Positions 1 through 64,000 are shown, counted from the first letter of the stretch. The stretch: DNA of 64,000 nucleotides from a virus (IMGVR_UViG_3300042542_005394:1-64000), one strand, 5' to 3'. A program made the numbers and translations. The notes: generated by a model not told the origin, from the sequence alone.

Positions 1-349
1 GGCATTAACAAAGACGGGTCCGTTAAATTGTCTGACCCGAATAGCGATGGCACTTGGACAGCACAAGCCAACATGATAGAAAGATATGCTAGAGGTGGAG
101 CTGTTCAAAGCTTTATGGCCGGTGGAGCAGCTAAAAAAATAGCTTTCAAGGTTGGCGATAAAGTACGCTCTCTCGAAGAGTGGGGATTAGATCGCGAAGA
201 TGATCCCGCTTATACTGTGCTCGGCATTAACAAAGACGGGTCCGTTAAATTGTCTGACCCGAATAGCGATGGCACTTGGACAGCACAAGCCAACATGATA
301 GAAAGATATGCTAGAGGTGGAGCTGTTCAAAGCTTTATGGCCGGTGGAG
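1..349 (+). repeat. Tandem in-frame duplication, period 222 bases, in the giant gene
   Basis: Bases 1-127 recur without any mismatch at 223-349, giving a 74-residue period that encodes a small beta-rich segment (FKVGDKVRSLEEWG through GGAVQSFMAGG). Identity extends through third codon positions, so the duplication is recent or kept homogeneous by recombination. Because copy one is cut by the window edge, further copies may lie upstream. Confidence 0.95.
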
Positions 350-3300
350 TAGCAACCAAAACAAGAAAACCAAAAGAAGTTTTTGGAACTGGAGAAACCG
401 AGTTTCCATCAAGAATATCAAAAAAATATGCCGAAGAACAACATTCAGCTGGTGAAAGATTAAGAGCCAAATTAGCATGGGACAGAAATCCTAAAGACGA
501 AAGAATAATAATTGACGATGAAAAAGTAAAAGAGTCTTTCCAGCAGCCATTTGATAGAAACAGATTCATCGCATCATTCAAAGAAAAAATTAGTCGTGAC
601 TCACTATTTGAAAGAATGTCAGATTTTGCCAAGTTCGTAGGACTGCCCCAAGAAGATTTAACAACAGCCCTCCCACTACAACTTGATTTTGGAGCAAGCC
701 AAAGAGGTGGTGGATTAGGTATGTTTGCTGCTGCTCAATTTGAGAAAGGAGCAACTGGAATTAGGCCATATGAAGGTTATGATATATCTAAATCTGGATA
801 TGGAGAAAAACAAAAACAAGAAGCTTATGGACTAGAAAAGCTTATAGAAGCAAAACAAAAAGAAATTAAGAAGATTACAAAAACACCGACTGAAACTTTT
901 GACGATGGTAGTTTCTCTTTTGATAGAGACGCATTTCAGAAAGCTAATATTGAATTAGATAGTCTTAAAAATAGATTCTTTAGATTAAAAGACCTAAAAC
1001 GCGAAGCAGAGAAAGCAGCACTTGCTGAGCAAAATACTGTTTCGTCAGCTACTGGTCGAGGAACTATTAGTTTTGCTCCTTCTATGGGCTATTCTAGCGA
1101 TACCAAGAACAGCACCCTGTATCATGAAATGACACATCAACTATTTCAAGGACTAAGAACAAGATCAGAAGAAAGCTTTAATAAATATAGAACTAAAGTA
1201 GCATCTTTATTTTCTGGAGATAATGATGATCTAGCAGACGCTTTTGATTCTTTAACATCGGGTGGTGGATATTCTAGTGCTGATGTTGTTTATGGTAGGA
1301 GTTATAAATCAAACAACTTAAGTCAAATACTATTAAGTTATTATCGTCAAGTTGGTGATTCTTCTAGGGGCGCTACTCCAATTCCTGAAGATATAACAAA
1401 AAATCTTGCCAGCTTAAGCAATCAAAGCACAACAGCTAAAAGAGCCAGAGAGTATAGACCCATAAATCCTCAAGTGAATAAAGCTTTGCTTCAAGCAGGC
1501 GACAAGTTTGGAATGACTCAAGAGAAGATCAATAGAATGGAAGATAATGGTAAAGAAGAATTCTTAACAACTTTAATAGAAAAGGCTCCTCAGCTTGATC
1601 AACATTTACAAGGGATTTTGGATTCTACCTTAACGGAGCTATTAGGCAGCGCTGGAATTCAAAGACAAAAATATGCTGCGGGCGGTAATGTTAAATTTGC
1701 TGGTGGCGGATATTCTGCAAATACGGTACCAGCATTGGTTAGCAATGGAGAAGCTTTTGTACCACCAGAAACAGCAAGAAAGATTGGATATTCTACGCTT
1801 AACCGAATGAACCAAGCAGACCGCAACGGTATGGGGCGGTTTAGTGAGGGCGGTATTAGTTTATTTAAGGGGCCGGGTAGCGGCACTAGTGACAGTATTG
1901 GTCCAGTAGGATTACCAGTTGGGGGATTTGTTATAAGAGCAGCGGCCACCAAAGCTTTAGGATTTAATAGGGGCGGAGCTGTTCAGAGATTTGCTTTTGG
2001 AGGAGCTCCTAGAGCATTACCTAATGTTAATGTTAATTATAATCAAGCTTTGGCAGTCGTTGGAGTAATGGATTCTGTTACATCTGAATTAGAAAATCTT
2101 GCTGGAGTTTTACAAACATTAGGTGTTAGATCAAGTGATTCTGCTCGAATTATTCAGAGTGGCACGCAGGCAACATATCAACAAGCTATACGAGCAACAG
2201 AAGCTGATATTCGACGAGCAAGATTGGCTGGTGCTACAGCAGAGCAGATTGCTAATGCTGAAAATCAATTAGCTAATATTAGAAATCAAGCTAGACAAGA
2301 TATTGAAACTAGACGTACTTTGGGAGGATTATCTGGAAATCAATTACAGGCAATAGAGTCCAATGCTGAAACAATCAGGAACACAGCCACAGAAAGAATG
2401 AGAAATAGACTAGCTCGTAGAGGAATGAGTCAGGAAGACATTGATACTAGACTACAAGAAAATGCTGGAGCCATAAGCAGAGCGTCATACGAAAGAGCTT
2501 CCAGAGCATCTGGTGTCAATTTAAGAGCAGCTGGTCTAACAGGGGACGATGCTCAAAGATTTGTTCGTCAAAGCATGGGAGATCCTCGCGTATTAAGACA
2601 AATGGATCAACAACTAAGACAGCAATTAAGGAATAGCACTGAATATACAACAGCTAGTAGAGCTCAACAAAGGCAAATGAGACAGTCTGTTGAAGAAGAA
2701 ATTCGTACTCGAAGAGATATTGTTAATAATCTAGCTAGACAAAGAGGCCAGCAAGCTCCTGGTGGTGATCAGAGAGGTAATTTTGGAGGAATGTTGGGTT
2801 TGTCTTTTGGACTACAAGGTCTAGGGTCATTATTGGCTCAACAAATAAATGCTAGTTCTAGCGCCTCTAATGCTGCCACAGCCGGAGCCATTCAAGGCGG
2901 AGTAAGCGGACTAGCAACAGGAGCCATGCTTACTGGCGGTATTCGAGATATGTTAGGAAGTAGTCTTAGTCCAGCAATGTCTAAGCTTTTGGGAGGATTC
3001 GGTTTTGTTGCCACAGCAGCAGCTGCTGTTGGTCAAGCTTTTATAGATTCTCATAATGCTGTCATAACATTTGAGAAAACTTTACAGCAAAACAAAGTAG
3101 AAACAGCACTTAGCGATAGTCAAAAATTATTTGAAAAATTAAATAATGGTATAAAAAATATAGATGTTCAAAGAACTTTAACATCTAAATTAGCAGAAGC
3201 TGGGGACGCTGTTATAGCTGGCATAGAACTTAATAATAGTCGAGCTAAGGCTATGTGGGTTAATCTCCTTGATGTGGGAACATTAAAGGGTAATAATATT

Positions 3301-6300
3301 GCAACAACTTTAGGCAAAAATTTATATGGATTTGCTCCTGATAACGATTCGAATGCTATGGCTCAACGCAGTGAGATTCTGGAAAAGAAAGGAATCCTAA
3401 ATTATTTGAGGTCCACAGATTCTTTCGGAGAAGGAGATATAGGAAGAAGGAAAGAATATGAGTCTTTAATTCCAGAAAAAGCACGAGAAAATTCTAAGAG
3501 TTTTGCCGAAACCGCTAAACTTACTAACGATCTTATCGGAGCTAAGATTCAGAGCGGATCTAGTGTAGAAGATATATTTAAAGACCCAGCATGGGCTAAA
3601 CAAGCAGAAGTTATAGCTCGATCTAATACTGCTGTAGAACAGGAAATCTTAACTATTCGTAATAGAGCAGATATTAGTAATCTTGAAAAAGAAGCACGAA
3701 TTAAGAATATCATATCTATAAATGCAGAAGAAGCTGTCAGACAGCGAGCTTCTGTTGTTGAGAGACAAAAACAAATGAAATCACTAGACGATACCACCAA
3801 CGTCTATACCAGATCTCTTGAAAGAATGTTTCAAAATATGGAACAAAGCATTGGACGCGCAAGCTTTTCACTAGAACAAATGAGTAAAGACATCGATCTT
3901 GTATCAGATTCATTGCAAGGTCAGGCCAAGATAGGAGGAATAGCACTCACAGCGATCAATACCTTGCAAAACCCAAGAGCATACTCTGATCAAGCGGTAT
4001 CTGGAGCCAGAAATGTTGCCGCTGAATCTTTTGGTATCCGATCACCAGAAATGGTTTCTTTACTTGGTGTGGGCGAAAAAATAGAGTCCACCGTAATGAG
4101 CACTATTAACAAAACAGTTAATAAAAATCCTGGTATTACGAATGAAGCTTTAGGAATAGTAGTAGGTCGTGATGTCAAATCTGCGTTAGCAGATTTGTCT
4201 TTACCAGCAGATTTAGTTGATAAATTATCAGGTGAAGTAGGTAATATTCTTAAAGACTTTCAGACATCTGGAGAAGATAAATTAGATTATACCAAGTTAA
4301 GCGAAAAATTAGGCCAATTGAATAGAGTAGTGGATAGTTCTAAACGAGCACAAGAAGTAGCAATTAAAGCTTTAGAATTTTATCAAAATGCTCTCAATAC
4401 CTATGCTCAAAATATTAATAAGACTATTGACTTGCAAATTTCCGCTAATCAAAGACTAAGAAAAGCTACTGATATAGTTACTGATTCTGAGCTATCTTTG
4501 GCAAAAACTTTAGGTAAAAATATTAGTTTGGAAAATGCCAGAGCAACAGTTAATAGCAGAGTAGCAGCCAGAACAGGAGGAGTTACTAATCCTAATGACA
4601 TATTTGATAGTATTAATAAATTAGAAAATACAAGAACCGTTCAACAAGCTGAACAAAGAAGCGCCGCCGACAGAGGAGTATCTGGACAAGCAGACTTTAT
4701 TAAGTTTACTAAGAATTTAGCAGATACTAATGTTGGCTTAAGAGAAAATATTGATGCATTAAAATACTTGGCTGAAAATACGGATATTGCCGCTTCCGCT
4801 ATGGAAAAAATCCAAGAAGCCCAACAAAAGGCTTCGGGCAGAGCGTCATTTATTGAGAAATTAGTTACAAGCACTCCCGAAGAACTAGACTCATTATCAG
4901 GGGCTTTTCAAAGATTGCAGAATAATGCTAATGGACAAATAAATACCATTAATAGATCAGTTGGAGCTCAGCGAGCCTACTACGAGGCTTTGCAAAATGG
5001 CGCAAGCATGATGGAAGCTATGAAAGCTGCTCAAGGAGCTTTTGTTAATGAAAGAAAAGAAACACTAGGCGCTTTGAATGATATTATTCCATTCTTAGGC
5101 GACGGTCAACAAGCTGGTAATGTTAAAGCAAATGTTTTAGAAAGTATGCTTCAAGAATCTGGTATCGGAGTATCTCCATTATTTCAACAAATATTAAATA
5201 CTCTTAGAAATCCAGAAATGGATCCGGCAACTCAGGCCGCTATTGCTGAATATAGAGAGGGTAATAATTTACAGGCTAGAGCAAATGCTCTGTTAGCTCA
5301 ACTTGATTCTAATCTTGCTCGCGATATTGCAAGCCAATCGGCCAAAGCTTTAGCTAGCGCTATGAGTAATGTAAAACTAAATTTTGAGACTACAGAACTA
5401 TCAGACATCGCCAGTAATATACAACAAATTAATGCAAAAATACCGGCTGGTGTTGTTCCTGCTGTTCCTAAAGCCTCTGGCGGTATCATATATGCTGCTG
5501 CTGGACGAGCTATTGACTTTAAGAGTCAAGGTACGGATACTGTGCCAGCAATGTTAACTCCCGGAGAATTTGTTGTTAATAGAGCAGCAACTCAGAGAAA
5601 TTTACCATTATTACATTCTATTAATAGCAATAAGTATAGCGGTGGAGGACCGGTTAAATACTATAGTTCTGGTGGTTATGTAAGTCAAAATTTTAAGAGC
5701 GAATATAAGAAAAGTAGCGACGACCTTAATCTCTCCAGAGAGAAGTACATCGATCCTACCTCAACAGCTTTTAGCGATATAAAATCTGTATTTGCTGGAC
5801 CCGATAAGTTTGTTAGAGGAGTACAACCAACAAATATAAAGGCTCCTTTAGCTACAGGCTCCAGAGGGAAAGCTAGTTTAGCATCGATACAAAGCACAAA
5901 TAGTATGGAAGATTTATATTTAGGAGAAGCTCCAGCCATATTAGTAGAAAAAAATGCAGACAATCAAGATGTATTTGAGTATGGCGTAATGAATAGACCA
6001 CGAGCACACCTATTAAATCCTTTGGGTTATGTGATAGATAAACCTTTTGATACTAAAAATATTACAAAAAATAAATTTGCTGAATATAGAGATAATTTTC
6101 TTCAAAAGCTAAGAGATAATGATATAGATTTATCTACTATGATAGCTAGTAGACCAGCTGTCGATAATTTTGAAAATATTAGACAAAGTTTTATTTCAGA
6201 TGAATTTTATAATCCTAATGTTAGTTCGGACAATCCAGTAGGTATGATTGTCACTAGAAATAAAAATTTAGGAGCAATAGGTTGGAATAAACAAAGCACA

Positions 6301-9300
6301 GATCATCCTAAGACATTAAAACTCTTTAAATTTGGTTCTGCAGAAGAAGATGCTACAATGGTTTCAGATAAAGATTTTGGACTTTATAAGCTTCAACTAG
6401 ATCTAATGATGTCGGAAACTAGCGCAAAGGATCGTATTAAGTTATTGGCTGGTGATAATTCGTGGGTAGCGGATAAAGATAATATTGATAGAATTATTAA
6501 AACACAAGAATTAAATATTGAAGATATTAAAAAGTCTCAAACATTTGCTTTCACCGATCCCAGAAACGCTGCGTTTAACAATCTTTTTAAGGCAGAAGAT
6601 CCAAACCTTAGTAATCTAAGACAAAAATTAGAGATGTTACACAGTGGTGCTGAAGCTATTTTATTGACCGGGTCTGAATTAAACTTTTTTGATCCCAAAG
6701 CCCTTCATCCAGACCATTCAGAAGCAGTAACTCTTTTGCACGTTTTAAGCAATAAATATAGACCTATTCTACAGAAATCCTTAAATACTAAAGAACAAGC
6801 AGATAAAATACATACAGCTTTTCCAAAATTGATGGTTGGCGGAGCAGGATTACAAAATCTAGATCGTCCAATAGATTCTTGGGCTACAAATTACGAATTT
6901 GGAATATATGACGTAGCCGACATGAGTAAAATGAAAACTTTTCCATGGGTAGCTAACGCTGATCCATCTGTTATATCACAAGATATTCAGGCCGCTATAG
7001 ACAATCAAGCTGAACAATTAAAAACAAAATACGGAATCAGCACAAAACCAGTGTCTGATTTTGGTTCATATAAGCTGAAGCTTCCTGATCCTATAGGAGA
7101 TATTGATCTACCATATCATATGCAGTATACAGAATATACTGGGCCTCAGATTGCTACAGATCCTAGCAAAGCTGATTCTAATGGTTTTAATTTGGCTGCT
7201 AATTTAAATAAAGTTTTATTAATGACTCCAAATAATAAAAATCCATTCAGTCCATACTCTCAGTTTAAAAAATATGACTATTCAACAGCTTATGTGAATA
7301 AAAAATTAACTGGTGATGAAATATTTGACAAAGCACATGTGCAACTTGACCAAATTCCCGACTTCGCAACCCTTGTTAAAGGTAATATTGACAGAAATCA
7401 AAGAGATCAACTCAAAGAAAATCTTAAAAGTGTTCAATATAGTATTGACTTAGATTCCTTAACTGATCATGCTAATCATCCAATACTTAAAAATATTCCA
7501 TTGTTTACAGATAGTCCGACAGAGAAAAAAACGCATGTATTTTCTATCGGTGAGTATCTGAGTACAGTAGCAGATAAAGTGTTTGCAGACAAAGATGCCG
7601 CAGCAAAGAAAGCTGTTGGAGAAATTGATGATAAGGGTCAATTAGCTGGTGACGTTATCAAGGATAATGATCTACCAAGAGCTGTTAAAGATTTAGCTAA
7701 ATTATCATTGGGTGTTTTTGGAAGAAGAAGAGTTCCTGGATTACCTGGAAATTGGCTATACAACAGTATCCGTGGAGTGTTACAAAGACCGTTTAGAGAT
7801 TCCGGAGTGGCTAAACAAGCAGCAGGATATACAAGTAATGTATTTGGTAATTTTGGAGGTTATCTGAGCAAATTAGCTCCCATGACAAGAAATGCTAATG
7901 TTTACCAGCAGCTAAAAGAATTATTTACGTTAGGATCTGGCGCCGCTATGGCATTTGCAGGATTAGCCAGTGGTGATACGCGAATGATAGGTCAGTTTAC
8001 TAAGCTTAATCTAAACGCAGAAGATTTATTTAGAACTCTTGGAGGAGCATCATTATTTGGTAGAATTTCTTCAACCCAATTATCTGGCGACTATCAAGCT
8101 ATATTAGGTCAGCAATTAGAAGGAGCCAAGATTAAAACGGTTGGGGCTAATGGTACACTAAGTCCGGTCTCTCCGGATAAAGCTATGCCACAAAAATATA
8201 ATGATTTGGTTAATGTTGCATTTAATCCATATAATGAATTTCCAAGTAAAGATACTCGTAAGGGTATTATTGAAAAACTTACTATGGATATGATTAATGC
8301 GCGAGATCAAATGGGTCTTCCATATTTTGATTCCAATACACAAAGATTCTTATACGGAAATATGTCTTCTTTGTATAATTGGTATGGTGGAAATGGAGTA
8401 TGGGAAGGTCAAGATTATTTCTTTGATAAGAATGCTGATCCTGATAATGCTAAGCGTACTCAACAAGTTATAGATTCTTTAAGAGGACAAGCTGGTCAAG
8501 ATGCATACTCTAAGGGTAATATTGCTCATAATACATTAGGTTTTGCTTCTCGTTATGGAAGTTTACCAACGGATAAATGGTTTGTTCAACGAAGAGAGGC
8601 TGGTTTAAATGCAGAAGCCGAAGCTGTTAACAACCCGAACGCAACCCAAGACGCTCTGAGATTTGCTACTGGAGGCGTGGTATATGCTCAAGATGGTAAG
8701 CATATTAATTTCCAACCTCGTGGAACTGATACTGTTCCAGCAATGTTGACTCCTGGCGAATTTGTAATTAATAGACAAGCCACCCAGAGGAACTTGCCTC
8801 TCCTCAAGTCTATTAATAACGGAGGAGTTCAAGGATTCAGTAGTGGGGGAGTGGCTTATCTTAGTAGGGGAGGACAACCAAACGATGTTTCATCGGGCAG
8901 GTTTGAATTATCTGATGACCAAGCACCATTTTCTCATAGGTCAATCAATCCATTAACGGGAAATAGAACTCCCGAGAAAGGTGATGATCTTGAGAAAAAA
9001 TATAGGATTAACTCTGGTATATATGATTATTTAACCCTGAGAACCACAATGCCAGATTGGTTGGTCTCATTAAATAATTTAAGTTTCGATGATAATAGCA
9101 TGCGCTTTTTTAGCGATGCTTCTTTTTACAAAACTTTAACTAGAATACGAGAAGCTACTGATTTAAGAAGTCTTCAAAATTTATCATATGATTTTGTTAA
9201 AGGCTTTAAATATAGAGACTATAATCAAGATAGTCGTCTTAGCGGCTTTGATTTCACAACCCATCTATCTAAAACAGATGGAATTTTAGGATTAATAGAT

Positions 9301-12300
9301 CCTGATGTGGGGGGAGACCTTCAGCCGAAAGATTTGGTCAAATGGAGAACAACGAAAGCTAAGCTCCAAGCAAAAGGAAGTGCTGCAAGAGTTATTCGAA
9401 ATTTAACTCCTGACCTAGAAAATATAAGAGATATTCTTTCTGATCAAAAGCCCGCGGGAGAGAATAATAATCCAGAGTTTAAAAATAGAAATGATTATGA
9501 GTCACCCGCAGCTTTAATAAGATCTACTGTTAGTCAATGGAAAAAAGACAGACAACAACAACAGCTTAGAGTAAAAGTTCGACAAGAAGAGAGAGCAGCA
9601 GAAGACGGCGGTCAAATTACTATGCCTCCTCATCTTAGTCTAGATTTTGACAAAATTAATGAAGAAGATGTTGTGAAAGATATTCTTACTAAGAATAAAA
9701 CTCCAAATACTAAAAATTTAGTAGATTGGCTCGAAAATAATGTGAAAACAGTATCTGAAAAAGTAGCTGACTTGGTACCTGTTCCAAAGGCTAGTGAGGA
9801 GTGGGATGCTGCTGATGCAGAACGGCCTCGTGTTATTTTAGACCTTATTAAGAATGGCCCAGAAGCTTTCATGATCGGAATGAGAGGAGAAACCAAAGAG
9901 GGCAAGGGTAAGAGACTTATCTATGGGTTACTAAACCAGTCTGCTAGAGTTCAAGGAATTAATAATCTTATTAAAGCTAGATCATTATTTTCTGGATCTG
10001 ATACTCCACTCAGAAAAGATGGAGATATGGCTAGAATAGATAGTAGTTTAGTATATAGCGATCAGACCAGAACTCCTGAAAATTTTGTAGGAAGAGAAGA
10101 TAAAGTAGCAAGGCCGGGGCAATTTAAACCTGGAATTATGTTAGATAGATTAAGAAATCCAGTAGATGATGCTGCAATACCTGGATCCGGACCAAACAGA
10201 GAGGAAACTCCTGCTGAACGCACAGAAAGAGAAAATAGAGCCAGGATGGCAGATAGGAATGGAAGATCGGCTATTCGTGGCCTTGAACTATGGGATACTA
10301 ATAGAGATGGTCAAATTTCTTTTGAAGAATGGAGTGAGTTTACTCCTGAACAACCTAAACTAGAAAGATTTTTTGGCGCTTCTACTGTTGATGCATTAAT
10401 GGGAGCTTATTCTTTAGCATTAAAAGGCTTGGGTCTTAGAGATAAAAACGCCACAGACAATTTCAAACCCAGAACTCTAAAAGACTTTTTTAATAATATT
10501 GATAAAGATAACTCTGGATTTATCGATCCACATGAATTCTCAGATATGGTTGGTCAACCACTTAAATATCTTGATTTAGAAACAGATAGAGAAGCAAAAG
10601 AATTAGGAGATACATTAGGAACACAAAGAGATCCTCGTGGTGCTAATAAATTAGCTTATGCTAGAATAGACAAAGCCCAGATTGCATCAGTAAAAGCATT
10701 ATTAAAACAAGATTTTAAAGAACTATACCCAGTTTCTTTCTCTAAGGCTTCGCAATACTCAGAAAGAGAAGTAATACAACCACAGATAGATGAACTTAGA
10801 AAAATTACAGGGGTTTCTGAGCGAGACAAGATAAATAAAAGAACAGTGTTGGCAAATATAGCATCGTCCTTAAATAAGAATAATAGTGATTGGGGTCTTG
10901 CTCCTAATGTTAAGGAAAATCTTGGTAATATTATCGTTAAAATTAATCAAGATTCTCTGCTATTTCCAGGAGTGGTTAATAAAGCATACACCCAAGGTCT
11001 TGCTATACCTCAAGATCTTCTACACAATACTGATATTAACTATGAGAAGACTCTTAATGCATCAGGGGTTGATAGAGACATATTTGAAACCATATGGCAA
11101 GACTATAAACTATTTTCTAAGTTTGATAACCCAAACAGCAAGGCTTCGTTTGAGAAAACATATAAATTAGAGAATGAACTTAATTCTCAAGAAATGGGAG
11201 AAGCCGAAGAAAGAAGTAAAGCAGCAGCGGAACTAAATCAAAAAGCAAAAAATAAAAGAGCAGCTAAAAATGATCTAACAAAAAAGATTTTAAGAGAAGA
11301 ACTATTTGTTAAAGATAGTTATTTCAAAGAATTTCCCAAACAATGGGGTGGCAGATACAAGGATTACTACGATTTACCTGATCCAACTCTTGCTCGACAT
11401 GTTGAGATGTATAACTCATCAATACCTTCCGGAGAATCCGGTCGTCTATCAATGCCAACTGCAGATCAAGAGCAGGATCATAAAGACAGATTAAAAGATA
11501 TTAGCAAAAATCCAAATCCAATTTATGCTAGTAATGGAATGCTTATTCCTTATCAGCCAAGAGGTACCGATACCGTTCCTGCAATGCTCACGCCGGGAGA
11601 GTTTGTAGTCAATAGAGCCGCAACACAAAGAAATTTACCATTATTAAAATCTATCAATAGTAATACATATCTAGCTAAAGGAGGTTCGGTCGGCCAAACT
11701 GTAATAAATATTCCAGCAAATACCATAAAAAATAATCTAGATACCATAAACACAAATGCAATTAAAAACTATAATATATCAAAACACATTAAAGAACAAA
11801 ATAGTTTAATGATAAGAGGAGCCGAGCAGACACACAGAGAAACACTCAATATAGGTAATGATGTTGGAGAAATGAGAGATCAGTCAACCTCAACTTATAT
11901 TGAGACACAGCAAATGATTGGGAAGGCAAGAGAGATAATGGAAAGATATCAGCAGCTTCCGAACAATTTGAGTACCGGTGGAATAGTTTATGCTGCTGAT
12001 GGTACATTAATAAACTATCAACCTCGCGGTACCGATACTGTTCCTGCAATGTTAACTCCCGGTGAATTTGTTGTTAACGCCCAAGCAACCAGAGCTAATC
12101 TGCCATTATTACAAAGTATTAATCAAAGCAAGGGTGGTAGCATTAAAGGATTTGCTAATGGTGGGGTAATTTATGCTACTGACGGCGGCACAATCCCAAC
12201 TAAGCCAGACGGTTCTGCTGATACTAATTTTGATGCTCGTAAAGCTAAACGAACAGCATATTTACAAAGGCAGATAGAAAAAGAAGAAAAATCAGAATTT

Positions 12301-15276
12301 ATTGATAAACTAGGCATTCTTTATAATGATACTACAAATAAAGAGAAGATAGCAGACGCCCTAAAGAGACAAAAGGACTATAGAAGAAAAATTGATTATT
12401 ATATTCGACAATTTACTACAGACAAAGCTTTAGATATTAAACTTAAAAGATTTCCAAGAATAAGCGAAGCAGCAGAAATGCTTGTAGAGCAATCACAACA
12501 GCCAACTGTAGACCCATTTGCCCAGCCTGATTATGGCCCTGGCCCAGCGATAATGGTTAATGGTAAGAGAGTGCAATCGAAAGCCAATGGTGGAGTGGTT
12601 TATGCTCAAGAAGGATTTGACCCATCAAGACCATTAAATCCGATGATAAATCGTCACGGAAAGGGTCCAACTTCAACCCTGCCCCAACAGCCTATTACTA
12701 ATTTTGATAGTGAAAAGTTGGCCGAAGAAGGAAAAGCTTTTATGTACGGAGCTGCTAAGTCCGTACTTCCGGGGTTAGCTGGTTTGGGTGCTGGAGTTTT
12801 AGGATTACCCACTACTGGTCCTGGTGGATTTGCTATTGGCTTAGGAGCAGGGGCCGCAGTATATCAAGCTCAAGAAAATTATTTGAATGCTTTAGCTCCA
12901 CAAACTAATAAAGACATTAATAAAACCATGGAAGATAATTGGCAAGCTTCATTATTAGGATCCCTGCTTGGTGGTATAGGTGCTGATAAAATAGGTCGTA
13001 ATTTACTGTCTTCTTCTATGAAGAATACTTCAGGAATTAGAATGCTTCCATCTGGTAACGGTTCTTCAAGACCAGATATGAAAAGTGCTGGTCAAGAAGC
13101 TTTAGAAGAATTTTCTTTAAGAAGCAGACCAGCAGCTAGCGCCCCATTAGATATGCCCAAAACAGCAAAAACAGTATCTCTTTTTCATGCTAGTAATACC
13201 GGATTAGAAAACTCTATTTTACAAAGTTTTCAAAAACAAGGAGGAAAAAGTGGTATTGCAGGAGGATATGGACAAGGTAAAGGATTATATGCTTATACTA
13301 GCAGAGAAGCAGCTGAAAAACATGCAAGAAATATTCTTAAAGGAGGTACGCTTACAGGAGCGGATATTCGTGGTAAGCCAATGATTGTTAAATTCGATGA
13401 AGCCTTAGATCCTTCTAAGTTTGATTTAGATTATGAATTTAATGCTGGATATGTTACAAGATGGATACATGATAACTTTGACGATATACAAAAGATATTA
13501 GCTGATCAAAAAATACCAATGCTTAAGGGTAAAGGATTAGATCCTGTTACTGGCTCTAAAGGAATACACACACAGGTTTCTACGGTACAACCTGGAACTC
13601 TCGATGCTTTACTACAATCTCGTACTGGAGGAGTAGGTCCTAAAAAATGGATATACGACACACAAGATTCTACAAGAGATGGCGAAATTTTGTCTAGAAT
13701 TATAAAAGCATTAGAAAAAAGAAATCCAGAGATGGTCAAAAAATTTAGACAAGGATTTTTTGAAACTATGCCAGCTGGATCAGCTATTAAATATACTGGT
13801 TCAGATAATTTAATGCCTAGCAATATCGATGTATTAGCTAAGGCTAGAGGCGGCATGATTTATGCTTCTCGTGGAACCTTGGTAAACTATCAACCTCGTG
13901 GTACTGATACTGTTCCGGCAATGTTAACTCCCGGAGAGTTTGTTGTTAATGCTAAAGCTACTTCTAGAAATTTATCATTACTACAATCTATAAATAATGG
14001 AGTTAAAGGATATTCTAATGGAGGAGTGGTTGATCCTATCTATAGAGATCCAGGCGGAGTAGTCCCTTCTCTAGGCGATCTAATAAATACTAAATATAAA
14101 GACGCAAAAGACGAAGACCTAGAACCAAAAAAGGATGACTCTAAAGAAATCAAAAGAGAAAAATACAGAGTTCGTATGGATAGGAAAAAAAAGAATAGTC
14201 CATATCAACAGATGCTTGATCAGAGGAGGGAGGCTTATGAAAATCCCAATTCACGAGAAGAGAGAGTTAGAGAAAGAAACGAACAAAATAATCCGCTTTT
14301 AAAAATACAAAGACTAGTAACAGAACAATATCAACAAGATCCAATAAAATTTCAAAAAGAAGGATATAAATCAAAATCTCCACAGGAATTAGCAGCAGAA
14401 TATGAACAATTATGGAGCTCTGAGCCTCCAGAAAAATTATACGACATAGCAAAAGCCAAATATTTTGAGGACCAAAAACGATATAAGGGCTTAAAAACTG
14501 TTTATAGTAATTCGTTGAATGCTCTAGCATTAATTAGACAACGTCCAGCTTTTGGAAATACCATAATCGAAAATTCCGGAAAGAGACTAGTAGAACTATT
14601 GAATACTGTTGTTCAAGGATCATATGCGGAGGGATTAGCTTTGGATCAGGGTTGGAAAATTTTAGGACAAAAATATCCAGAATTTTTAGCAGAAAATTCA
14701 CCAACTAATCAGCGCAGAGCAGCCGGACTCTATGCTGGAGGATTAATATATGCCAATACGGGAATGTTAATTCCTTATCAGCCTCGTGGAACTGACACTG
14801 TTCCGGCGATGTTAACTCCAGGAGAATTTGTAGTCAATAAACAAGCTACTCAAAATAATCTAGATTTATTAAAACAAATCAATAGTAATAGATATAATCA
14901 GGGCGGAGCTGTAGCCTATAAACAGTCTGGCGGTCCGATAGCAGCAGCTACTAAACCGATTTATAGACAGTATGGAGGAATGACGGATGAAACTTCTACG
15001 GGTGGTGGCGGTGGTGTATCTAATAATGGTAATGTTGGTCTAAATTTGGATGGTTTGAGTAACTTTACAGCTACATTTGACAAGTTTATTCAGCAATTAA
15101 ATGGCCTAAAACTACCAGAAGTAATCAATATTCAAGGAAATCATAAGGTTGATGTGGTAATTAATGGAGCAGCGGCATTTCAGGGTATGCAGGAGGGTGT
15201 GAGGAATATGGTACTTATGGAAGTAAATAAGGCCATGGCAAGCATAAGTAAACAAACAGACGGAGCTATATCATAA
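1..15276 (+). CDS. Giant multidomain tape-measure-like tail protein (5' partial)
   Basis: The reading frame is open from base 1, so the start lies upstream; the first in-frame TTG at 28 is not the true start. At least 5,091 residues are visible. Family knowledge: tape measure proteins set tail length, and many carry the motif GTDTVPAMLTPGEFVVN and a C-terminal segment ending like VVINGAAAFQGMQEGV, both present here. Visible order: duplicated SH3-like segment (1-350); HExxH segment (HEMTH at 1123-1137); two degenerate linkers (about 1700-1990); long helical core with a hydrophobic stretch (2790-3080); then modules split by six near-identical linkers, including EF-hand-like loops (9217-10536), a hydrophobic segment (12765-12900) and an ADP-ribosyltransferase-like segment (13159-13470). 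Codon divergence with protein conservation between linkers implies selection. Tape measure role is well supported; enzymatic cargo roles are inferred. Confidence 0.85.
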   Translation, partial: GINKDGSVKLSDPNSDGTWTAQANMIERYARGGAVQSFMAGGAAKKIAFKVGDKVRSLEEWGLDREDDPAYTVLGINKDGSVKLSDPNSDGTWTAQANMIERYARGGAVQSFMAGGVATKTRKPKEVFGTGETEFPSRISKKYAEEQHSAGERLRAKLAWDRNPKDERIIIDDEKVKESFQQPFDRNRFIASFKEKISRDSLFERMSDFAKFVGLPQEDLTTALPLQLDFGASQRGGGLGMFAAAQFEKGATGIRPYEGYDISKSGYGEKQKQEAYGLEKLIEAKQKEIKKITKTPTETFDDGSFSFDRDAFQKANIELDSLKNRFFRLKDLKREAEKAALAEQNTVSSATGRGTISFAPSMGYSSDTKNSTLYHEMTHQLFQGLRTRSEESFNKYRTKVASLFSGDNDDLADAFDSLTSGGGYSSADVVYGRSYKSNNLSQILLSYYRQVGDSSRGATPIPEDITKNLASLSNQSTTAKRAREYRPINPQVNKALLQAGDKFGMTQEKINRMEDNGKEEFLTTLIEKAPQLDQHLQGILDSTLTELLGSAGIQRQKYAAGGNVKFAGGGYSANTVPALVSNGEAFVPPETARKIGYSTLNRMNQADRNGMGRFSEGGISLFKGPGSGTSDSIGPVGLPVGGFVIRAAATKALGFNRGGAVQRFAFGGAPRALPNVNVNYNQALAVVGVMDSVTSELENLAGVLQTLGVRSSDSARIIQSGTQATYQQAIRATEADIRRARLAGATAEQIANAENQLANIRNQARQDIETRRTLGGLSGNQLQAIESNAETIRNTATERMRNRLARRGMSQEDIDTRLQENAGAISRASYERASRASGVNLRAAGLTGDDAQRFVRQSMGDPRVLRQMDQQLRQQLRNSTEYTTASRAQQRQMRQSVEEEIRTRRDIVNNLARQRGQQAPGGDQRGNFGGMLGLSFGLQGLGSLLAQQINASSSASNAATAGAIQGGVSGLATGAMLTGGIRDMLGSSLSPAMSKLLGGFGFVATAAAAVGQAFIDSHNAVITFEKTLQQNKVETALSDSQKLFEKLNNGIKNIDVQRTLTSKLAEAGDAVIAGIELNNSRAKAMWVNLLDVGTLKGNNIATTLGKNLYGFAPDNDSNAMAQRSEILEKKGILNYLRSTDSFGEGDIGRRKEYESLIPEKARENSKSFAETAKLTNDLIGAKIQSGSSVEDIFKDPAWAKQAEVIARSNTAVEQEILTIRNRADISNLEKEARIKNIISINAEEAVRQRASVVERQKQMKSLDDTTNVYTRSLERMFQNMEQSIGRASFSLEQMSKDIDLVSDSLQGQAKIGGIALTAINTLQNPRAYSDQAVSGARNVAAESFGIRSPEMVSLLGVGEKIESTVMSTINKTVNKNPGITNEALGIVVGRDVKSALADLSLPADLVDKLSGEVGNILKDFQTSGEDKLDYTKLSEKLGQLNRVVDSSKRAQEVAIKALEFYQNALNTYAQNINKTIDLQISANQRLRKATDIVTDSELSLAKTLGKNISLENARATVNSRVAARTGGVTNPNDIFDSINKLENTRTVQQAEQRSAADRGVSGQADFIKFTKNLADTNVGLRENIDALKYLAENTDIAASAMEKIQEAQQKASGRASFIEKLVTSTPEELDSLSGAFQRLQNNANGQINTINRSVGAQRAYYEALQNGASMMEAMKAAQGAFVNERKETLGALNDIIPFLGDGQQAGNVKANVLESMLQESGIGVSPLFQQILNTLRNPEMDPATQAAIAEYREGNNLQARANALLAQLDSNLARDIASQSAKALASAMSNVKLNFETTELSDIASNIQQINAKIPAGVVPAVPKASGGIIYAAAGRAIDFKSQGTDTVPAMLTPGEFVVNRAATQRNLPLLHSINSNKYSGGGPVKYYSSGGYVSQNFKSEYKKSSDDLNLSREKYIDPTSTAFSDIKSVFAGPDKFVRGVQPTNIKAPLATGSRGKASLASIQSTNSMEDLYLGEAPAILVEKNADNQDVFEYGVMNRPRAHLLNPLGYVIDKPFDTKNITKNKFAEYRDNFLQKLRDNDIDLSTMIASRPAVDNFENIRQSFISDEFYNPNVSSDNPVGMIVTRNKNLGAIGWNKQSTDHPKTLKLFKFGSAEEDATMVSDKDFGLYKLQLDLMMSETSAKDRIKLLAGDNSWVADKDNIDRIIKTQELNIEDIKKSQTFAFTDPRNAAFNNLFKAEDPNLSNLRQKLEMLHSGAEAILLTGSELNFFDPKALHPDHSEAVTLLHVLSNKYRPILQKSLNTKEQADKIHTAFPKLMVGGAGLQNLDRPIDSWATNYEFGIYDVADMSKMKTFPWVANADPSVISQDIQAAIDNQAEQLKTKYGISTKPVSDFGSYKLKLPDPIGDIDLPYHMQYTEYTGPQIATDPSKADSNGFNLAANLNKVLLMTPNNKNPFSPYSQFKKYDYSTAYVNKKLTGDEIFDKAHVQLDQIPDFATLVKGNIDRNQRDQLKENLKSVQYSIDLDSLTDHANHPILKNIPLFTDSPTEKKTHVFSIGEYLSTVADKVFADKDAAAKKAVGEIDDKGQLAGDVIKDNDLPRAVKDLAKLSLGVFGRRRVPGLPGNWLYNSIRGVLQRPFRDSGVAKQAAGYTSNVFGNFGGYLSKLAPMTRNANVYQQLKELFTLGSGAAMAFAGLASGDTRMIGQFTKLNLNAEDLFRTLGGASLFGRISSTQLSGDYQAILGQQLEGAKIKTVGANGTLSPVSPDKAMPQKYNDLVNVAFNPYNEFPSKDTRKGIIEKLTMDMINARDQMGLPYFDSNTQRFLYGNMSSLYNWYGGNGVWEGQDYFFDKNADPDNAKRTQQVIDSLRGQAGQDAYSKGNIAHNTLGFASRYGSLPTDKWFVQRREAGLNAEAEAVNNPNATQDALRFATGGVVYAQDGKHINFQPRGTDTVPAMLTPGEFVINRQATQRNLPLLKSINNGGVQGFSSGGVAYLSRGGQPNDVSSGRFELSDDQAPFSHRSINPLTGNRTPEKGDDLEKKYRINSGIYDYLTLRTTMPDWLVSLNNLSFDDNSMRFFSDASFYKTLTRIREATDLRSLQNLSYDFVKGFKYRDYNQDSRLSGFDFTTHLSKTDGILGLIDPDVGGDLQPKDLVKWRTTKAKLQAKGSAARVIRNLTPDLENIRDILSDQKPAGENNNPEFKNRNDYESPAALIRSTVSQWKKDRQQQQLRVKVRQEERAAEDGGQITMPPHLSLDFDKINEEDVVKDILTKNKTPNTKNLVDWLENNVKTVSEKVADLVPVPKASEEWDAADAERPRVILDLIKNGPEAFMIGMRGETKEGKGKRLIYGLLNQSARVQGINNLIKARSLFSGSDTPLRKDGDMARIDSSLVYSDQTRTPENFVGREDKVARPGQFKPGIMLDRLRNPVDDAAIPGSGPNREETPAERTERENRARMADRNGRSAIRGLELWDTNRDGQISFEEWSEFTPEQPKLERFFGASTVDALMGAYSLALKGLGLRDKNATDNFKPRTLKDFFNNIDKDNSGFIDPHEFSDMVGQPLKYLDLETDREAKELGDTLGTQRDPRGANKLAYARIDKAQIASVKALLKQDFKELYPVSFSKASQYSEREVIQPQIDELRKITGVSERDKINKRTVLANIASSLNKNNSDWGLAPNVKENLGNIIVKINQDSLLFPGVVNKAYTQGLAIPQDLLHNTDINYEKTLNASGVDRDIFETIWQDYKLFSKFDNPNSKASFEKTYKLENELNSQEMGEAEERSKAAAELNQKAKNKRAAKNDLTKKILREELFVKDSYFKEFPKQWGGRYKDYYDLPDPTLARHVEMYNSSIPSGESGRLSMPTADQEQDHKDRLKDISKNPNPIYASNGMLIPYQPRGTDTVPAMLTPGEFVVNRAATQRNLPLLKSINSNTYLAKGGSVGQTVINIPANTIKNNLDTINTNAIKNYNISKHIKEQNSLMIRGAEQTHRETLNIGNDVGEMRDQSTSTYIETQQMIGKAREIMERYQQLPNNLSTGGIVYAADGTLINYQPRGTDTVPAMLTPGEFVVNAQATRANLPLLQSINQSKGGSIKGFANGGVIYATDGGTIPTKPDGSADTNFDARKAKRTAYLQRQIEKEEKSEFIDKLGILYNDTTNKEKIADALKRQKDYRRKIDYYIRQFTTDKALDIKLKRFPRISEAAEMLVEQSQQPTVDPFAQPDYGPGPAIMVNGKRVQSKANGGVVYAQEGFDPSRPLNPMINRHGKGPTSTLPQQPITNFDSEKLAEEGKAFMYGAAKSVLPGLAGLGAGVLGLPTTGPGGFAIGLGAGAAVYQAQENYLNALAPQTNKDINKTMEDNWQASLLGSLLGGIGADKIGRNLLSSSMKNTSGIRMLPSGNGSSRPDMKSAGQEALEEFSLRSRPAASAPLDMPKTAKTVSLFHASNTGLENSILQSFQKQGGKSGIAGGYGQGKGLYAYTSREAAEKHARNILKGGTLTGADIRGKPMIVKFDEALDPSKFDLDYEFNAGYVTRWIHDNFDDIQKILADQKIPMLKGKGLDPVTGSKGIHTQVSTVQPGTLDALLQSRTGGVGPKKWIYDTQDSTRDGEILSRIIKALEKRNPEMVKKFRQGFFETMPAGSAIKYTGSDNLMPSNIDVLAKARGGMIYASRGTLVNYQPRGTDTVPAMLTPGEFVVNAKATSRNLSLLQSINNGVKGYSNGGVVDPIYRDPGGVVPSLGDLINTKYKDAKDEDLEPKKDDSKEIKREKYRVRMDRKKKNSPYQQMLDQRREAYENPNSREERVRERNEQNNPLLKIQRLVTEQYQQDPIKFQKEGYKSKSPQELAAEYEQLWSSEPPEKLYDIAKAKYFEDQKRYKGLKTVYSNSLNALALIRQRPAFGNTIIENSGKRLVELLNTVVQGSYAEGLALDQGWKILGQKYPEFLAENSPTNQRRAAGLYAGGLIYANTGMLIPYQPRGTDTVPAMLTPGEFVVNKQATQNNLDLLKQINSNRYNQGGAVAYKQSGGPIAAATKPIYRQYGGMTDETSTGGGGGVSNNGNVGLNLDGLSNFTATFDKFIQQLNGLKLPEVINIQGNHKVDVVINGAAAFQGMQEGVRNMVLMEVNKAMASISKQTDGAIS
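9217..10536 (+). other. EF-hand/dockerin-like calcium loops inside the giant protein
   Basis: Two canonical 12-residue EF-hand loops are encoded: DTNRDGQISFEE (10294-10329) and DKDNSGFIDPHE (10501-10536), with acidic residues at positions 1, 3 or 5, Gly at 6, Ile at 8 and Glu at 12. Two weaker loops precede them: DYNQDSRLSGFD (9217-9252) and DPDVGGDLQPKD (9298-9333), both with Asp at 12 as in dockerins. Calcium binding is inferred from the motif. Confidence 0.75.
13159..13470 (+). other. ADP-ribosyltransferase-like segment inside the giant protein
   Basis: The order of motifs resembles the H-Y-E (diphtheria toxin/PARP-like) fold: LFHASNTG with a His (codon at 13186), about 30 residues later GQGKGLYAYTS with a Tyr followed by a helix rich in Ala and Glu, then KPMIVKFDEALDPSKF with acidic residues shortly after. 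This is a motif-level reading without alignment; another alpha/beta fold is possible. Confidence 0.4.
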
Positions 15277-15306
15277 ACGAGTATTTAATAGATAAGGTTA
15301 TCAATT

Positions 15307-18300
15307 ATGTCACAAAATATTCCCGGTAATTTAAACATTGGTAGTGGAGTTAATCCTGATATAGTATTATCTCAACAGTCTGGAATTAGTACTGTTTTTA
15401 ATGCTAATAAGCAAAATATAGATTTTACGATATATTCTACAGGTAATTCTAATCTTACTTATGATGCTTCCACCGGTCGTTTAGGTGTTGGCACAGGCTT
15501 GCCTGATGCTGTTCTTCATGTAGTAGCCCCTTGTGCTAAAGACGGATTAATTGTAGAGAGCGTTACTAATTGTCCGACAGGTGTTACCTTACTCTTAGTG
15601 CACAATCCTCAAACATCTCCAGTAAGCGGAAGTTATCCGGCTATAGTTAATCTTGCTGGTCGTGATACTAATTATAATGAAATTTATTATGGTCAAATAC
15701 TATCTAAAATTTTAGACCCTAATACTGGATCTACTAGTGGTGAAATTATTTTTACTGTGGATCAAACTGGTGTTAATAAACCGGTCTTTGTTGCAAATTT
15801 GTCTAATGTAGTTTTGGGTGGTAATAATAACGCTTCTGGTTTTGCCTATGACGTTGTTGGTAATTACAATCGACTAAACGGAGTTTTATATAATAATATT
15901 GGTTCCTACAATACTGGCACCGTTAATAGTGGTATAGTTATAGGTAATAGTAATTTATTGAACGGTAATCAATTATTCTTGTTTGCTAATAACTCAGTTT
16001 TATCCGGAGTATCCGGAATCAGTATTGGTAATAGTATTCTAGCTAGTGGTTCTAATAATATCGTTCTAGGTAATACCGTTAACCTTACTGGACTGAACAA
16101 TATATTGTTAGGCAGTAATAATGACGCTAAAATATTTTCTACAGTAGGTCTTGCTCAATCACTATTCTCGTCAGGAGTTTCTGGTATAGTATTAGGTTCT
16201 AATGTGTCTAATACTGGAAATTTTAATATTTATATTGGTAATGATACTTCAGTATCTGGAAATAATAATAATCTTATAGGCTCTTTGGTATATTTAACTG
16301 GAAATAATAATCTTTCATATGGTAATCAAAATGTAGTTAATGGCAATAACCTTATTTGCATAGGGTCATATCAAACCGCGTCCAATATCAATAGTGGTAT
16401 TTTTATTGGAAATAGCATAGGTTCTAACGAAGCGGTTCGCTCTATCATTATTGGTATTGGTAATAAAACACCCAACGATCAGCAAGGTCTTTCCGATAGT
16501 ATATTGGTGGGTATTAATAATACATTAGCTAGTGGAATTCCTGACAAGCTATTATTAATTGGACAAAATAATGTTGTTAAAGATATTAATAATTCTCTTC
16601 TAGTTGGTAATCAAAATAATGCTAGTGGAAGCATAAATAATAATCTTCTTTTGGGCAACACCAACGCCGCCCCTATAGACAGCAATAATAATATCATAGT
16701 AGGATTATTGAATAATCAAACCGGCATCTATATCGACACAGCAGGAGGTATTACTGGAGTAGCCAGAAGAATCAACTCCACAGCAGCTAATAGTATTGTT
16801 GCCGGTATACATAATATACAAACTAGCGGCGTATCTACAAATATTATAGGTAATAAAAATGCTGTTTCTGGATCTAACGACAACGTCATAGGATCATTCA
16901 ACAGCCTGCGTAATGCTTCAAGATCATATAGTGTTGGGAATTCCAACTATATGGTTGGAGATAATCTTGGAGCTATGGGTAGTAAAACATTAATTGTTGG
17001 CCAAGAATCTTTAATATTTAATAACGCAGATAAGCGCATGGATGTTTTTGGTAGTGGTAATATAGCTTTAGGTTTTAATCAATTGGTTCCAAGCGGATTA
17101 GTAGTTGGAACAAACAATAGAATATATGGTCCTAATAATACTATTTATGGAAGAAATAATACTCTAGGCTCTATAGCTCATGCTTTCGTGATGAACTCAC
17201 TGTCCTCGAACAGTATAACGATACCTTCTCTTAATGTAGCTAATAAATATACAATAGCAGATACCGCATTATTAGTTGTACAAAGTCCTGCCGCTAATAA
17301 TAATACATTTATAAGAGAAATATTAGATATAGTAGAAAACCCACTAGAAAATACTACTACTATTCAATTTAGTACCAGTATTGTTGTTAATTCCTCAAAC
17401 GGATATTTTTCTATTAATGAAAATTTTGACGACAATAATCTTCCTAATAATACAACAGTTAGTGGATTAATAATGCCATATGCTGTTGGTGGCGGCGTGG
17501 GCGGACCAGAAACTAATCCTACATATGGATCTAATAATATAGTTATTGGTTCTAATAATAACTACATATATAGCAGTGGTACGGTGATTGGTTTTAATAA
17601 TACAGTATCTGGGGTTAGAAATGTTGTTGTTGGATATGGCTTAAGTGGAGTGGTTGATAATACTCTTTATGTTGGAACAAATAATAGTAATAAAATTATT
17701 TTAGATAATCAAAGAACAGTTTTTAATTCTGGTAAGATACAAGATAATTTTATAGTTAAATCAACAAACGATAATACTTCGGTGCTAAATATCGATCTTA
17801 ATAATAACAGGGTCGGGGTTAATACTAATAATCCAACAGCAGATCTATCTGTAAGCGGGTTAACTAGTACTAATACTATTAGAGTAGGCTTTTCATCTCC
17901 CGATCAGTATGTATTGACCTCCAATGTCAACGGATTTGGTACATGGCAATTGCCAGTTAGATTATCCGGTTTAGACACCGGTCTTATGTGCAAAATTAAC
18001 GATAAGGTAAGTAGTGGTATCTCTAATATCTATTTTGATCCTGCTGGTAATTCATTAAGTTTTAATTTAGATAATAATAATGGATTAGTTCTTAATCCGA
18101 CGGGCATATTTGTAAATGATGCTGGTAACACTTTTGCTATGAGAATACGAGGTAGCGGAGGTTCTGATTTTGCTCGTGTATTATTTAATACTAATTTTGG
18201 TAATAATAGAATAGACTTCTTTAATATTAGTGGTAATTCTGGAGTTTTGAATAACTTAACCATAATTAGTGGATTAAATGTACCAACTAGTTTAACTGGT

Positions 18301-19692
18301 ACTTTTTTATATTCTAATATTAGCGGTAGACTACTATCATTTGCAGCAAGACCATACTCAGTGATGTATGCTAGTGAAAATTCTTGGGGTACCGGAGATA
18401 CATCATTTAGATGGTTTAATAATCAGTCAACATTAGCTCTTGGAGCTACCGGAGTTGTTAGTTATGATATTTTATCTACTAATACTAATGATACAAATTA
18501 TAACATAGTATTAAGTTCAAATAATCAAATAGATACTATTTTTAACAACAGAGGCTTAGGTAATAAATTTTCAATTATTAATTCTGGAGCCTTAAGTACT
18601 AGAAGAGGATTACACATAAATCCTGTTAGTGGTCAAGTAGCTATTAATGTTATACCAGACACATTTGCTAATATTACAAACCAAGCTCATTTATATGTTG
18701 AAGGTAAAACATGGACCAACTCTTTAAGAATAGGCCCAGGCACCACACCTTCAGGATTATACTTAAGAGTTGATAATAATGGTAATGTTATACCTAGCAC
18801 TTTAGATCTAACAACGCAATTTAGTGGGTCCTATCCATTAAATACAACGTATACTTCGCTTGGTCAGAATAATGCTTTTAGAGTAGATATTGGTTTACAA
18901 AGTGTTGACAGAGCGGGTAATTCTTTGGGAGTAAATAACAATGGTCAATCTATAATATGGGATGGAGTAAAATGGGATTTGAATCGTGGATTTAGAGTAA
19001 GTCAGTCTAGTCCATTAAATATAGGTTCTCCAGCTACAGATCTTAGAACCCTAAATGGAATACAATTTGGTCACGCTACTAAACTCAATAATACATACCA
19101 CACTCACACATTTGCGGGAGGATCTTTCCATACAACAGAAAGTAATCTGTATGATGGATCGGCACAATTTGCTCAATACTATTTGAGATGTAGAACTCCT
19201 ATTACGGGGGGTAATGTTGTAGCGTTAACAACAAACTTCGCTAAGGATTCTATTCAAACAGAAAACCAGTATAATACTATTAGCTTATCAAATAGTAACG
19301 GTTTTAATTATGATAATGTTTGGACATATAATATATTTGTATCAGTATTATGGCAAGATGGTACCAGTAGTAGTAATCCCGCGGTGGGAAATAGACAGGC
19401 TGCTGGTATGAATATTCAAGGTGCCATCTTTAGATCTGCTGATGGTAGTATTTTTACTAAACTTGGCCAAGAAAGAATAAATATTTTTGCAACAGGGGCT
19501 GGTGTTGTTGGTTTGCCCGCTGGTATGGGTATCGCAACTTCTCTCGATAATGATAGTCAGTCTAATTTACCAAGATTAAGTATACGAGCCACCGGAGTTG
19601 ATGGTAAAACAGCATTATGGACAGCTACTGCTCAGGTTCATCAACTTAATCATCCAGGTCATGGGATAAGAGATCTATACGGAAATTCATAA
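15307..19692 (+). CDS. Beta-roll tail fibre or appendage protein
   Basis: 1,461 residues. From about residue 165 to 620, and again near 740-800, the protein is a run of short Asn/Gly-rich units such as VIGNSNLLNG, IVLGNTVNLTG and NIVIGSNNNYIYSSG. The spacing resembles YadA-head/Hep_Hag left-handed beta-roll repeats, which trimerise in adhesins and fibres. Fibre-type GxGTxxPxxxLHV motifs occur as GRLGVGTGLPDAVLHVV (about residue 57) and RVGVNTNNPTADLSVSG (about 833). The last 300 residues are less repetitive and could be the receptor-facing or attachment tip. An AAGG ribosome binding site lies 9 bases before the ATG. It follows the tape measure gene by 30 bases. No catalytic chaperone domain was recognised at the C terminus. 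Confidence 0.7.
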   Translation: MSQNIPGNLNIGSGVNPDIVLSQQSGISTVFNANKQNIDFTIYSTGNSNLTYDASTGRLGVGTGLPDAVLHVVAPCAKDGLIVESVTNCPTGVTLLLVHNPQTSPVSGSYPAIVNLAGRDTNYNEIYYGQILSKILDPNTGSTSGEIIFTVDQTGVNKPVFVANLSNVVLGGNNNASGFAYDVVGNYNRLNGVLYNNIGSYNTGTVNSGIVIGNSNLLNGNQLFLFANNSVLSGVSGISIGNSILASGSNNIVLGNTVNLTGLNNILLGSNNDAKIFSTVGLAQSLFSSGVSGIVLGSNVSNTGNFNIYIGNDTSVSGNNNNLIGSLVYLTGNNNLSYGNQNVVNGNNLICIGSYQTASNINSGIFIGNSIGSNEAVRSIIIGIGNKTPNDQQGLSDSILVGINNTLASGIPDKLLLIGQNNVVKDINNSLLVGNQNNASGSINNNLLLGNTNAAPIDSNNNIIVGLLNNQTGIYIDTAGGITGVARRINSTAANSIVAGIHNIQTSGVSTNIIGNKNAVSGSNDNVIGSFNSLRNASRSYSVGNSNYMVGDNLGAMGSKTLIVGQESLIFNNADKRMDVFGSGNIALGFNQLVPSGLVVGTNNRIYGPNNTIYGRNNTLGSIAHAFVMNSLSSNSITIPSLNVANKYTIADTALLVVQSPAANNNTFIREILDIVENPLENTTTIQFSTSIVVNSSNGYFSINENFDDNNLPNNTTVSGLIMPYAVGGGVGGPETNPTYGSNNIVIGSNNNYIYSSGTVIGFNNTVSGVRNVVVGYGLSGVVDNTLYVGTNNSNKIILDNQRTVFNSGKIQDNFIVKSTNDNTSVLNIDLNNNRVGVNTNNPTADLSVSGLTSTNTIRVGFSSPDQYVLTSNVNGFGTWQLPVRLSGLDTGLMCKINDKVSSGISNIYFDPAGNSLSFNLDNNNGLVLNPTGIFVNDAGNTFAMRIRGSGGSDFARVLFNTNFGNNRIDFFNISGNSGVLNNLTIISGLNVPTSLTGTFLYSNISGRLLSFAARPYSVMYASENSWGTGDTSFRWFNNQSTLALGATGVVSYDILSTNTNDTNYNIVLSSNNQIDTIFNNRGLGNKFSIINSGALSTRRGLHINPVSGQVAINVIPDTFANITNQAHLYVEGKTWTNSLRIGPGTTPSGLYLRVDNNGNVIPSTLDLTTQFSGSYPLNTTYTSLGQNNAFRVDIGLQSVDRAGNSLGVNNNGQSIIWDGVKWDLNRGFRVSQSSPLNIGSPATDLRTLNGIQFGHATKLNNTYHTHTFAGGSFHTTESNLYDGSAQFAQYYLRCRTPITGGNVVALTTNFAKDSIQTENQYNTISLSNSNGFNYDNVWTYNIFVSVLWQDGTSSSNPAVGNRQAAGMNIQGAIFRSADGSIFTKLGQERINIFATGAGVVGLPAGMGIATSLDNDSQSNLPRLSIRATGVDGKTALWTATAQVHQLNHPGHGIRDLYGNS

Positions 19693-19697
19693 TTATA

Positions 19698-21125
19698 ATG
19701 GGACAATTAATATTACAAAATATTACTTTATCGCCAATTCCATTGGTGACCATAAGTAATGAGATACAAAAAGACGGAGCTGGACAACCCATAGGGGCCA
19801 CAACTAATATTAGCCTAAAAGGAGAGATATTTCCTAGTGGTAGTGGTTTAGTTGGCTCCGACAAATATACCTCGGGCCTACTTAATCTCAGCTTAGCAAC
19901 TGGTAGTGATAGTATAAGACAAAAATTAAATAATTTATTTAAAGATTCTACACCAATAGAGGTAAGTTTACCCTGTCAATTTGGATCATTCTCAAAATGC
20001 TATATTAAGAAATATTCTGTAGATGAAAACGAAAATAGATGGACCACTACTATTCCATATAGTATAGATCTGGTATGCGAAAGAAATGAACCTCTTAAAA
20101 ATTTATATTTAGTTAATAGTACCAAAGATAATTGGACTATAGAACCAGTAGAAGATTATTGGATAACAAACGAGGCTAAAGGAGCAACAAATAATAATAA
20201 TGCTCCGGGGTATAGGATCACTCGCTCAATTAGCGCTGTTGGTAAATATTATCCTGGAACAACACCAGTACAAAATGCTCAACAATGGGTCAAAGAGAAA
20301 TCTGTAAATATTACCGGAGTTATAGATAATAATTTAATTTTATTTAATCATGTAAGAAGAACTAATGTTAATAAGTTTGAGGGATCTTATGGTTTTGATG
20401 ACACTTGGCTAGCTTTTTATCAGTTAACAGACCCTACAAGATATGCCATAGAAAATTTTGAGGTAGAAGTTGGAATAGACGAATCTAAAAATATCACAGC
20501 AAATGTCAAGGGATCTGTTCAAGGCTTAGAGTTTTTTGATAAGTCTAACACTGGTATACCAGATTATGACAAACCAACCGTTAACAATTCTAATTTTGTT
20601 CCTACAACAGGAAGATTCGCTAATGCTTTAAAAACATATATTGATGTTAGAAATGAAATACGAAGTAGAGCAGAGGCATTAGCAGGAACATCACTTAATC
20701 CCAAACCTTTATCTATAGTGGAAGGTTTTGACTCAACAGCAGGAACAATAACTTACAGCTTTTCATATGATACTAGACCAAGAACCATAATTAAAAAAGC
20801 AATAAGTGAATCTATAAACGTAGATACCAATTATGGACAAAAAGAATTATATGCTTCTATTTTTGTTATAGGTCGTAAATTAGGACCAATACTGCAAACT
20901 ATTAATAATTTTCCGTCTTATAGTACAACAACAGTTAACTATGAGTGTGTTTTACCATCATCAGGAATGGCTAATTTAATGTTTCCTAAAGACGTATATG
21001 ATGATCTTGAACGACAAATAAGGACTTTTGGTCCAGACAATTTTTTAGCAGTTAATAATAGCGGTTTTTCTTGGAACATGAACGAGAATAGATTATCTAT
21101 GACAATAGAGTATATGCATTCATGA
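19698..21125 (+). CDS. Tail-module protein, paralogue A
   Basis: 475 residues, function not recognised. It is clearly related to the next gene: both start with a short beta-rich segment of the type LxNITLSPxPLVTIS, and share ISAVGKYYPG (TVGAVGRYEL in the partner), HVRRTNVNKFEGSYGFDDTW (HIRNVNKSSTDGSYTVTDTW) and SESINVDTNYG (SETINVQDSIG). It starts 5 bases after the fibre gene and its TGA overlaps the next ATG. The position between a fibre gene and a probable hub gene suggests a structural tail or baseplate component. No signal peptide or membrane segment is seen. Confidence 0.7.
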   Translation: MGQLILQNITLSPIPLVTISNEIQKDGAGQPIGATTNISLKGEIFPSGSGLVGSDKYTSGLLNLSLATGSDSIRQKLNNLFKDSTPIEVSLPCQFGSFSKCYIKKYSVDENENRWTTTIPYSIDLVCERNEPLKNLYLVNSTKDNWTIEPVEDYWITNEAKGATNNNNAPGYRITRSISAVGKYYPGTTPVQNAQQWVKEKSVNITGVIDNNLILFNHVRRTNVNKFEGSYGFDDTWLAFYQLTDPTRYAIENFEVEVGIDESKNITANVKGSVQGLEFFDKSNTGIPDYDKPTVNNSNFVPTTGRFANALKTYIDVRNEIRSRAEALAGTSLNPKPLSIVEGFDSTAGTITYSFSYDTRPRTIIKKAISESINVDTNYGQKELYASIFVIGRKLGPILQTINNFPSYSTTTVNYECVLPSSGMANLMFPKDVYDDLERQIRTFGPDNFLAVNNSGFSWNMNENRLSMTIEYMHS

Positions 21126-22669
21126 GTATTACTATATCTTTTAATAATGTTAATTTTACTCCCACTCCTAATATTAATATTAGTACAGAGTATCTAACTG
21201 TTGGTAGTGGTATTTCTAAAATACATAATATTACTTTAAATGGATTATTATTTGCTGGTAAAAGCCCAGGATACTCTGGATTAAGCGGAATAAGAAGTCC
21301 AGATAGTACGGGAATTCTAAGTCTTGATGGTATAAATTACAAAGTAAAAACTATTAGCTCTAATTTAGAACCAACAAATGACAATTGGGCTAATACTATT
21401 CGTTATAGTATGAATTTTGAGGGAGTATTGACTTCAGAAAATCCTGGATTTAATACTAGTACAAACTGGTTAGTTACTAGAATACAGGATGATTGGTCTT
21501 TTGAAGCTCTAGATGAAAACTTTAAAAATATTACCCAGCCTGATTTTGATACTAAATTATATACTGAAAAACTAACTAATGATTTATATACTTTACCAAC
21601 GTATCCATTTTTTAAAATTACCAGAACTGTTGGAGCAGTAGGAAGGTATGAGCTAGATTATCCTAATTCTTTAGAGAATGCTAAACTGTGGATAGAAAAT
21701 TATATGGGGCAAAATGGGCAAACTACAACAGAAGCTTTTTTAAGTAATTTTGGTGGCGTATATAATCATATTAGAAATGTTAATAAAAGCAGTACGGACG
21801 GCTCATATACTGTTACTGATACATGGGTGGCTAGCAGAAATAATAATAATTATATACAAACTCTCAATATTGAAAGCTCATTAGATAGAGATGCTACAAG
21901 AACTGTATCTATTAATGGAGAAATAAAAGGATTATCAAACAGTAATAAAACTTGGACTAGTGCCGGACCTAGTGGTAAAATTATTGACATTATTACTGAC
22001 GATAATACAAAGTATACCAATGCCTTCTCTAGATTTTCTAGTATACAAAACACATTTTTAGGCATGGCTCAGAATATGTTGGTTACACCAACGAGCAGAA
22101 ATAAAAATGAGATGCTTTATGATAATCAGTTTAAATTTATTAATGCCGGAGATGCGGGATTCAACAGAAATGAGACGCCAACTATTAATCCTATTCCTGT
22201 TTCTAGTGGAGTCACTCACAGTAAAACAGACGGATCTATAAAATTTAATATTGTTTATAATAACAAGCCAATTAATTATTTTAGTGGAATATCAGAAACT
22301 ATTAACGTACAAGATTCTATTGGTATGAAAAAAATAATAACACAATTGGTAATGTATGGTCCTCCAATTTTGCAGGATTTAGGCACCAAAAGCTCTAATA
22401 CTAGAACTATAAATATAGATGCTAAATTTGCAAATTACCCGACTGTACAAAACACTATAGAATATTATAATATCTTAAAAGGAAAAAGAGATAGTATAAA
22501 AAAGCTTGCAGAAAGTCTTAACCCAAAAAACATTCTGGATCCTGTGCCTTCTCCTAATCTAGAAATAAAAAGTTTTTTAAAAGATAGTAGTGCTAAAATT
22601 GACGTGGTTAATAATTCAGTATCTTGTAATTTTACATATGAGTGGGTTTTTAGAGGAAAAACACAATGA
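21122..22669 (+). CDS. Tail-module protein, paralogue B
   Basis: 515 residues, function not recognised; a diverged tandem duplicate of the preceding gene, with the shared blocks in the same order across the whole length. The start codon overlaps the preceding stop (ATGA), as does its own stop with the following gene, implying coupled translation and perhaps matched dosage. The two copies may occupy related positions in one tail ring, but that is inference from paralogy and context. Confidence 0.7.
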   Translation: MSITISFNNVNFTPTPNINISTEYLTVGSGISKIHNITLNGLLFAGKSPGYSGLSGIRSPDSTGILSLDGINYKVKTISSNLEPTNDNWANTIRYSMNFEGVLTSENPGFNTSTNWLVTRIQDDWSFEALDENFKNITQPDFDTKLYTEKLTNDLYTLPTYPFFKITRTVGAVGRYELDYPNSLENAKLWIENYMGQNGQTTTEAFLSNFGGVYNHIRNVNKSSTDGSYTVTDTWVASRNNNNYIQTLNIESSLDRDATRTVSINGEIKGLSNSNKTWTSAGPSGKIIDIITDDNTKYTNAFSRFSSIQNTFLGMAQNMLVTPTSRNKNEMLYDNQFKFINAGDAGFNRNETPTINPIPVSSGVTHSKTDGSIKFNIVYNNKPINYFSGISETINVQDSIGMKKIITQLVMYGPPILQDLGTKSSNTRTINIDAKFANYPTVQNTIEYYNILKGKRDSIKKLAESLNPKNILDPVPSPNLEIKSFLKDSSAKIDVVNNSVSCNFTYEWVFRGKTQ

Positions 22670-25600
22670 GCTTAAGACAAACTCTTTTTCTAGGATGTAG
22701 CATAACCAAGTTTAATATTAATTTAGCATGGGGCGAAGAGAATAGTCAGGCTAGGATTTCCCTGGCATATGACGATTCTACCAGTAGTGCTAGAGCCTCT
22801 TTTCAAAGCGATAGTCTACAAAATAGTCTTCAAAACAGAATTAAAAACAATAGAGACATACCCACTCAGAATAGTTACGTAATATCAAAAAACATACCTA
22901 CAGAAACGACCCAAGAGAATAAGAAAAGGTTATGGCCAACAAACACATCATCTGACACAGATTTTTTAGAAGCAGACCCTAATTTTATAGGACTTAATTA
23001 TGACATAATAGGGTGCCCGGCCAGATTTAAATATGATACTAATTTAGAATTTGCTGGACTGGTAAAATCTTGGAAAAGTCTAGGGTCAACATCTGGTAAA
23101 GATATATATGAAGTTGAACTACAGGGATATTCATCATTGCTTAATAATAGTTATTTAATAATAAATAATTATATTGGTTCTATATCCGAATTTGCTGGGG
23201 ACTGGGCGTCTCCTATGATATATGACAACGACAGAAATGGAAATTTATTAAATAGAAACTATGTAACTCCATCCATATACCATGGTAATATCCCAAATGT
23301 TTTTAATGTTTACGGAGCTTACGAAGCCGTATCATTTGGAAGCTCATTTAAAAATGACAGAGGAATCCCTGCTTTACAGATATATAATTTTTTAAGAAAT
23401 GACTTTGCATCCAGAAGTAAATATAATCCATACGGAGGATTAATTACTAAAACAGTCACTAGTAATGGAAATATCATTAACACAGATGGTTTTCTTGAAA
23501 ATCATGGATTATGTCGTAGCATAATAGCAGCAGATAATGTTCGCAGAAGTTTATTTTCTTTGGACCTATCAGAAGTACCAGTTCCTCCACAAACCTTATA
23601 TATCCCTAATTCGGTAATATCAATAGGAGAATTTATTAAGATACTATGCGAAGGAGCTGGCTGTGACTATTCTATTATTTTTCTTAATAATACTAGCGGA
23701 AACACAACAGGAACCATTAAGGTAAAAACTATATCTAGAAGAGATATACCATCAAGAAATCAATTAAAAAACAAAATTAATGAATTAATTAACCAAAACA
23801 ATACTAAAATATCTAATTACTCTTACGGCCAAGAATTTGCAGACACTCCAGTAAGATTAATGCACATAGGAGGTAAGCAAAAAAGACTATATCAAGCTTT
23901 ATCGACGAATCTATCTCAGACACAAACTACTATGGTATTTGATCCCTACAAAGGGACTTTTATGCCAACTCCATCAACAACAGTTAATAGATATATGGTT
24001 CCGGATCACCAGTTTACCAGAAGATTTCAATCGTGGAGAGAAGGGGTTGGATATGTTAGTCAAACATTAGGAACTGACGCTTTTTACACAGAAACTACCA
24101 TGGGCAACGGTTATTCTAGATGGCAAAATAATTATCAAAATGTAGCTACTGCAAATAATTCTGGACCTAACCATTCTTACCCGATTTTTAATGATATAAT
24201 TTGTCCATATTTTGGTATGAATGGAGATACTTATAGTGAAAGCGGTGCTGGGAATTTTAGTGGCACAGAAAATGAATATAGCTTTTCTGACGCTAGAACA
24301 GTATATTGGGATCAGCGAACTAATCAGCTTAAAATAGTCTTTATAAAAAACGATATTACTAGAGTATTATCAAACTCTTATTATGATGCAACTACTTTTG
24401 TTGTGCTCGAAAATGAATTAAGAGCAGCTGGTTCAGGATTTGAATCTTGGCTTTCATATTGTTTTGATAATTTTTTCTCAACAGATATAGAATTGCTTAT
24501 GGCTGGCTATTTTAGAAATACCTATGGAACAGCCCCATATTTAAAAGCGGTATCAATTATTAAATGGGATATCTTAGGAAAATCAAAAGCCTCAAATGTT
24601 AATAATTATGCCGGAAACATAAGCATAGCTAACGCTGCTCCATACGTTCGGTCTTTTTACCAAGATCTAAATAAAGTATGGGAAATTATGAAAAAAGTTC
24701 ATGATACATACTATGGTAAATCGTATATGGTAAGAGTTCCTTCGATTAATTATTATAGGGATCCCGAGTCTGGTAAATATTTTTATAATTGGGAAGTTTC
24801 TACTGATGGAGCTTGGGAAGAAAACGGTACATTTATTGATGACACAATGATCGTTGGTTCCACAGTGATGGACACATTCAGAGACGAAGAAGGTAAAATA
24901 AAACCAATATTAGGCTTTAGTGCCAATGCAGAGAAATCTACAAAAGATAATTGGTTAGACACTCAATTAGCTATGGCACAAGCGGGTGGAATGGGGGCTA
25001 TGCACGCTGTTATTCAAAAAGAATACAGAAAATTCACATCAAGAGCAGAGGCCAACAAGTATTTTTATTTCCCATTAGAACATGATATGGATCCAAGTAA
25101 TTATGTATATATAAAATATGTTAGTCCAACAGCAACTTCTCAAGGATTTACTTTTGGTGGCTCATCAGCAATAAACACTGGAGATTTTAGAACCGCGCAA
25201 GGAGAGAATATACCAAGTGATTATACATACAAAATGTACGCAACAGCTACAGCACGACAAGCATTGGTTTATATAAATAGCACTCCTAGAATTATATTAA
25301 ATTTAGATCGACCAATAAAATTAGGAGGAGGCAAGAATGAATGTGAAAGATCTTTAGCGTATACTATGATGCATGATGCTATCTTAGCTCATCAATACGG
25401 CTGGGCTTTTAAATCAGGGTATAACAGAGATCTTATAAAATCCGGGGCGCTACTAGCATGGTTTTTGGGTGGCAACGCTAGAATTTCTGCAGATATAGGG
25501 GGAGGTGGTATTAGTTTAAACGACACTGGACCCTCTATACCAATAGAACCAAAGGCTATTTGTCCAGCATTTGCTGCTATTCCGATTCAGTATAATTTGG

Positions 25601-27708
25601 CTACTTATGGTCCATGGATAGATAATCCTGGTTATGCTGGTTTTGATAGAAATGAAATAGATAATGCTGTTGGATCTGTAAAAGTTGAGGAAAATACTGA
25701 TCTAGTTCCTTGGAACTATGGAGGTATGGAAAATTTAGACTCGTATGTTTGCAAAGCTATAGATAATGAAGCCGGTTATCAGCAAGTACATGAGAATGGA
25801 GAATTGGGTGTAGTAGGAATAGATACTAGTATAGGACTTGTAGGCGAAGCGCTAGTTGCTGGTGGTCCACTAATATCCACCATTGTTGTTGATATTGGAG
25901 AAAATGGAATCACTTCTAACTATACTTTAAGAACATATACCAGAAAACTAGGCTTTTTTAATAAAGAAAATACAGATAGATTTAAAACACTAGCATTAGA
26001 AAATTTCAAACAAAGGAAAGCAATAAACGATTCTCTGAATGCTACACAAAATATAATTAAAGCTAATTTTGCTGGAGCCATTAGAGACAGTAGTGGAGGA
26101 GATACTCCCAAACAGTTAAGATGGAGTCCCGGTAAAATCTTAGTTGGAGGTAATAGGCTTCATGTTCATCCAAATTCTAGCGTTGCTCAGAATATACCAA
26201 ATTATAGTCCAGATTGGTCTATGAAACCTTATGGTCGTATTAATAGCGATGTTCAAAATTTACCCAGATATTTAGGAGATATAGGATTATACGAAACTGA
26301 CGAAGCTCCTAGAGAACTTTTGACAGACTATGATAAAAAAGCCATTATGAGTTTAGATGGCATTTTATCTCCAATCTCATTCTATCCTATTCCATACGGA
26401 TCTACATATAGTATAACTAAATACCCAAGAAGCAGATGCCCAATATGTTTAGGTACGGCTAAGTACTCCTACAAAAAACTGAATAGCCTAGCGCTTAATA
26501 CAATTGATAATTTTAATACTATATTAAATAATATTAATACACAGACAGATGTTGATTGTATATTTTGTGAGCCAGACAACATTAAAGACAAACGTAAATA
26601 TGCTAGTGCCACACCAAAAGAAACAACACCTCCGTACATTATAGCGTCAGGTACAGACTTAACTATTATATCAAGTAATACTGTTACAGGAATTGGTGGA
26701 ATAAGTGGCAATCCAATCATTAATTACGCTACGTTAAATCCAGTTTTATTAACTAGTGGAGAATTTTCTTGTTATCAAAATAGACAACCAGGAGATTATT
26801 CTGCTCATTCCATAGACACAATATCTAGTAGTATAGTTGCTCCTAATGGTAGTGATAGTAGTTTAAAATTATCTTACAGCGACAATATTAATGATGCATA
26901 TGATTATATAGATAAAAATTTTGGTAAATCGCCGGGCACCAAACCCGCTTATAAACAAATCACAGGATACCCAAATAACGAAAATCTACCAGCTAATAAT
27001 ATGAGATTTTTTGGTTTAAGAGGACCTATAATGGTTCACGGTTGGGGTTATGATACTGAAGGATATCCTGTACCCAATGGTTCCGGTGAAGTACGATTAA
27101 ACGAAGATGGTTCTGCATTGCGGGATAGTGATGGGAATATTCTATATAAAAACCAAACACAAAATCCTGACGGCTCATGGACTAAGCCATATAAGGAACA
27201 CAAATTTGCTAAGGGTTGGGGGCAAATGCCGGGCACATGGCCTGTAGGTCCAATTGATTTAAGGTGGGATGATAGCTCTAAAGTGTGGACAGTAGGAGCT
27301 AATTATAAAAATGTTTGGATACAAATAGAACAAGACTTGGTAGATAAAGAACCCGCACGAGGTCAAATAATAACTGATCTAGATAAAAATCCGTTACCTA
27401 GTGGTTTGAGAAGGCTTGTTTTCGTTAAGGACAATCTAGGCACAAGTCCTGCCCCAAGAGGAGCTCAGATATATTGTAAATATAATAGCGATGATGGTTT
27501 TTATGAGCCTATTTATAATAGGCCATTTATTACTTCTGGCGTTATTAGAGGAGCTTCTAGTGTCGATATATATCAAATATATAGCACAGATAACACTTCT
27601 TATAGGACCACATATAAGAATCCATTAGGTTTTAATGCCTCTAATGGAGACAATGGTCTTTTCGTATACATGGACAAAGATTGGGTACTACAATCTTACA
27701 GGTGCTAA
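22666..27708 (+). CDS. Large putative baseplate hub/tail tip protein with C4 zinc site
   Basis: 1,680 residues. The N terminus (SITKFNINLAWGEE, then CPARFKYDTNLEFAGLVKSW followed by YEVELQGYSSLLNN) resembles the hub domains of large-phage tail proteins, in which such a barrel opens the hub; this is my recollection of the family, not an alignment. Near residues 1258-1301 two pairs, CPIC and CIFC (codons 26437-26568), could bind a zinc ion. The C-terminal third contains short Gly/Pro/Trp-rich segments such as GPIMVHGWGYDTEGYPVPNG, which may be exposed. It overlaps the preceding gene by 4 bases and is followed one base later by the start of the next gene. Structural role is likely; exact place uncertain. 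Confidence 0.55.
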   Translation: MSLRQTLFLGCSITKFNINLAWGEENSQARISLAYDDSTSSARASFQSDSLQNSLQNRIKNNRDIPTQNSYVISKNIPTETTQENKKRLWPTNTSSDTDFLEADPNFIGLNYDIIGCPARFKYDTNLEFAGLVKSWKSLGSTSGKDIYEVELQGYSSLLNNSYLIINNYIGSISEFAGDWASPMIYDNDRNGNLLNRNYVTPSIYHGNIPNVFNVYGAYEAVSFGSSFKNDRGIPALQIYNFLRNDFASRSKYNPYGGLITKTVTSNGNIINTDGFLENHGLCRSIIAADNVRRSLFSLDLSEVPVPPQTLYIPNSVISIGEFIKILCEGAGCDYSIIFLNNTSGNTTGTIKVKTISRRDIPSRNQLKNKINELINQNNTKISNYSYGQEFADTPVRLMHIGGKQKRLYQALSTNLSQTQTTMVFDPYKGTFMPTPSTTVNRYMVPDHQFTRRFQSWREGVGYVSQTLGTDAFYTETTMGNGYSRWQNNYQNVATANNSGPNHSYPIFNDIICPYFGMNGDTYSESGAGNFSGTENEYSFSDARTVYWDQRTNQLKIVFIKNDITRVLSNSYYDATTFVVLENELRAAGSGFESWLSYCFDNFFSTDIELLMAGYFRNTYGTAPYLKAVSIIKWDILGKSKASNVNNYAGNISIANAAPYVRSFYQDLNKVWEIMKKVHDTYYGKSYMVRVPSINYYRDPESGKYFYNWEVSTDGAWEENGTFIDDTMIVGSTVMDTFRDEEGKIKPILGFSANAEKSTKDNWLDTQLAMAQAGGMGAMHAVIQKEYRKFTSRAEANKYFYFPLEHDMDPSNYVYIKYVSPTATSQGFTFGGSSAINTGDFRTAQGENIPSDYTYKMYATATARQALVYINSTPRIILNLDRPIKLGGGKNECERSLAYTMMHDAILAHQYGWAFKSGYNRDLIKSGALLAWFLGGNARISADIGGGGISLNDTGPSIPIEPKAICPAFAAIPIQYNLATYGPWIDNPGYAGFDRNEIDNAVGSVKVEENTDLVPWNYGGMENLDSYVCKAIDNEAGYQQVHENGELGVVGIDTSIGLVGEALVAGGPLISTIVVDIGENGITSNYTLRTYTRKLGFFNKENTDRFKTLALENFKQRKAINDSLNATQNIIKANFAGAIRDSSGGDTPKQLRWSPGKILVGGNRLHVHPNSSVAQNIPNYSPDWSMKPYGRINSDVQNLPRYLGDIGLYETDEAPRELLTDYDKKAIMSLDGILSPISFYPIPYGSTYSITKYPRSRCPICLGTAKYSYKKLNSLALNTIDNFNTILNNINTQTDVDCIFCEPDNIKDKRKYASATPKETTPPYIIASGTDLTIISSNTVTGIGGISGNPIINYATLNPVLLTSGEFSCYQNRQPGDYSAHSIDTISSSIVAPNGSDSSLKLSYSDNINDAYDYIDKNFGKSPGTKPAYKQITGYPNNENLPANNMRFFGLRGPIMVHGWGYDTEGYPVPNGSGEVRLNEDGSALRDSDGNILYKNQTQNPDGSWTKPYKEHKFAKGWGQMPGTWPVGPIDLRWDDSSKVWTVGANYKNVWIQIEQDLVDKEPARGQIITDLDKNPLPSGLRRLVFVKDNLGTSPAPRGAQIYCKYNSDDGFYEPIYNRPFITSGVIRGASSVDIYQIYSTDNTSYRTTYKNPLGFNASNGDNGLFVYMDKDWVLQSYRC

Positions 27709-27709
27709 T

Positions 27710-30700
27710 ATGGGTTGTTGCAATATATATAATAAATCATTTATTATTGATGCTAATTTAGACAAAGCAACTGTAGACATATCCAAATTAAAAGATCTTG
27801 TACCAGCTTACTCCGAAGCCATTAGTGGCATATGGAGACCTATTGTAATACAATCTAGTAATAGCACCTTAAATAAGGTTGATTTTTTAAGACAGGCTGG
27901 GGATTCTACTGCTATTTTTCCATTTAACCCATTGAATTGTCAAAGTCCTTCAGCTCAGTCGTATTCTGCTCTTGTAGAGACCGGTTTATTTGATTGTGAT
28001 TATTGTAATAAAATGTCTCCAATAGATTATCAATCATCTTGGTATCTTAAAGATTCAGAAGGAAATTTTAGACAAGCTTTGGATCAACAAGGTAATCCTT
28101 ATAAGTATCAATTCGTCTCGGACTGTTGCACAGGAGCTTGTGATACCAGAGTTAGGCCAGATGATTTTATCCCTAAAATACCTGTACTAAATCAAAATTA
28201 TCTAAATAAATTTTATGATTTTAAATATCTTAGTCAATTCCCGGCTTCTACCAATGCTGGACTTGGATTTAATGAATTTATAAAGATAATTGGTTCGGAT
28301 ATGTCGAGTTTCAGTAGTAGTCCTGATCTGGTCATAGATTGGAGAATCAAAGACACTATATCAGAAATACCATACGATAAGCTTCAGTCTCAGTATGACA
28401 ATATTGATCAACACAACAAAGCTTTCAGAAAATCAAAACTTGTTTCCAAAACATGCGGCAATTTTATCCTAACCAAAGTAAATCCATTATACACTGGTAT
28501 TTTGCCATCTTATAGCTCTTTTAGCGGTTTGATTGGAAACGACGACCAATCTACAGTATCGAAAGATATTAAGCAGCTAGCGCCTGCGATAGAAGATTTT
28601 ACTGCTCCATATGGTTTTGAACGAATGACATATAATAATATTTTTATCAAAACAAAAAAATTAGCATCTCATTGGAAATGGAATTATGATTCTGGTGTTT
28701 TATGTTGGTATCGACACTATAATACTGGTTTAGTTAACGACACACGACCAATTAGCGGTGTTGATATTTATATCTCTCCAGGAGATGTTTTTTATGCTAA
28801 GAATCAAGGACCAGAACCGCCACCCGTAGCTTTTCCAGAAAACGCCACCAATATTATCAAACCTTGTCCATCTGGAATAAAAGTTATAGAAAGCGGAGCA
28901 ATATCTTGTGTTATTCCTAGCGATTCATCATTTACATATATATCAACAAATTTATATCCTAGATTCATAGAAATTTTTAATAAATTAACGTCAGCAGCTA
29001 GAACAGACGAAAATAATATATCTATGAAACAAAAATTTGAGCTAGCGGCGTTATTGTGCACAGCACCAGAATACGATGATATAACGGTAGACTTAACATC
29101 CCGTAATCCAAGCTATAAATATAGTATTAATCCATATTTTCAGATAGATACTTTAAACAAAGATATGCTTAAAGGCACAACATATGGATCCGTTGGTAAA
29201 TTAAATTATATAAAAAATAAAATTGATCTTATTAATACTTTGGCTGATAAATACGGAGCTTATCTATGGTGCCCTCCCAACACAACCAAAACCATAACAT
29301 TAAAAGATAATATCAAATCTCAGTGTTCCATAAACTTAGATTTCGATACTGTGACATTATCTAATAATACTATATTCTCCAATACTAACTGTTCGCCAAC
29401 AACGGACTGTACTCAGAATACTCCTAGTAAAATTTTTGCATATGCGCAAAAGTTTACTGTTGGGCAAAGTTCGCTAGATTTAAGGTTAAATACCAGAACC
29501 AGATACAAAGTTAAGTGTAGCGAAAACTCGAATATTAAAACAGGCTCAGCTAGGGTTGCTGGATTATATCTAAATAATACTTTATTAAAAGAAACTATAT
29601 ATGATAGTGGATGTTATGTTTTTCAAGATAATTATCCTAGAATTTTAACAGAAGACACCCCAATTGATTCATGCTGTAATAGTAGTAAGACAGATTGTAG
29701 TAATTGCGATTCTGATAGTACATATAATCTTGTTGGAGGAGCCGTTAAGCTGTGCCAACCCTATCAGGGTAATTTAAGCTTTTGTGACGCTCCTTCCGCA
29801 ACCTTCTACAATAATAGCGAAGGATTGGTGGTCGGTACGAGGCCAGCGAGACAAATATTAAATAATACTCTATATCTGAAGAGATCTTATCCCGCCATAG
29901 CTTTTAATCCTCATATTGACAACGTAGCTTTCCATCATCAAGGAGGAGTATATTATTCAAACACTCTTTTAGGTTCTCTAAGCGGTAATACTGTATTTAG
30001 TAAAAATATAGATAGTTTATTTGACGATACCGGAGAAGGGTCTGTTAATATAGAGTTCACTACTAGAGACGTTGGAATTAAAATATATGCTTTATCCATA
30101 GAAAAACTAAGAAAAGATACATCTGATTCTTATAATTGCAGAGGATTTCCGATAAAAGACAAATGTCAATGTTTTGGATTAAGTACAATATCTAATTTTC
30201 CTTATACTTGCAACGATGGCGCAGCTATCACGTTCACTAATAGTCCCCATACTTTATTTACTCCAAATATTTCTACAACTTATAGTCCTAAAATAAAAGC
30301 ATATGGTGGTTATAAAGAATCTAAAATTAATGAAATGTTTGGCGGTGGAGATATAGTAAATAATATTAAAGTACTAAAAAAAGAAATAGAAGATCTAAAT
30401 AAAGCTATAGATTTTCTAGAATTATCCGATTTAAGTTTTGATACTAATGGTATTAGTATTGATACATTAAGATTGCAAAGAACAACTAAAAGTGGAGAAA
30501 TTGATAACTTAAATGTTTCTTTGGCAGAATATCGTATTCCAAATCATCCAGATCCAGAAACAGAACTAGACTCATTGGATCGATACATAGATCCCTTAAA
30601 TCCATATGGAAATGAAAAATCTGTAACTATTAATTTAAATAATTATGTAACTACTGATTATACGGTTCAGTTACCAGCATATGATACCTCTCATTCTGAT

Positions 30701-33700
30701 ATATGGGCAAAAGTTTCAGAAAATGTTGACTTTACCTTGCAAAGATATACAACAAAAGTTGTGCTGAATAACGATACTACAGTTTATGATCAACAAAAAA
30801 AAGCTCTTTCTATTTCTAGCAATAGTCCATCTATTAGTGTTAAATTATCTAATCCATATCTAGAAGCATTACTAGGAGGAGAAAACATACTATATCCTCC
30901 TATAAATTCATTATGTAATCCATATCGTCAGATCGATCCCTTTGTTCCTGTGGCTACTAATTTTGGGTCTAGGGGAGACGAAATTAGCTCTGTTGCTATT
31001 ACTTTTTCTAGAATACCACGTAAACAACTACTAACTTTTTATAACAGACCTTTTCAAGCGATGGGTACTCTTAAAAAAGGATTTTTTCATCCAAACAGCG
31101 GCTTAATAGATCGAAATACATCTGACCCACCCTTAACTCCACTATATACAGATAGCGGAAACAGAATTTATATCAATTATGATCAAAATTTATTTGATAA
31201 TAATAATTCTTTTCTATCTAGTGGTATTGTTTACTATAGTGAAATGAACCCCAATGTACAAAGGGTTATAAATCAAATAGGTCAATTTTCTAATCATAGA
31301 AAAGCTAGACTGTACTTACAAATTAATAATTTATGGTACGAGTATAATACTCCAAATTTATTTGGATTTTATAATCAAGATACTTTAAACATAGGAAAAC
31401 CATTTATATTTGAGTATTTGGATAAAGAAATAAACCAATCCTGCATAGGCCCATGCCTTCCCACTACTGCTAAAAAATTTATAGATTTTAATTTTATATA
31501 CAATTATGATGATAAAAAAAGTAAAATTCCTATTTATTATCAACGACCATTAGTATATAAGAACACAAATAGGCCCAAAATATTAAAAATAGATGGTACT
31601 AGAACATATTTTTTTGTTAAAGAAATAGATAATGCTAGAGTGTCTTTAGCAAATTCAATTGCCAATTTGTCGGAGGATGATCAGGACGCCATTTCTCCTG
31701 AAAATCCCGAGGTTGTGTTATCTACAGGAGAAAGATTTAGGTATATTAGTGGAACAAAAAATGACAAAAAATCATATGTGATTTCAGACTATAATTATTT
31801 ATATCATAACTTTAGTGACTTATATATAGATTACAATTTAAAAAATAACACTAATTATGTTTTCAATACTCATAAAACGTGTAATCAAAAAATAAAAATT
31901 ATAGATGCAGAAAAAGCATCTCGCACTTACGAAGCAAGAATCACTAAAAAAAGATTGTATGCTGTATATACTGATAAGTATGGCAATAAATTATCGTTTA
32001 ATGATAAAACATTTAAAAAATACTTAAAAACATATACTCAATTTGAATTGGACACGCCACTTAGATACGATAAGGCTTACATAGACTTTTCTTGTTTATA
32101 TAATGATTTTAGTAATACTGAAGGTATTGACTCTTTCATCATCTTTAGAAATTTAAAAGAAAATCAAGCACTTAAAAAAGAAAATGACTATATATTATAT
32201 AATAATAATATAGAAACAAAATGGGGAGATTTAATAGATTACGATGGAAATTACCTAAATGAATTAACAAAATATTTTATAGATAAAAATTATCTATACA
32301 ATGTATATCCTTCTTCGCTGTATGGTAACAATTTTTATAAGATTATTGTTAATAATGGAAATTATACGAGGCATCGCTTTAAGGTTAGTGGTACTGAAGG
32401 AATAATTAACTTTGATTTAGAAGATAATGTATATTACAACATACATCAAAAATATAACGTTGATTATGGCTCGTATCATACTGAATATACTTATCAAGAT
32501 TATAACAATTATTTACCATATATGGATATCAATATTTTGCCAACTGGCAATGATATTAATACTAGTAGAGGTTTATTAACAGATAATGGCAGACTTGCTA
32601 ATACGGTAGGTCAAGAGAAAATTTATTCGGGCATAATGAATATTAGTGGAATGCACAAATACTTGGACGATAGTCATGTTTGGGGAGAATACAAAAAACC
32701 ACAAGAAGGTAAATATTTCTGGATCAATTTAGATATTAATTTATCAGGGTTTAAATCTGCTTTATCTCCTGTAAAAGGTTTTTACTCTGATTCTATGAGG
32801 GTGGATCATCCAGTTTTTATATTGGATTCGACAAATTATTCAATAACAACTAATAGTGCAACATGTAGACAAACATTTAATCCAAAGATTTCTTCTTCTA
32901 ACACCGTTTCTTTTAGTTCTAATACATTTAATTTTGATCATTTTAGCATAGTGAATACCGGGTCTTTATTTAATACTGCTAATATTTATTGTGATAGTGA
33001 TAATGTTGTTGGTTGCTCAAACAATGGTTGCGCTGGTCTTGGAGATGCGGGCACGGGCACATATAGTGGGAATTACTCCTTTTATATGCATAAAACCATA
33101 GCAACACCAACTAATATTAATAATATTCCATATATTGTATCTTATGATGCTGGTTTATACAACACTATTGGTAGTAGCGGAGTACCATATATACAAAGAC
33201 ATGAGCTTAAGGCAAAAAATCCATTATTTCCTGTTAGCTTGTGTGATTCTGATATAGGACCCAGACCGGCAAATTATAACGGAGCAATATTAAATGAAGA
33301 ATATCAATCAATACTAAAAGACAGTATATCTGTTATTCATTCTGATATAGTTGACAAAACAGATAAGATGGCAAATGAAATGCTATTTCGTTTAATATAT
33401 GGAGAACAACAAAAAATAAATTATGAAAGAATAGATAGTTCAAATAATCGTATATTTTTAGATGATTTATATAAATACACGCATCCAAGAACAGGTCCAA
33501 AAGATATATATAAAAACATTATTTATGATCTAGATATAACAGCCAACACCGACAAAAGAAAAATTAGCGGTTCTATCAATATAAATGGGGTTCTCGATCT
33601 AAATAAGATCGTATCTGTTACTATTAACGAGATAAACATTATACTAACTATACGAGAAGACCAAAATACTGGAAGTATAAATATAGTAGCAGAAGCTCCG

Positions 33701-34792
33701 GGATTACCAGGAGGTAAAATCACTTCTAAAATTTATGATACTAAAAACATTAGTAAAAACATTATTGTTTCTACTGGCCCCATTTCTGGACCTGGAATTT
33801 CTTTTGCTGCTGACTGCACAGAAAGGGGTCAGATAGATATTAATCTTACTAATGGAATAGAATATGCTGAACTTGAAGGAGTATCTAGTTGTAATAGAAC
33901 AGTAATTAAACCCTGTGATGAGAATGGTAATGGTGGAGAGTTAGGACCAACAGTAGGAACTGAGACAGCAATTTTTCCCAGATGGACGCCTGCTCAAAAC
34001 CCTGATAGTCTTCCGTTTCGTTGTAATAATTTTAATCCGACAGTAGCTTCAATAAGCGGGGTTTTTCAGGGGTCTTGTGTTTGTGGTGCATTAAATTGCA
34101 AAACAGGAAAAGCATCATTACCAAAAAATTTAGGAATATATTTTTATGGATATAATGGAAGCGCTGTAGAACTAAATCCACCTGGTATGATTCCAACAAA
34201 TAGAGGAGTTGGCCCAGTTAATGCTCCAAATAATTGTTTTGTAATTTCGCAAGAGACCGCAGAGATAGAGATAGAGGAAGGAGGCGATAATAGAGGATCT
34301 ATTCCTCCTTGGTATTGGCCTTGTTTTGTTTCAGAATATAATGCAAACTCTTATTTTCCTCATCAATTTGTTACTAGTTTGCTAACTTATGGTTTCTTTT
34401 ATGATACGGGTAGAATACAAGACATAGTACCAACAAAACTAATTGTCGATAAACCTCACGACTTAATTGCTCCAGGTTCTACAACTAACGATTGTGGAAT
34501 ATGTTATAGTATAGACTCAAAAGATCCATTAACAGGAAAAAATAGATACGACTCTATACCCATGGGAAGAGGCTATCCACCATCTCCAACTTCAACATCA
34601 GACGCTTGTGAATGTGAAAATTTTACTTATGGATATTGTAGGAATTCGGATAATGCAGCTGAATGCGTATGCAAGTCACTGACATATGATTATACAGAAT
34701 TCCCTTATACTTTTGAATACTGTAAACATTCGATAACTCTTAAAGGCCATAAGAGAAGAATAACGGGTAAAGTTAGTCCTGATGGTAATTGA
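27710..34792 (+). CDS. Giant cysteine-rich virion protein
   Basis: 2,360 residues from the ATG at 27710, one base after the preceding stop and preceded by an AGGTG ribosome binding site; the upstream in-frame ATG at 27635 would overlap the previous gene by 74 bases and lacks such a site. No known domain recognised. Cysteines cluster as pairs or quartets: MGCCN at the N terminus, FDCDYCNK, SDCCTGACDTR, CCNSSKTDCSNCDSD, CNCxx-like groups, and at the C terminus CECENFTYGYCRNS followed by CVCKSLTYDY. These could bind metals or form disulfides in an extracellular particle. Its length and its position after the hub gene suggest a tail tip or host-contact protein; this is inferred. Confidence 0.65.
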   Translation: MGCCNIYNKSFIIDANLDKATVDISKLKDLVPAYSEAISGIWRPIVIQSSNSTLNKVDFLRQAGDSTAIFPFNPLNCQSPSAQSYSALVETGLFDCDYCNKMSPIDYQSSWYLKDSEGNFRQALDQQGNPYKYQFVSDCCTGACDTRVRPDDFIPKIPVLNQNYLNKFYDFKYLSQFPASTNAGLGFNEFIKIIGSDMSSFSSSPDLVIDWRIKDTISEIPYDKLQSQYDNIDQHNKAFRKSKLVSKTCGNFILTKVNPLYTGILPSYSSFSGLIGNDDQSTVSKDIKQLAPAIEDFTAPYGFERMTYNNIFIKTKKLASHWKWNYDSGVLCWYRHYNTGLVNDTRPISGVDIYISPGDVFYAKNQGPEPPPVAFPENATNIIKPCPSGIKVIESGAISCVIPSDSSFTYISTNLYPRFIEIFNKLTSAARTDENNISMKQKFELAALLCTAPEYDDITVDLTSRNPSYKYSINPYFQIDTLNKDMLKGTTYGSVGKLNYIKNKIDLINTLADKYGAYLWCPPNTTKTITLKDNIKSQCSINLDFDTVTLSNNTIFSNTNCSPTTDCTQNTPSKIFAYAQKFTVGQSSLDLRLNTRTRYKVKCSENSNIKTGSARVAGLYLNNTLLKETIYDSGCYVFQDNYPRILTEDTPIDSCCNSSKTDCSNCDSDSTYNLVGGAVKLCQPYQGNLSFCDAPSATFYNNSEGLVVGTRPARQILNNTLYLKRSYPAIAFNPHIDNVAFHHQGGVYYSNTLLGSLSGNTVFSKNIDSLFDDTGEGSVNIEFTTRDVGIKIYALSIEKLRKDTSDSYNCRGFPIKDKCQCFGLSTISNFPYTCNDGAAITFTNSPHTLFTPNISTTYSPKIKAYGGYKESKINEMFGGGDIVNNIKVLKKEIEDLNKAIDFLELSDLSFDTNGISIDTLRLQRTTKSGEIDNLNVSLAEYRIPNHPDPETELDSLDRYIDPLNPYGNEKSVTINLNNYVTTDYTVQLPAYDTSHSDIWAKVSENVDFTLQRYTTKVVLNNDTTVYDQQKKALSISSNSPSISVKLSNPYLEALLGGENILYPPINSLCNPYRQIDPFVPVATNFGSRGDEISSVAITFSRIPRKQLLTFYNRPFQAMGTLKKGFFHPNSGLIDRNTSDPPLTPLYTDSGNRIYINYDQNLFDNNNSFLSSGIVYYSEMNPNVQRVINQIGQFSNHRKARLYLQINNLWYEYNTPNLFGFYNQDTLNIGKPFIFEYLDKEINQSCIGPCLPTTAKKFIDFNFIYNYDDKKSKIPIYYQRPLVYKNTNRPKILKIDGTRTYFFVKEIDNARVSLANSIANLSEDDQDAISPENPEVVLSTGERFRYISGTKNDKKSYVISDYNYLYHNFSDLYIDYNLKNNTNYVFNTHKTCNQKIKIIDAEKASRTYEARITKKRLYAVYTDKYGNKLSFNDKTFKKYLKTYTQFELDTPLRYDKAYIDFSCLYNDFSNTEGIDSFIIFRNLKENQALKKENDYILYNNNIETKWGDLIDYDGNYLNELTKYFIDKNYLYNVYPSSLYGNNFYKIIVNNGNYTRHRFKVSGTEGIINFDLEDNVYYNIHQKYNVDYGSYHTEYTYQDYNNYLPYMDINILPTGNDINTSRGLLTDNGRLANTVGQEKIYSGIMNISGMHKYLDDSHVWGEYKKPQEGKYFWINLDINLSGFKSALSPVKGFYSDSMRVDHPVFILDSTNYSITTNSATCRQTFNPKISSSNTVSFSSNTFNFDHFSIVNTGSLFNTANIYCDSDNVVGCSNNGCAGLGDAGTGTYSGNYSFYMHKTIATPTNINNIPYIVSYDAGLYNTIGSSGVPYIQRHELKAKNPLFPVSLCDSDIGPRPANYNGAILNEEYQSILKDSISVIHSDIVDKTDKMANEMLFRLIYGEQQKINYERIDSSNNRIFLDDLYKYTHPRTGPKDIYKNIIYDLDITANTDKRKISGSININGVLDLNKIVSVTINEINIILTIREDQNTGSINIVAEAPGLPGGKITSKIYDTKNISKNIIVSTGPISGPGISFAADCTERGQIDINLTNGIEYAELEGVSSCNRTVIKPCDENGNGGELGPTVGTETAIFPRWTPAQNPDSLPFRCNNFNPTVASISGVFQGSCVCGALNCKTGKASLPKNLGIYFYGYNGSAVELNPPGMIPTNRGVGPVNAPNNCFVISQETAEIEIEEGGDNRGSIPPWYWPCFVSEYNANSYFPHQFVTSLLTYGFFYDTGRIQDIVPTKLIVDKPHDLIAPGSTTNDCGICYSIDSKDPLTGKNRYDSIPMGRGYPPSPTSTSDACECENFTYGYCRNSDNAAECVCKSLTYDYTEFPYTFEYCKHSITLKGHKRRITGKVSPDGN

Positions 34793-34821
34793 TATAAAAA
34801 ACTATTTTAGGAAATAAAATA

Positions 34822-35943
34822 ATGACCTTAAAATTAAATATGCAAGAAAAATGCTTGTGGTATTATTGTGAGACTTCTCAGTCCAAAACATATAAAATAT
34901 ATAATTCTACCACTGTTACTAATAATCCACCATATAAAGCTTCTTGTTCTAAAACATTATGTAACATAACATATGACAACAATAGAATCACCATAACACT
35001 AGGAGGAGAAGGAACTAAGGGATGTATTCTTGAAGAAGAATTTATTAAAGGAGATTGTCCTTCAATAACAGTAACGGTACCGGATGATACATTTTCTGTG
35101 GTGGATTCTATTAATAGCGAATGTGATATGGACAATATAAAACCCAATAGAGCAGATATCAATGACCTTGAACCCTCGTGGGATATAGTAACAGAAAATA
35201 GGATTTGTGTATTAGGGTATTTAGTATATGACGGTAATAAAAATGTTGACGGGCCAGTAGGGGATATTGGTGGTTCTGCGGGCATACCCTGTGGTAGATG
35301 TAATGTCGCCTGTGATGGATTTGCTGGTGTTGCTGGTGTAGCATCTCCTATTGGTAACTGCGGAAAGTCTGGAGATGATTCTCGTCCATGGACCACATAT
35401 ATTGGCAATACTAGAGTTATTTTTCCTCTAGCTACTTCTAATGAACAAACTAAAGAGTACTTATACAGAGAATGGGAAAGTAATATGAAGCAAATATATA
35501 ATAATATTGCGGCTTGTAAAAACAGAATACCAGAAGATATCGCTAATCCGTATATCGACAGAACATATAATGTAAATGATATTGTAGAAGGAATAGTGCC
35601 AGGTACCTGCTCATTTAATGTTGGCTCAATAGATTATCCTGCTATATCTTTTAGGGCCCCTAACTCTAGAACAGACAGCACTGTATCTGTTAAGGTGGCA
35701 TACTATAGCTATAGTTATAGAAGACCAAAAAATATACAAGATATTTTAAAAGATAATGCTGTAGAAGGAAGTTCTAAAAAATGCAATGAAAGAGCTTCTC
35801 AGTGTAATGTTACTGTTCCTAAAATTACATCTAGCTACGATACTCCCACTTGCACAGATACTCCTAATTGTTATGATACTAATATAAACAAATGTTCGTC
35901 TTCAGATTATTGTTGTCAAACTAATAAAATATCATATCTGTAA
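34822..35943 (+). CDS. Cysteine-rich tail-module protein
   Basis: 373 residues with 21 cysteines by my count, spread along the protein (KCLWYYC, CSKTLC, CGRCNVAC, CTDTPNC, YCC), an unusually high fraction for a phage protein. No known family recognised. An AGGA ribosome binding site precedes the ATG. Composition matches the preceding giant Cys-rich protein and suggests they work together outside the cell or bind several metals. No signal peptide: in a virion context secretion is not needed, but disulfides would then have to form after lysis. Confidence 0.65.
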   Translation: MTLKLNMQEKCLWYYCETSQSKTYKIYNSTTVTNNPPYKASCSKTLCNITYDNNRITITLGGEGTKGCILEEEFIKGDCPSITVTVPDDTFSVVDSINSECDMDNIKPNRADINDLEPSWDIVTENRICVLGYLVYDGNKNVDGPVGDIGGSAGIPCGRCNVACDGFAGVAGVASPIGNCGKSGDDSRPWTTYIGNTRVIFPLATSNEQTKEYLYREWESNMKQIYNNIAACKNRIPEDIANPYIDRTYNVNDIVEGIVPGTCSFNVGSIDYPAISFRAPNSRTDSTVSVKVAYYSYSYRRPKNIQDILKDNAVEGSSKKCNERASQCNVTVPKITSSYDTPTCTDTPNCYDTNINKCSSSDYCCQTNKISYL

Positions 35944-35945
35944 AA

Positions 35946-36440
35946 ATGATAAATTCTACATATTGCGATCTAAAGCCTTTACACACATTTTTTAATAATA
36001 AACCATTATATCAATGTAGTTACTGTAGCTTGACTGTAGCTCTAGATAATGCCGACACTCAGATACTATGTTTCAAAAAAATGGAAGACATATCCAGAAC
36101 TATTAATAGTAGTCATACTGGCAATAATACGACTAATATATTCCATGTAGATATAAATTCATCTCTTGGAGATACTGTCTTAGCCAAGATACAGCAAGAT
36201 ACAGAACAGTTAGAAAAAGAAGAAATTGAAAAATATCAGGACCTTAATAGATCGGATAATTTATGTTCATCAGAACAAATAGAGCAAAGATTGGCAATAT
36301 GCAATACTTGTGAGTATTTTAAGAATAATTCTTGCTTACTGTGTGGATGTACTATTATAAGAGAAGCTAATTATCAGAATAAACTAGCGCATAAAGATCA
36401 AAAATGCCCAGCAGATAAATGGGGGATTATAACGGATTAA
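35946..36440 (+). CDS. Small protein with C-terminal Cys-rich zinc-binding domain
   Basis: 164 residues. The last 55 residues read RLAICNTCEYF, then CLLCGCTII and later KCPADKWG: a C-x2-C ... C-x2-C-x-C ... CP-x2-KW arrangement found at the ends of many phage proteins of unknown role, where it is read as a zinc-binding fold. A second pair, QCSYC, sits near residue 24. It starts 3 bases after the previous gene and is the last plus-strand gene; its TAA overlaps the stop codon of the converging minus-strand gene. Function unknown; protein-protein or nucleic-acid binding is possible. Confidence 0.7.
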   Translation: MINSTYCDLKPLHTFFNNKPLYQCSYCSLTVALDNADTQILCFKKMEDISRTINSSHTGNNTTNIFHVDINSSLGDTVLAKIQQDTEQLEKEEIEKYQDLNRSDNLCSSEQIEQRLAICNTCEYFKNNSCLLCGCTIIREANYQNKLAHKDQKCPADKWGIITD

Positions 36441-37432
36441 TTTGGGTATTTAAATCTAGCAATCTCTTGAGGTGATTGATACAGCACCGCAATGCATCTT
36501 ATCTCTTCAAATTTATCACCTATCTTAAATCTAGCGATTACTGGTACTTTATTGTTTCCTGACCAGGATCTAAAAAAATGGATATATACGACAAAAAAAC
36601 CTTTAGGAGTAGAGCCCTTTTGCCAGAAAATATTCTCCACTGGGGAGTTTGTTAGCATACCAGAATTAGCATTTCTGTCTATATCCAACATCCCAGCAGA
36701 CAGTCGTCCTACTCTATTTGTCCAGTTTATATTGTCTATCAAACCATTACCTGGAGTATATGTGATATGCAAATCAATATCGTCTATGGTACTCCACATT
36801 ATAGATATTTGTACATCACCAGTCTTAGCTCCAGCCTCAGACAATCTTCTACCAAACTCATCATTCCCATTTGCTCCGCCCCTACCATTTGACGATAAAT
36901 CATTAGTTGTTTTTCTATTTGTTATAGAGCCAGAAAGGTCTTTTATAATACTATTAAGATCTGTTTCTTGCTTTTCCTCACTAGAAAACTCATTTTCATT
37001 CTCAGTATCGGAAGCAGTTACTAATTTTTTAATCAGATCTTTAGTATCGAAATCAGTATATTTTTCTGATGATTGATTTTCTATAACATCATTAATATCG
37101 GCAATATTAGTATCTGAAACGAAATCCACTCTATTGTCAATTTGAATTTTTTCGAAATCAGCTAATTCTTTATCAGTTATTGGAATAGATTCTGCAATTG
37201 TTGGCAAAAGCACATTTGTAAAAATCTCGCTTTCTGCCTCCGAAGAGTTGAATGCCAATGATATTTTAATTGGCTTATGTTTTGGCTCATCGAAAACTAC
37301 GAGAGACATTAATAATAATAATGTAGTATGGAATGCCATACTATGAGCAAAGCCAGAGTCATGTATATAGACACAAAACCAATCAAATGCGTCACAAACT
37401 AACTTTGTTTTTCCAAGGTATTTTTTTGCCAT
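36437..37432 (-). CDS. Membrane-anchored protein with YfaP/DUF2135-like beta domain
   Basis: 331 residues from the ATG at 37432 (an in-frame TTG lies at 37441). A hydrophobic segment HTTLLLLMSLVVF near residues 36-48 would anchor it in the membrane; it is followed by a charged, low-complexity stretch. The C-terminal 140 residues contain QISIMWSTIDDIDLHITYTP, then AGMLDIDRNANSGM and SPVENIFWQKG, the pattern of DUF2135/YfaP-like domains (DLDLHV ... GG-LDVD-N ... PVENIxW), which I associate with bacterial envelope proteins, notably of Planctomycetes. It overlaps the upstream zinc-ribbon gene by 34 bases. Role unknown; modification or protection of the host envelope is one guess. Confidence 0.6.
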   Translation of the reverse strand: MAKKYLGKTKLVCDAFDWFCVYIHDSGFAHSMAFHTTLLLLMSLVVFDEPKHKPIKISLAFNSSEAESEIFTNVLLPTIAESIPITDKELADFEKIQIDNRVDFVSDTNIADINDVIENQSSEKYTDFDTKDLIKKLVTASDTENENEFSSEEKQETDLNSIIKDLSGSITNRKTTNDLSSNGRGGANGNDEFGRRLSEAGAKTGDVQISIMWSTIDDIDLHITYTPGNGLIDNINWTNRVGRLSAGMLDIDRNANSGMLTNSPVENIFWQKGSTPKGFFVVYIHFFRSWSGNNKVPVIARFKIGDKFEEIRCIAVLYQSPQEIARFKYPN

Positions 37433-37734
37433 TTGTGCCAACCGTTATTTGGTAACCAATTATTTTCATCATCTTTTCTTTTGGGGAAAAGTGTGCCACC
37501 TTTTTTATGCTGACCAAATGCCAGCACCGCACCACAATCATTACATCTTAGCTCGTAGTAATCATTGCCTTCTACATTTCTAACAATAAATCTTAGATTA
37601 GTACTACCACACAAGCCACACTTCTCTTCGGAGAAAATTTCCTGTATGAGAGCTAGTTCTTTAAATATTTCTTTCTGTCCGGAACCCTCTAATTCAAATT
37701 GAAGCTTGTCACTAGCGCGATATGTTACTTTCAT
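37399..37734 (-). CDS. Zinc-ribbon protein next to the annealing protein
   Basis: 111 residues with a C4 zinc ribbon, CGLCGS near residue 39 and CNDCGAVLAFGQ near residue 64, then the basic segment KKGGTLFPKRK. Similar small proteins occur beside phage single-strand annealing proteins, which fits the gene just upstream (3-base gap). The role is probably binding DNA or a recombination partner; this rests on context. The ATG at 37734 is the only plausible start. Confidence 0.7.
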   Translation of the reverse strand: MKVTYRASDKLQFELEGSGQKEIFKELALIQEIFSEEKCGLCGSTNLRFIVRNVEGNDYYELRCNDCGAVLAFGQHKKGGTLFPKRKDDENNWLPNNGWHKWQKNTLEKQS

Positions 37735-37737
37735 AAG

Positions 37738-38433
37738 TTATTTCCATTTATTATCATAGCCTATTAAATCTTGAGGTATATTTGACATATTTTGTTGATA
37801 CGATGTCAATTGCTGAATTACCTTAACAGCTTCCTCATGACTTATATTATAGACATTGGTTTCTTTTATGTCAAGCGATTTTATTAAAGAAACAGCATTA
37901 ATATTTAATCTTTGAGCAATTACATCAATAAAATTAATTTGATTTATACTAATCTTTGACACAGAATCGGCGTCAGGATGATCCTCGATATTTGCAGCCA
38001 GCTCCTCTGCCGCGACTACTTTGCGAAGTCTTAAAGCTCTTCTTAAAGCCCGACCTTCTGCTCTAGTTTCAGCCACAGCCACCGGGTAGTTACGATATAT
38101 CTTATCACAATTACCCCAAAAAACATCAGCAGCACCACTAACTGTCACAGCAATATCTGTTTGATTAACAAGATATACCAGAGTATGAACAACAGTGGCT
38201 CTTTTTTCATTTTCTGGAGATGGTGATTGGACAACATCACTAGTAGACTGGATCATTCTACAGTTAAGAGCCTTTTCTAGTACTCGACGCAAGCCATCTG
38301 TAGTAGGATTTCCAGATATTTTTTCATCATCGCCCAACATACTCAAAACATGATCAGTCCATCCTGGATCATTAGGAGTTACAGGTTTCTGTTCTTCTGT
38401 TTCTGCGACCGTCTCTTTCTTTTCCTTGACCAT
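37738..38433 (-). CDS. Putative single-strand annealing protein (Rad52/ERF-like)
   Basis: 231 residues from the ATG at 38433, chosen because GAGG lies 9 bases upstream; the TTG at 38448 has no such site. The core reads TTDGLRRVLEKAL, RATVVHTLVYLV, VSGAADVFWGNC and VAVAETRAEGRALRRAL. The last block resembles the conserved AExxAxGRALxxAL helix of the Rad52/ERF superfamily, whose phage members anneal complementary single strands. It sits between a PD-(D/E)XK-type nuclease gene (1-base gap) and a zinc ribbon, the usual surroundings of phage recombinases. The phage also has RecA and SSB, so it would have two recombination routes. Family assignment comes from motif recall only. Confidence 0.55.
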   Translation of the reverse strand: MVKEKKETVAETEEQKPVTPNDPGWTDHVLSMLGDDEKISGNPTTDGLRRVLEKALNCRMIQSTSDVVQSPSPENEKRATVVHTLVYLVNQTDIAVTVSGAADVFWGNCDKIYRNYPVAVAETRAEGRALRRALRLRKVVAAEELAANIEDHPDADSVSKISINQINFIDVIAQRLNINAVSLIKSLDIKETNVYNISHEEAVKVIQQLTSYQQNMSNIPQDLIGYDNKWK

Positions 38434-38434
38434 T

Positions 38435-39226
38435 TCAGTTGTCCTCAATTTCTATAAGTGAAGTACTTTTAAAAGTTTGATTGGTAATAATGTCTAATAG
38501 TTGTTGATAAATTATATTTGCTCGTGCCATTGAGAAATCTTTGGTTTGTTTTACTCTAATTAGACTCAAGCCTTTTCCTGTGAGTAATCCATTTTTTTTC
38601 TCGTCGTATCTTTTGTTTCTTTCTAAAGCATCTTCTCCCCAAATTGGAGAGAAGTGAGACGGCCCGTCAACTTCTATAGCTAGATTCATTGTAGGCAGAA
38701 ACAGGTCTATTTGCAACTTGGTATTTGATAACATTTGCTCCTTATGGAAGTCAATTTTATACCCTTCTTGCAGTAGTCTGTCTAGTAGGTATTTCTCTAG
38801 CTTGGATCCTGTTTTACTACTTAATCTCGCTGCTTCATTCGCTAATTTAAGAATATCTGCTTTTGTTTGATCATCCATGGTTTCCCAATTTGCTCTACTC
38901 TTATCCTGTCTTGCTCTAAGTTCTTCATCAGATAGAGAATCCCATGATCTCATCACTCCTTTGCCAATCTTCGCTTTGGTGGTTAGCGATCTTTCTTGTC
39001 CTTTTGTTGGGTGTTTATGCTTTCCTGTTTTCAAAGCATTTTTTTGAGCTTGACTTTTATCTCTAATTTTTATATTAAATTTTTTAGCGTCTCGTCTAAG
39101 TTTGTTAGCATAGGTATTATATTGAATTGCTATATCATGAAAGCTTAGTTTGTTTTTTAGGTATAAATCATTTAGTAGCTGTTTTCTTTGAGCTTCGTTT
39201 AAATTTTCATAATTTATTGACGACAT
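38435..39226 (-). CDS. PD-(D/E)XK (DUF559/VSR-like) nuclease with helical N-terminal region
   Basis: 263 residues. The ATG at 39226 is chosen because AGGA lies 8 bases upstream; an earlier in-frame ATG at 39244 has none. The C-terminal half contains SKLEKYLLDRL, then LQIDLFLPTMNLAIEVDGPSH and a Lys-rich stretch before LSLIRVK: the E ... D-x(n)-E-V-D-G-x-x-H layout of DUF559/VSR-type endonucleases. The N-terminal half is helical and basic, with segments reminiscent of homing-endonuclease DNA-binding repeats (MRSWDSLSDEELRARQ, NWETMDDQTKADI). It could be a free-standing homing endonuclease or a repair/recombination nuclease; its place before the annealing protein favours the latter slightly. 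Confidence 0.6.
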   Translation of the reverse strand: MSSINYENLNEAQRKQLLNDLYLKNKLSFHDIAIQYNTYANKLRRDAKKFNIKIRDKSQAQKNALKTGKHKHPTKGQERSLTTKAKIGKGVMRSWDSLSDEELRARQDKSRANWETMDDQTKADILKLANEAARLSSKTGSKLEKYLLDRLLQEGYKIDFHKEQMLSNTKLQIDLFLPTMNLAIEVDGPSHFSPIWGEDALERNKRYDEKKNGLLTGKGLSLIRVKQTKDFSMARANIIYQQLLDIITNQTFKSTSLIEIEDN

Positions 39227-39674
39227 TACCGATTTCCTCTCCATTAAGAGTTTTCAATAGATGTAAAGGTTTTTTCCAACAAATTTCACATAGCTGATGA
39301 GTGTTTTCATTATCCGTAATTAACTCTATATTATCTTTCATATAAATATTTTCCCAAAAACCATATGGCAAAGATGTGTCATTTGACCACTCTGGTTCCG
39401 ATAGTAACAGTATTTGTTTTTTTGGCGACGGAAATGTTTGAGTTAGCATAGCGCTTTTAGTATCAAAAACGAATAGCATACCATCAAAATACTTTGCTTG
39501 CTGTATATGTAGCGTATAATACTTTTTATTGTTATCAATTCTAGCAAATTGATTATTAAACAGTACTATATTATAGTAGGGTCTAGCTCTGCATAGATCG
39601 TTAATACTAGACAGTATAGCGTCTTGTTTCTCGTTATTTACTACTACGTCTAAAAGATAAAAACCTATATCCAT
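39207..39674 (-). CDS. Hypothetical protein of the sugar-transfer cluster
   Basis: 155 residues, no family recognised. It has alternating beta and helical segments with a hydrophobic N terminus (MDIGFYLLDVVV) and a final segment CEICWKKPLHLLKTLNGEE. A TAGGA ribosome binding site lies 8 bases before the ATG. It is the last gene of a run of seven mostly overlapping genes with glycosyltransferase or nucleotidyltransferase features, so a part in the same pathway is possible but only by association. Confidence 0.5.
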   Translation of the reverse strand: MDIGFYLLDVVVNNEKQDAILSSINDLCRARPYYNIVLFNNQFARIDNNKKYYTLHIQQAKYFDGMLFVFDTKSAMLTQTFPSPKKQILLLSEPEWSNDTSLPYGFWENIYMKDNIELITDNENTHQLCEICWKKPLHLLKTLNGEEIGNVVNKL

Positions 39675-39683
39675 TATATTTTC

Positions 39684-40451
39684 CTATAAAATTGGTAAAA
39701 GTGCTGTTTGTATAAAATTAGAGTATGATTTACTATTAGCTTCTTCTATTGTTTTTTTACATATATTGTTATCTATAATGTTTTGGATATCTCCAGACGT
39801 TGATAGATTATCTATACCGCACGCTGTGGCTTCCAAATAAAACTTATTATCTATATCTATTAGTGCTCTATAAGTATTTAGTATTTTGCAGGAATCTTCG
39901 GGAGTTAAGAGTCCTAAATTTTGACTATGCTTAAAAGAAATAGAATTGAATAGACATAGAGGTGCTACAGAGTTGGGGTACAAAACCTTGTCCAGAAGAT
40001 CATGATTTTTTTGATCATCTGATGATAAATATACAGCAATTTTATTGTTTCTTGGTTTTTCTAAATTTTTATATATTTCATTATCATATAGATTATCGTA
40101 CGATATAAATTTTTCTGGTTTTTTTTCGGGATACCATTCTTTTTTAGAAACTACCACAGTATTCGTAAAATTCCAGAAGTCTATAATTTTTTCATTTACT
40201 ACTAAGTTATTGGTAAAAAGAATAATTTTAACGGTTTTGTGAAATTCTGTTATATAGTCATGAAATTCTTGAGTATATTCATTAGACGGCAGTAATACTA
40301 ATTCTGGTTTTATTTTGTGATTAGTATCAAATAATACATCATGTAAAGCATTACCTATTAGCTGGTAGTCACTTGATGCATTTTTTACCAGCGCTCTTAC
40401 AAAAGATCGGTATTCGTTTTCGTTAGATAAATGGATTAATATTTTTTTCAT
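39684..40451 (-). CDS. Putative GT-B glycosyltransferase-like protein
   Basis: 255 residues. Alternating hydrophobic strands and helices with VKIILFTNNLVV, IAVYLSSDDQ and a late acidic/Cys segment KFYLEATACGIDN, which resembles the ExACG-like nucleotide-sugar binding segment of GT-B enzymes. Shorter than usual GT-B enzymes (about 350-400), so it may be degenerate or a partial relative. Start overlaps the preceding stop by 4 bases. Confidence is low for enzyme activity, higher for being a real gene. Confidence 0.45.
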   Translation of the reverse strand: MKKILIHLSNENEYRSFVRALVKNASSDYQLIGNALHDVLFDTNHKIKPELVLLPSNEYTQEFHDYITEFHKTVKIILFTNNLVVNEKIIDFWNFTNTVVVSKKEWYPEKKPEKFISYDNLYDNEIYKNLEKPRNNKIAVYLSSDDQKNHDLLDKVLYPNSVAPLCLFNSISFKHSQNLGLLTPEDSCKILNTYRALIDIDNKFYLEATACGIDNLSTSGDIQNIIDNNICKKTIEEANSKSYSNFIQTALLPIL

Positions 40452-41149
40452 ATTTTTTCTTTAATTTTGTACTTGTCCTTGATGCCTGCAATCATTATAA
40501 ATGAGTCGTTAGGTATAACAAAGTTGTGGTATTTTATCATATTGGAACTTACAGATTTGTTTATTACTTCAAATAGAAACATATTATCATAAAAAGTATT
40601 AGTAGAAGCCTTTAGTTTCTCCACATCTTTTTTGCATAAATAGACCGAATTACACCAAGCTAAAGATCCGACATCATAGAATATGTAATCTAGCTGGTCC
40701 TGAGCATCCATCACAGAGCCTATATATTTGTTCTTGGTGTCATGTTTTTTAGTTTTTCGATTCAGTATCCATGAATTTTTAAAAGGAGGACAGGGCAAGT
40801 TTTCAACATCTTTTAGAACAACTCCGTGATCCATTATAAATAAGCCATCATATTTATTAGAATCGAAATTTGCTAATATTAGCTTAATGGCATATCCATG
40901 ATTAGCATTTTCGAACTTGTCGTTATATATTTTACCTATATTCTTAGACAGTTTTTTGTATAATTTTTCAGTACCAAATCCTGAAACGATAGTGATAGCG
41001 GGTTTAGAGAATACTCTATTTACGCATTCTATTTGATGCAATATCAGTTCCTTAGAGTGGTCATTATTTTTTAAAAGCCCCAAAGGACCATAGGACTTCA
41101 TGCCTTTTGTAATTTCATAAGACAGTATAAAACATTGAATGTTTTTCAT
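40448..41149 (-). CDS. Putative sugar nucleotidyltransferase-like GT-A protein
   Basis: 233 residues. N terminus MKNIQCFILSYE followed by GPLGLLKNNDHSKELILHQI, then ITIVSGFGTEKLYKKL, YNDKFENANHGYAIKLIL and GLFIMDHGVVLKD. This order matches nucleotidyltransferases of the GT-A fold, which load a sugar onto a nucleotide: a substrate-selection loop, a V-x-G-F-G-type strand, an NxxYExxNxG-like segment and an Asp-bearing metal site. The usual GxGxRL loop at the N terminus is not obvious, so activity is uncertain. It is coupled by 4-base overlaps on both sides. Confidence 0.5.
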   Translation of the reverse strand: MKNIQCFILSYEITKGMKSYGPLGLLKNNDHSKELILHQIECVNRVFSKPAITIVSGFGTEKLYKKLSKNIGKIYNDKFENANHGYAIKLILANFDSNKYDGLFIMDHGVVLKDVENLPCPPFKNSWILNRKTKKHDTKNKYIGSVMDAQDQLDYIFYDVGSLAWCNSVYLCKKDVEKLKASTNTFYDNMFLFEVINKSVSSNMIKYHNFVIPNDSFIMIAGIKDKYKIKEKI

Positions 41150-41562
41150 TTATTCTTTTCGATTACTGCAACAAGATTCAGATCTTCATTAACTAGTTTT
41201 ATTAATTTAAAATCGCTCATAGAAGATATTAAACCCATAAAATCTGATTCTGTCCAAAAGGAGTTTAAATTTTTGATAATATCAGCAAACTTATCTCCAT
41301 CTATGTAACTAGCTTTAACTCTATTGGCCAATAATACAAGATTCAAAAATCTAACAGTCAACTGTGCTCCAGGAGTCAGCTTTTTGAGACATTCGACCAA
41401 AATACCATTTCTGTCTTTCGGATCAAGTTTGTCTATAGTTGTAAAAATTATAGATTCAACATATCCATTAGTGATAGAGGATAATTGTTTGTAATTAATA
41501 TTATTGTATCCAGCAATTTCGTCTGTCGATTGGTCAATAGTTATATTTACTTGCCCTATCAT
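41146..41562 (-). CDS. Short methyltransferase-like protein
   Basis: 138 residues. The block LDPKDRNGILVECLKKLTPG is typical of the middle of class I SAM-dependent methyltransferases (DxxxR ... LKPGG), followed by strand and helix segments as in their C-terminal half. The N-terminal GxGxG SAM-binding loop is missing, so it is either a degenerate enzyme or a partner subunit. Start and stop overlap its neighbours by 4 bases inside the glycosyltransferase cluster. Confidence 0.45.
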   Translation of the reverse strand: MIGQVNITIDQSTDEIAGYNNINYKQLSSITNGYVESIIFTTIDKLDPKDRNGILVECLKKLTPGAQLTVRFLNLVLLANRVKASYIDGDKFADIIKNLNSFWTESDFMGLISSMSDFKLIKLVNEDLNLVAVIEKNK

Positions 41563-42476
41563 ATAATAAACGCCTCCTGATTGATTGTGTTAATGCTATT
41601 TTTTAAAGATTCGCTAAATGAATTAAAATCAAACATTTCATGCACAGCGACTGAATTATCTTCAATAGTGTCTGTGTCTTTAATGATAGATCCGATGGCA
41701 TCAATAACCTCAGATGGAGAATTTATAAGGTATAGACCAGGAACATCGCCATAATCATTGGCCAGCATCTCTGTTTTTAAGCCGATGGCTTTGCATCCAG
41801 AAGCTATAGAACACAAAAGATTTACCACGTTGTGATCTGCAAAATCGATACATATTTTGTACTGATTACAGATACTATTTAATTGATCGACACTCATTTT
41901 ATTAGAGTCCAATGTGTCACACTCATAGCCTCTGGACTTCATAGCTCTTAATAGTTGAGAGTTATGTACTGCTTTATCGAAATTTAATATTAGCACATCT
42001 TTTGGTCTCTCTAGTCCTAGATTGTTGAATGCTTTTGGAATTCCATATTTAATAACCTCATATCTCTGATTTATGCCCCAAGATTTTCTTGCGTTTTCAC
42101 TAAAAAAAATTTTGATTTCTTTTGATAGATTGTTATTTAATATAGAAGCATCTTCTTTTTTAATAAAGTGTGGCCTATATGAGTGTGTAAAAATTATACT
42201 ATTTATGTGAAATTTTTTAAGGTTTGAAGTTGAATAACCTATAATATTATTAGTGATAGACAGATTGTAGTTATACAGACTTAGGTGGGACTGAGGGAGA
42301 TCTATTACGTTAGGTATGCTATAATTGGTTTTGTTGTCACCAAATATGTAATAGTTATTATCGATAAGTTGAAATACAGTATGATCAAATAAATTATTTT
42401 GAGGATAAAATACTATATTTTTTTTATTAGACGATAATTTCTGCAATACGTTACCAGTAATAAAGCTCAAGTACAT
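41559..42476 (-). CDS. Putative GT-B glycosyltransferase-like protein
   Basis: 305 residues, GT-B-like layout: a strand-helix N-terminal half with RPHFIKKEDA, a central segment RYEVIKYGIPKAFNNLG and a C-terminal Rossmann-like half (DVLILNFDKAVHN, CIDFADHNVVNLLCSIASGC). The last resembles the nucleotide-sugar binding helix but the classic E-x7-E is not clear. It overlaps the upstream GT4 gene by 10 bases. Probably part of the same glycan pathway, possibly inactive. Confidence 0.5.
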   Translation of the reverse strand: MYLSFITGNVLQKLSSNKKNIVFYPQNNLFDHTVFQLIDNNYYIFGDNKTNYSIPNVIDLPQSHLSLYNYNLSITNNIIGYSTSNLKKFHINSIIFTHSYRPHFIKKEDASILNNNLSKEIKIFFSENARKSWGINQRYEVIKYGIPKAFNNLGLERPKDVLILNFDKAVHNSQLLRAMKSRGYECDTLDSNKMSVDQLNSICNQYKICIDFADHNVVNLLCSIASGCKAIGLKTEMLANDYGDVPGLYLINSPSEVIDAIGSIIKDTDTIEDNSVAVHEMFDFNSFSESLKNSINTINQEAFII

Positions 42477-43591
42477 AGTTTTTTCCCTATATTTTCGTAA
42501 CTGAAACGATCCATACTATTTCTTCCTATCTCTCTTTTATTTTCTAAATCTTTTTTGTTTTCCTTATACAGCTTGTATACATTTTGCATTTTAGATATTA
42601 GATCATATATATCAATCCTATACCAATATTCATTAGATGTGTATATATCAAAATCTTTAGATAATGGCCTATTATCTATAAAAACTGGTGTCCTATGACT
42701 TTTAACAATAAAACCATTTTCATTGTTTATATAGTCTATCATACCAGTATTATCTGTTACTATGGGAGTTTTCCCCAAACATAAAGCTTCAGCTGCTGGT
42801 CTACAGAAGGCTTCTCCAAAAGAAGGAGCTATTAAGCAATCACACGCGTTATGAAGTCCTATTATGTCCTGATCAGATAATCTTTCTGGTATAATAATTT
42901 CTTTTCTATATCTTTGACTTACTGAAAGTTTTTTCTTGATTGTTTCTAAGTCGTTTTCTATTGTTTTATAGCTTTCGTGCGGAGACATGCCAGAGATAGA
43001 GGTTTTAATAATTAGAGATACTGGTTGGTTAATATCAAAGGCTAAATTAAAAGCTAAAATTAAATCTTGTAAATTTTTACGTTCTACATATTCTCCAATA
43101 AAATAAAACTTAAATGTTCTATTAATTATTTCGCTAAACCCTATTTTATGACTACTGTACTTTTTTAATAGTTCTGTATCTAATGGTTGAGATATGCTGT
43201 GAATAGGTTTATTAACACCTGATTTTAGTAAGCTTTTCTTTTCTTGATTACTAGGTACCCAAATCTCATCCATTCTGTTCATGTTGGCTATACATTCAGA
43301 ATTAGACAAATTATTTGTCTCTAGCTCTGTTAATCCAATGTTCTTTTTATATCTGCCATCATAAAAAAAACAATGAGGCAAAGTCTTTTGTATTACGATA
43401 TCGTATGTATCATATTTTGTATTCTCATATTTTACTAGATCCGGCTCTAGTTCATCATTAGATGCTGAAGCTAAAAATACTGGTCTGATAGTTAAGTTGG
43501 GACATTTAGTCGCGACTGCTCTAATATAGCTTTTAGTCGCCATACCCCAACCATCATTTTGTCTATATGGACCTACAAATAGTACATTCAT
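42467..43591 (-). CDS. GT4-family glycosyltransferase
   Basis: 374 residues, a normal length for GT-B enzymes. N-terminal MNVLFVGPYRQNDGWGMATKSY is the acceptor-side Rossmann start with a Gly loop; TFKFYFIGEYVERKNLQDLI opens the donor domain; and APSFGEAFCRPAAEALCLGK carries the E-x7-E signature that binds the nucleotide-sugar donor in GT4. It should transfer a sugar with retention of configuration; donor and acceptor cannot be read. Its ATG overlaps the stop of the 555-residue glycosyltransferase by 4 bases. Confidence 0.8.
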   Translation of the reverse strand: MNVLFVGPYRQNDGWGMATKSYIRAVATKCPNLTIRPVFLASASNDELEPDLVKYENTKYDTYDIVIQKTLPHCFFYDGRYKKNIGLTELETNNLSNSECIANMNRMDEIWVPSNQEKKSLLKSGVNKPIHSISQPLDTELLKKYSSHKIGFSEIINRTFKFYFIGEYVERKNLQDLILAFNLAFDINQPVSLIIKTSISGMSPHESYKTIENDLETIKKKLSVSQRYRKEIIIPERLSDQDIIGLHNACDCLIAPSFGEAFCRPAAEALCLGKTPIVTDNTGMIDYINNENGFIVKSHRTPVFIDNRPLSKDFDIYTSNEYWYRIDIYDLISKMQNVYKLYKENKKDLENKREIGRNSMDRFSYENIGKKLCT

Positions 43592-45255
43592 TGTAATCTG
43601 GCTTTCATGTTCGCGTATTCTATAAAGTCTTCATTTTTTAGACCGCTATCAGCTTCTTTAGCTTTTTGAGCTATATTATTATTTGATATCATATTATTAA
43701 GAACATCTAAAGTTTTAGATATTCCATATGGTTCAGTATTCATACCATTTAGAGTAAAGCCATAATCTAAATCTCTCATCATATTCAATAAAACCATAGA
43801 CGAAGCTATTTGATGGTTCGGCATATGTTTTGATACTACGCTCATTAGAGCATCATGATAACTCGTTGCATTTTCAGGAATATTATCTATCTTAGATAAG
43901 GTTGTGAGACTCTCTTCCCATTTGCCCTGCAATCCTTTTAATTGAACACTATCAAAATACTTTTCCCATTTACTAGCAATTAAGTCCCAGTTATAATATT
44001 GTTCTGTTAACTTTCTAGTTTCATGTCGTTTTTGATTTTTCAGTATTTTGGGCATGTTTATATAATTATATAGTATTTCTACTAAATGATCATTATCTGG
44101 ATAAACTCTTATTGCCTTGGTTTCTAGTTCTTTGAATGCTTGGTTAATTTTTACTGGATAGCCATTCAGCTTATTAACAACGTCACTCATGGCGCTGTAA
44201 TCTACAGAAGCTATAGGAATACCACATGCAGCAGCTTCTACCTGAGGCATACCAAAACCCTCACAGATAGCATATTGTACATATATATCAAAAGTATTCA
44301 TAATAGCAGATAAAATCTGAGTACTAACACCAGAACTAACATTAGGCATACTCATTGACTTTTGTCCACATCTCGGACAAAATGCCACAGGATGTTGGTA
44401 TAGAGACGTACCGAAATGAGCACAATTTTTACAACTGTAGGTGAATAGAACTCTATTACCAATCTTATATTCTTTTAGTAGCTGAGGAATATCCCAACCA
44501 GCATCGGGATAGCTGGTGTGAAGATAAAGATACGTTTTTTCGCCAATGGGATTGTTTTCTTTTTCTAGTTTATCTAGCAGCTGTTTTAATGAAGCGAAAA
44601 GTTCTGGCATTAACTTTCTTTTTTGGTTTCTCATTACAGACCCAATAACAAAAGCTGACGGGTCTATACCTAAAGAATTTCTTAGTTCATCTCTATTAGA
44701 GATAATATTGAATGTTTTTAGATCTACTCCGGGAGATGTTGTGTCGATATAGTTTATCTTATTGTTACTTTGTTGAGATAGCGTGTCTCTACCGAAATCA
44801 GAATATGTGAATACGGCATCTGCATGTAAAAAAGTATCAATCCACTCTTCTTGTTGTGGAGCAGAGTCTACAGTCGGCATCAATACCCAGTGATAAAATG
44901 GTCTTAGTGGAGAAAATTGTTGATAAGAATTCATCCAGTAGTCACGAACATCAAAAACTATATCTGGACGAAAATCTAGCAAAACTCTCTCAAAACGCCA
45001 TCGACCAAACTGGTTTTCCATAGAACTACTGTATTCTCTATGTCGCGGATCTTTATCGTCTACCGCGTTGGCGTAATATCTCCATCTGATGTCTGTATCT
45101 TTTGGATCATTAACTTTACCATATGAGGCAAATTCCGCTATTTCATATTTGCCAGTATCATGAAGTCTTTTGAGTATTTCCTTCGCATAAGTACCAAATC
45201 CGGAACTCAAAAAGCTAGCTTCCGAACACATGAGAATCTTTAGTTTTTTATTCAT
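43588..45255 (-). CDS. Large GT4-type glycosyltransferase with inserted zinc ribbon
   Basis: 555 residues. GT-B fold: ILMCSEASFLSSGFGTYAKE at the N terminus, SAFVIGSVMRNQKRKLMPEL opening the donor domain, and YAICEGFGMPQVEAAACGIP with the donor-binding E-x7-E. Between the donor-domain segments sits a C4 zinc ribbon, CKNCAHFG ... FCPRCG (about residues 276-299), an insertion not found in standard GT4 enzymes. A helical extension of about 120 residues follows the catalytic core. It is the first gene after ssb, with a hairpin (45271-45287) in its leader and no clear ribosome binding site. Acceptor unknown: phage DNA, virion or host surface are all possible. Confidence 0.75.
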   Translation of the reverse strand: MNKKLKILMCSEASFLSSGFGTYAKEILKRLHDTGKYEIAEFASYGKVNDPKDTDIRWRYYANAVDDKDPRHREYSSSMENQFGRWRFERVLLDFRPDIVFDVRDYWMNSYQQFSPLRPFYHWVLMPTVDSAPQQEEWIDTFLHADAVFTYSDFGRDTLSQQSNNKINYIDTTSPGVDLKTFNIISNRDELRNSLGIDPSAFVIGSVMRNQKRKLMPELFASLKQLLDKLEKENNPIGEKTYLYLHTSYPDAGWDIPQLLKEYKIGNRVLFTYSCKNCAHFGTSLYQHPVAFCPRCGQKSMSMPNVSSGVSTQILSAIMNTFDIYVQYAICEGFGMPQVEAAACGIPIASVDYSAMSDVVNKLNGYPVKINQAFKELETKAIRVYPDNDHLVEILYNYINMPKILKNQKRHETRKLTEQYYNWDLIASKWEKYFDSVQLKGLQGKWEESLTTLSKIDNIPENATSYHDALMSVVSKHMPNHQIASSMVLLNMMRDLDYGFTLNGMNTEPYGISKTLDVLNNMISNNNIAQKAKEADSGLKNEDFIEYANMKARLQ

Positions 45256-45270
45256 AAGTAAAATGAGAAA

Positions 45271-45287
45271 GGGGGTATTTCACCCCC
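45271..45287 (-). terminator. Hairpin terminator after ssb
   Basis: On the minus strand a perfect 6-bp stem (GGGGGT/ACCCCC) with a 5-base loop is followed by TTTCTCATTTT. It lies 30 bases after the ssb stop and 16 bases before the next start codon, so it fits a rho-independent terminator, possibly leaky. The U-tract is interrupted, which lowers certainty. Confidence 0.65.
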
Positions 45288-45316
45288 ATCTCTCTATTCC
45301 TATTCTTAGGTTATTA

Positions 45317-45694
45317 TTAGAAACTGACCACTTCTTCCTCTGAAGCTTCCTTGTTTTTCCTGTTAGAAAGCTTTGTAATCTTTGAGAAATTGTTTACTCT
45401 GATCTTGAGGCTATTATGCTTTACCCCATCCTTTTCCCAAGAATCATTTCTAAGAGAACCCTCAACTAGAACAAGATCACCCTTCTTAAAAGACTGACTA
45501 ATAATTTCAGCCCCTGTATCCCAAGCCTCGCAAGGAACAAATGTGGTAACCTTATCCTTTTCTCCATTAGCCTTAGTATATTCACGAGAAACAGCAACTG
45601 TAAAATTTACTACTGAAGTCTGCTTACCGTTTGTACTAACAACCCTGAGCTCGGGATCTCTTGCTAAATTACCACGTAAAATATTTAGATTCAT
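45317..45694 (-). CDS. ssb: Single-stranded DNA-binding protein
   Basis: 125 residues. The ATG at 45694 is supported by AAGGAG 6 bases upstream; the in-frame TTG at 45697 is not. It is an OB-fold SSB: MNLNILRGNLARDPELRV, then TVAVSREYT, FVPCEAWDTGAE and GDLVLVEGSLRNDSW follow the bacterial SSB order. The C terminus EEEVVSF is an acidic tip of the kind that recruits replication and repair partners. It has its own sigma70-like promoter inside the end of the polymerase gene and a hairpin terminator behind it, so it can be expressed apart from, and more strongly than, its neighbours. Confidence 0.95.
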   Translation of the reverse strand: MNLNILRGNLARDPELRVVSTNGKQTSVVNFTVAVSREYTKANGEKDKVTTFVPCEAWDTGAEIISQSFKKGDLVLVEGSLRNDSWEKDGVKHNSLKIRVNNFSKITKLSNRKNKEASEEEVVSF

Positions 45695-45740
45695 CAAAAT
45701 CTCCTTTTAAAGAAAATAACCAATTCCAACTGACTGAACT

Positions 45741-45769
45741 ATAATAGACGAACCCCGGAGCAACGTCAA
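45741..45769 (-). promoter_or_regulatory. Sigma70-like promoter for ssb
   Basis: On the minus strand TTGACG (45769-45764) and TATTAT (45746-45741) are separated by exactly 17 bases, each differing from consensus by one base. It overlaps the last codons of the polymerase C-terminal gene and lies 46 bases before the ssb ATG. This is the best promoter I can see in the window. Confidence 0.8.
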
Positions 45770-47394
45770 GTGCTCGGCAGATAAACTTTTTCAACAATCA
45801 GAGAGTCGCCAGTTTTTGCTCTTGACCCTTTAATAATAACAACGTTCCCACTAAATAGTAAATTACGATACATCTTGTATGATTCTGGGAAAAATATAAC
45901 AGAGTCCAAGAGACCCGTACCATCACTCACTGTAACGAATGCCATTTCTAATCCGGGATTTTTTCCCTTCTTTGTTTTTGTAATCCCTATATTCTCTATT
46001 TCTGCACAAAGTAGAATATTGTCCTTGAAAAGGCTATTTTTAAAATCTTTGCATGTAGTATTTGTCATTGTAACATCATACATATCAACCTTGGAACATG
46101 TAATATTACAACCTAAAATCTCATCTTCGCTATCTGCTATCCATTCAGGATTATCCTCTAAAGAATATGGAGGTTTATTAATAGCATTAATTAAAGTAAG
46201 AATAATGCTTTTCCTGTTTTTATTGATTTTAGCATTATGATACAGGTCGTGCATCGCATCCGATATTGTTGTATATTTAGAGATATTAGATATAATATAT
46301 TCGCATTCTTTTTTTGTTAATTCAGAAGCTATTCCAAAATCAAAAAGCATGGAAGTTCTGCTCTTTACCAGAAAAGATAAAGCACCAGCTTGAATTAAAG
46401 CTTTGGACGCATTAGAGTTTATATTCAATAATATATGCATGAGTAATTCTATCCATGTCATATTATCTATGTATAGTTTTTTATCTTTTAGTAGTTTGAT
46501 TAATTTATCAAAAATAGACTGGCCAAAACCTTTGATATCTGTTAATCCAAAATATATCTTTTGATTTTTTAAAATAAAGTGCTTATTAAGATTTCTAATA
46601 TCTGGTATACTAATATCTATATCCATCTCATTGGCATTTTGTACTAACTCTTTTATTTCTGCTTTGGGGTCTATTTTATCTTTCGCAAATCTTAGATATG
46701 ACGCAAAGAACACCCTGGGAAAATGTGCCTTAGTATACGCCGATAGATAGGCATTAATAGCATATGACACAGCATGGCTTTTGTTAAATGAATATCTTTG
46801 GCTTTTTTCGACCCACCCAAAAATCTCTTCTGCTTGTTCAGTTGATACCGTATTCTTAAGTTTACATCCCTCTAAAAACTTCGACTTGATTTTGGCCATC
46901 TCCTCTGGTTTTTTCTTTCCAATAGCTTTTCTCAACATGTCTGCTTCTTCCAAATTAAAACCAGCAATTACTTTAGCTATTTCCATAGCTTGTTCCTGAT
47001 AGATCATTTCACCATATGTACTGTGCAATATGGGTTCTAATGAAGGATGATAATAATCTACTGATTCTTGAGCATTCTTTTTATCTATATAGTGATTACT
47101 AACATTTTTACCTTCTCTATAAGCTTCAAGACATCCCGGTCTAAGAATACTGATCAACCCAGATAATTGTTCAATATTTTCTGGTTTTAACTTTTTAGCC
47201 ATAGACTTACCAAGCCTAGACTCTAACTGAAAACATCCCTTTGTATTACCGGCAGATATTAACTCCCAAGTTTTGGTACAGTCCAACGGTATATTTTCTA
47301 TAACAGGAAGGAATTCTATTAATGTTTTTTCTGGGTCATTGCCTTCAATTACATTAAACGAACATCCACAAGAATATTGAAATTTTTTAGACAT
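45766..47394 (-). CDS. dnaE: DNA polymerase III alpha subunit, C-terminal part
   Basis: 542 residues from the ATG at 47394 (TTG at 47400 rejected). It opens with a short Cys motif YSCGCSF, then continues the DnaE fold after the palm: IPLDCTKTWELI, GNTKGCFQLESRLG, ILRPGCLEAYREG, YGEMIYQEQAMEIAK, ADMLRKAIGKKK and SQRYSFNKSHAVSYA, which form the fingers; then a helix-hairpin-helix-like segment (YFGLTDIKGFG) and a C-terminal OB fold (LCAEIENIGITKTKKG, FVTVSDGTGLL). It must pair with the N-terminal half encoded about 0.9 kb upstream. No intein splice motifs are present at the break. It overlaps the exonuclease gene by 8 bases. Confidence 0.92.
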   Translation of the reverse strand: MSKKFQYSCGCSFNVIEGNDPEKTLIEFLPVIENIPLDCTKTWELISAGNTKGCFQLESRLGKSMAKKLKPENIEQLSGLISILRPGCLEAYREGKNVSNHYIDKKNAQESVDYYHPSLEPILHSTYGEMIYQEQAMEIAKVIAGFNLEEADMLRKAIGKKKPEEMAKIKSKFLEGCKLKNTVSTEQAEEIFGWVEKSQRYSFNKSHAVSYAINAYLSAYTKAHFPRVFFASYLRFAKDKIDPKAEIKELVQNANEMDIDISIPDIRNLNKHFILKNQKIYFGLTDIKGFGQSIFDKLIKLLKDKKLYIDNMTWIELLMHILLNINSNASKALIQAGALSFLVKSRTSMLFDFGIASELTKKECEYIISNISKYTTISDAMHDLYHNAKINKNRKSIILTLINAINKPPYSLEDNPEWIADSEDEILGCNITCSKVDMYDVTMTNTTCKDFKNSLFKDNILLCAEIENIGITKTKKGKNPGLEMAFVTVSDGTGLLDSVIFFPESYKMYRNLLFSGNVVIIKGSRAKTGDSLIVEKVYLPST

Positions 47395-48079
47395 TTGCAA
47401 AAGAGTTTTTGAATTTAATTTTATTACCCAAATTACGATGCAGTCTTAAAAACCTTATCAGTATCTCAGCACAATCTTGAACATCTTTAAATGCGTCGTG
47501 TGCACCAACTTTTGATATTCCAAAATAATCTCTCAAAGAGTCTAATGTGTAGCTCTTAAGATCATTATTACTTTCAAACCAGTAAAATATTAGATTCATT
47601 ATGTCCACAACGTCTCGTGGATAGAATATATCAGAACGACCTTCTTTATTAGTATGACCATATTTAACGCTCAAGCGATCTATGATATTCAAATCAAAAC
47701 GATTGATATTATATCCAGCCGCTATTGGAGCACTAAATTGACTCTTTTTAGAAGATCTACTGTGATGCATTTCTAAATAATTAGTAAACATCTTCCAAGA
47801 TTGTTCTTGTTCAGGATATTCTTTCCATTGAGTCAAAATATCGTCCTTAGAACAGCCTTTAACCTTAGCATGAAAATCCAGTATATCTGTTGTATATACA
47901 TAATTTTCGTCCTTAGCCAAAGTTTCTGGTTTAAAGAAAACATTAAATTCTGACTTAGGCACAATTTCTAACTTAATTGGGTCGATGATTAATGCAGCCA
48001 TTTGCACTGGACTACAAGTTCTTGGATCAGACCCATCTGTTTCAAAATCAAATACGCAAATTTTGTTATAGTTTATCAT
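47387..48079 (-). CDS. DEDDh 3'-5' exonuclease (epsilon-like proofreader)
   Basis: 230 residues. Exo I motif VFDFETDG (Asp11, Glu13), Exo II GYNINRFDL and Exo III AHDAFKDVQD make up the DEDDh catalytic set of the DnaQ family, which removes mispaired 3' ends using two metal ions. Slightly longer than a minimal DnaQ domain. The gene sits between the two halves of the polymerase alpha subunit, starts in a TAATG overlap with the 72-residue gene and overlaps the polymerase C-terminal gene, so it is almost certainly the proofreader of this polymerase. No clear beta-clamp binding motif was identified. Confidence 0.9.
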   Translation of the reverse strand: MINYNKICVFDFETDGSDPRTCSPVQMAALIIDPIKLEIVPKSEFNVFFKPETLAKDENYVYTTDILDFHAKVKGCSKDDILTQWKEYPEQEQSWKMFTNYLEMHHSRSSKKSQFSAPIAAGYNINRFDLNIIDRLSVKYGHTNKEGRSDIFYPRDVVDIMNLIFYWFESNNDLKSYTLDSLRDYFGISKVGAHDAFKDVQDCAEILIRFLRLHRNLGNKIKFKNSFANV

Positions 48080-48297
48080 TAGTTGTTATTACTCGTAGTT
48101 TCTGTTACTAATTCAACCTCTACAAGCGGAGTTATTTGAACCTTTTGTTGAGGGTTGGATACAAGAGCAGCAGTCAGAATATGACAGCAGCTTACTCTCT
48201 CTTCAGATATCTTTACATACTCACTTATTGGTCCACCATTAACAGATGTCCTAAACTTTTGACCTACAGCTAAATCCATAAATTTTACCATAATCAT
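48079..48297 (-). CDS. Small conserved-type protein between polymerase and exonuclease
   Basis: 72 residues, function unknown. MVKFMDLAVGQKFRTS ... EYVKISEERVSCCH resembles a small beta protein found in many phage genomes with the pattern FxDLxxGxxFxxxxxxYxKI. Its ATG overlaps the TGA of the polymerase N-terminal gene and its TAA overlaps the exonuclease ATG, so it is translated with both. A structural bridge within the polymerase complex is conceivable but unsupported. Confidence 0.65.
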   Translation of the reverse strand: MIMVKFMDLAVGQKFRTSVNGGPISEYVKISEERVSCCHILTAALVSNPQQKVQITPLVEVELVTETTSNNN

Positions 48298-50171
48298 TCT
48301 CCATTTTTAAGAATATCTTGAATAGTCATAATTTTATCTAACATTGCAATTCCAAGAATATCAAACTTAATAACTCCCAAAGCCTCCAAATCTTGCATTT
48401 CCATGCCAGCAATCATTTGATCATTTTTACTATCGTATACCATTGGACAAATTGTATTTAATGGTTCTGAGCTAATTGCTATTCCGGCAGCATGTTTGGA
48501 TTGATTGGACTTTGTTCCTTCTAATCTTATAGCCTGTTCGAATCTTTTTGCAAGCGGGCCTTGTAGTTCATTATTGTCGTCTATGTAGCACCATTCCTTG
48601 AGTTTATCTGGCTGATTTTCTAAAGACCAACGTATAATTGAAGCTTCACCAGTTTCATCCTTCATTTCCTGAAGATCGTCCGCAATTTTTGACTCATCAG
48701 GTATGCTTTTAGTTATTTTATTCATTTCATCGAAACTAATATTACCATAAACTCTCAGAACATCTTTAAGAGCACCTCTACCTTTCATGGTATTAAAAGT
48801 AATCATCTGAGAAACCTTATCGACCCCGTATGTTTGCTTAATATATTCTATAATATTTTCCCTTTTGTCAATAGGAACGTCCACATCTATATCTGGCATT
48901 GATATGTGATCTTTGGAATTTCTACCACTATTATAAAACCTTTCAAACAATAAGCTGTATTTTATAGGATCAATACTTGTTATACCTATAAGATATGAAA
49001 CTAAACAACCCGCCGCCGAGCCTCTGCCCGGTCCGGGAAGCCAACCATTTTTTCTTACATAATTAACAATATCTTGTACTATTAAAAAATAACTAGATAG
49101 ACCAGCACCCTGTAATATATCTAATTCATATTTTACTCTGTCAACATACACTTGATGTTCTTCCTTGGGAATAACATTAGCTATTTTGGCTTTCCAACCT
49201 TTGCGACATAATTCTCTTAAATACTCAGCATCATCCATCCCGTCTGGACAAGGAAATGGAGGTAATCTTGGTTTATGTAAAATATTATATTCTTCACACA
49301 TATTAGCTAATATATTAGTATTAACTATTTCTTCTTCAGTATGAATCTCTTTAATTTCTTCCTGAGATAATATATGAAAATTATCAGATGTAAAAAAACA
49401 GCCAAGAGCAACAGCCTCATCATTAGCTATTTTCCTACTAATGTCAGGAAATGTTGTCTTTAGATTATTGCACAATAAAATTCTTTGATCTGTTGCGTCT
49501 TCTCTTCGTGCATAGTGAGCATCAGGAGTACATATGATCTTAGTATTGGTGATTTTAGATAATTGTCTCATAGCATCAGTTAATATGCTTTGTATTGGAG
49601 AATTATCTTTATCCATAAGCTGAGCCTCCAAAAAGAAATTCTCTGACCCAAAAATAGTTTTATAGGTAGAAATCTCCCGTTTTCCTATATCGACCCAATC
49701 TATTTTAAGTTGGTTGTTTTCAGTAATTTTATCTGCTATTACCGACCCAGGATGACCACAAAAGGCTATAATATTGTTGTTACAGAACTTGGATAACGTG
49801 GTTAGGTCTAGTCTAGGTTTGTGATAATAAAAATCTGGCCTATTAGATTCTGATACTATTCTTATTAGACTTCTCCAACCCTCATAATTTTTGGCTAGAA
49901 TAACTAGATGACTGAGTTTTTTATTTTCAGGGGTTTGTATAGACGGATCGGACTCACAGATATATAATTCACAACCTAATATTGGCTTTATACCATGTTT
50001 TTTCATTTCTGTATAAAACTTAACACACCCAGCTATATTACCATGGTCTGTTAATGCACAAGCTCTTACTCCTATCTCTAAACAACGTTCAGCAATAGTC
50101 GATGGTTGAGAGAGTCCATCCAATAAAGAATAAGTAGAATGTAAATGTAGGGGGATATAGTTTACTGTCAT
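48294..50171 (-). CDS. dnaE: DNA polymerase III alpha subunit, N-terminal part (PHP and palm)
   Basis: 625 residues. PHP domain: PLHLHSTYSLLDG, ALTDHGN, GCELY, CGHPGS and CTPDAHYARRED, with most metal-binding His and Asp positions apparently kept, unlike E. coli. Palm: PGPGRGSAAGCLVSYLIGI, then MPDIDVDVP (the catalytic Asp pair) and IKFDILGI, which holds the third Asp. The protein stops 17 residues later, exactly between palm and fingers, so all catalytic Asp residues are here and the rest is in the downstream gene. No ribosome binding site is obvious; the start lies 5 bases after the nuclease stop. Confidence 0.93.
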   Translation of the reverse strand: MTVNYIPLHLHSTYSLLDGLSQPSTIAERCLEIGVRACALTDHGNIAGCVKFYTEMKKHGIKPILGCELYICESDPSIQTPENKKLSHLVILAKNYEGWRSLIRIVSESNRPDFYYHKPRLDLTTLSKFCNNNIIAFCGHPGSVIADKITENNQLKIDWVDIGKREISTYKTIFGSENFFLEAQLMDKDNSPIQSILTDAMRQLSKITNTKIICTPDAHYARREDATDQRILLCNNLKTTFPDISRKIANDEAVALGCFFTSDNFHILSQEEIKEIHTEEEIVNTNILANMCEEYNILHKPRLPPFPCPDGMDDAEYLRELCRKGWKAKIANVIPKEEHQVYVDRVKYELDILQGAGLSSYFLIVQDIVNYVRKNGWLPGPGRGSAAGCLVSYLIGITSIDPIKYSLLFERFYNSGRNSKDHISMPDIDVDVPIDKRENIIEYIKQTYGVDKVSQMITFNTMKGRGALKDVLRVYGNISFDEMNKITKSIPDESKIADDLQEMKDETGEASIIRWSLENQPDKLKEWCYIDDNNELQGPLAKRFEQAIRLEGTKSNQSKHAAGIAISSEPLNTICPMVYDSKNDQMIAGMEMQDLEALGVIKFDILGIAMLDKIMTIQDILKNGE

Positions 50172-50175
50172 GTTT

Positions 50176-51216
50176 TTAAACGCTGCCTGGAGCTTTGTAG
50201 TATCCTATACTATAACCCGGAACCTGATAGTGGTCAATCACCGCCTCTGGTCCTTTTATATCCATATCGTGCTTAACTTGTTCGCACTTGGTCATACATT
50301 GGTTTTTAGGTGTTATTTGATTATCTCTATATTCAACTATTGGTAACGCATGACTATTTTCGAATGTACTTTTTCCAAAATGACAAAACTTCGTACATTT
50401 CCAGCTTTTATTTAATTGGGGCTTATGTGTATTTTTAATAGTTTCAAATTTTTGTTTTAACATCATTTCTGTTTGATGTAAGTCTTTTTTATCAAAACAG
50501 ATACTAAATGCTCCACCGTCATTTATAAAATAAATAGATACAATTACATGTTCAACTTCAGGGTATAAGTGCTGTATAGCATAATGATATATTCTTAGTT
50601 GAGCATCATTTTGTAATTTAGCTTGGGTTTTTTCTTCTCCGGTTGCCCAGTCAAGTCTCCGACCTGTTTTATAATCAACAATTTCTAATGTTTTGTCATT
50701 AACTCTGGTTATTAAGTCTATCGTACCCTTTATAGCTAACTTACCTTCCAAAATCCCGTCTTTTGTTTCATATTTATAACCTGCCCAAGGCTTATCTATC
50801 TCTATATCAAAATGTTGTTCAGGTTGAACTATGTCTTGATTTCTTGGATCAAACATTCCATTATTGTATTCTAATGCCTTGTATACCCAGTTATGACAAT
50901 CTTTGTAATCTTTGGGCGTCCACGTATGATGTTTTTCAGCAGATGAATAGTGTTTATATACTTTTTCAATAATAGTATTAAGATTATAGTCTGTCACATT
51001 GATCGCGCCAATTATGTCATCCTCTATCGTGGTAGATTTATCCTGTGTGCCCTTTTTTATAACCGCAAGGATTTCCATCACCTTGTGTAAAACAGTGCCC
51101 TTAGCGGCTTTAAGACCGCTGGGACTTCTCATACCAAGTACGTACTCAAGCATGTACTGCATAGGACATAAACTGTGGGTTCCGTAACTAGAACTACGTA
51201 TATATGTAACTATCAT
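50176..51216 (-). CDS. PD-(D/E)XK exonuclease, RecB/Cas4-like
   Basis: 346 residues. TYIRSSSYGTHSLCPMQYML is the usual opening of RecB/Cas4-type nucleases; KGTVLHKVME carries the motif-I His, GTIDLI the metal-binding Asp, LEIVDYKTGRRL the DxK core and DAQLRIYHYAI the QxxxY motif. Cys17, a CTKFC pair near residue 276 and a CMTKC pair near 309 could hold an iron-sulfur cluster as in Cas4/AddB, although spacing differs. Between dNMP kinase and polymerase, it probably processes DNA ends during phage recombination or degrades host DNA. The start is in a TAATG overlap. Confidence 0.8.
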   Translation of the reverse strand: MIVTYIRSSSYGTHSLCPMQYMLEYVLGMRSPSGLKAAKGTVLHKVMEILAVIKKGTQDKSTTIEDDIIGAINVTDYNLNTIIEKVYKHYSSAEKHHTWTPKDYKDCHNWVYKALEYNNGMFDPRNQDIVQPEQHFDIEIDKPWAGYKYETKDGILEGKLAIKGTIDLITRVNDKTLEIVDYKTGRRLDWATGEEKTQAKLQNDAQLRIYHYAIQHLYPEVEHVIVSIYFINDGGAFSICFDKKDLHQTEMMLKQKFETIKNTHKPQLNKSWKCTKFCHFGKSTFENSHALPIVEYRDNQITPKNQCMTKCEQVKHDMDIKGPEAVIDHYQVPGYSIGYYKAPGSV

Positions 51217-51827
51217 TAGTTTAAAATTCCATTTTGATATAAGAATTGTTCTATAAATTGATTTTTATCAGCTATATTGATGTTTTGATTATTAATAACT
51301 GTGCTGAATTTTGACCAATCGTAATTATTTGGATCCAAAGCCATTTCAGCATCAGACTTTGATTCAAATGGATCTTTAGTGATTCTAATAACAAATCCAT
51401 TATTTTTTAATATGCTATTGACCTCATTGGGAAATCTACAATCAGCTATAATTGCGATATCTAAATTATCTCTTTGTATAGCTACTAAAGTAGCTTGGAC
51501 CCAAACATCGTTTTTAATTTTACGAAAAATATTGGTACCAATAACCTCCATAACTTCTCTAGCGGTCATGGGACCAGTAATATTACCTAAATATCCTGGT
51601 ATATTCTCCCATAAAATATCCGTTAAACTATTTTTATCGTCATCGCTACCGTAACACTGATCATATGTTAATCCTAGTATATTGATACATATGTCTTGTT
51701 TCAAAGGATCCGCAAAACTATAAACCTTATTTTTTAGACCCTTATTGTTTAATAGGTGCTGAACATACTCAGCACCAGTACTTTTACCAGATTGTTTTCT
51801 ACCAGAAAAAGCTATTATTTTGGTCAT
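51216..51827 (-). CDS. Deoxynucleoside monophosphate kinase
   Basis: 203 residues. Walker A GRKQSGKST (residues 9-17), an NMP-binding segment YSFADPLKQDI, PMTAREVMEVIG and ADCRFPNEV match the T4 gene 1 type kinases that turn dNMPs into dNDPs for phage DNA synthesis. It works downstream of host-DNA breakdown and alongside the NrdAB reductase of this phage. ATGA overlap with the primase gene and one-base overlap with the nuclease gene. Confidence 0.88.
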   Translation of the reverse strand: MTKIIAFSGRKQSGKSTGAEYVQHLLNNKGLKNKVYSFADPLKQDICINILGLTYDQCYGSDDDKNSLTDILWENIPGYLGNITGPMTAREVMEVIGTNIFRKIKNDVWVQATLVAIQRDNLDIAIIADCRFPNEVNSILKNNGFVIRITKDPFESKSDAEMALDPNNYDWSKFSTVINNQNINIADKNQFIEQFLYQNGILN

Positions 51828-52978
51828 TTAATACTTTCTATATAGTCGCTGATTTGTTCCTTGATCTCAACGGGTGTCATTTCTGCAACGTCAGCTTTGC
51901 TAATTTGGGGAATAAAGATACGATAAGTATTTTTACACTTCAAGCTTATTTGCTCGGCAGCTTTACGTCCAGCGTCGTCTTGATCAGTTAGTATTATAAG
52001 AGTCATAGCTCCTGAAGAATCCAAAATAATTTTTTGTCTATCGCTTAATGACGATCCGAACATTGCTACGCTATTATGAATTCCATTTTCTTCTAATCTC
52101 CATACATTACCTGGACTTTCAACAATAATCGCAATAGCCGATTGCTGTATAAAAGATTTGGCAAACCAAAAATTATATAGACAATTTTGGCTCTTAAAAT
52201 TAGCGCTATGCTTCCATTTAGAGAATAACCACCTACTGTGTTCTGCTGGACAATCATGTTGATTGTTATGATAGGATGAACAAGTTTTACATTTTTCAAA
52301 AATACTTCTACCAGAACAACCTATCATATATTGGTAGTCATTATTGTATATGGGGGTTACAACCCTATTATACATCTCTTTATCTGGTTTAGAACATAAA
52401 CCTATATCATATTTATCTAGTATTTCTGATGAATAGTTTCTATCTATATAATAGGATGCTGGTATAGCTAATGATCTCCTAATTTGCTCTCTAGAAGGTC
52501 TTGGTCCAACACTAGCATTATTAGGATTATTTGTCAAATAAGTTATAGCATTAGAAAAGAATTGTTTATCTTTTGCTGTTTTTGATACTTTGATACTATT
52601 AAAATCTTTATTTAGAAACTTAAGAGCAAAGTCAAGAGCCTCATCAAATGAGCAGGCTTTGTCTCCATCTTTAGTCCATCCGTATTTATTATGAGACAAT
52701 ATACCTCTTATAAAGCCTATAATCGAAGACTTAAATATTTGTTCACAATTATGAGTCCTACATTTCCAATTACCTCTATATCTCTCTCCTTCTGGATAAA
52801 GATTTACAGCAGATTTATTGTCACCTCCATGGATTGGGCAGGACATGCTGATCATTTTGGAATTATTTCGATAATCGATCTGAAAAGCATCTAATAAATC
52901 ATAGATACTATCACACAAATCGTCACAAATAATTTTAAGTTTAGCCTGATCTTTAGTTAAACTGGATTTCTGATTCAT
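51824..52978 (-). CDS. DnaG-type primase
   Basis: 384 residues from the ATG at 52978; in-frame ATGs at 52993 and 53008 and a GTG at 53020 are alternatives with longer overlap into the helicase gene. N-terminal zinc-binding domain: CPIHGGD and CRTHNCEQ (CHC2-like). TOPRIM catalytic motifs: IIVESPGNVWRL (Glu) and LTDQDDAGRKAA (Asp-x-Asp). Between them an extra CKTCSSYHNNQHDC segment could bind another zinc. It makes RNA primers for the split polymerase and acts with the helicase encoded just upstream. Shorter than bacterial DnaG because the helicase-binding C-terminal domain is missing. Confidence 0.9.
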   Translation of the reverse strand: MNQKSSLTKDQAKLKIICDDLCDSIYDLLDAFQIDYRNNSKMISMSCPIHGGDNKSAVNLYPEGERYRGNWKCRTHNCEQIFKSSIIGFIRGILSHNKYGWTKDGDKACSFDEALDFALKFLNKDFNSIKVSKTAKDKQFFSNAITYLTNNPNNASVGPRPSREQIRRSLAIPASYYIDRNYSSEILDKYDIGLCSKPDKEMYNRVVTPIYNNDYQYMIGCSGRSIFEKCKTCSSYHNNQHDCPAEHSRWLFSKWKHSANFKSQNCLYNFWFAKSFIQQSAIAIIVESPGNVWRLEENGIHNSVAMFGSSLSDRQKIILDSSGAMTLIILTDQDDAGRKAAEQISLKCKNTYRIFIPQISKADVAEMTPVEIKEQISDYIESIK

Positions 52979-54419
52979 TTTCACTTTGTTCATCAACAAC
53001 GAAGCCATCTTGTTTACCACCCTTATTGTTAATAATTTCTAATCTAGTTCTGCCTTCTGTAATCTTAGCACACCAGCCCTTCATATAGCAATTGATATAA
53101 TCATTATCGTCCAAGCCTCCCCCGTGTCTACTAATCAATGGTACTAATTTTCTATTACCATTTTCAGGACCATCTTCTGCTATTTCTTCTGGGGTCTTTC
53201 TTTTGAATATACTAAAGTTGCTACATAACCAAATAATTCTATCAGAACCGCTAGCGGCATCTGTGCTTTCTTTAGTTATTCCATCCCTGTTGAGCTGTAT
53301 AAATGCTACGATTGGGACTTTGTATCTAACAGCAAAATTATGTAAACTAGTCATCATGAATCCTAGAACCTGATATTCTTTAAGGTCTTGACTCATACCA
53401 GCACTATCCATAAGTTTTAGATAATCATAAAATATTACGCACTCCTTTGCTGTTCCGTCATCGTGTAATCCTACTTCCTTTACTAACCATCTTCTCATAA
53501 TAGCTAGTTGATCTTCAAATGGTTTACCAGCAATACTTTTATGGAACATTCTTAATGTTTTAAGTTTATCAACAGATTGTAATATTTTATGCTTTTTATC
53601 CGGCGACTCTGAGAACTTTCCTGTTTCTATACTATTGATTTCGATCTCACTCATCATAGCTAATGTTCTATTAATATGATCTTCTTTGTTCATTTCAGTA
53701 TCCATGTTCAAAGTTGGTATACCTAGTTGAGCAACATTAAAGCCAATATTATCCGATAAAAGTGTTTTTCCTGTCTTGGGACGGGCAGCTATAATATTTA
53801 CAGTACCCTTTCTTAAACCTCCACCAATAGCTTGGTCATATACGGGAAATCCAGTAGGAATACCGACTTGATCAATTTTATTCTCTTCTAGATTCTTTAC
53901 ATACTCATCCAGATTTTGTCCAAAAGATGAAGGATTATTATCTCCATCATTAAGAAGAGTCGTGAAGTTGAAGATGGTGTCTTCTGCTATACTTAGAATT
54001 GATCCTATTGGTTCGCTTCCGTTTACGTCTAAAATCTTGTCTTGAGCTAGTTCTAGTTGCTTTCTTAAAAGTCTGGCTATTTCCAATTTTCTTATTTTTG
54101 CAGCAAATTTTCTAACATTTTCCAGAACAACAGGAAAATCCATTACAGCTTTAAGATGCTGTACTTCTTCTTTTTTTGTAAGAATATGAGCTAAGCCTAG
54201 TTCTTCTGCTGTAGAAAAGATAGTAGCAATATCTATTGATGGCTTGTGTTCTCTTTCACATATAATTTTTAGGCATTTATATATAATATTATTACTATCA
54301 ATAGTGAAAGTAGTATCTTGTATAATATCTGCAATATCAAGATATGCGTCCTCACCATAATTACAAATACCAGCCAATACTGCTCTTTCAGCAGATGGAT
54401 CGCATAGTACCATTGTCAT
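52953..54419 (-). CDS. dnaB: Replicative DNA helicase, DnaB family
   Basis: 488 residues from the ATG at 54419, which overlaps the previous TGA; an in-frame ATG at 54440 lies inside the previous gene. The N-terminal helical domain (CDPSAERAVLAGICNYGEDA) and RecA-fold ATPase are both recognisable: VGIPTGFPVYDQAIGGGL, Walker A ARPKTGKT (about residue 212), Walker B CVIFYDYLKLMDS and sensor VAFIQLNRDG. It unwinds the fork as a hexamer and pairs with the adjacent primase. The arginine-finger region is probably near SGSDRIIWL. No DnaC-type loader was identified. Confidence 0.93.
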   Translation of the reverse strand: MTMVLCDPSAERAVLAGICNYGEDAYLDIADIIQDTTFTIDSNNIIYKCLKIICEREHKPSIDIATIFSTAEELGLAHILTKKEEVQHLKAVMDFPVVLENVRKFAAKIRKLEIARLLRKQLELAQDKILDVNGSEPIGSILSIAEDTIFNFTTLLNDGDNNPSSFGQNLDEYVKNLEENKIDQVGIPTGFPVYDQAIGGGLRKGTVNIIAARPKTGKTLLSDNIGFNVAQLGIPTLNMDTEMNKEDHINRTLAMMSEIEINSIETGKFSESPDKKHKILQSVDKLKTLRMFHKSIAGKPFEDQLAIMRRWLVKEVGLHDDGTAKECVIFYDYLKLMDSAGMSQDLKEYQVLGFMMTSLHNFAVRYKVPIVAFIQLNRDGITKESTDAASGSDRIIWLCSNFSIFKRKTPEEIAEDGPENGNRKLVPLISRHGGGLDDNDYINCYMKGWCAKITEGRTRLEIINNKGGKQDGFVVDEQSENESEIQFN

Positions 54420-54820
54420 CAGCCTGCTCCCGTTGCGCACTTGTTACACTTGTATCTATCAATACTATCTGTTATTAGTACTGGATTAACTTTCTCTTTT
54501 TTACCACAGACTCTGCATACGGCATTTATCCACTCAAATGGTCTGGCTCTTGGAACAGGAGGTAGTACAGATAGTTTTTTATCTATTGCGATATCTTCTT
54601 TATGCATTCTAGCTTCCATCATAGCGTCAAATTTATTCTCTCGTGATGGCTTGGTCTTAGCTTTATGTTGTGTATTCTTTTTGGGTCTGGATCTGGATTG
54701 CTTTGCTTCGGATTTGGGTAGCTCCTCTTGTTTTATTTCATCATTAGACTGAGGCAACATAGACTGAAGCATAAGAATCATCTGTTGTATTTGTCTTGGG
54801 TCTAGATTTATATTATCCAT
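54419..54820 (-). CDS. Small zinc-ribbon protein upstream of helicase
   Basis: 133 residues: a helical Gln/Met-rich start (RQIQQMILMLQSMLPQ), a basic low-complexity linker (SRSRPKKNTQHKAKTK) and a C-terminal C4 ribbon with CRVCGK and CNKC. The stop overlaps the helicase start (TGATG). A replisome-associated DNA- or protein-binding role, such as helicase loading or recruitment, fits the position, but there is no direct sign of it. Confidence 0.7.
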   Translation of the reverse strand: MDNINLDPRQIQQMILMLQSMLPQSNDEIKQEELPKSEAKQSRSRPKKNTQHKAKTKPSRENKFDAMMEARMHKEDIAIDKKLSVLPPVPRARPFEWINAVCRVCGKKEKVNPVLITDSIDRYKCNKCATGAG

Positions 54821-55304
54821 TTTTTGTCACCAGTTTAATCTTTTGAATAGAAATTAGTATGTCAGATAAATTTTTGATCGAGTTAGCCAAATAAGATAGT
54901 CTATCTGTTCGTTGTTTTGCATAGATCTTAATCTTATTGATAGCTTGTGCTTTTTCATTATGTTTGATAGCTTGTAGAGATTTTTCTACGTATCCGTATC
55001 CCTTATAATTATTAATTTCGTCAGCTATAACCATTTTGATTGTTTCATCGGCCCAGTTATTACGAGCTATTTCTCTATTTATAGTACGTTGTATATAAAA
55101 AGAAAACTGAGCTAATCTATAAGATATTTGAGCACAATCTTCCGGTGTTATTTTTTCTAGCTCTGTTCTATCCATGGTTAAATAATTATTAAGCTCTTGC
55201 TCTGGCATACCATTACTATTATATTTTGGTAAGCCGAGTCCTTTCTCATATTCATCTAGGATATTATCCCAGTCTTGTAATTCTTCCTTAGCTGTTTTGT
55301 TCAT
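54813..55304 (-). CDS. Helical hypothetical protein of the replication operon
   Basis: 163 residues, almost all helical by composition, no family recognised. The central block ISYRLAQFSFYIQRTINREI looks like a conserved helical core. It overlaps the nuclease gene upstream and the zinc-ribbon gene downstream. A structural or adaptor role in replication or recombination is possible from context only. Confidence 0.6.
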   Translation of the reverse strand: MNKTAKEELQDWDNILDEYEKGLGLPKYNSNGMPEQELNNYLTMDRTELEKITPEDCAQISYRLAQFSFYIQRTINREIARNNWADETIKMVIADEINNYKGYGYVEKSLQAIKHNEKAQAINKIKIYAKQRTDRLSYLANSIKNLSDILISIQKIKLVTKNG

Positions 55305-55704
55305 TTGTTAACCTTCCAGTCCACTGGTTTTCATTTTCATGAAATGGTAATGCTATAAATTTTATCTGATTATTTTCACACCATTCTACTTTTTCACGAT
55401 CTCTTTTTTGTGATCTTATAAAGCCCAAAGTATTATGATGGTAAAAGGGTACAAACTTATAATGCTGTTCTCCATGTACTTCTACGCACATCTGAATTAA
55501 TGGTAGATAAAAATCTAGAAATAATGTTTCATTCTTCCTAATTACTACAGGCACCTCTTCCAATATTTGCAAAGTTGGAAAGCATAACATGAGTATTGAG
55601 CGAGCTTTGAGATGCAAATTAGATTTATTGGCAATTTTACCCTTAGCCATATTCCCGGTAAGTTGCCATTGAGATACGTTTCCTTCCAAATCTCTTACTA
55701 TCAT
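55288..55704 (-). CDS. VSR-like PD-(D/E)XK nuclease
   Basis: 138 residues. KARSILMLCFPTLQILEEVP, LFLDFYLPLIQMCVEVHGEQ and KVEWCENNQIKFIALPF follow the order of small VSR/DUF559-type nucleases: a helix with acidic residues, the metal-binding Asp, the E-V-x-G-x-x-H strand and a final strand. Its start overlaps the recA stop by 4 bases. It may act with RecA in recombination-dependent replication; the sequence does not reveal its substrate. Confidence 0.65.
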   Translation of the reverse strand: MIVRDLEGNVSQWQLTGNMAKGKIANKSNLHLKARSILMLCFPTLQILEEVPVVIRKNETLFLDFYLPLIQMCVEVHGEQHYKFVPFYHHNTLGFIRSQKRDREKVEWCENNQIKFIALPFHENENQWTGRLTNEQNS

Positions 55705-56723
55705 CCTTTGATCCCCATTGTCTCCTTAACTTTTAGCCACAGACTTTCGTATACCTCAGGATTGTCTACAAGATACTGGCGAACCTTTTCTGTTCCCTGA
55801 AATTTAGGTTTTGATTCGACCGTTGTTATAGTATACCAAGCTCCTGCTTTATGTATCAGTCCCAAGTCTGAGGCCAGTGTAACTATTTCTGTTTGTTTGT
55901 CAATACCTTGACCATATCTAATATAGCTAGTTATAGTGCCTCCAGGCGGACCTAATGCTGAACACTGTACTTGCCACTGTATTTCTTGACCTATTTGTTG
56001 ACCGTCTTCTGCTGATCCAACTTTCCATGGTCTATGAAATTGAGCTTTTAACTTAATGTCTGTTTGATATGCAATAGCCTGACCGCTTTTCTCTTTCCAT
56101 TCACTATGACCCAAGCCAGGGTTACCCATAAGATGAGTAATACCGATAACAATATTTCTATTGACAGGAATAACATTGGCAACTTTTCTACAAAACTTAG
56201 CCAATAATTTAGCTCCGTCTGCTCTTTGCATCTTGTCCATATCGCTAGTAATTTCGGCCTCTGTACATAATGCGGAGTATGAGTCTATGATTAAAACAGA
56301 TCCAGGTATTTCATTAATAATTCTTTCGCCTATTTGTAGATATTCTTCGGCATGTAATATTTTACCTTGCTTAGACCCTATAACATTAAACCGTGTCAAA
56401 TCAAGGCCAGGTATACCCTCCAGATCTCGTTTTTTAAGCCGTCCCTCAATGTTAAGATAGTATACATTTCGACCTTCGGCAAAGGAACTGTGAGCGTATT
56501 CTTTTCTTTGTGCTGTGGCACAAAAATCTAATGAGGTTGTAGTTTTTCCACATTTTGGTTGACCAGTTAAAATCACAAAACTACCTTCGGGAATTCCACC
56601 ATTTAGAACAATATCCAAAGAGGGACTAACTGGTATTGTGATCAATTTCTTATCCACAATGGAATTACCATTAAGGATAATATCATCGCCAAATTTTTTG
56701 ACTACGTCTTCCTTTAAGCTCAT
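55701..56723 (-). CDS. RecA-like recombinase
   Basis: 340 residues. VSPSLDIVLNGGIPEGSFVI, Walker A GQPKCGKTTTS (about residue 54), NVYYLNIEGR, Walker B SVLIIDSYSALCTE and an L2-like region around THLMGNPGLGHSEWKEKSGQ are in RecA order. It would coat single-stranded DNA and exchange strands, working with SSB and the annealing protein. Length is near bacterial RecA (about 350), with a C-terminal segment EKVRQYLVDNPEVYESL like the RecA C-terminal helices. The start overlaps the previous stop. Confidence 0.9.
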   Translation of the reverse strand: MSLKEDVVKKFGDDIILNGNSIVDKKLITIPVSPSLDIVLNGGIPEGSFVILTGQPKCGKTTTSLDFCATAQRKEYAHSSFAEGRNVYYLNIEGRLKKRDLEGIPGLDLTRFNVIGSKQGKILHAEEYLQIGERIINEIPGSVLIIDSYSALCTEAEITSDMDKMQRADGAKLLAKFCRKVANVIPVNRNIVIGITHLMGNPGLGHSEWKEKSGQAIAYQTDIKLKAQFHRPWKVGSAEDGQQIGQEIQWQVQCSALGPPGGTITSYIRYGQGIDKQTEIVTLASDLGLIHKAGAWYTITTVESKPKFQGTEKVRQYLVDNPEVYESLWLKVKETMGIKG

Positions 56724-57142
56724 TATTCTAAATCCTTCAGTTTTGAAATAATATTATTTTTAGTATTTTGTTGTTTTCCGAATTTAACGTTTGAGCTTCT
56801 ATCTATCTCTAACGTAATTTGTTTATTTTCTGAAGCTATCAATGCTTCCTGTTGTTCTATGATAGCTGGCAGATGGGGCGCTCGCAACGAATATATTCTT
56901 TTTCCAACATCAGTAGCAAGCGCCTTTATAATTGCTTTTGAACTATATTTTTTTAGCAATTTATGAGCAGAGCCTATTTGATTCCTATAAAAAGTTGCCC
57001 ATTTTTTTTCTACCCAAAACCTATAGTGCAGATCTTCTTTTTGGGAGACTGCTTTTCTTTCACAGATGATTTCTGTTATAAATTGAGCTGCTGATACTGG
57101 CTTATTGTTGGAATAACGAGATAGATATGTATCATTTTTCAT
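56723..57142 (-). CDS. Hypothetical protein upstream of recA
   Basis: 139 residues from the ATG at 57142; an in-frame start at 57202 would overlap the previous gene by 71 bases. Not assigned to a family. Its first half, YLSRYSNNKPVSAAQFITEI ... RFWVEKKWATFYRNQI, looks like a conserved aromatic and basic helical core of a phage protein type I have seen near RecA genes. Overlaps recA by one base. Likely a real gene with an unknown part in recombination or replication. Confidence 0.6.
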   Translation of the reverse strand: MKNDTYLSRYSNNKPVSAAQFITEIICERKAVSQKEDLHYRFWVEKKWATFYRNQIGSAHKLLKKYSSKAIIKALATDVGKRIYSLRAPHLPAIIEQQEALIASENKQITLEIDRSSNVKFGKQQNTKNNIISKLKDLE

Positions 57143-57554
57143 GTTTTTTATTAGAGTGGATAATCCTGCAAGTTTCTTCCAAAGTAGTATGGAACTTATC
57201 AAAAAACTTATCTATATGTGGTTTATAGTCATCGTCTGTTTGTATAGGTATGTGGTAAAATTTTTCTATTATATCAACAATTGACAATAGTTGTCCGTGT
57301 TCACCTATCTGAGAAGCCTCTGCTTTGATTATAAAAACCAATTCATTAGGAGAGCCTGTAATATTTTTCTTTTTGATAATATCAGGATGCTCTGTGGATA
57401 AATCTATATACGGATCAACTATGTCTTCTAGTTTTTGATTTTTTTGATTTTTTTGATCTTCTAAAGAGGATAATAACTTGTTTTGAATCTTGTCTAGTAT
57501 TTGTTTTTCTTCATCGGATAGTTCGTTTACAATTTCTTGGAAAAAATCAGACAT
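57132..57554 (-). CDS. Hypothetical acidic protein
   Basis: 140 residues, function unknown. Helical N-terminus (FFQEIVNELSDEEKQILDKI) followed by a microrepeat KNQKNQK, encoded by three near-identical 9-base units around 57431-57457, then a mixed segment ELVFIIKAEASQIGE. Starts 2 bases before the upstream gene ends; ATG at 57554. The repeat is a likely slippage site that can change the linker length without breaking the frame. Confidence 0.55.
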   Translation of the reverse strand: MSDFFQEIVNELSDEEKQILDKIQNKLLSSLEDQKNQKNQKLEDIVDPYIDLSTEHPDIIKKKNITGSPNELVFIIKAEASQIGEHGQLLSIVDIIEKFYHIPIQTDDDYKPHIDKFFDKFHTTLEETCRIIHSNKKHEK

Positions 57555-57556
57555 AA

Positions 57557-57898
57557 TTATTTACTATATGGTCTATAGATACCTTTCTGGATTTTGGAAG
57601 AAGAATTAGTATTCTTTTTTAAATCATCATTCAATTGAGATGCTTCTTTGGTCATTATAGCTACGCTTCGAGTTTTATTAGAAGACTCTGTTATCATAAG
57701 GTTTTTGGATCGTGATCCATTAACCGGCGAAGTTTTGGTTTGCAAACCTTTTTCTGAAGTCTTATTAGCGTATTCTATTATAGTATTTGCAATTTGTGTT
57801 TTACCAAGTTTTGTCTCTGCAACTATAGCTTCAGTGTCTAAACCCTGACTACTCAACCATAATATCGCATACTTTTGCATTTTATTTATTCTAGCCAT
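57557..57898 (-). CDS. Small HTH-like protein
   Basis: 113 residues. The first 45 residues, MQKYAILWLSSQGLDTEAIV then KLGKTQIANTIIEYA, form a three-helix pattern like a helix-turn-helix of the sigma/resolvase type. The C-terminal half (NLMITESSNKTRSVAIMTKE) is a separate short segment ending in GIYRPYSK. Could be a small DNA-binding regulator of middle or late genes; inference from motif only. TAATG overlap with the gene upstream. Confidence 0.55.
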   Translation of the reverse strand: MARINKMQKYAILWLSSQGLDTEAIVAETKLGKTQIANTIIEYANKTSEKGLQTKTSPVNGSRSKNLMITESSNKTRSVAIMTKEASQLNDDLKKNTNSSSKIQKGIYRPYSK

Positions 57899-58290
57899 TA
57901 CTCGTGCTCCCTTTCTGCATTAATTAACCATGATACATTTTTTGTGTTCAAGAACTCTAAATACATATTAAAAACCTTTTGTCCTACTTCTTTGAATCTG
58001 TCGTTGGATCTACAAATCCTATTAAGAAATGTATGAGTTTTTTCTTGTCCATAGATTGATAAAGGATTATAGAACTTACCGTTGTTTCCTAGTCTAATGC
58101 TGTATTTTAGAGTACCGTTTTTTCTTGTGGTTTTTTTAGCAAATACCGAACTATTCTCTTCCTCAACCCTTGCTCTATTGGATTCATCTATAAAAGATTC
58201 GTGATCTCGCAGAGTATAGAACTCTACTGTTTCTTCAGTGTTGATTTTTTTTGTAAATAAACTACTGGGCTTAAAAATAAAATTATCCAT
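57898..58290 (-). CDS. Hypothetical protein
   Basis: 130 residues; a mix of strands and basic helices with KNGTLKYSIRLGNNGKFYNP and FKEVGQKVFNMYLEFL. No domain recognised. Coupled to both neighbours by overlaps of 1 to 8 bases within the small-gene run between the HNH nuclease and recA. Confidence 0.55.
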   Translation of the reverse strand: MDNFIFKPSSLFTKKINTEETVEFYTLRDHESFIDESNRARVEEENSSVFAKKTTRKNGTLKYSIRLGNNGKFYNPLSIYGQEKTHTFLNRICRSNDRFKEVGQKVFNMYLEFLNTKNVSWLINAEREHE

Positions 58291-58645
58291 CTTGTCTCCA
58301 TTTAATTTTCTGCTTGGGCCTTTGTAATCTGCTCATACCTTTTGGAAGTTCTTTAGTAGAAGCGGGTTCTTTATATTCATTATGTTTTTTGCCCAAGTGA
58401 GCCTTGTGGTCTTCGCTCATCTTATCTCTATTCCTATTTGCCAGATCTCCAATAGTTTTTAACTCGCTGTCGCTTTTCTTTATTGATGTATTTAAAGTAA
58501 GTAGATCCTCAACATAAAGTCTTGATACTTTTTTATCTTTATTACAAGATGGACAAATCTTTTTAGATTTATCATATTGCTGTAAAGATAGATAAAGCTC
58601 GAATTTTTCTTTACATCCGTCGCAAAAAAATGAATATGTTGGCAT
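58283..58645 (-). CDS. FmdB-type zinc ribbon protein
   Basis: 120 residues. MPTYSFFCDGCKEKFELYLS with a second pair CPSCNKDKK is the Zinc_ribbon_8/FmdB pattern (MPxYxFxCxxC ... CPxC). The rest is charged and probably disordered, ending in LQRPKQKIKWRQ. FmdB-like proteins are small putative regulators or RNA/DNA-binding factors; what this one binds is unknown. Starts 3 bases after the HNH gene. Confidence 0.75.
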   Translation of the reverse strand: MPTYSFFCDGCKEKFELYLSLQQYDKSKKICPSCNKDKKVSRLYVEDLLTLNTSIKKSDSELKTIGDLANRNRDKMSEDHKAHLGKKHNEYKEPASTKELPKGMSRLQRPKQKIKWRQDG

Positions 58646-58648
58646 GTT

Positions 58649-59224
58649 TTATATATAGGAATCAGGCAAATAAATTTTCCATTCGTTCGGTATGTCTGAT
58701 CTTATTCTAAGAAGAAAGTGAGATATAGGCAAGTACTTGGGGCTTTTATTTGGTATCATCGGAAGATTTCTAATAGGCATATTAGCCTGTTTAGGTGTTC
58801 TATTTCCTTTTTTACGATTACATTCTACGCAAGCTGTTACTATATTTGTCCAATTCGTTGGTGATCCATTCTTATTTTTCCATAATGATTTTGGAATAAC
58901 ATGATCATAGGTTAATTTAGCTATTTCTTTAGTTTCTCCACAATACTGACAGCTATAATTATCTCTTATAAAAATATTTTTTCTAGAGAAATTAACTTTA
59001 GCATTATTCACTCTAAAATATTTAGATGTTCTTATCACTGCTGGTATTGGAAATTTTTTGTTATTAGTACCATTAATATAATCATTTTTGTAGAAGTCTA
59101 TAACTTCTATATGAGAATGATTGCTATCTATTAATGACCATGTTATAGCTCTTTTCCAATCAACAATAGCTAATGGCGTAAAATCAGCATTTAACACCAA
59201 GCATTTACTGTGTCTTATTTTCAT
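58649..59224 (-). CDS. HNH endonuclease
   Basis: 191 residues. The N-terminal block KCLVLNADFTPLAIVDWKRA, the zinc-finger half CQYCG, the catalytic segment LTYDHVIPKSLWK with its His, and CVECNRKKGN complete an HNH fold with four structural cysteines. Family members cut DNA in packaging, restriction or homing; the sequence does not tell which. It overlaps phoH by 20 bases. A homing origin is possible, but nothing here marks an intron or intein next to it. Confidence 0.85.
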   Translation of the reverse strand: MKIRHSKCLVLNADFTPLAIVDWKRAITWSLIDSNHSHIEVIDFYKNDYINGTNNKKFPIPAVIRTSKYFRVNNAKVNFSRKNIFIRDNYSCQYCGETKEIAKLTYDHVIPKSLWKNKNGSPTNWTNIVTACVECNRKKGNRTPKQANMPIRNLPMIPNKSPKYLPISHFLLRIRSDIPNEWKIYLPDSYI

Positions 59225-59930
59225 TTTCGAAAGAATCTAAACGATGAATAATTTTGCCGATAATTGGATTTCTAACAATATCAGATGATGTTAATTTTGC
59301 AATACCTATACCTTCAACACCTTCAAGAACGCTCATCATATTATAAAAGCCGCCCTGCATGTGTCTATGTAAATCTGATTGGCTGGTATCTCCTGTTACA
59401 ACCATCTTGCTATTCATGCCAATTCGAGTCAATAACATTTTAAGTTGATCATAGGAAGCATTTTGACATTCGTCAGCAACAATAAAGCAATTATGAAAGT
59501 TTCGCCCTCTCATTAAGCCCAATGGTACAATCTCTATTTTGTTATTGATTTTCAGATTAGCATATTGTGCTGCTGGAATAAAATAATTTATTTCATCTAG
59601 TAAGGGCAGTAGATATGGATGAAGTTTTTCTTCAGCACTTCCGGGTAAGTATCCTAATTTTTCTCCAGATTCTACTACTGGCCTTGTAATAATAATCTTT
59701 TTAACTTTTTCATCTAATAAATACTCTAGAGCTAAACCTACGGCTATATGACTTTTGCCGCTACCAGCTACTCCTTGACAGAAAGTTATAACGTTTTCTG
59801 CTACGGTTCTGATGTATTCCTTTTGATTATCTGTTCTTGGTTTTAGTCTGTTTCTATAAGCATCTGGCATCCTGATTTCGTTTGTTGCGTCTATAACTTT
59901 ACTTTTCTTCTTATTGGGTTTTTTTCTCAA
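59205..59930 (-). CDS. phoH: PhoH-family ATPase
   Basis: 241 residues. Walker A GVAGSGKSHIA, the block IIITRPVVESGEKLGYLPG, Walker B CFIVADECQNAS and sensor MVVTGDTSQSDL are characteristic of PhoH, a P-loop RNA-helicase-like ATPase widely carried by phages. The TTG start at 59930 is supported by AAAGGG 6 bases upstream; ATG at 59870 is the alternative and would lose a Lys-rich tail. The ribosome binding site lies inside one arm of a 10-bp inverted repeat, so translation may be controlled by leader structure. Exact role in infection is unsettled. Confidence 0.9.
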   Translation of the reverse strand: MRKKPNKKKSKVIDATNEIRMPDAYRNRLKPRTDNQKEYIRTVAENVITFCQGVAGSGKSHIAVGLALEYLLDEKVKKIIITRPVVESGEKLGYLPGSAEEKLHPYLLPLLDEINYFIPAAQYANLKINNKIEIVPLGLMRGRNFHNCFIVADECQNASYDQLKMLLTRIGMNSKMVVTGDTSQSDLHRHMQGGFYNMMSVLEGVEGIGIAKLTSSDIVRNPIIGKIIHRLDSFENENKTQ

Positions 59931-59937
59931 GTTAGGC

Positions 59938-59994
59938 CCTTTATTAATAGAATTAGTAAAACCAATGCATATTAAAATACACCGTTAATAAAGG
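59938..59994 (-). promoter_or_regulatory. Inverted repeat in phoH leader covering the ribosome binding site
   Basis: CCTTTATTAA at 59938-59947 and TTAATAAAGG at 59985-59994 are perfect reverse complements over 10 bases with 37 bases between. In the transcript the second arm contains most of the AAAGGG site placed 6 bases before the phoH TTG start, so pairing would hide it. Alternatively the palindrome is a DNA operator. Confidence 0.55.
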
Positions 59995-60003
59995 CTATTT
60001 ATA

Positions 60004-60372
60004 TTATTTTAACACAAAATTCTCTAGATTTGGAGCTTTCCATCCCTCTGGTTTTAGCACCTTGCCGTCCTCTCTTTTCTTTACTTTTCCTGTTACAGAA
60101 TCAATCTTGTCAAAATTGGTACGCATTACCTCATCCCAACCAGCTTCTCCATTTGCTCCCATACTATTGATAGCTCCCACAGTAACTACTATTATATCTA
60201 TTAGAGCATCTAGAATTTCAACTCTGTCATTAGCGTCTATAGCCTCTTGTAATTCTTGAGTTTCTTCCTTGATCAAAGTATGATACATATTTAACTGCTT
60301 TTCATTAAACTCACATACTGTCTGATCACAAGCCACCATAAACTTAGTCTGGTCCTGAAATACGTTTCCCAT
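60004..60372 (-). CDS. MazG/HisE-like NTP pyrophosphohydrolase
   Basis: 122 residues. LIKEETQELQEAIDANDRVE followed by EILDALIDIIVVTVGAI shows the ExxE ... ExxD metal-binding helices of the all-alpha NTP pyrophosphatase superfamily. Such phage enzymes hydrolyse nucleoside triphosphates or derivatives, perhaps cleaning non-canonical dNTPs. Its place between nrdA and phoH fits nucleotide metabolism. AAAGGA lies 11 bases before the ATG. Confidence 0.82.
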   Translation of the reverse strand: MGNVFQDQTKFMVACDQTVCEFNEKQLNMYHTLIKEETQELQEAIDANDRVEILDALIDIIVVTVGAINSMGANGEAGWDEVMRTNFDKIDSVTGKVKKREDGKVLKPEGWKAPNLENFVLK

Positions 60373-60399
60373 AATTTACTTTTGTCCTTTCATGATTGA

Positions 60400-62049
60400 T
60401 TATGATTCACAACTACTACACGTTAAAATACTTCTAGCTAATTCCTGAGCAGGATTGCTCGATCTCTGATAATAAAATGTCTTAATTCCATTTTCCCATC
60501 CAAAAATCAATAACTCGCTCACTTCTTTAGCCGGACAGTTTGGAGGTATCATTAAGTTAAGAGATACTGCCTGATCTATATATTTCTGACGTTGTATATT
60601 TTGAATAACAATTTCTTTCTGACTTATTTCGCCAAAAGTCTTAAAGATATTTTTTTCTTCTTGTGTGAGAAAATCTAAATGCTGAACACTACCACCCCTA
60701 ACAAGAATATCTTTCCATACTTCTTCTGTGTCTTGATTTTTGTCCTTTAGGAGTTTTTTAAGGTATGGATTTTTGTATGTGAAACTACCTTTAGCCAGTT
60801 TCTTCACAAAGTAGTTACTATTTAAAGGTTCGATGGATGGACTCACTTGCCCTAAAATAAAACTACTGCTCGTAGTGGGCGCCACAGCGACTGTGGTGAC
60901 GTTTCTACGTCCATAGCCCTTGAGCAATTCTGGCTCTCCATACCTATGAGCTAATTCTACAGAAGCCTTGTCTGCCTTAGATTTTATTGTTTTCCATACG
61001 TCTACATTTAAAGCTTTTGCTCCCATAGACTCAAAAGGAACCATCTTAGACTGTAATAATGAATGCCAGCCAAGAACCCCCATACCTAATGCTCTTTGGT
61101 TTTTAGCAAAATTATGAGAAGACTCCATAAATTGACTATTAGCAGTTTTTCTAATGAACTCCTCATTGACTGCATCAAGAAAATATACTAAAGTTTCTAT
61201 TGCGTCTGTTTCCTTGATCTCGTCCCAATGCAATAAATTAAGACTAGACAATACACAAACAAAACTATTATCCTCATCAGAAAATAGTGTAATTTCTGAG
61301 CATAGATTTGATGACTTAATTTTTAGTCTTTTGTCTTTATATGGCTGAGGAGCAACATTGTTAACATTATCGCTAAACATAATATATGGATAGCCTGTCT
61401 GAAATCTCTTTTGAATTATTTTTGCCCAAATTTTTCTTTTTTCTTTGTCTCCATTAACCATATCTTTCATCCACTCATCACCTATGGTAACACCAATACT
61501 CATATTTTGAATGGGATGACCCTCACTGCGTATTTGTAGAAACTCTTCTATATCAGGATGTTCTACAGGAAGATATGCAGCAAACGAACCTCTACGAGCA
61601 GAGCCTTGGGACACAACCTCAGCAACCTTGTCAAATAACTCCATAAAATGCACAGGACCACTACTTTCTCCACCAACACTTATCTTAGCTCCTCTAGCTC
61701 TAAGATCTCCAAAATAACCACTGGTGCCTCCACCTAATTTGCTCATCATACCAACTTCTGCTACTTTATTCAATATGCCATCCATAGTATCTGGAATATA
61801 AGAATTAAAGCAGGAAACTGGAAGCCCTCTATCGTTGCCAAAATTAGTCCACACTGGGGTTGCTAGACTATAGAAACCTCTACTCATATAGTCTTCGAAT
61901 TTGTCAGCAAATCCTTCTGTGTTTAGGATAGCTTGAGCCGTTTCGGCAATTTGTCTAACTCTAGTTTCCGGAGTTATTCCTTCTTTAAGATATCCTCTTT
62001 CCAAGAAAATGCGACTATGAGAGTTAAGCCAGTAATATTTTTTATTCAT
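60400..62049 (-). CDS. nrdA: Class I ribonucleotide reductase alpha subunit
   Basis: 549 residues, compact because the N-terminal ATP cone is missing. Redox Cys80 (PVSCFNSYI), active-site NLCSE (Asn248, Cys250, Glu252), partner Cys265 (VCVLSSLN), tyrosines in TFYYQRS and C-terminal CSSC (Cys544, Cys547) make up the radical and redox pathway. It reduces ribonucleotides to deoxyribonucleotides for phage DNA with the NrdB encoded just upstream. Lack of the cone suggests weak or no dATP shut-off, common in phage enzymes. Confidence 0.95.
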   Translation of the reverse strand: MNKKYYWLNSHSRIFLERGYLKEGITPETRVRQIAETAQAILNTEGFADKFEDYMSRGFYSLATPVWTNFGNDRGLPVSCFNSYIPDTMDGILNKVAEVGMMSKLGGGTSGYFGDLRARGAKISVGGESSGPVHFMELFDKVAEVVSQGSARRGSFAAYLPVEHPDIEEFLQIRSEGHPIQNMSIGVTIGDEWMKDMVNGDKEKRKIWAKIIQKRFQTGYPYIMFSDNVNNVAPQPYKDKRLKIKSSNLCSEITLFSDEDNSFVCVLSSLNLLHWDEIKETDAIETLVYFLDAVNEEFIRKTANSQFMESSHNFAKNQRALGMGVLGWHSLLQSKMVPFESMGAKALNVDVWKTIKSKADKASVELAHRYGEPELLKGYGRRNVTTVAVAPTTSSSFILGQVSPSIEPLNSNYFVKKLAKGSFTYKNPYLKKLLKDKNQDTEEVWKDILVRGGSVQHLDFLTQEEKNIFKTFGEISQKEIVIQNIQRQKYIDQAVSLNLMIPPNCPAKEVSELLIFGWENGIKTFYYQRSSNPAQELARSILTCSSCES

Positions 62050-62074
62050 TGTTATTTCTATTATAATCCTTCAA

Positions 62075-63046
62075 CTAAAATAAATCATTAGCATCGAAAC
62101 TTTGAGAATGTTTAGCATACTCCACAGGACGACTATGGAAAAAATCTGTCATGTTATTACCTAATATTTGTTCATCAAACCAAGATGTTTTTGAGATTAT
62201 TTCCTTGTCAGCTTCAAAAATAGCATCGTACCCTATTTGTTTTAAAGACTCATTCATCCTATTCTTTATGAATTCTTTGAGGAGATCAGAGCTAAGTTTC
62301 TCATGGTCGTATCCATTTACTATCCACTCTATAATTTGACACTCATACTTGATGGCATCTTTGGCTTCGTGTTCTATTTTAGCTTTCAGTTCCTCATCAA
62401 ACAGCTCAGGATGTTCGCTTTTGATCGTGTTTATAATTTTAATACCAATCATAGCATGAAGGTTTTCTTCTCTGCTGGTATATTCTACTTGTTTGTTAGT
62501 ATCTTTCAACAAGTTTTTATATCTGCCAAAAAAGCTAATAGTATAAAACTGAGAGAACAAAGCAATGTTTTCTACAAACAAAGTAAAAAGAATTAGTGAG
62601 TAAATAAATTGTTTTTTGTTGTTATCATGAAATTTATGTAGATGTTTGCGTAGATAATTTACTCTGCCCTTAATGATATCTAATTTGAGAATATCATCGA
62701 AAGCATCATCTATGCCTAAGACTTCTAGCAGTCTCTCATAGGCATCTCCATGAATGACTTCCACATTAGCCATTACATAACCCATATCATTAATACTTGG
62801 GTGAGGCAGATTATCTCCCAATTTGGCCCAAAACTTTTTGACACTAATTTCTAGTTGGCCTATTGTTGATAATGCTCTTATAACTATCTCTCGTTCTTGA
62901 TCGGTCAAATTAACTTTAAAATCTTGAGTATCGCTACTAAAATTAAACTCTTTATCTGTCCAGAACCCGTTGTGCATGGCCGTTATGAATTCTTGTGTCC
63001 AAGGATAATTGTCTGGTTTGCGAGATATTTGTTCTTCAAAAATCAT
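62075..63046 (-). CDS. nrdB: Class I ribonucleotide reductase beta subunit
   Basis: 323 residues. By sequence order the metal ligands are Glu66, Glu96 and His99 (VEVIHGDAY), Glu159 (FVENIALF), and Glu194 and His197 (REENLHAM). Tyr103, four residues after His99, takes the place of the radical Tyr122 of E. coli. The first ligand appears to be Glu where E. coli uses Asp. AAAGGTG lies 5 bases before the ATG. Transcribed ahead of nrdA with a 25-base gap; the 100-base space before it contains an inverted repeat. Confidence 0.94.
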   Translation of the reverse strand: MIFEEQISRKPDNYPWTQEFITAMHNGFWTDKEFNFSSDTQDFKVNLTDQEREIVIRALSTIGQLEISVKKFWAKLGDNLPHPSINDMGYVMANVEVIHGDAYERLLEVLGIDDAFDDILKLDIIKGRVNYLRKHLHKFHDNNKKQFIYSLILFTLFVENIALFSQFYTISFFGRYKNLLKDTNKQVEYTSREENLHAMIGIKIINTIKSEHPELFDEELKAKIEHEAKDAIKYECQIIEWIVNGYDHEKLSSDLLKEFIKNRMNESLKQIGYDAIFEADKEIISKTSWFDEQILGNNMTDFFHSRPVEYAKHSQSFDANDLF

Positions 63047-63074
63047 ATAAGCACCTTTTGTGGTCGGATTATGG

Positions 63075-63106
63075 GAATACGTTCCATATACACCGCGACC
63101 GTATTC
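63075..63106. promoter_or_regulatory. Inverted repeat upstream of nrdB
   Basis: GAATACG (63075-63081) and CGTATTC (63100-63106) are perfect 7-bp inverted arms 18 bases apart, 29 to 60 bases before the nrdB start. It could be an operator or a leader hairpin. It does not match the NrdR box as I know it. The minus-strand TATACT beside it (63114-63109) could be a -10 element, but no -35 was found. Confidence 0.35.
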
Positions 63107-63149
63107 AGTATACTAGAGTTTCTGGTGTTCTGGGGAAGGTCGAAATTTT

Positions 63150-63947
63150 TTATTTGATTGTGTGTGGAGTTGGAACTCTTTTATCAAAGACCTGATTGTA
63201 CCAAAAATGGTATTGATATTTATTACCGTCTCCAACATCAAATAAACATACCGATTGATCAATGCTAGAAACTAATCCTGGCCACATTTCTAAACTCAGT
63301 AGGTGATTGTGCGGCTTATACCAATCATCTTGGAATAGTATATCTGCATCGAACCAAAAAAAGGTACCAGAATAGTGAAAACAACTATTGAAATAGCAGT
63401 CTTTGTCTGTTCTTAAACAACCAATAAAATTATATAATTTAGATTCTATTTTGGGTTTGACAAGATCAAAAAATAAATCAATATTATATTTCCATAATGT
63501 ATTTACCCAACAAGTTACGGCATAATCTTTTTCTGGATGAGAACATCCTTTCCCATGACCAAAAAATACAAAATTCTGTTCTTCATCATTTTTTAATAGG
63601 CTTCGTAATAGCGGAGCAGATTTATCAAAAAAGTGTGACGATTCTTTGGTGGTTGATGAGTTAATACATGGTATGATTATGGTTCTCGGATCATATAATT
63701 CATCTACAATCTTCTGAAACATAATATTATTATGGAACTCATTATTTGGGCTAGATACTGTTATTATTTTATAACCATTGAAAATATATAAATTTTGTTT
63801 TAATTTGGCTATGGCATAATGTATTTTTTCATGATTCACACAATGAAGATGAAATATAAAATGATAATTTATATTATTTTGACTATTATCTAACGTTGCA
63901 AAACTAGTATTTTCTTTTGTATTTTTGCATAAAAATTTAAACAACAT
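63150..63947 (-). CDS. Putative glycosyltransferase-like protein
   Basis: 265 residues from the ATG at 63947; the upstream in-frame TTG at 63962 has no ribosome binding site. Strands and helices alternate, with YKIITVSSPNNEFHNN, FVFFGHGKGCSHPE, and near the C terminus FHYSGTFFWFDADILF, which resembles a segment of capsule and polysaccharide enzymes (HFSGNFWWA-like). No catalytic residue can be named with confidence. It precedes nrdB by about 100 bases and is the last gene before the window edge. Confidence 0.45.
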   Translation of the reverse strand: MLFKFLCKNTKENTSFATLDNSQNNINYHFIFHLHCVNHEKIHYAIAKLKQNLYIFNGYKIITVSSPNNEFHNNIMFQKIVDELYDPRTIIIPCINSSTTKESSHFFDKSAPLLRSLLKNDEEQNFVFFGHGKGCSHPEKDYAVTCWVNTLWKYNIDLFFDLVKPKIESKLYNFIGCLRTDKDCYFNSCFHYSGTFFWFDADILFQDDWYKPHNHLLSLEMWPGLVSSIDQSVCLFDVGDGNKYQYHFWYNQVFDKRVPTPHTIK

Positions 63948-64000
63948 GACTTCTACACTCAATTAAATTTTTAACCATAATTGTGTAGATATCTAACTTA

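What the first reader, a model, noticed from the sequence alone, without database searches (positions are those of the whole stretch)
45766..50171. Polymerase III alpha split between palm and fingers, with its proofreader encoded in the gap
The N-terminal gene has the PHP domain and all three catalytic Asp residues; the C-terminal gene starts with a small Cys motif and continues with fingers, hairpin and OB fold. A DEDDh exonuclease and a 72-residue protein lie between, all overlapping. No intein motifs occur at the break, so the halves should assemble non-covalently. The compact layout looks like a designed complex of four subunits.
Basis: partly seen in the sequence, partly recalled or inferred. 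Interest (0 to 1): 0.65.

Follow-up and report, generated by a model that had tools for sequence, protein, structure and literature searches.

The report
Phage replicase split in two chains
A large family of uncultured phages encodes its main DNA-copying enzyme as two separate proteins broken exactly between two of its structural domains, with the gene for the error-correcting nuclease sitting in the gap; the break appears to be old, inherited and not repaired by protein or RNA splicing, and the gap's other contents vary.

Summary
A 113-kb virus contig encodes a DnaE-type Pol III alpha as an N-half (PHP, thumb, palm; all three catalytic Asp) and a C-half (fingers, helix-hairpin-helix, OB fold), broken at E. 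coli alpha ~575. A DEDDh exonuclease and a 72-residue protein lie in the gap.

It is not an artefact. In 170 distinct related loci (as little as ~43% identity) the halves are always separate and always ordered N-exo-C. No fused member turned up, and the halves form one clade. No intein remnant flanks this break, although inteins invade other sites of the same genes in relatives and are easy to see there. The large contigs searched carry no second alpha, PolA, PolB or DnaN. Non-covalent assembly of the halves is therefore the best reading.

The "designed four-subunit complex" is only partly supported. The 72-mer (predicted small SH3/Tudor-like barrel) is replaced or absent in several clades. 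A sister lineage (one contig, L490) has the same break and a Cys-x-Cys start of the C-half, but RNase HII in the gap, so the break probably predates the exonuclease there. Phage phiT1 shows the same break independently.

Split phage alphas broken elsewhere are known (actinophages, jumbo phages). This is a new variant of a known kind.

The parts
48294..50171 (-). DnaE N-half, 625 aa: PHP, thumb, palm with the three catalytic Asp (D427, D429, D604)
   Evidence: Pfam PHP and DNA_pol3_alpha; residues aligned to E. coli alpha
48079..48297 (-). 72-residue small protein (possibly 70 aa from the ATG at 48291); predicted small SH3/Tudor-like barrel with an invariant CC
   Evidence: replaced or absent in several relatives
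47387..48079 (-). DEDDh exonuclease, 230 aa, epsilon/DnaQ-like proofreader candidate
   Evidence: Pfam RNase_T; D11 E13 D129 H194 D199 conserved in at least 97% of 171
45766..47394 (-). DnaE C-half, 542 aa from ATG 47394 (544 from TTG 47400): CGC hairpin, fingers, HhH, OB fold
   Evidence: Pfam finger, HHH_6, OB; predicted structure matches solved alphas
47352..47394 (-). N-terminal Cys motif of the C-half (MSKKFQYSCGCSFN)
   Evidence: conserved in 157 of 170 loci, lost in one subclade
45317..45697 (-). SSB, next gene downstream in the same replication cluster
   Evidence: Pfam SSB; terminator-like hairpin 45287-45271 follows

Best explanation
The locus encodes a naturally split C-family replicative polymerase. 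Chain 1 carries PHP, thumb and palm with the three metal-binding Asp. Chain 2 carries fingers, HhH and OB fold. Each chain has its own start and stop at a loop between two domains (shown by sequence and its conservation). They fold separately and dock across the palm/fingers interface into one active site without covalent joining (inferred). The CGC hairpin that begins the C-half may help docking, but it is dispensable because one subclade lost it. The DEDDh exonuclease encoded between them is a free-standing, epsilon-like proofreader probably made from the same mRNA (inferred). The small protein is an accessory at most. This alpha is the phage's own replicase (no other DNA polymerase was found). 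The break is inherited from one ancestral event in this clade; the exonuclease and then the small gene probably entered the gap later.
For: Domains and catalytic residues are divided cleanly between the halves. 170 of 170 distinct loci are split with the exonuclease between; none is fused; the exo-C junction is within 60 nt in 88%. 61 more locus entries, many from contigs already counted, are also split with the exonuclease between. One clade, SH-aLRT 100. Distances of N, C and exo correlate (r = 0.93-0.94), with no pair in which one gene is near and another far. Fingers, HhH and OB of the C-half are predicted as in solved alphas. Ten large contigs (125-244 kb) have one finger domain each; PolA and PolB were not found in nine of these plus L002's contig. 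Inteins at other sites are easily seen, so an intein here would not be missed. phiT1, a complete-genome phage record, has the same break.
Against: Gene neighbourhood alone does not prove that this exonuclease binds this alpha. No clamp-binding motif is recognisable at the usual place, and no DnaN was found, so processivity is unexplained. L490, which orders the events, is a single contig on a long branch. Most records are metagenomic contigs.
Confidence: 0.8

Rival explanations
1. The halves are joined after all: a cryptic intron containing p72 and exo, or an unrecognised trans-splicing element, gives a covalent alpha.
For: Introns and inteins are common in this family's dnaE at other sites, and Rfam misses probable introns in the positive-control loci, so its silence here is not proof.
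Against: Both halves end and begin with short conserved native-looking termini; gap genes are complete, in-frame, overlapping and variable in identity; no intein blocks; C-half has its own conserved start with the CGC motif.
Confidence: 0.05
2. The four products form one obligate, co-designed complex.
For: Conserved order N-exo-C in 170 of 170, tight overlaps, and p72-like gene in 121 of 170.
Against: p72 is replaced by unrelated genes or absent in several clades, including basal L394; exo is missing from the gap of sister lineage L490. The gap is also opened by unrelated genes (L037, L055, L326).
Confidence: 0.1
3. The break is a neutral scar: a selfish element (homing endonuclease or intein) once split the gene and was lost or replaced by cargo; gene order has no functional meaning.
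For: Homing elements hit these very genes repeatedly, and an HNH-like ORF occupies the p72 slot in L022; the break recurs in unrelated phages (phiT1).
Against: No remnant of such an element at the break; strict retention of exo between the halves over deep divergence argues for some selection. Compatible with the best explanation as an account of origin.
Confidence: 0.35
4. One half is degenerate or has a separate role, and the host alpha replicates the phage.
For: No phage clamp was found and the clamp motif is not recognisable.
Against: All catalytic residues invariant in both halves; N, C and exo evolve together.
Confidence: 0.04
5. Sequencing or assembly error.
For: Metagenomic contig.
Against: Complete genes in the gap and 170 distinct split loci.
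Confidence: 0.005

Closest known systems
Rossellomorea phage phiT1 gp20/gp19/gp18 (PV767480)
   Same: alpha broken at the same palm/fingers boundary (~E. coli 578), small ORF in the gap, complete genome of a phage of a cultured host
   Different: outside the clade on the tree; gap holds only a 49-aa ORF; no CGC start; no exonuclease between
Minimal split Pol III alpha of group-2.2 jumbo phages (Iyer et al. 2021, PMC7824862; Atu_ph07)
   Same: phage Pol III alpha as two proteins thought to reconstitute an enzyme
   Different: no PHP; genes ~180 kb apart; beside a family B polymerase; break inside the palm, before the third Asp
Two-gene alpha of Microbacterium cluster EF phages (PMC7302621; Rie18 56/57 examined here) and Mycobacterium phage Onyinye 82/83/84
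   Same: alpha expressed from two neighbouring genes, reported in print for cluster EF
   Different: break between PHP and palm (~E. coli 285); no exonuclease between
Ssp/Npu DnaE split intein
   Same: dnaE in two genes (general knowledge)
   Different: joined by trans-splicing at another site; no intein here
Methanothermobacter PolB encoded by two polypeptides (PMC7776575)
   Same: works-like analogue: a DNA polymerase from two chains
   Different: family B, unrelated fold
PolC
   Same: alpha and DEDDh exonuclease tied together genetically (general knowledge)
   Different: in PolC the exonuclease is a domain inside one chain; here it is a separate gene between two chains

Membership tests
C-family Pol III alpha (DnaE type) | PHP domain, palm with three Asp, fingers, HhH, OB fold | tested here: met
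   met by the two chains together, not by either alone
C-family Pol III alpha (DnaE type) | single polypeptide | tested here: not met
   0 of 170 loci fused
C-family Pol III alpha (DnaE type) | internal clamp-binding motif (QxxLF-like) | tested here: not met
   E. coli 895-930 region reads R..ML(F/Y).. followed mostly by LTKKE-like sequence; no such motif
DnaQ/epsilon DEDDh proofreading exonuclease | RNase_T fold with D-E-D-H-D residues | tested here: met
   Pfam E=1.1e-9; D11 E13 D129 H194 D199 at >=97%
DnaQ/epsilon DEDDh proofreading exonuclease | binds alpha PHP and edits its products | not testable with these tools
   needs biochemistry
Split-intein dnaE (Ssp DnaE type) | intein N/C fragments at the break | tested here: not met
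   termini lack intein blocks; Pfam finds none in P0001/P0002 but does in L031 and L106
Jumbo-phage minimal split alpha (Iyer 2021) | no PHP; halves far apart; PolB present; break inside palm | tested here: not met
   PHP present, halves ~0.9 kb apart, no PolB in the relatives' contigs searched, break at palm/fingers
Fractured gene (split intein plus endonuclease ORF) | endonuclease gene in the gap and intein halves | tested here: not met
   gap holds p72 and exo; the pattern is seen at another site in L031 and L053
Actinophage PHP|palm two-gene alpha | break at the PHP/palm junction | tested here: not met
   window ~575, Rie18 ~285, Onyinye ~284

The most novel reading that the evidence does not exclude
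The proofreader is an assembly part: translated between the two halves, it docks on the N-half first and the C-half closes on it, so that only exonuclease-loaded polymerase can form. A split at the palm/fingers hinge would then have been kept as a fidelity checkpoint.
Probability: 0.1. Interest if true: 0.75.

Novelty: new variant of a known kind. Interest (0 to 1): 0.5.

Why it matters
A replicative Pol III alpha appears able to work as two chains cut at the palm/fingers boundary, stably over deep phage divergence. That gives natural split points for engineering and for studying how fingers move on the palm. It also gives a family in which the order of events (break first, exonuclease later) can be traced and tested, and it warns that gene callers will report such replicases as two partial DnaE genes.

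Tried and rejected
Sequencing frameshift: rejected, 170 distinct split loci. Intein: rejected, no blocks. Intron: Rfam negative, but it also misses the probable introns used as positive controls (KLEB27-3, Jayan, L077, L247), so that scan was discarded as evidence; argued instead from conserved termini. CGC of the C-half and CC of p72 as one shared metal site: rejected, they do not co-occur (9 loci with p72 lack CxC; s71 and no-gene loci keep CxC). Bacteroides phage DAC19, with a 28%-identical exonuclease beside a 555-aa gene, as a cultured member: rejected, that gene is a terminase. The 'Lokiarchaeota' bin as host: not accepted; its contigs look viral and other members fall in unrelated MAGs. 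p72 fold search: no significant match, only SH3/Tudor-like shapes.

Full report
What is there. The window is part of a 113,002-bp virus record. On the minus strand, in transcription order, lie a DnaB-type helicase, a Toprim protein, a dNMP-kinase-like gene, a PD-(D/E)XK nuclease, the N-half of DnaE, a 72-residue ORF, a DEDDh exonuclease, the C-half of DnaE and an SSB. A terminator-like hairpin follows SSB. The N-half matches PHP and the Pol III alpha catalytic domain; the C-half matches fingers, HHH_6 and an OB fold. Against E. coli alpha the last aligned residue of the N-half is ~565 and the first of the C-half ~586. A joint alignment puts the break at ~575, the palm/fingers junction. D401, D403 and D555 are all in the N-half; R709, Y754 and H760 of the fingers are in the C-half; all are invariant in 27 representatives. 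The PHP metal-ligand positions are kept across the family, with His140 where Taq and some phage alphas have Cys, so PHP nuclease activity is possible (inference).

Is the break real and inherited? Yes. Eight scans of viral contigs and one of genome contigs gave several hundred locus entries. Of the loci are distinct by their exonuclease and C-half sequences. In all 170 the halves are in different ORFs and the order is N-exo-C; exo and C are within 60 nt in 88%. Of 65 further entries, many of them from contigs already counted, 61 show the same order; one is incomplete, one is L490 (below), and two are fused, but these two came in with the phiT1 query and do not belong to this family. A tree of the concatenated halves puts all split+exo members in one clade with SH-aLRT 100, apart from fused phage and bacterial DnaE. 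Distances for N, C and exo correlate at 0.93-0.94 and no pair shows one gene near and another far.

Is alpha made covalent again? Probably not. The halves have short conserved ends and no intein blocks. In this same family, inteins at other sites are obvious: L031 and L053 have a split intein at GPGRG^SAAG with a free endonuclease ORF between, and L106 has an intein at RPG^C. Rfam finds no intron here, but it also misses the probable introns of KLEB27-3, Jayan and L077, so this proves nothing. The gap holds complete, overlapping genes.

Is it the replicase? Ten large contigs of the family (125-244 kb) each have exactly one finger domain and no DnaN. Nine of them plus the 52-kb contig of L002 have no PolA or PolB. 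The window's own record also has one finger domain and no DnaN. All are fragments or of unknown completeness. No QxxLF-like clamp-binding motif is seen at the usual site. How the enzyme gains processivity is open.

The gap. The exonuclease keeps D11, E13, D129, H194 and D199 in at least 97% of 171 sequences and usually a K.FK..F-like tail. The 72-residue protein is predicted with high confidence (pLDDT 92) as a small barrel; the PDB search gives only weak SH3/Tudor-like matches. It is not essential to the layout: p72-like in 121 of 170, an unrelated 71-aa gene in 8, no gene in 5, undetected or other in 36, including a 227-aa HNH-like ORF in L022 (no significant Pfam hit). Some of the 36 hold small ORFs too diverged for BLAST but alignable to p72. 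The CGC start of the C-half is present in the deep branches and lost in one subclade; it does not track p72.

Order of events. One contig, L490, has a DnaE broken at the same boundary, with a CxC start that aligns to the family's CGC, but with a 110-aa ORF, RNase HII and a Zn-ribbon gene in the gap. The tree makes it sister to the split+exo clade (SH-aLRT 100; long branch, single record). The simplest reading is break and CxC first, exonuclease later. Rossellomorea phage phiT1 has the same break with a 49-aa ORF between and falls with fused phages, so the break arose more than once.

Comparison with what is known. Split alphas in phages are not new. Microbacterium cluster EF phages are reported to have two alpha genes (PMC7302621); in the Microbacterium phage Rie18 the break is at PHP/palm. 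Group-2.2 jumbo phages have a minimal alpha in two distant genes beside PolB (PMC7824862); in Atu_ph07 the break is inside the palm. No paper found in the held library describes a palm/fingers break with the proofreader in the gap. Absence from that library is not proof of novelty.

Shown: anatomy, conservation, monophyly, single alpha per contig, variable gap. Inferred: non-covalent assembly, proofreading by this exonuclease, order of events. Not tested: any physical interaction.

Noticed in passing
L031 4050-7126; L053 4077-7137; also L206, L210: N-half itself broken by a split intein at GPGRG^SAAG; L031 and L053 have a free-standing endonuclease ORF between (fractured-gene layout); L206/L210 show an insertion at the same residue.
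   Followed up: partly
L106 10708-13107; L179, L180: Contiguous intein in the C-half at RPG^C in L106; an insertion of similar size at the same residue in L179/L180.
   Followed up: partly
L077 5356-6285; L247, L364-L369, L371: About 1.1-kb insertion at the catalytic MPDIDVD site of the N-half, with a LAGLIDADG ORF in L077 (probable intron, not recognised by Rfam). L077 also has a LAGLIDADG-bearing insertion, probably an intein, in the upstream PD-(D/E)XK gene.
   Followed up: partly
L399 15596-17614 (G000 78596-80614): The window's own genome has an intein with LAGLIDADG motifs inside a peptidase-like gene.
   Followed up: partly
L037 5602-6585; L055 5818-6891: DUF1559/N-methylation prepilin-like gene between exo and C-half; such genes are typical of Planctomycetota (general knowledge), a host lead.
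   Followed up: no
L245, L246 (MAG Hel_238_bin13): Family members inside a 'Lokiarchaeota' MAG; gene content (glycosyltransferases, split DnaE) matches the phages, so likely viral contigs binned there.
   Followed up: partly
L416 2319-5919 (Cellulophaga phage phiST gp044/gp045): Two annotated alpha genes whose facing ends look like a split intein just before PDIDTD.
   Followed up: no
L408 6480-7520 (Bacillus phage KLEB27-3): dnaE interrupted in the fingers by a probable group I intron with an HNH gene; not recognised by Rfam.
   Followed up: no
exonuclease C-terminus, window 47387-47430: Conserved K(I)KFK(D/N/G)(S/A)F-like tail in most members, a candidate docking peptide for alpha or a clamp.
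   Followed up: partly
L400 18818-19741 (G000 100818-101741): Phage-encoded RuvB-like AAA+ ATPase.
   Followed up: no
window 28-15276: A 5082-codon ORF on the plus strand in the presumed structural region.
   Followed up: no
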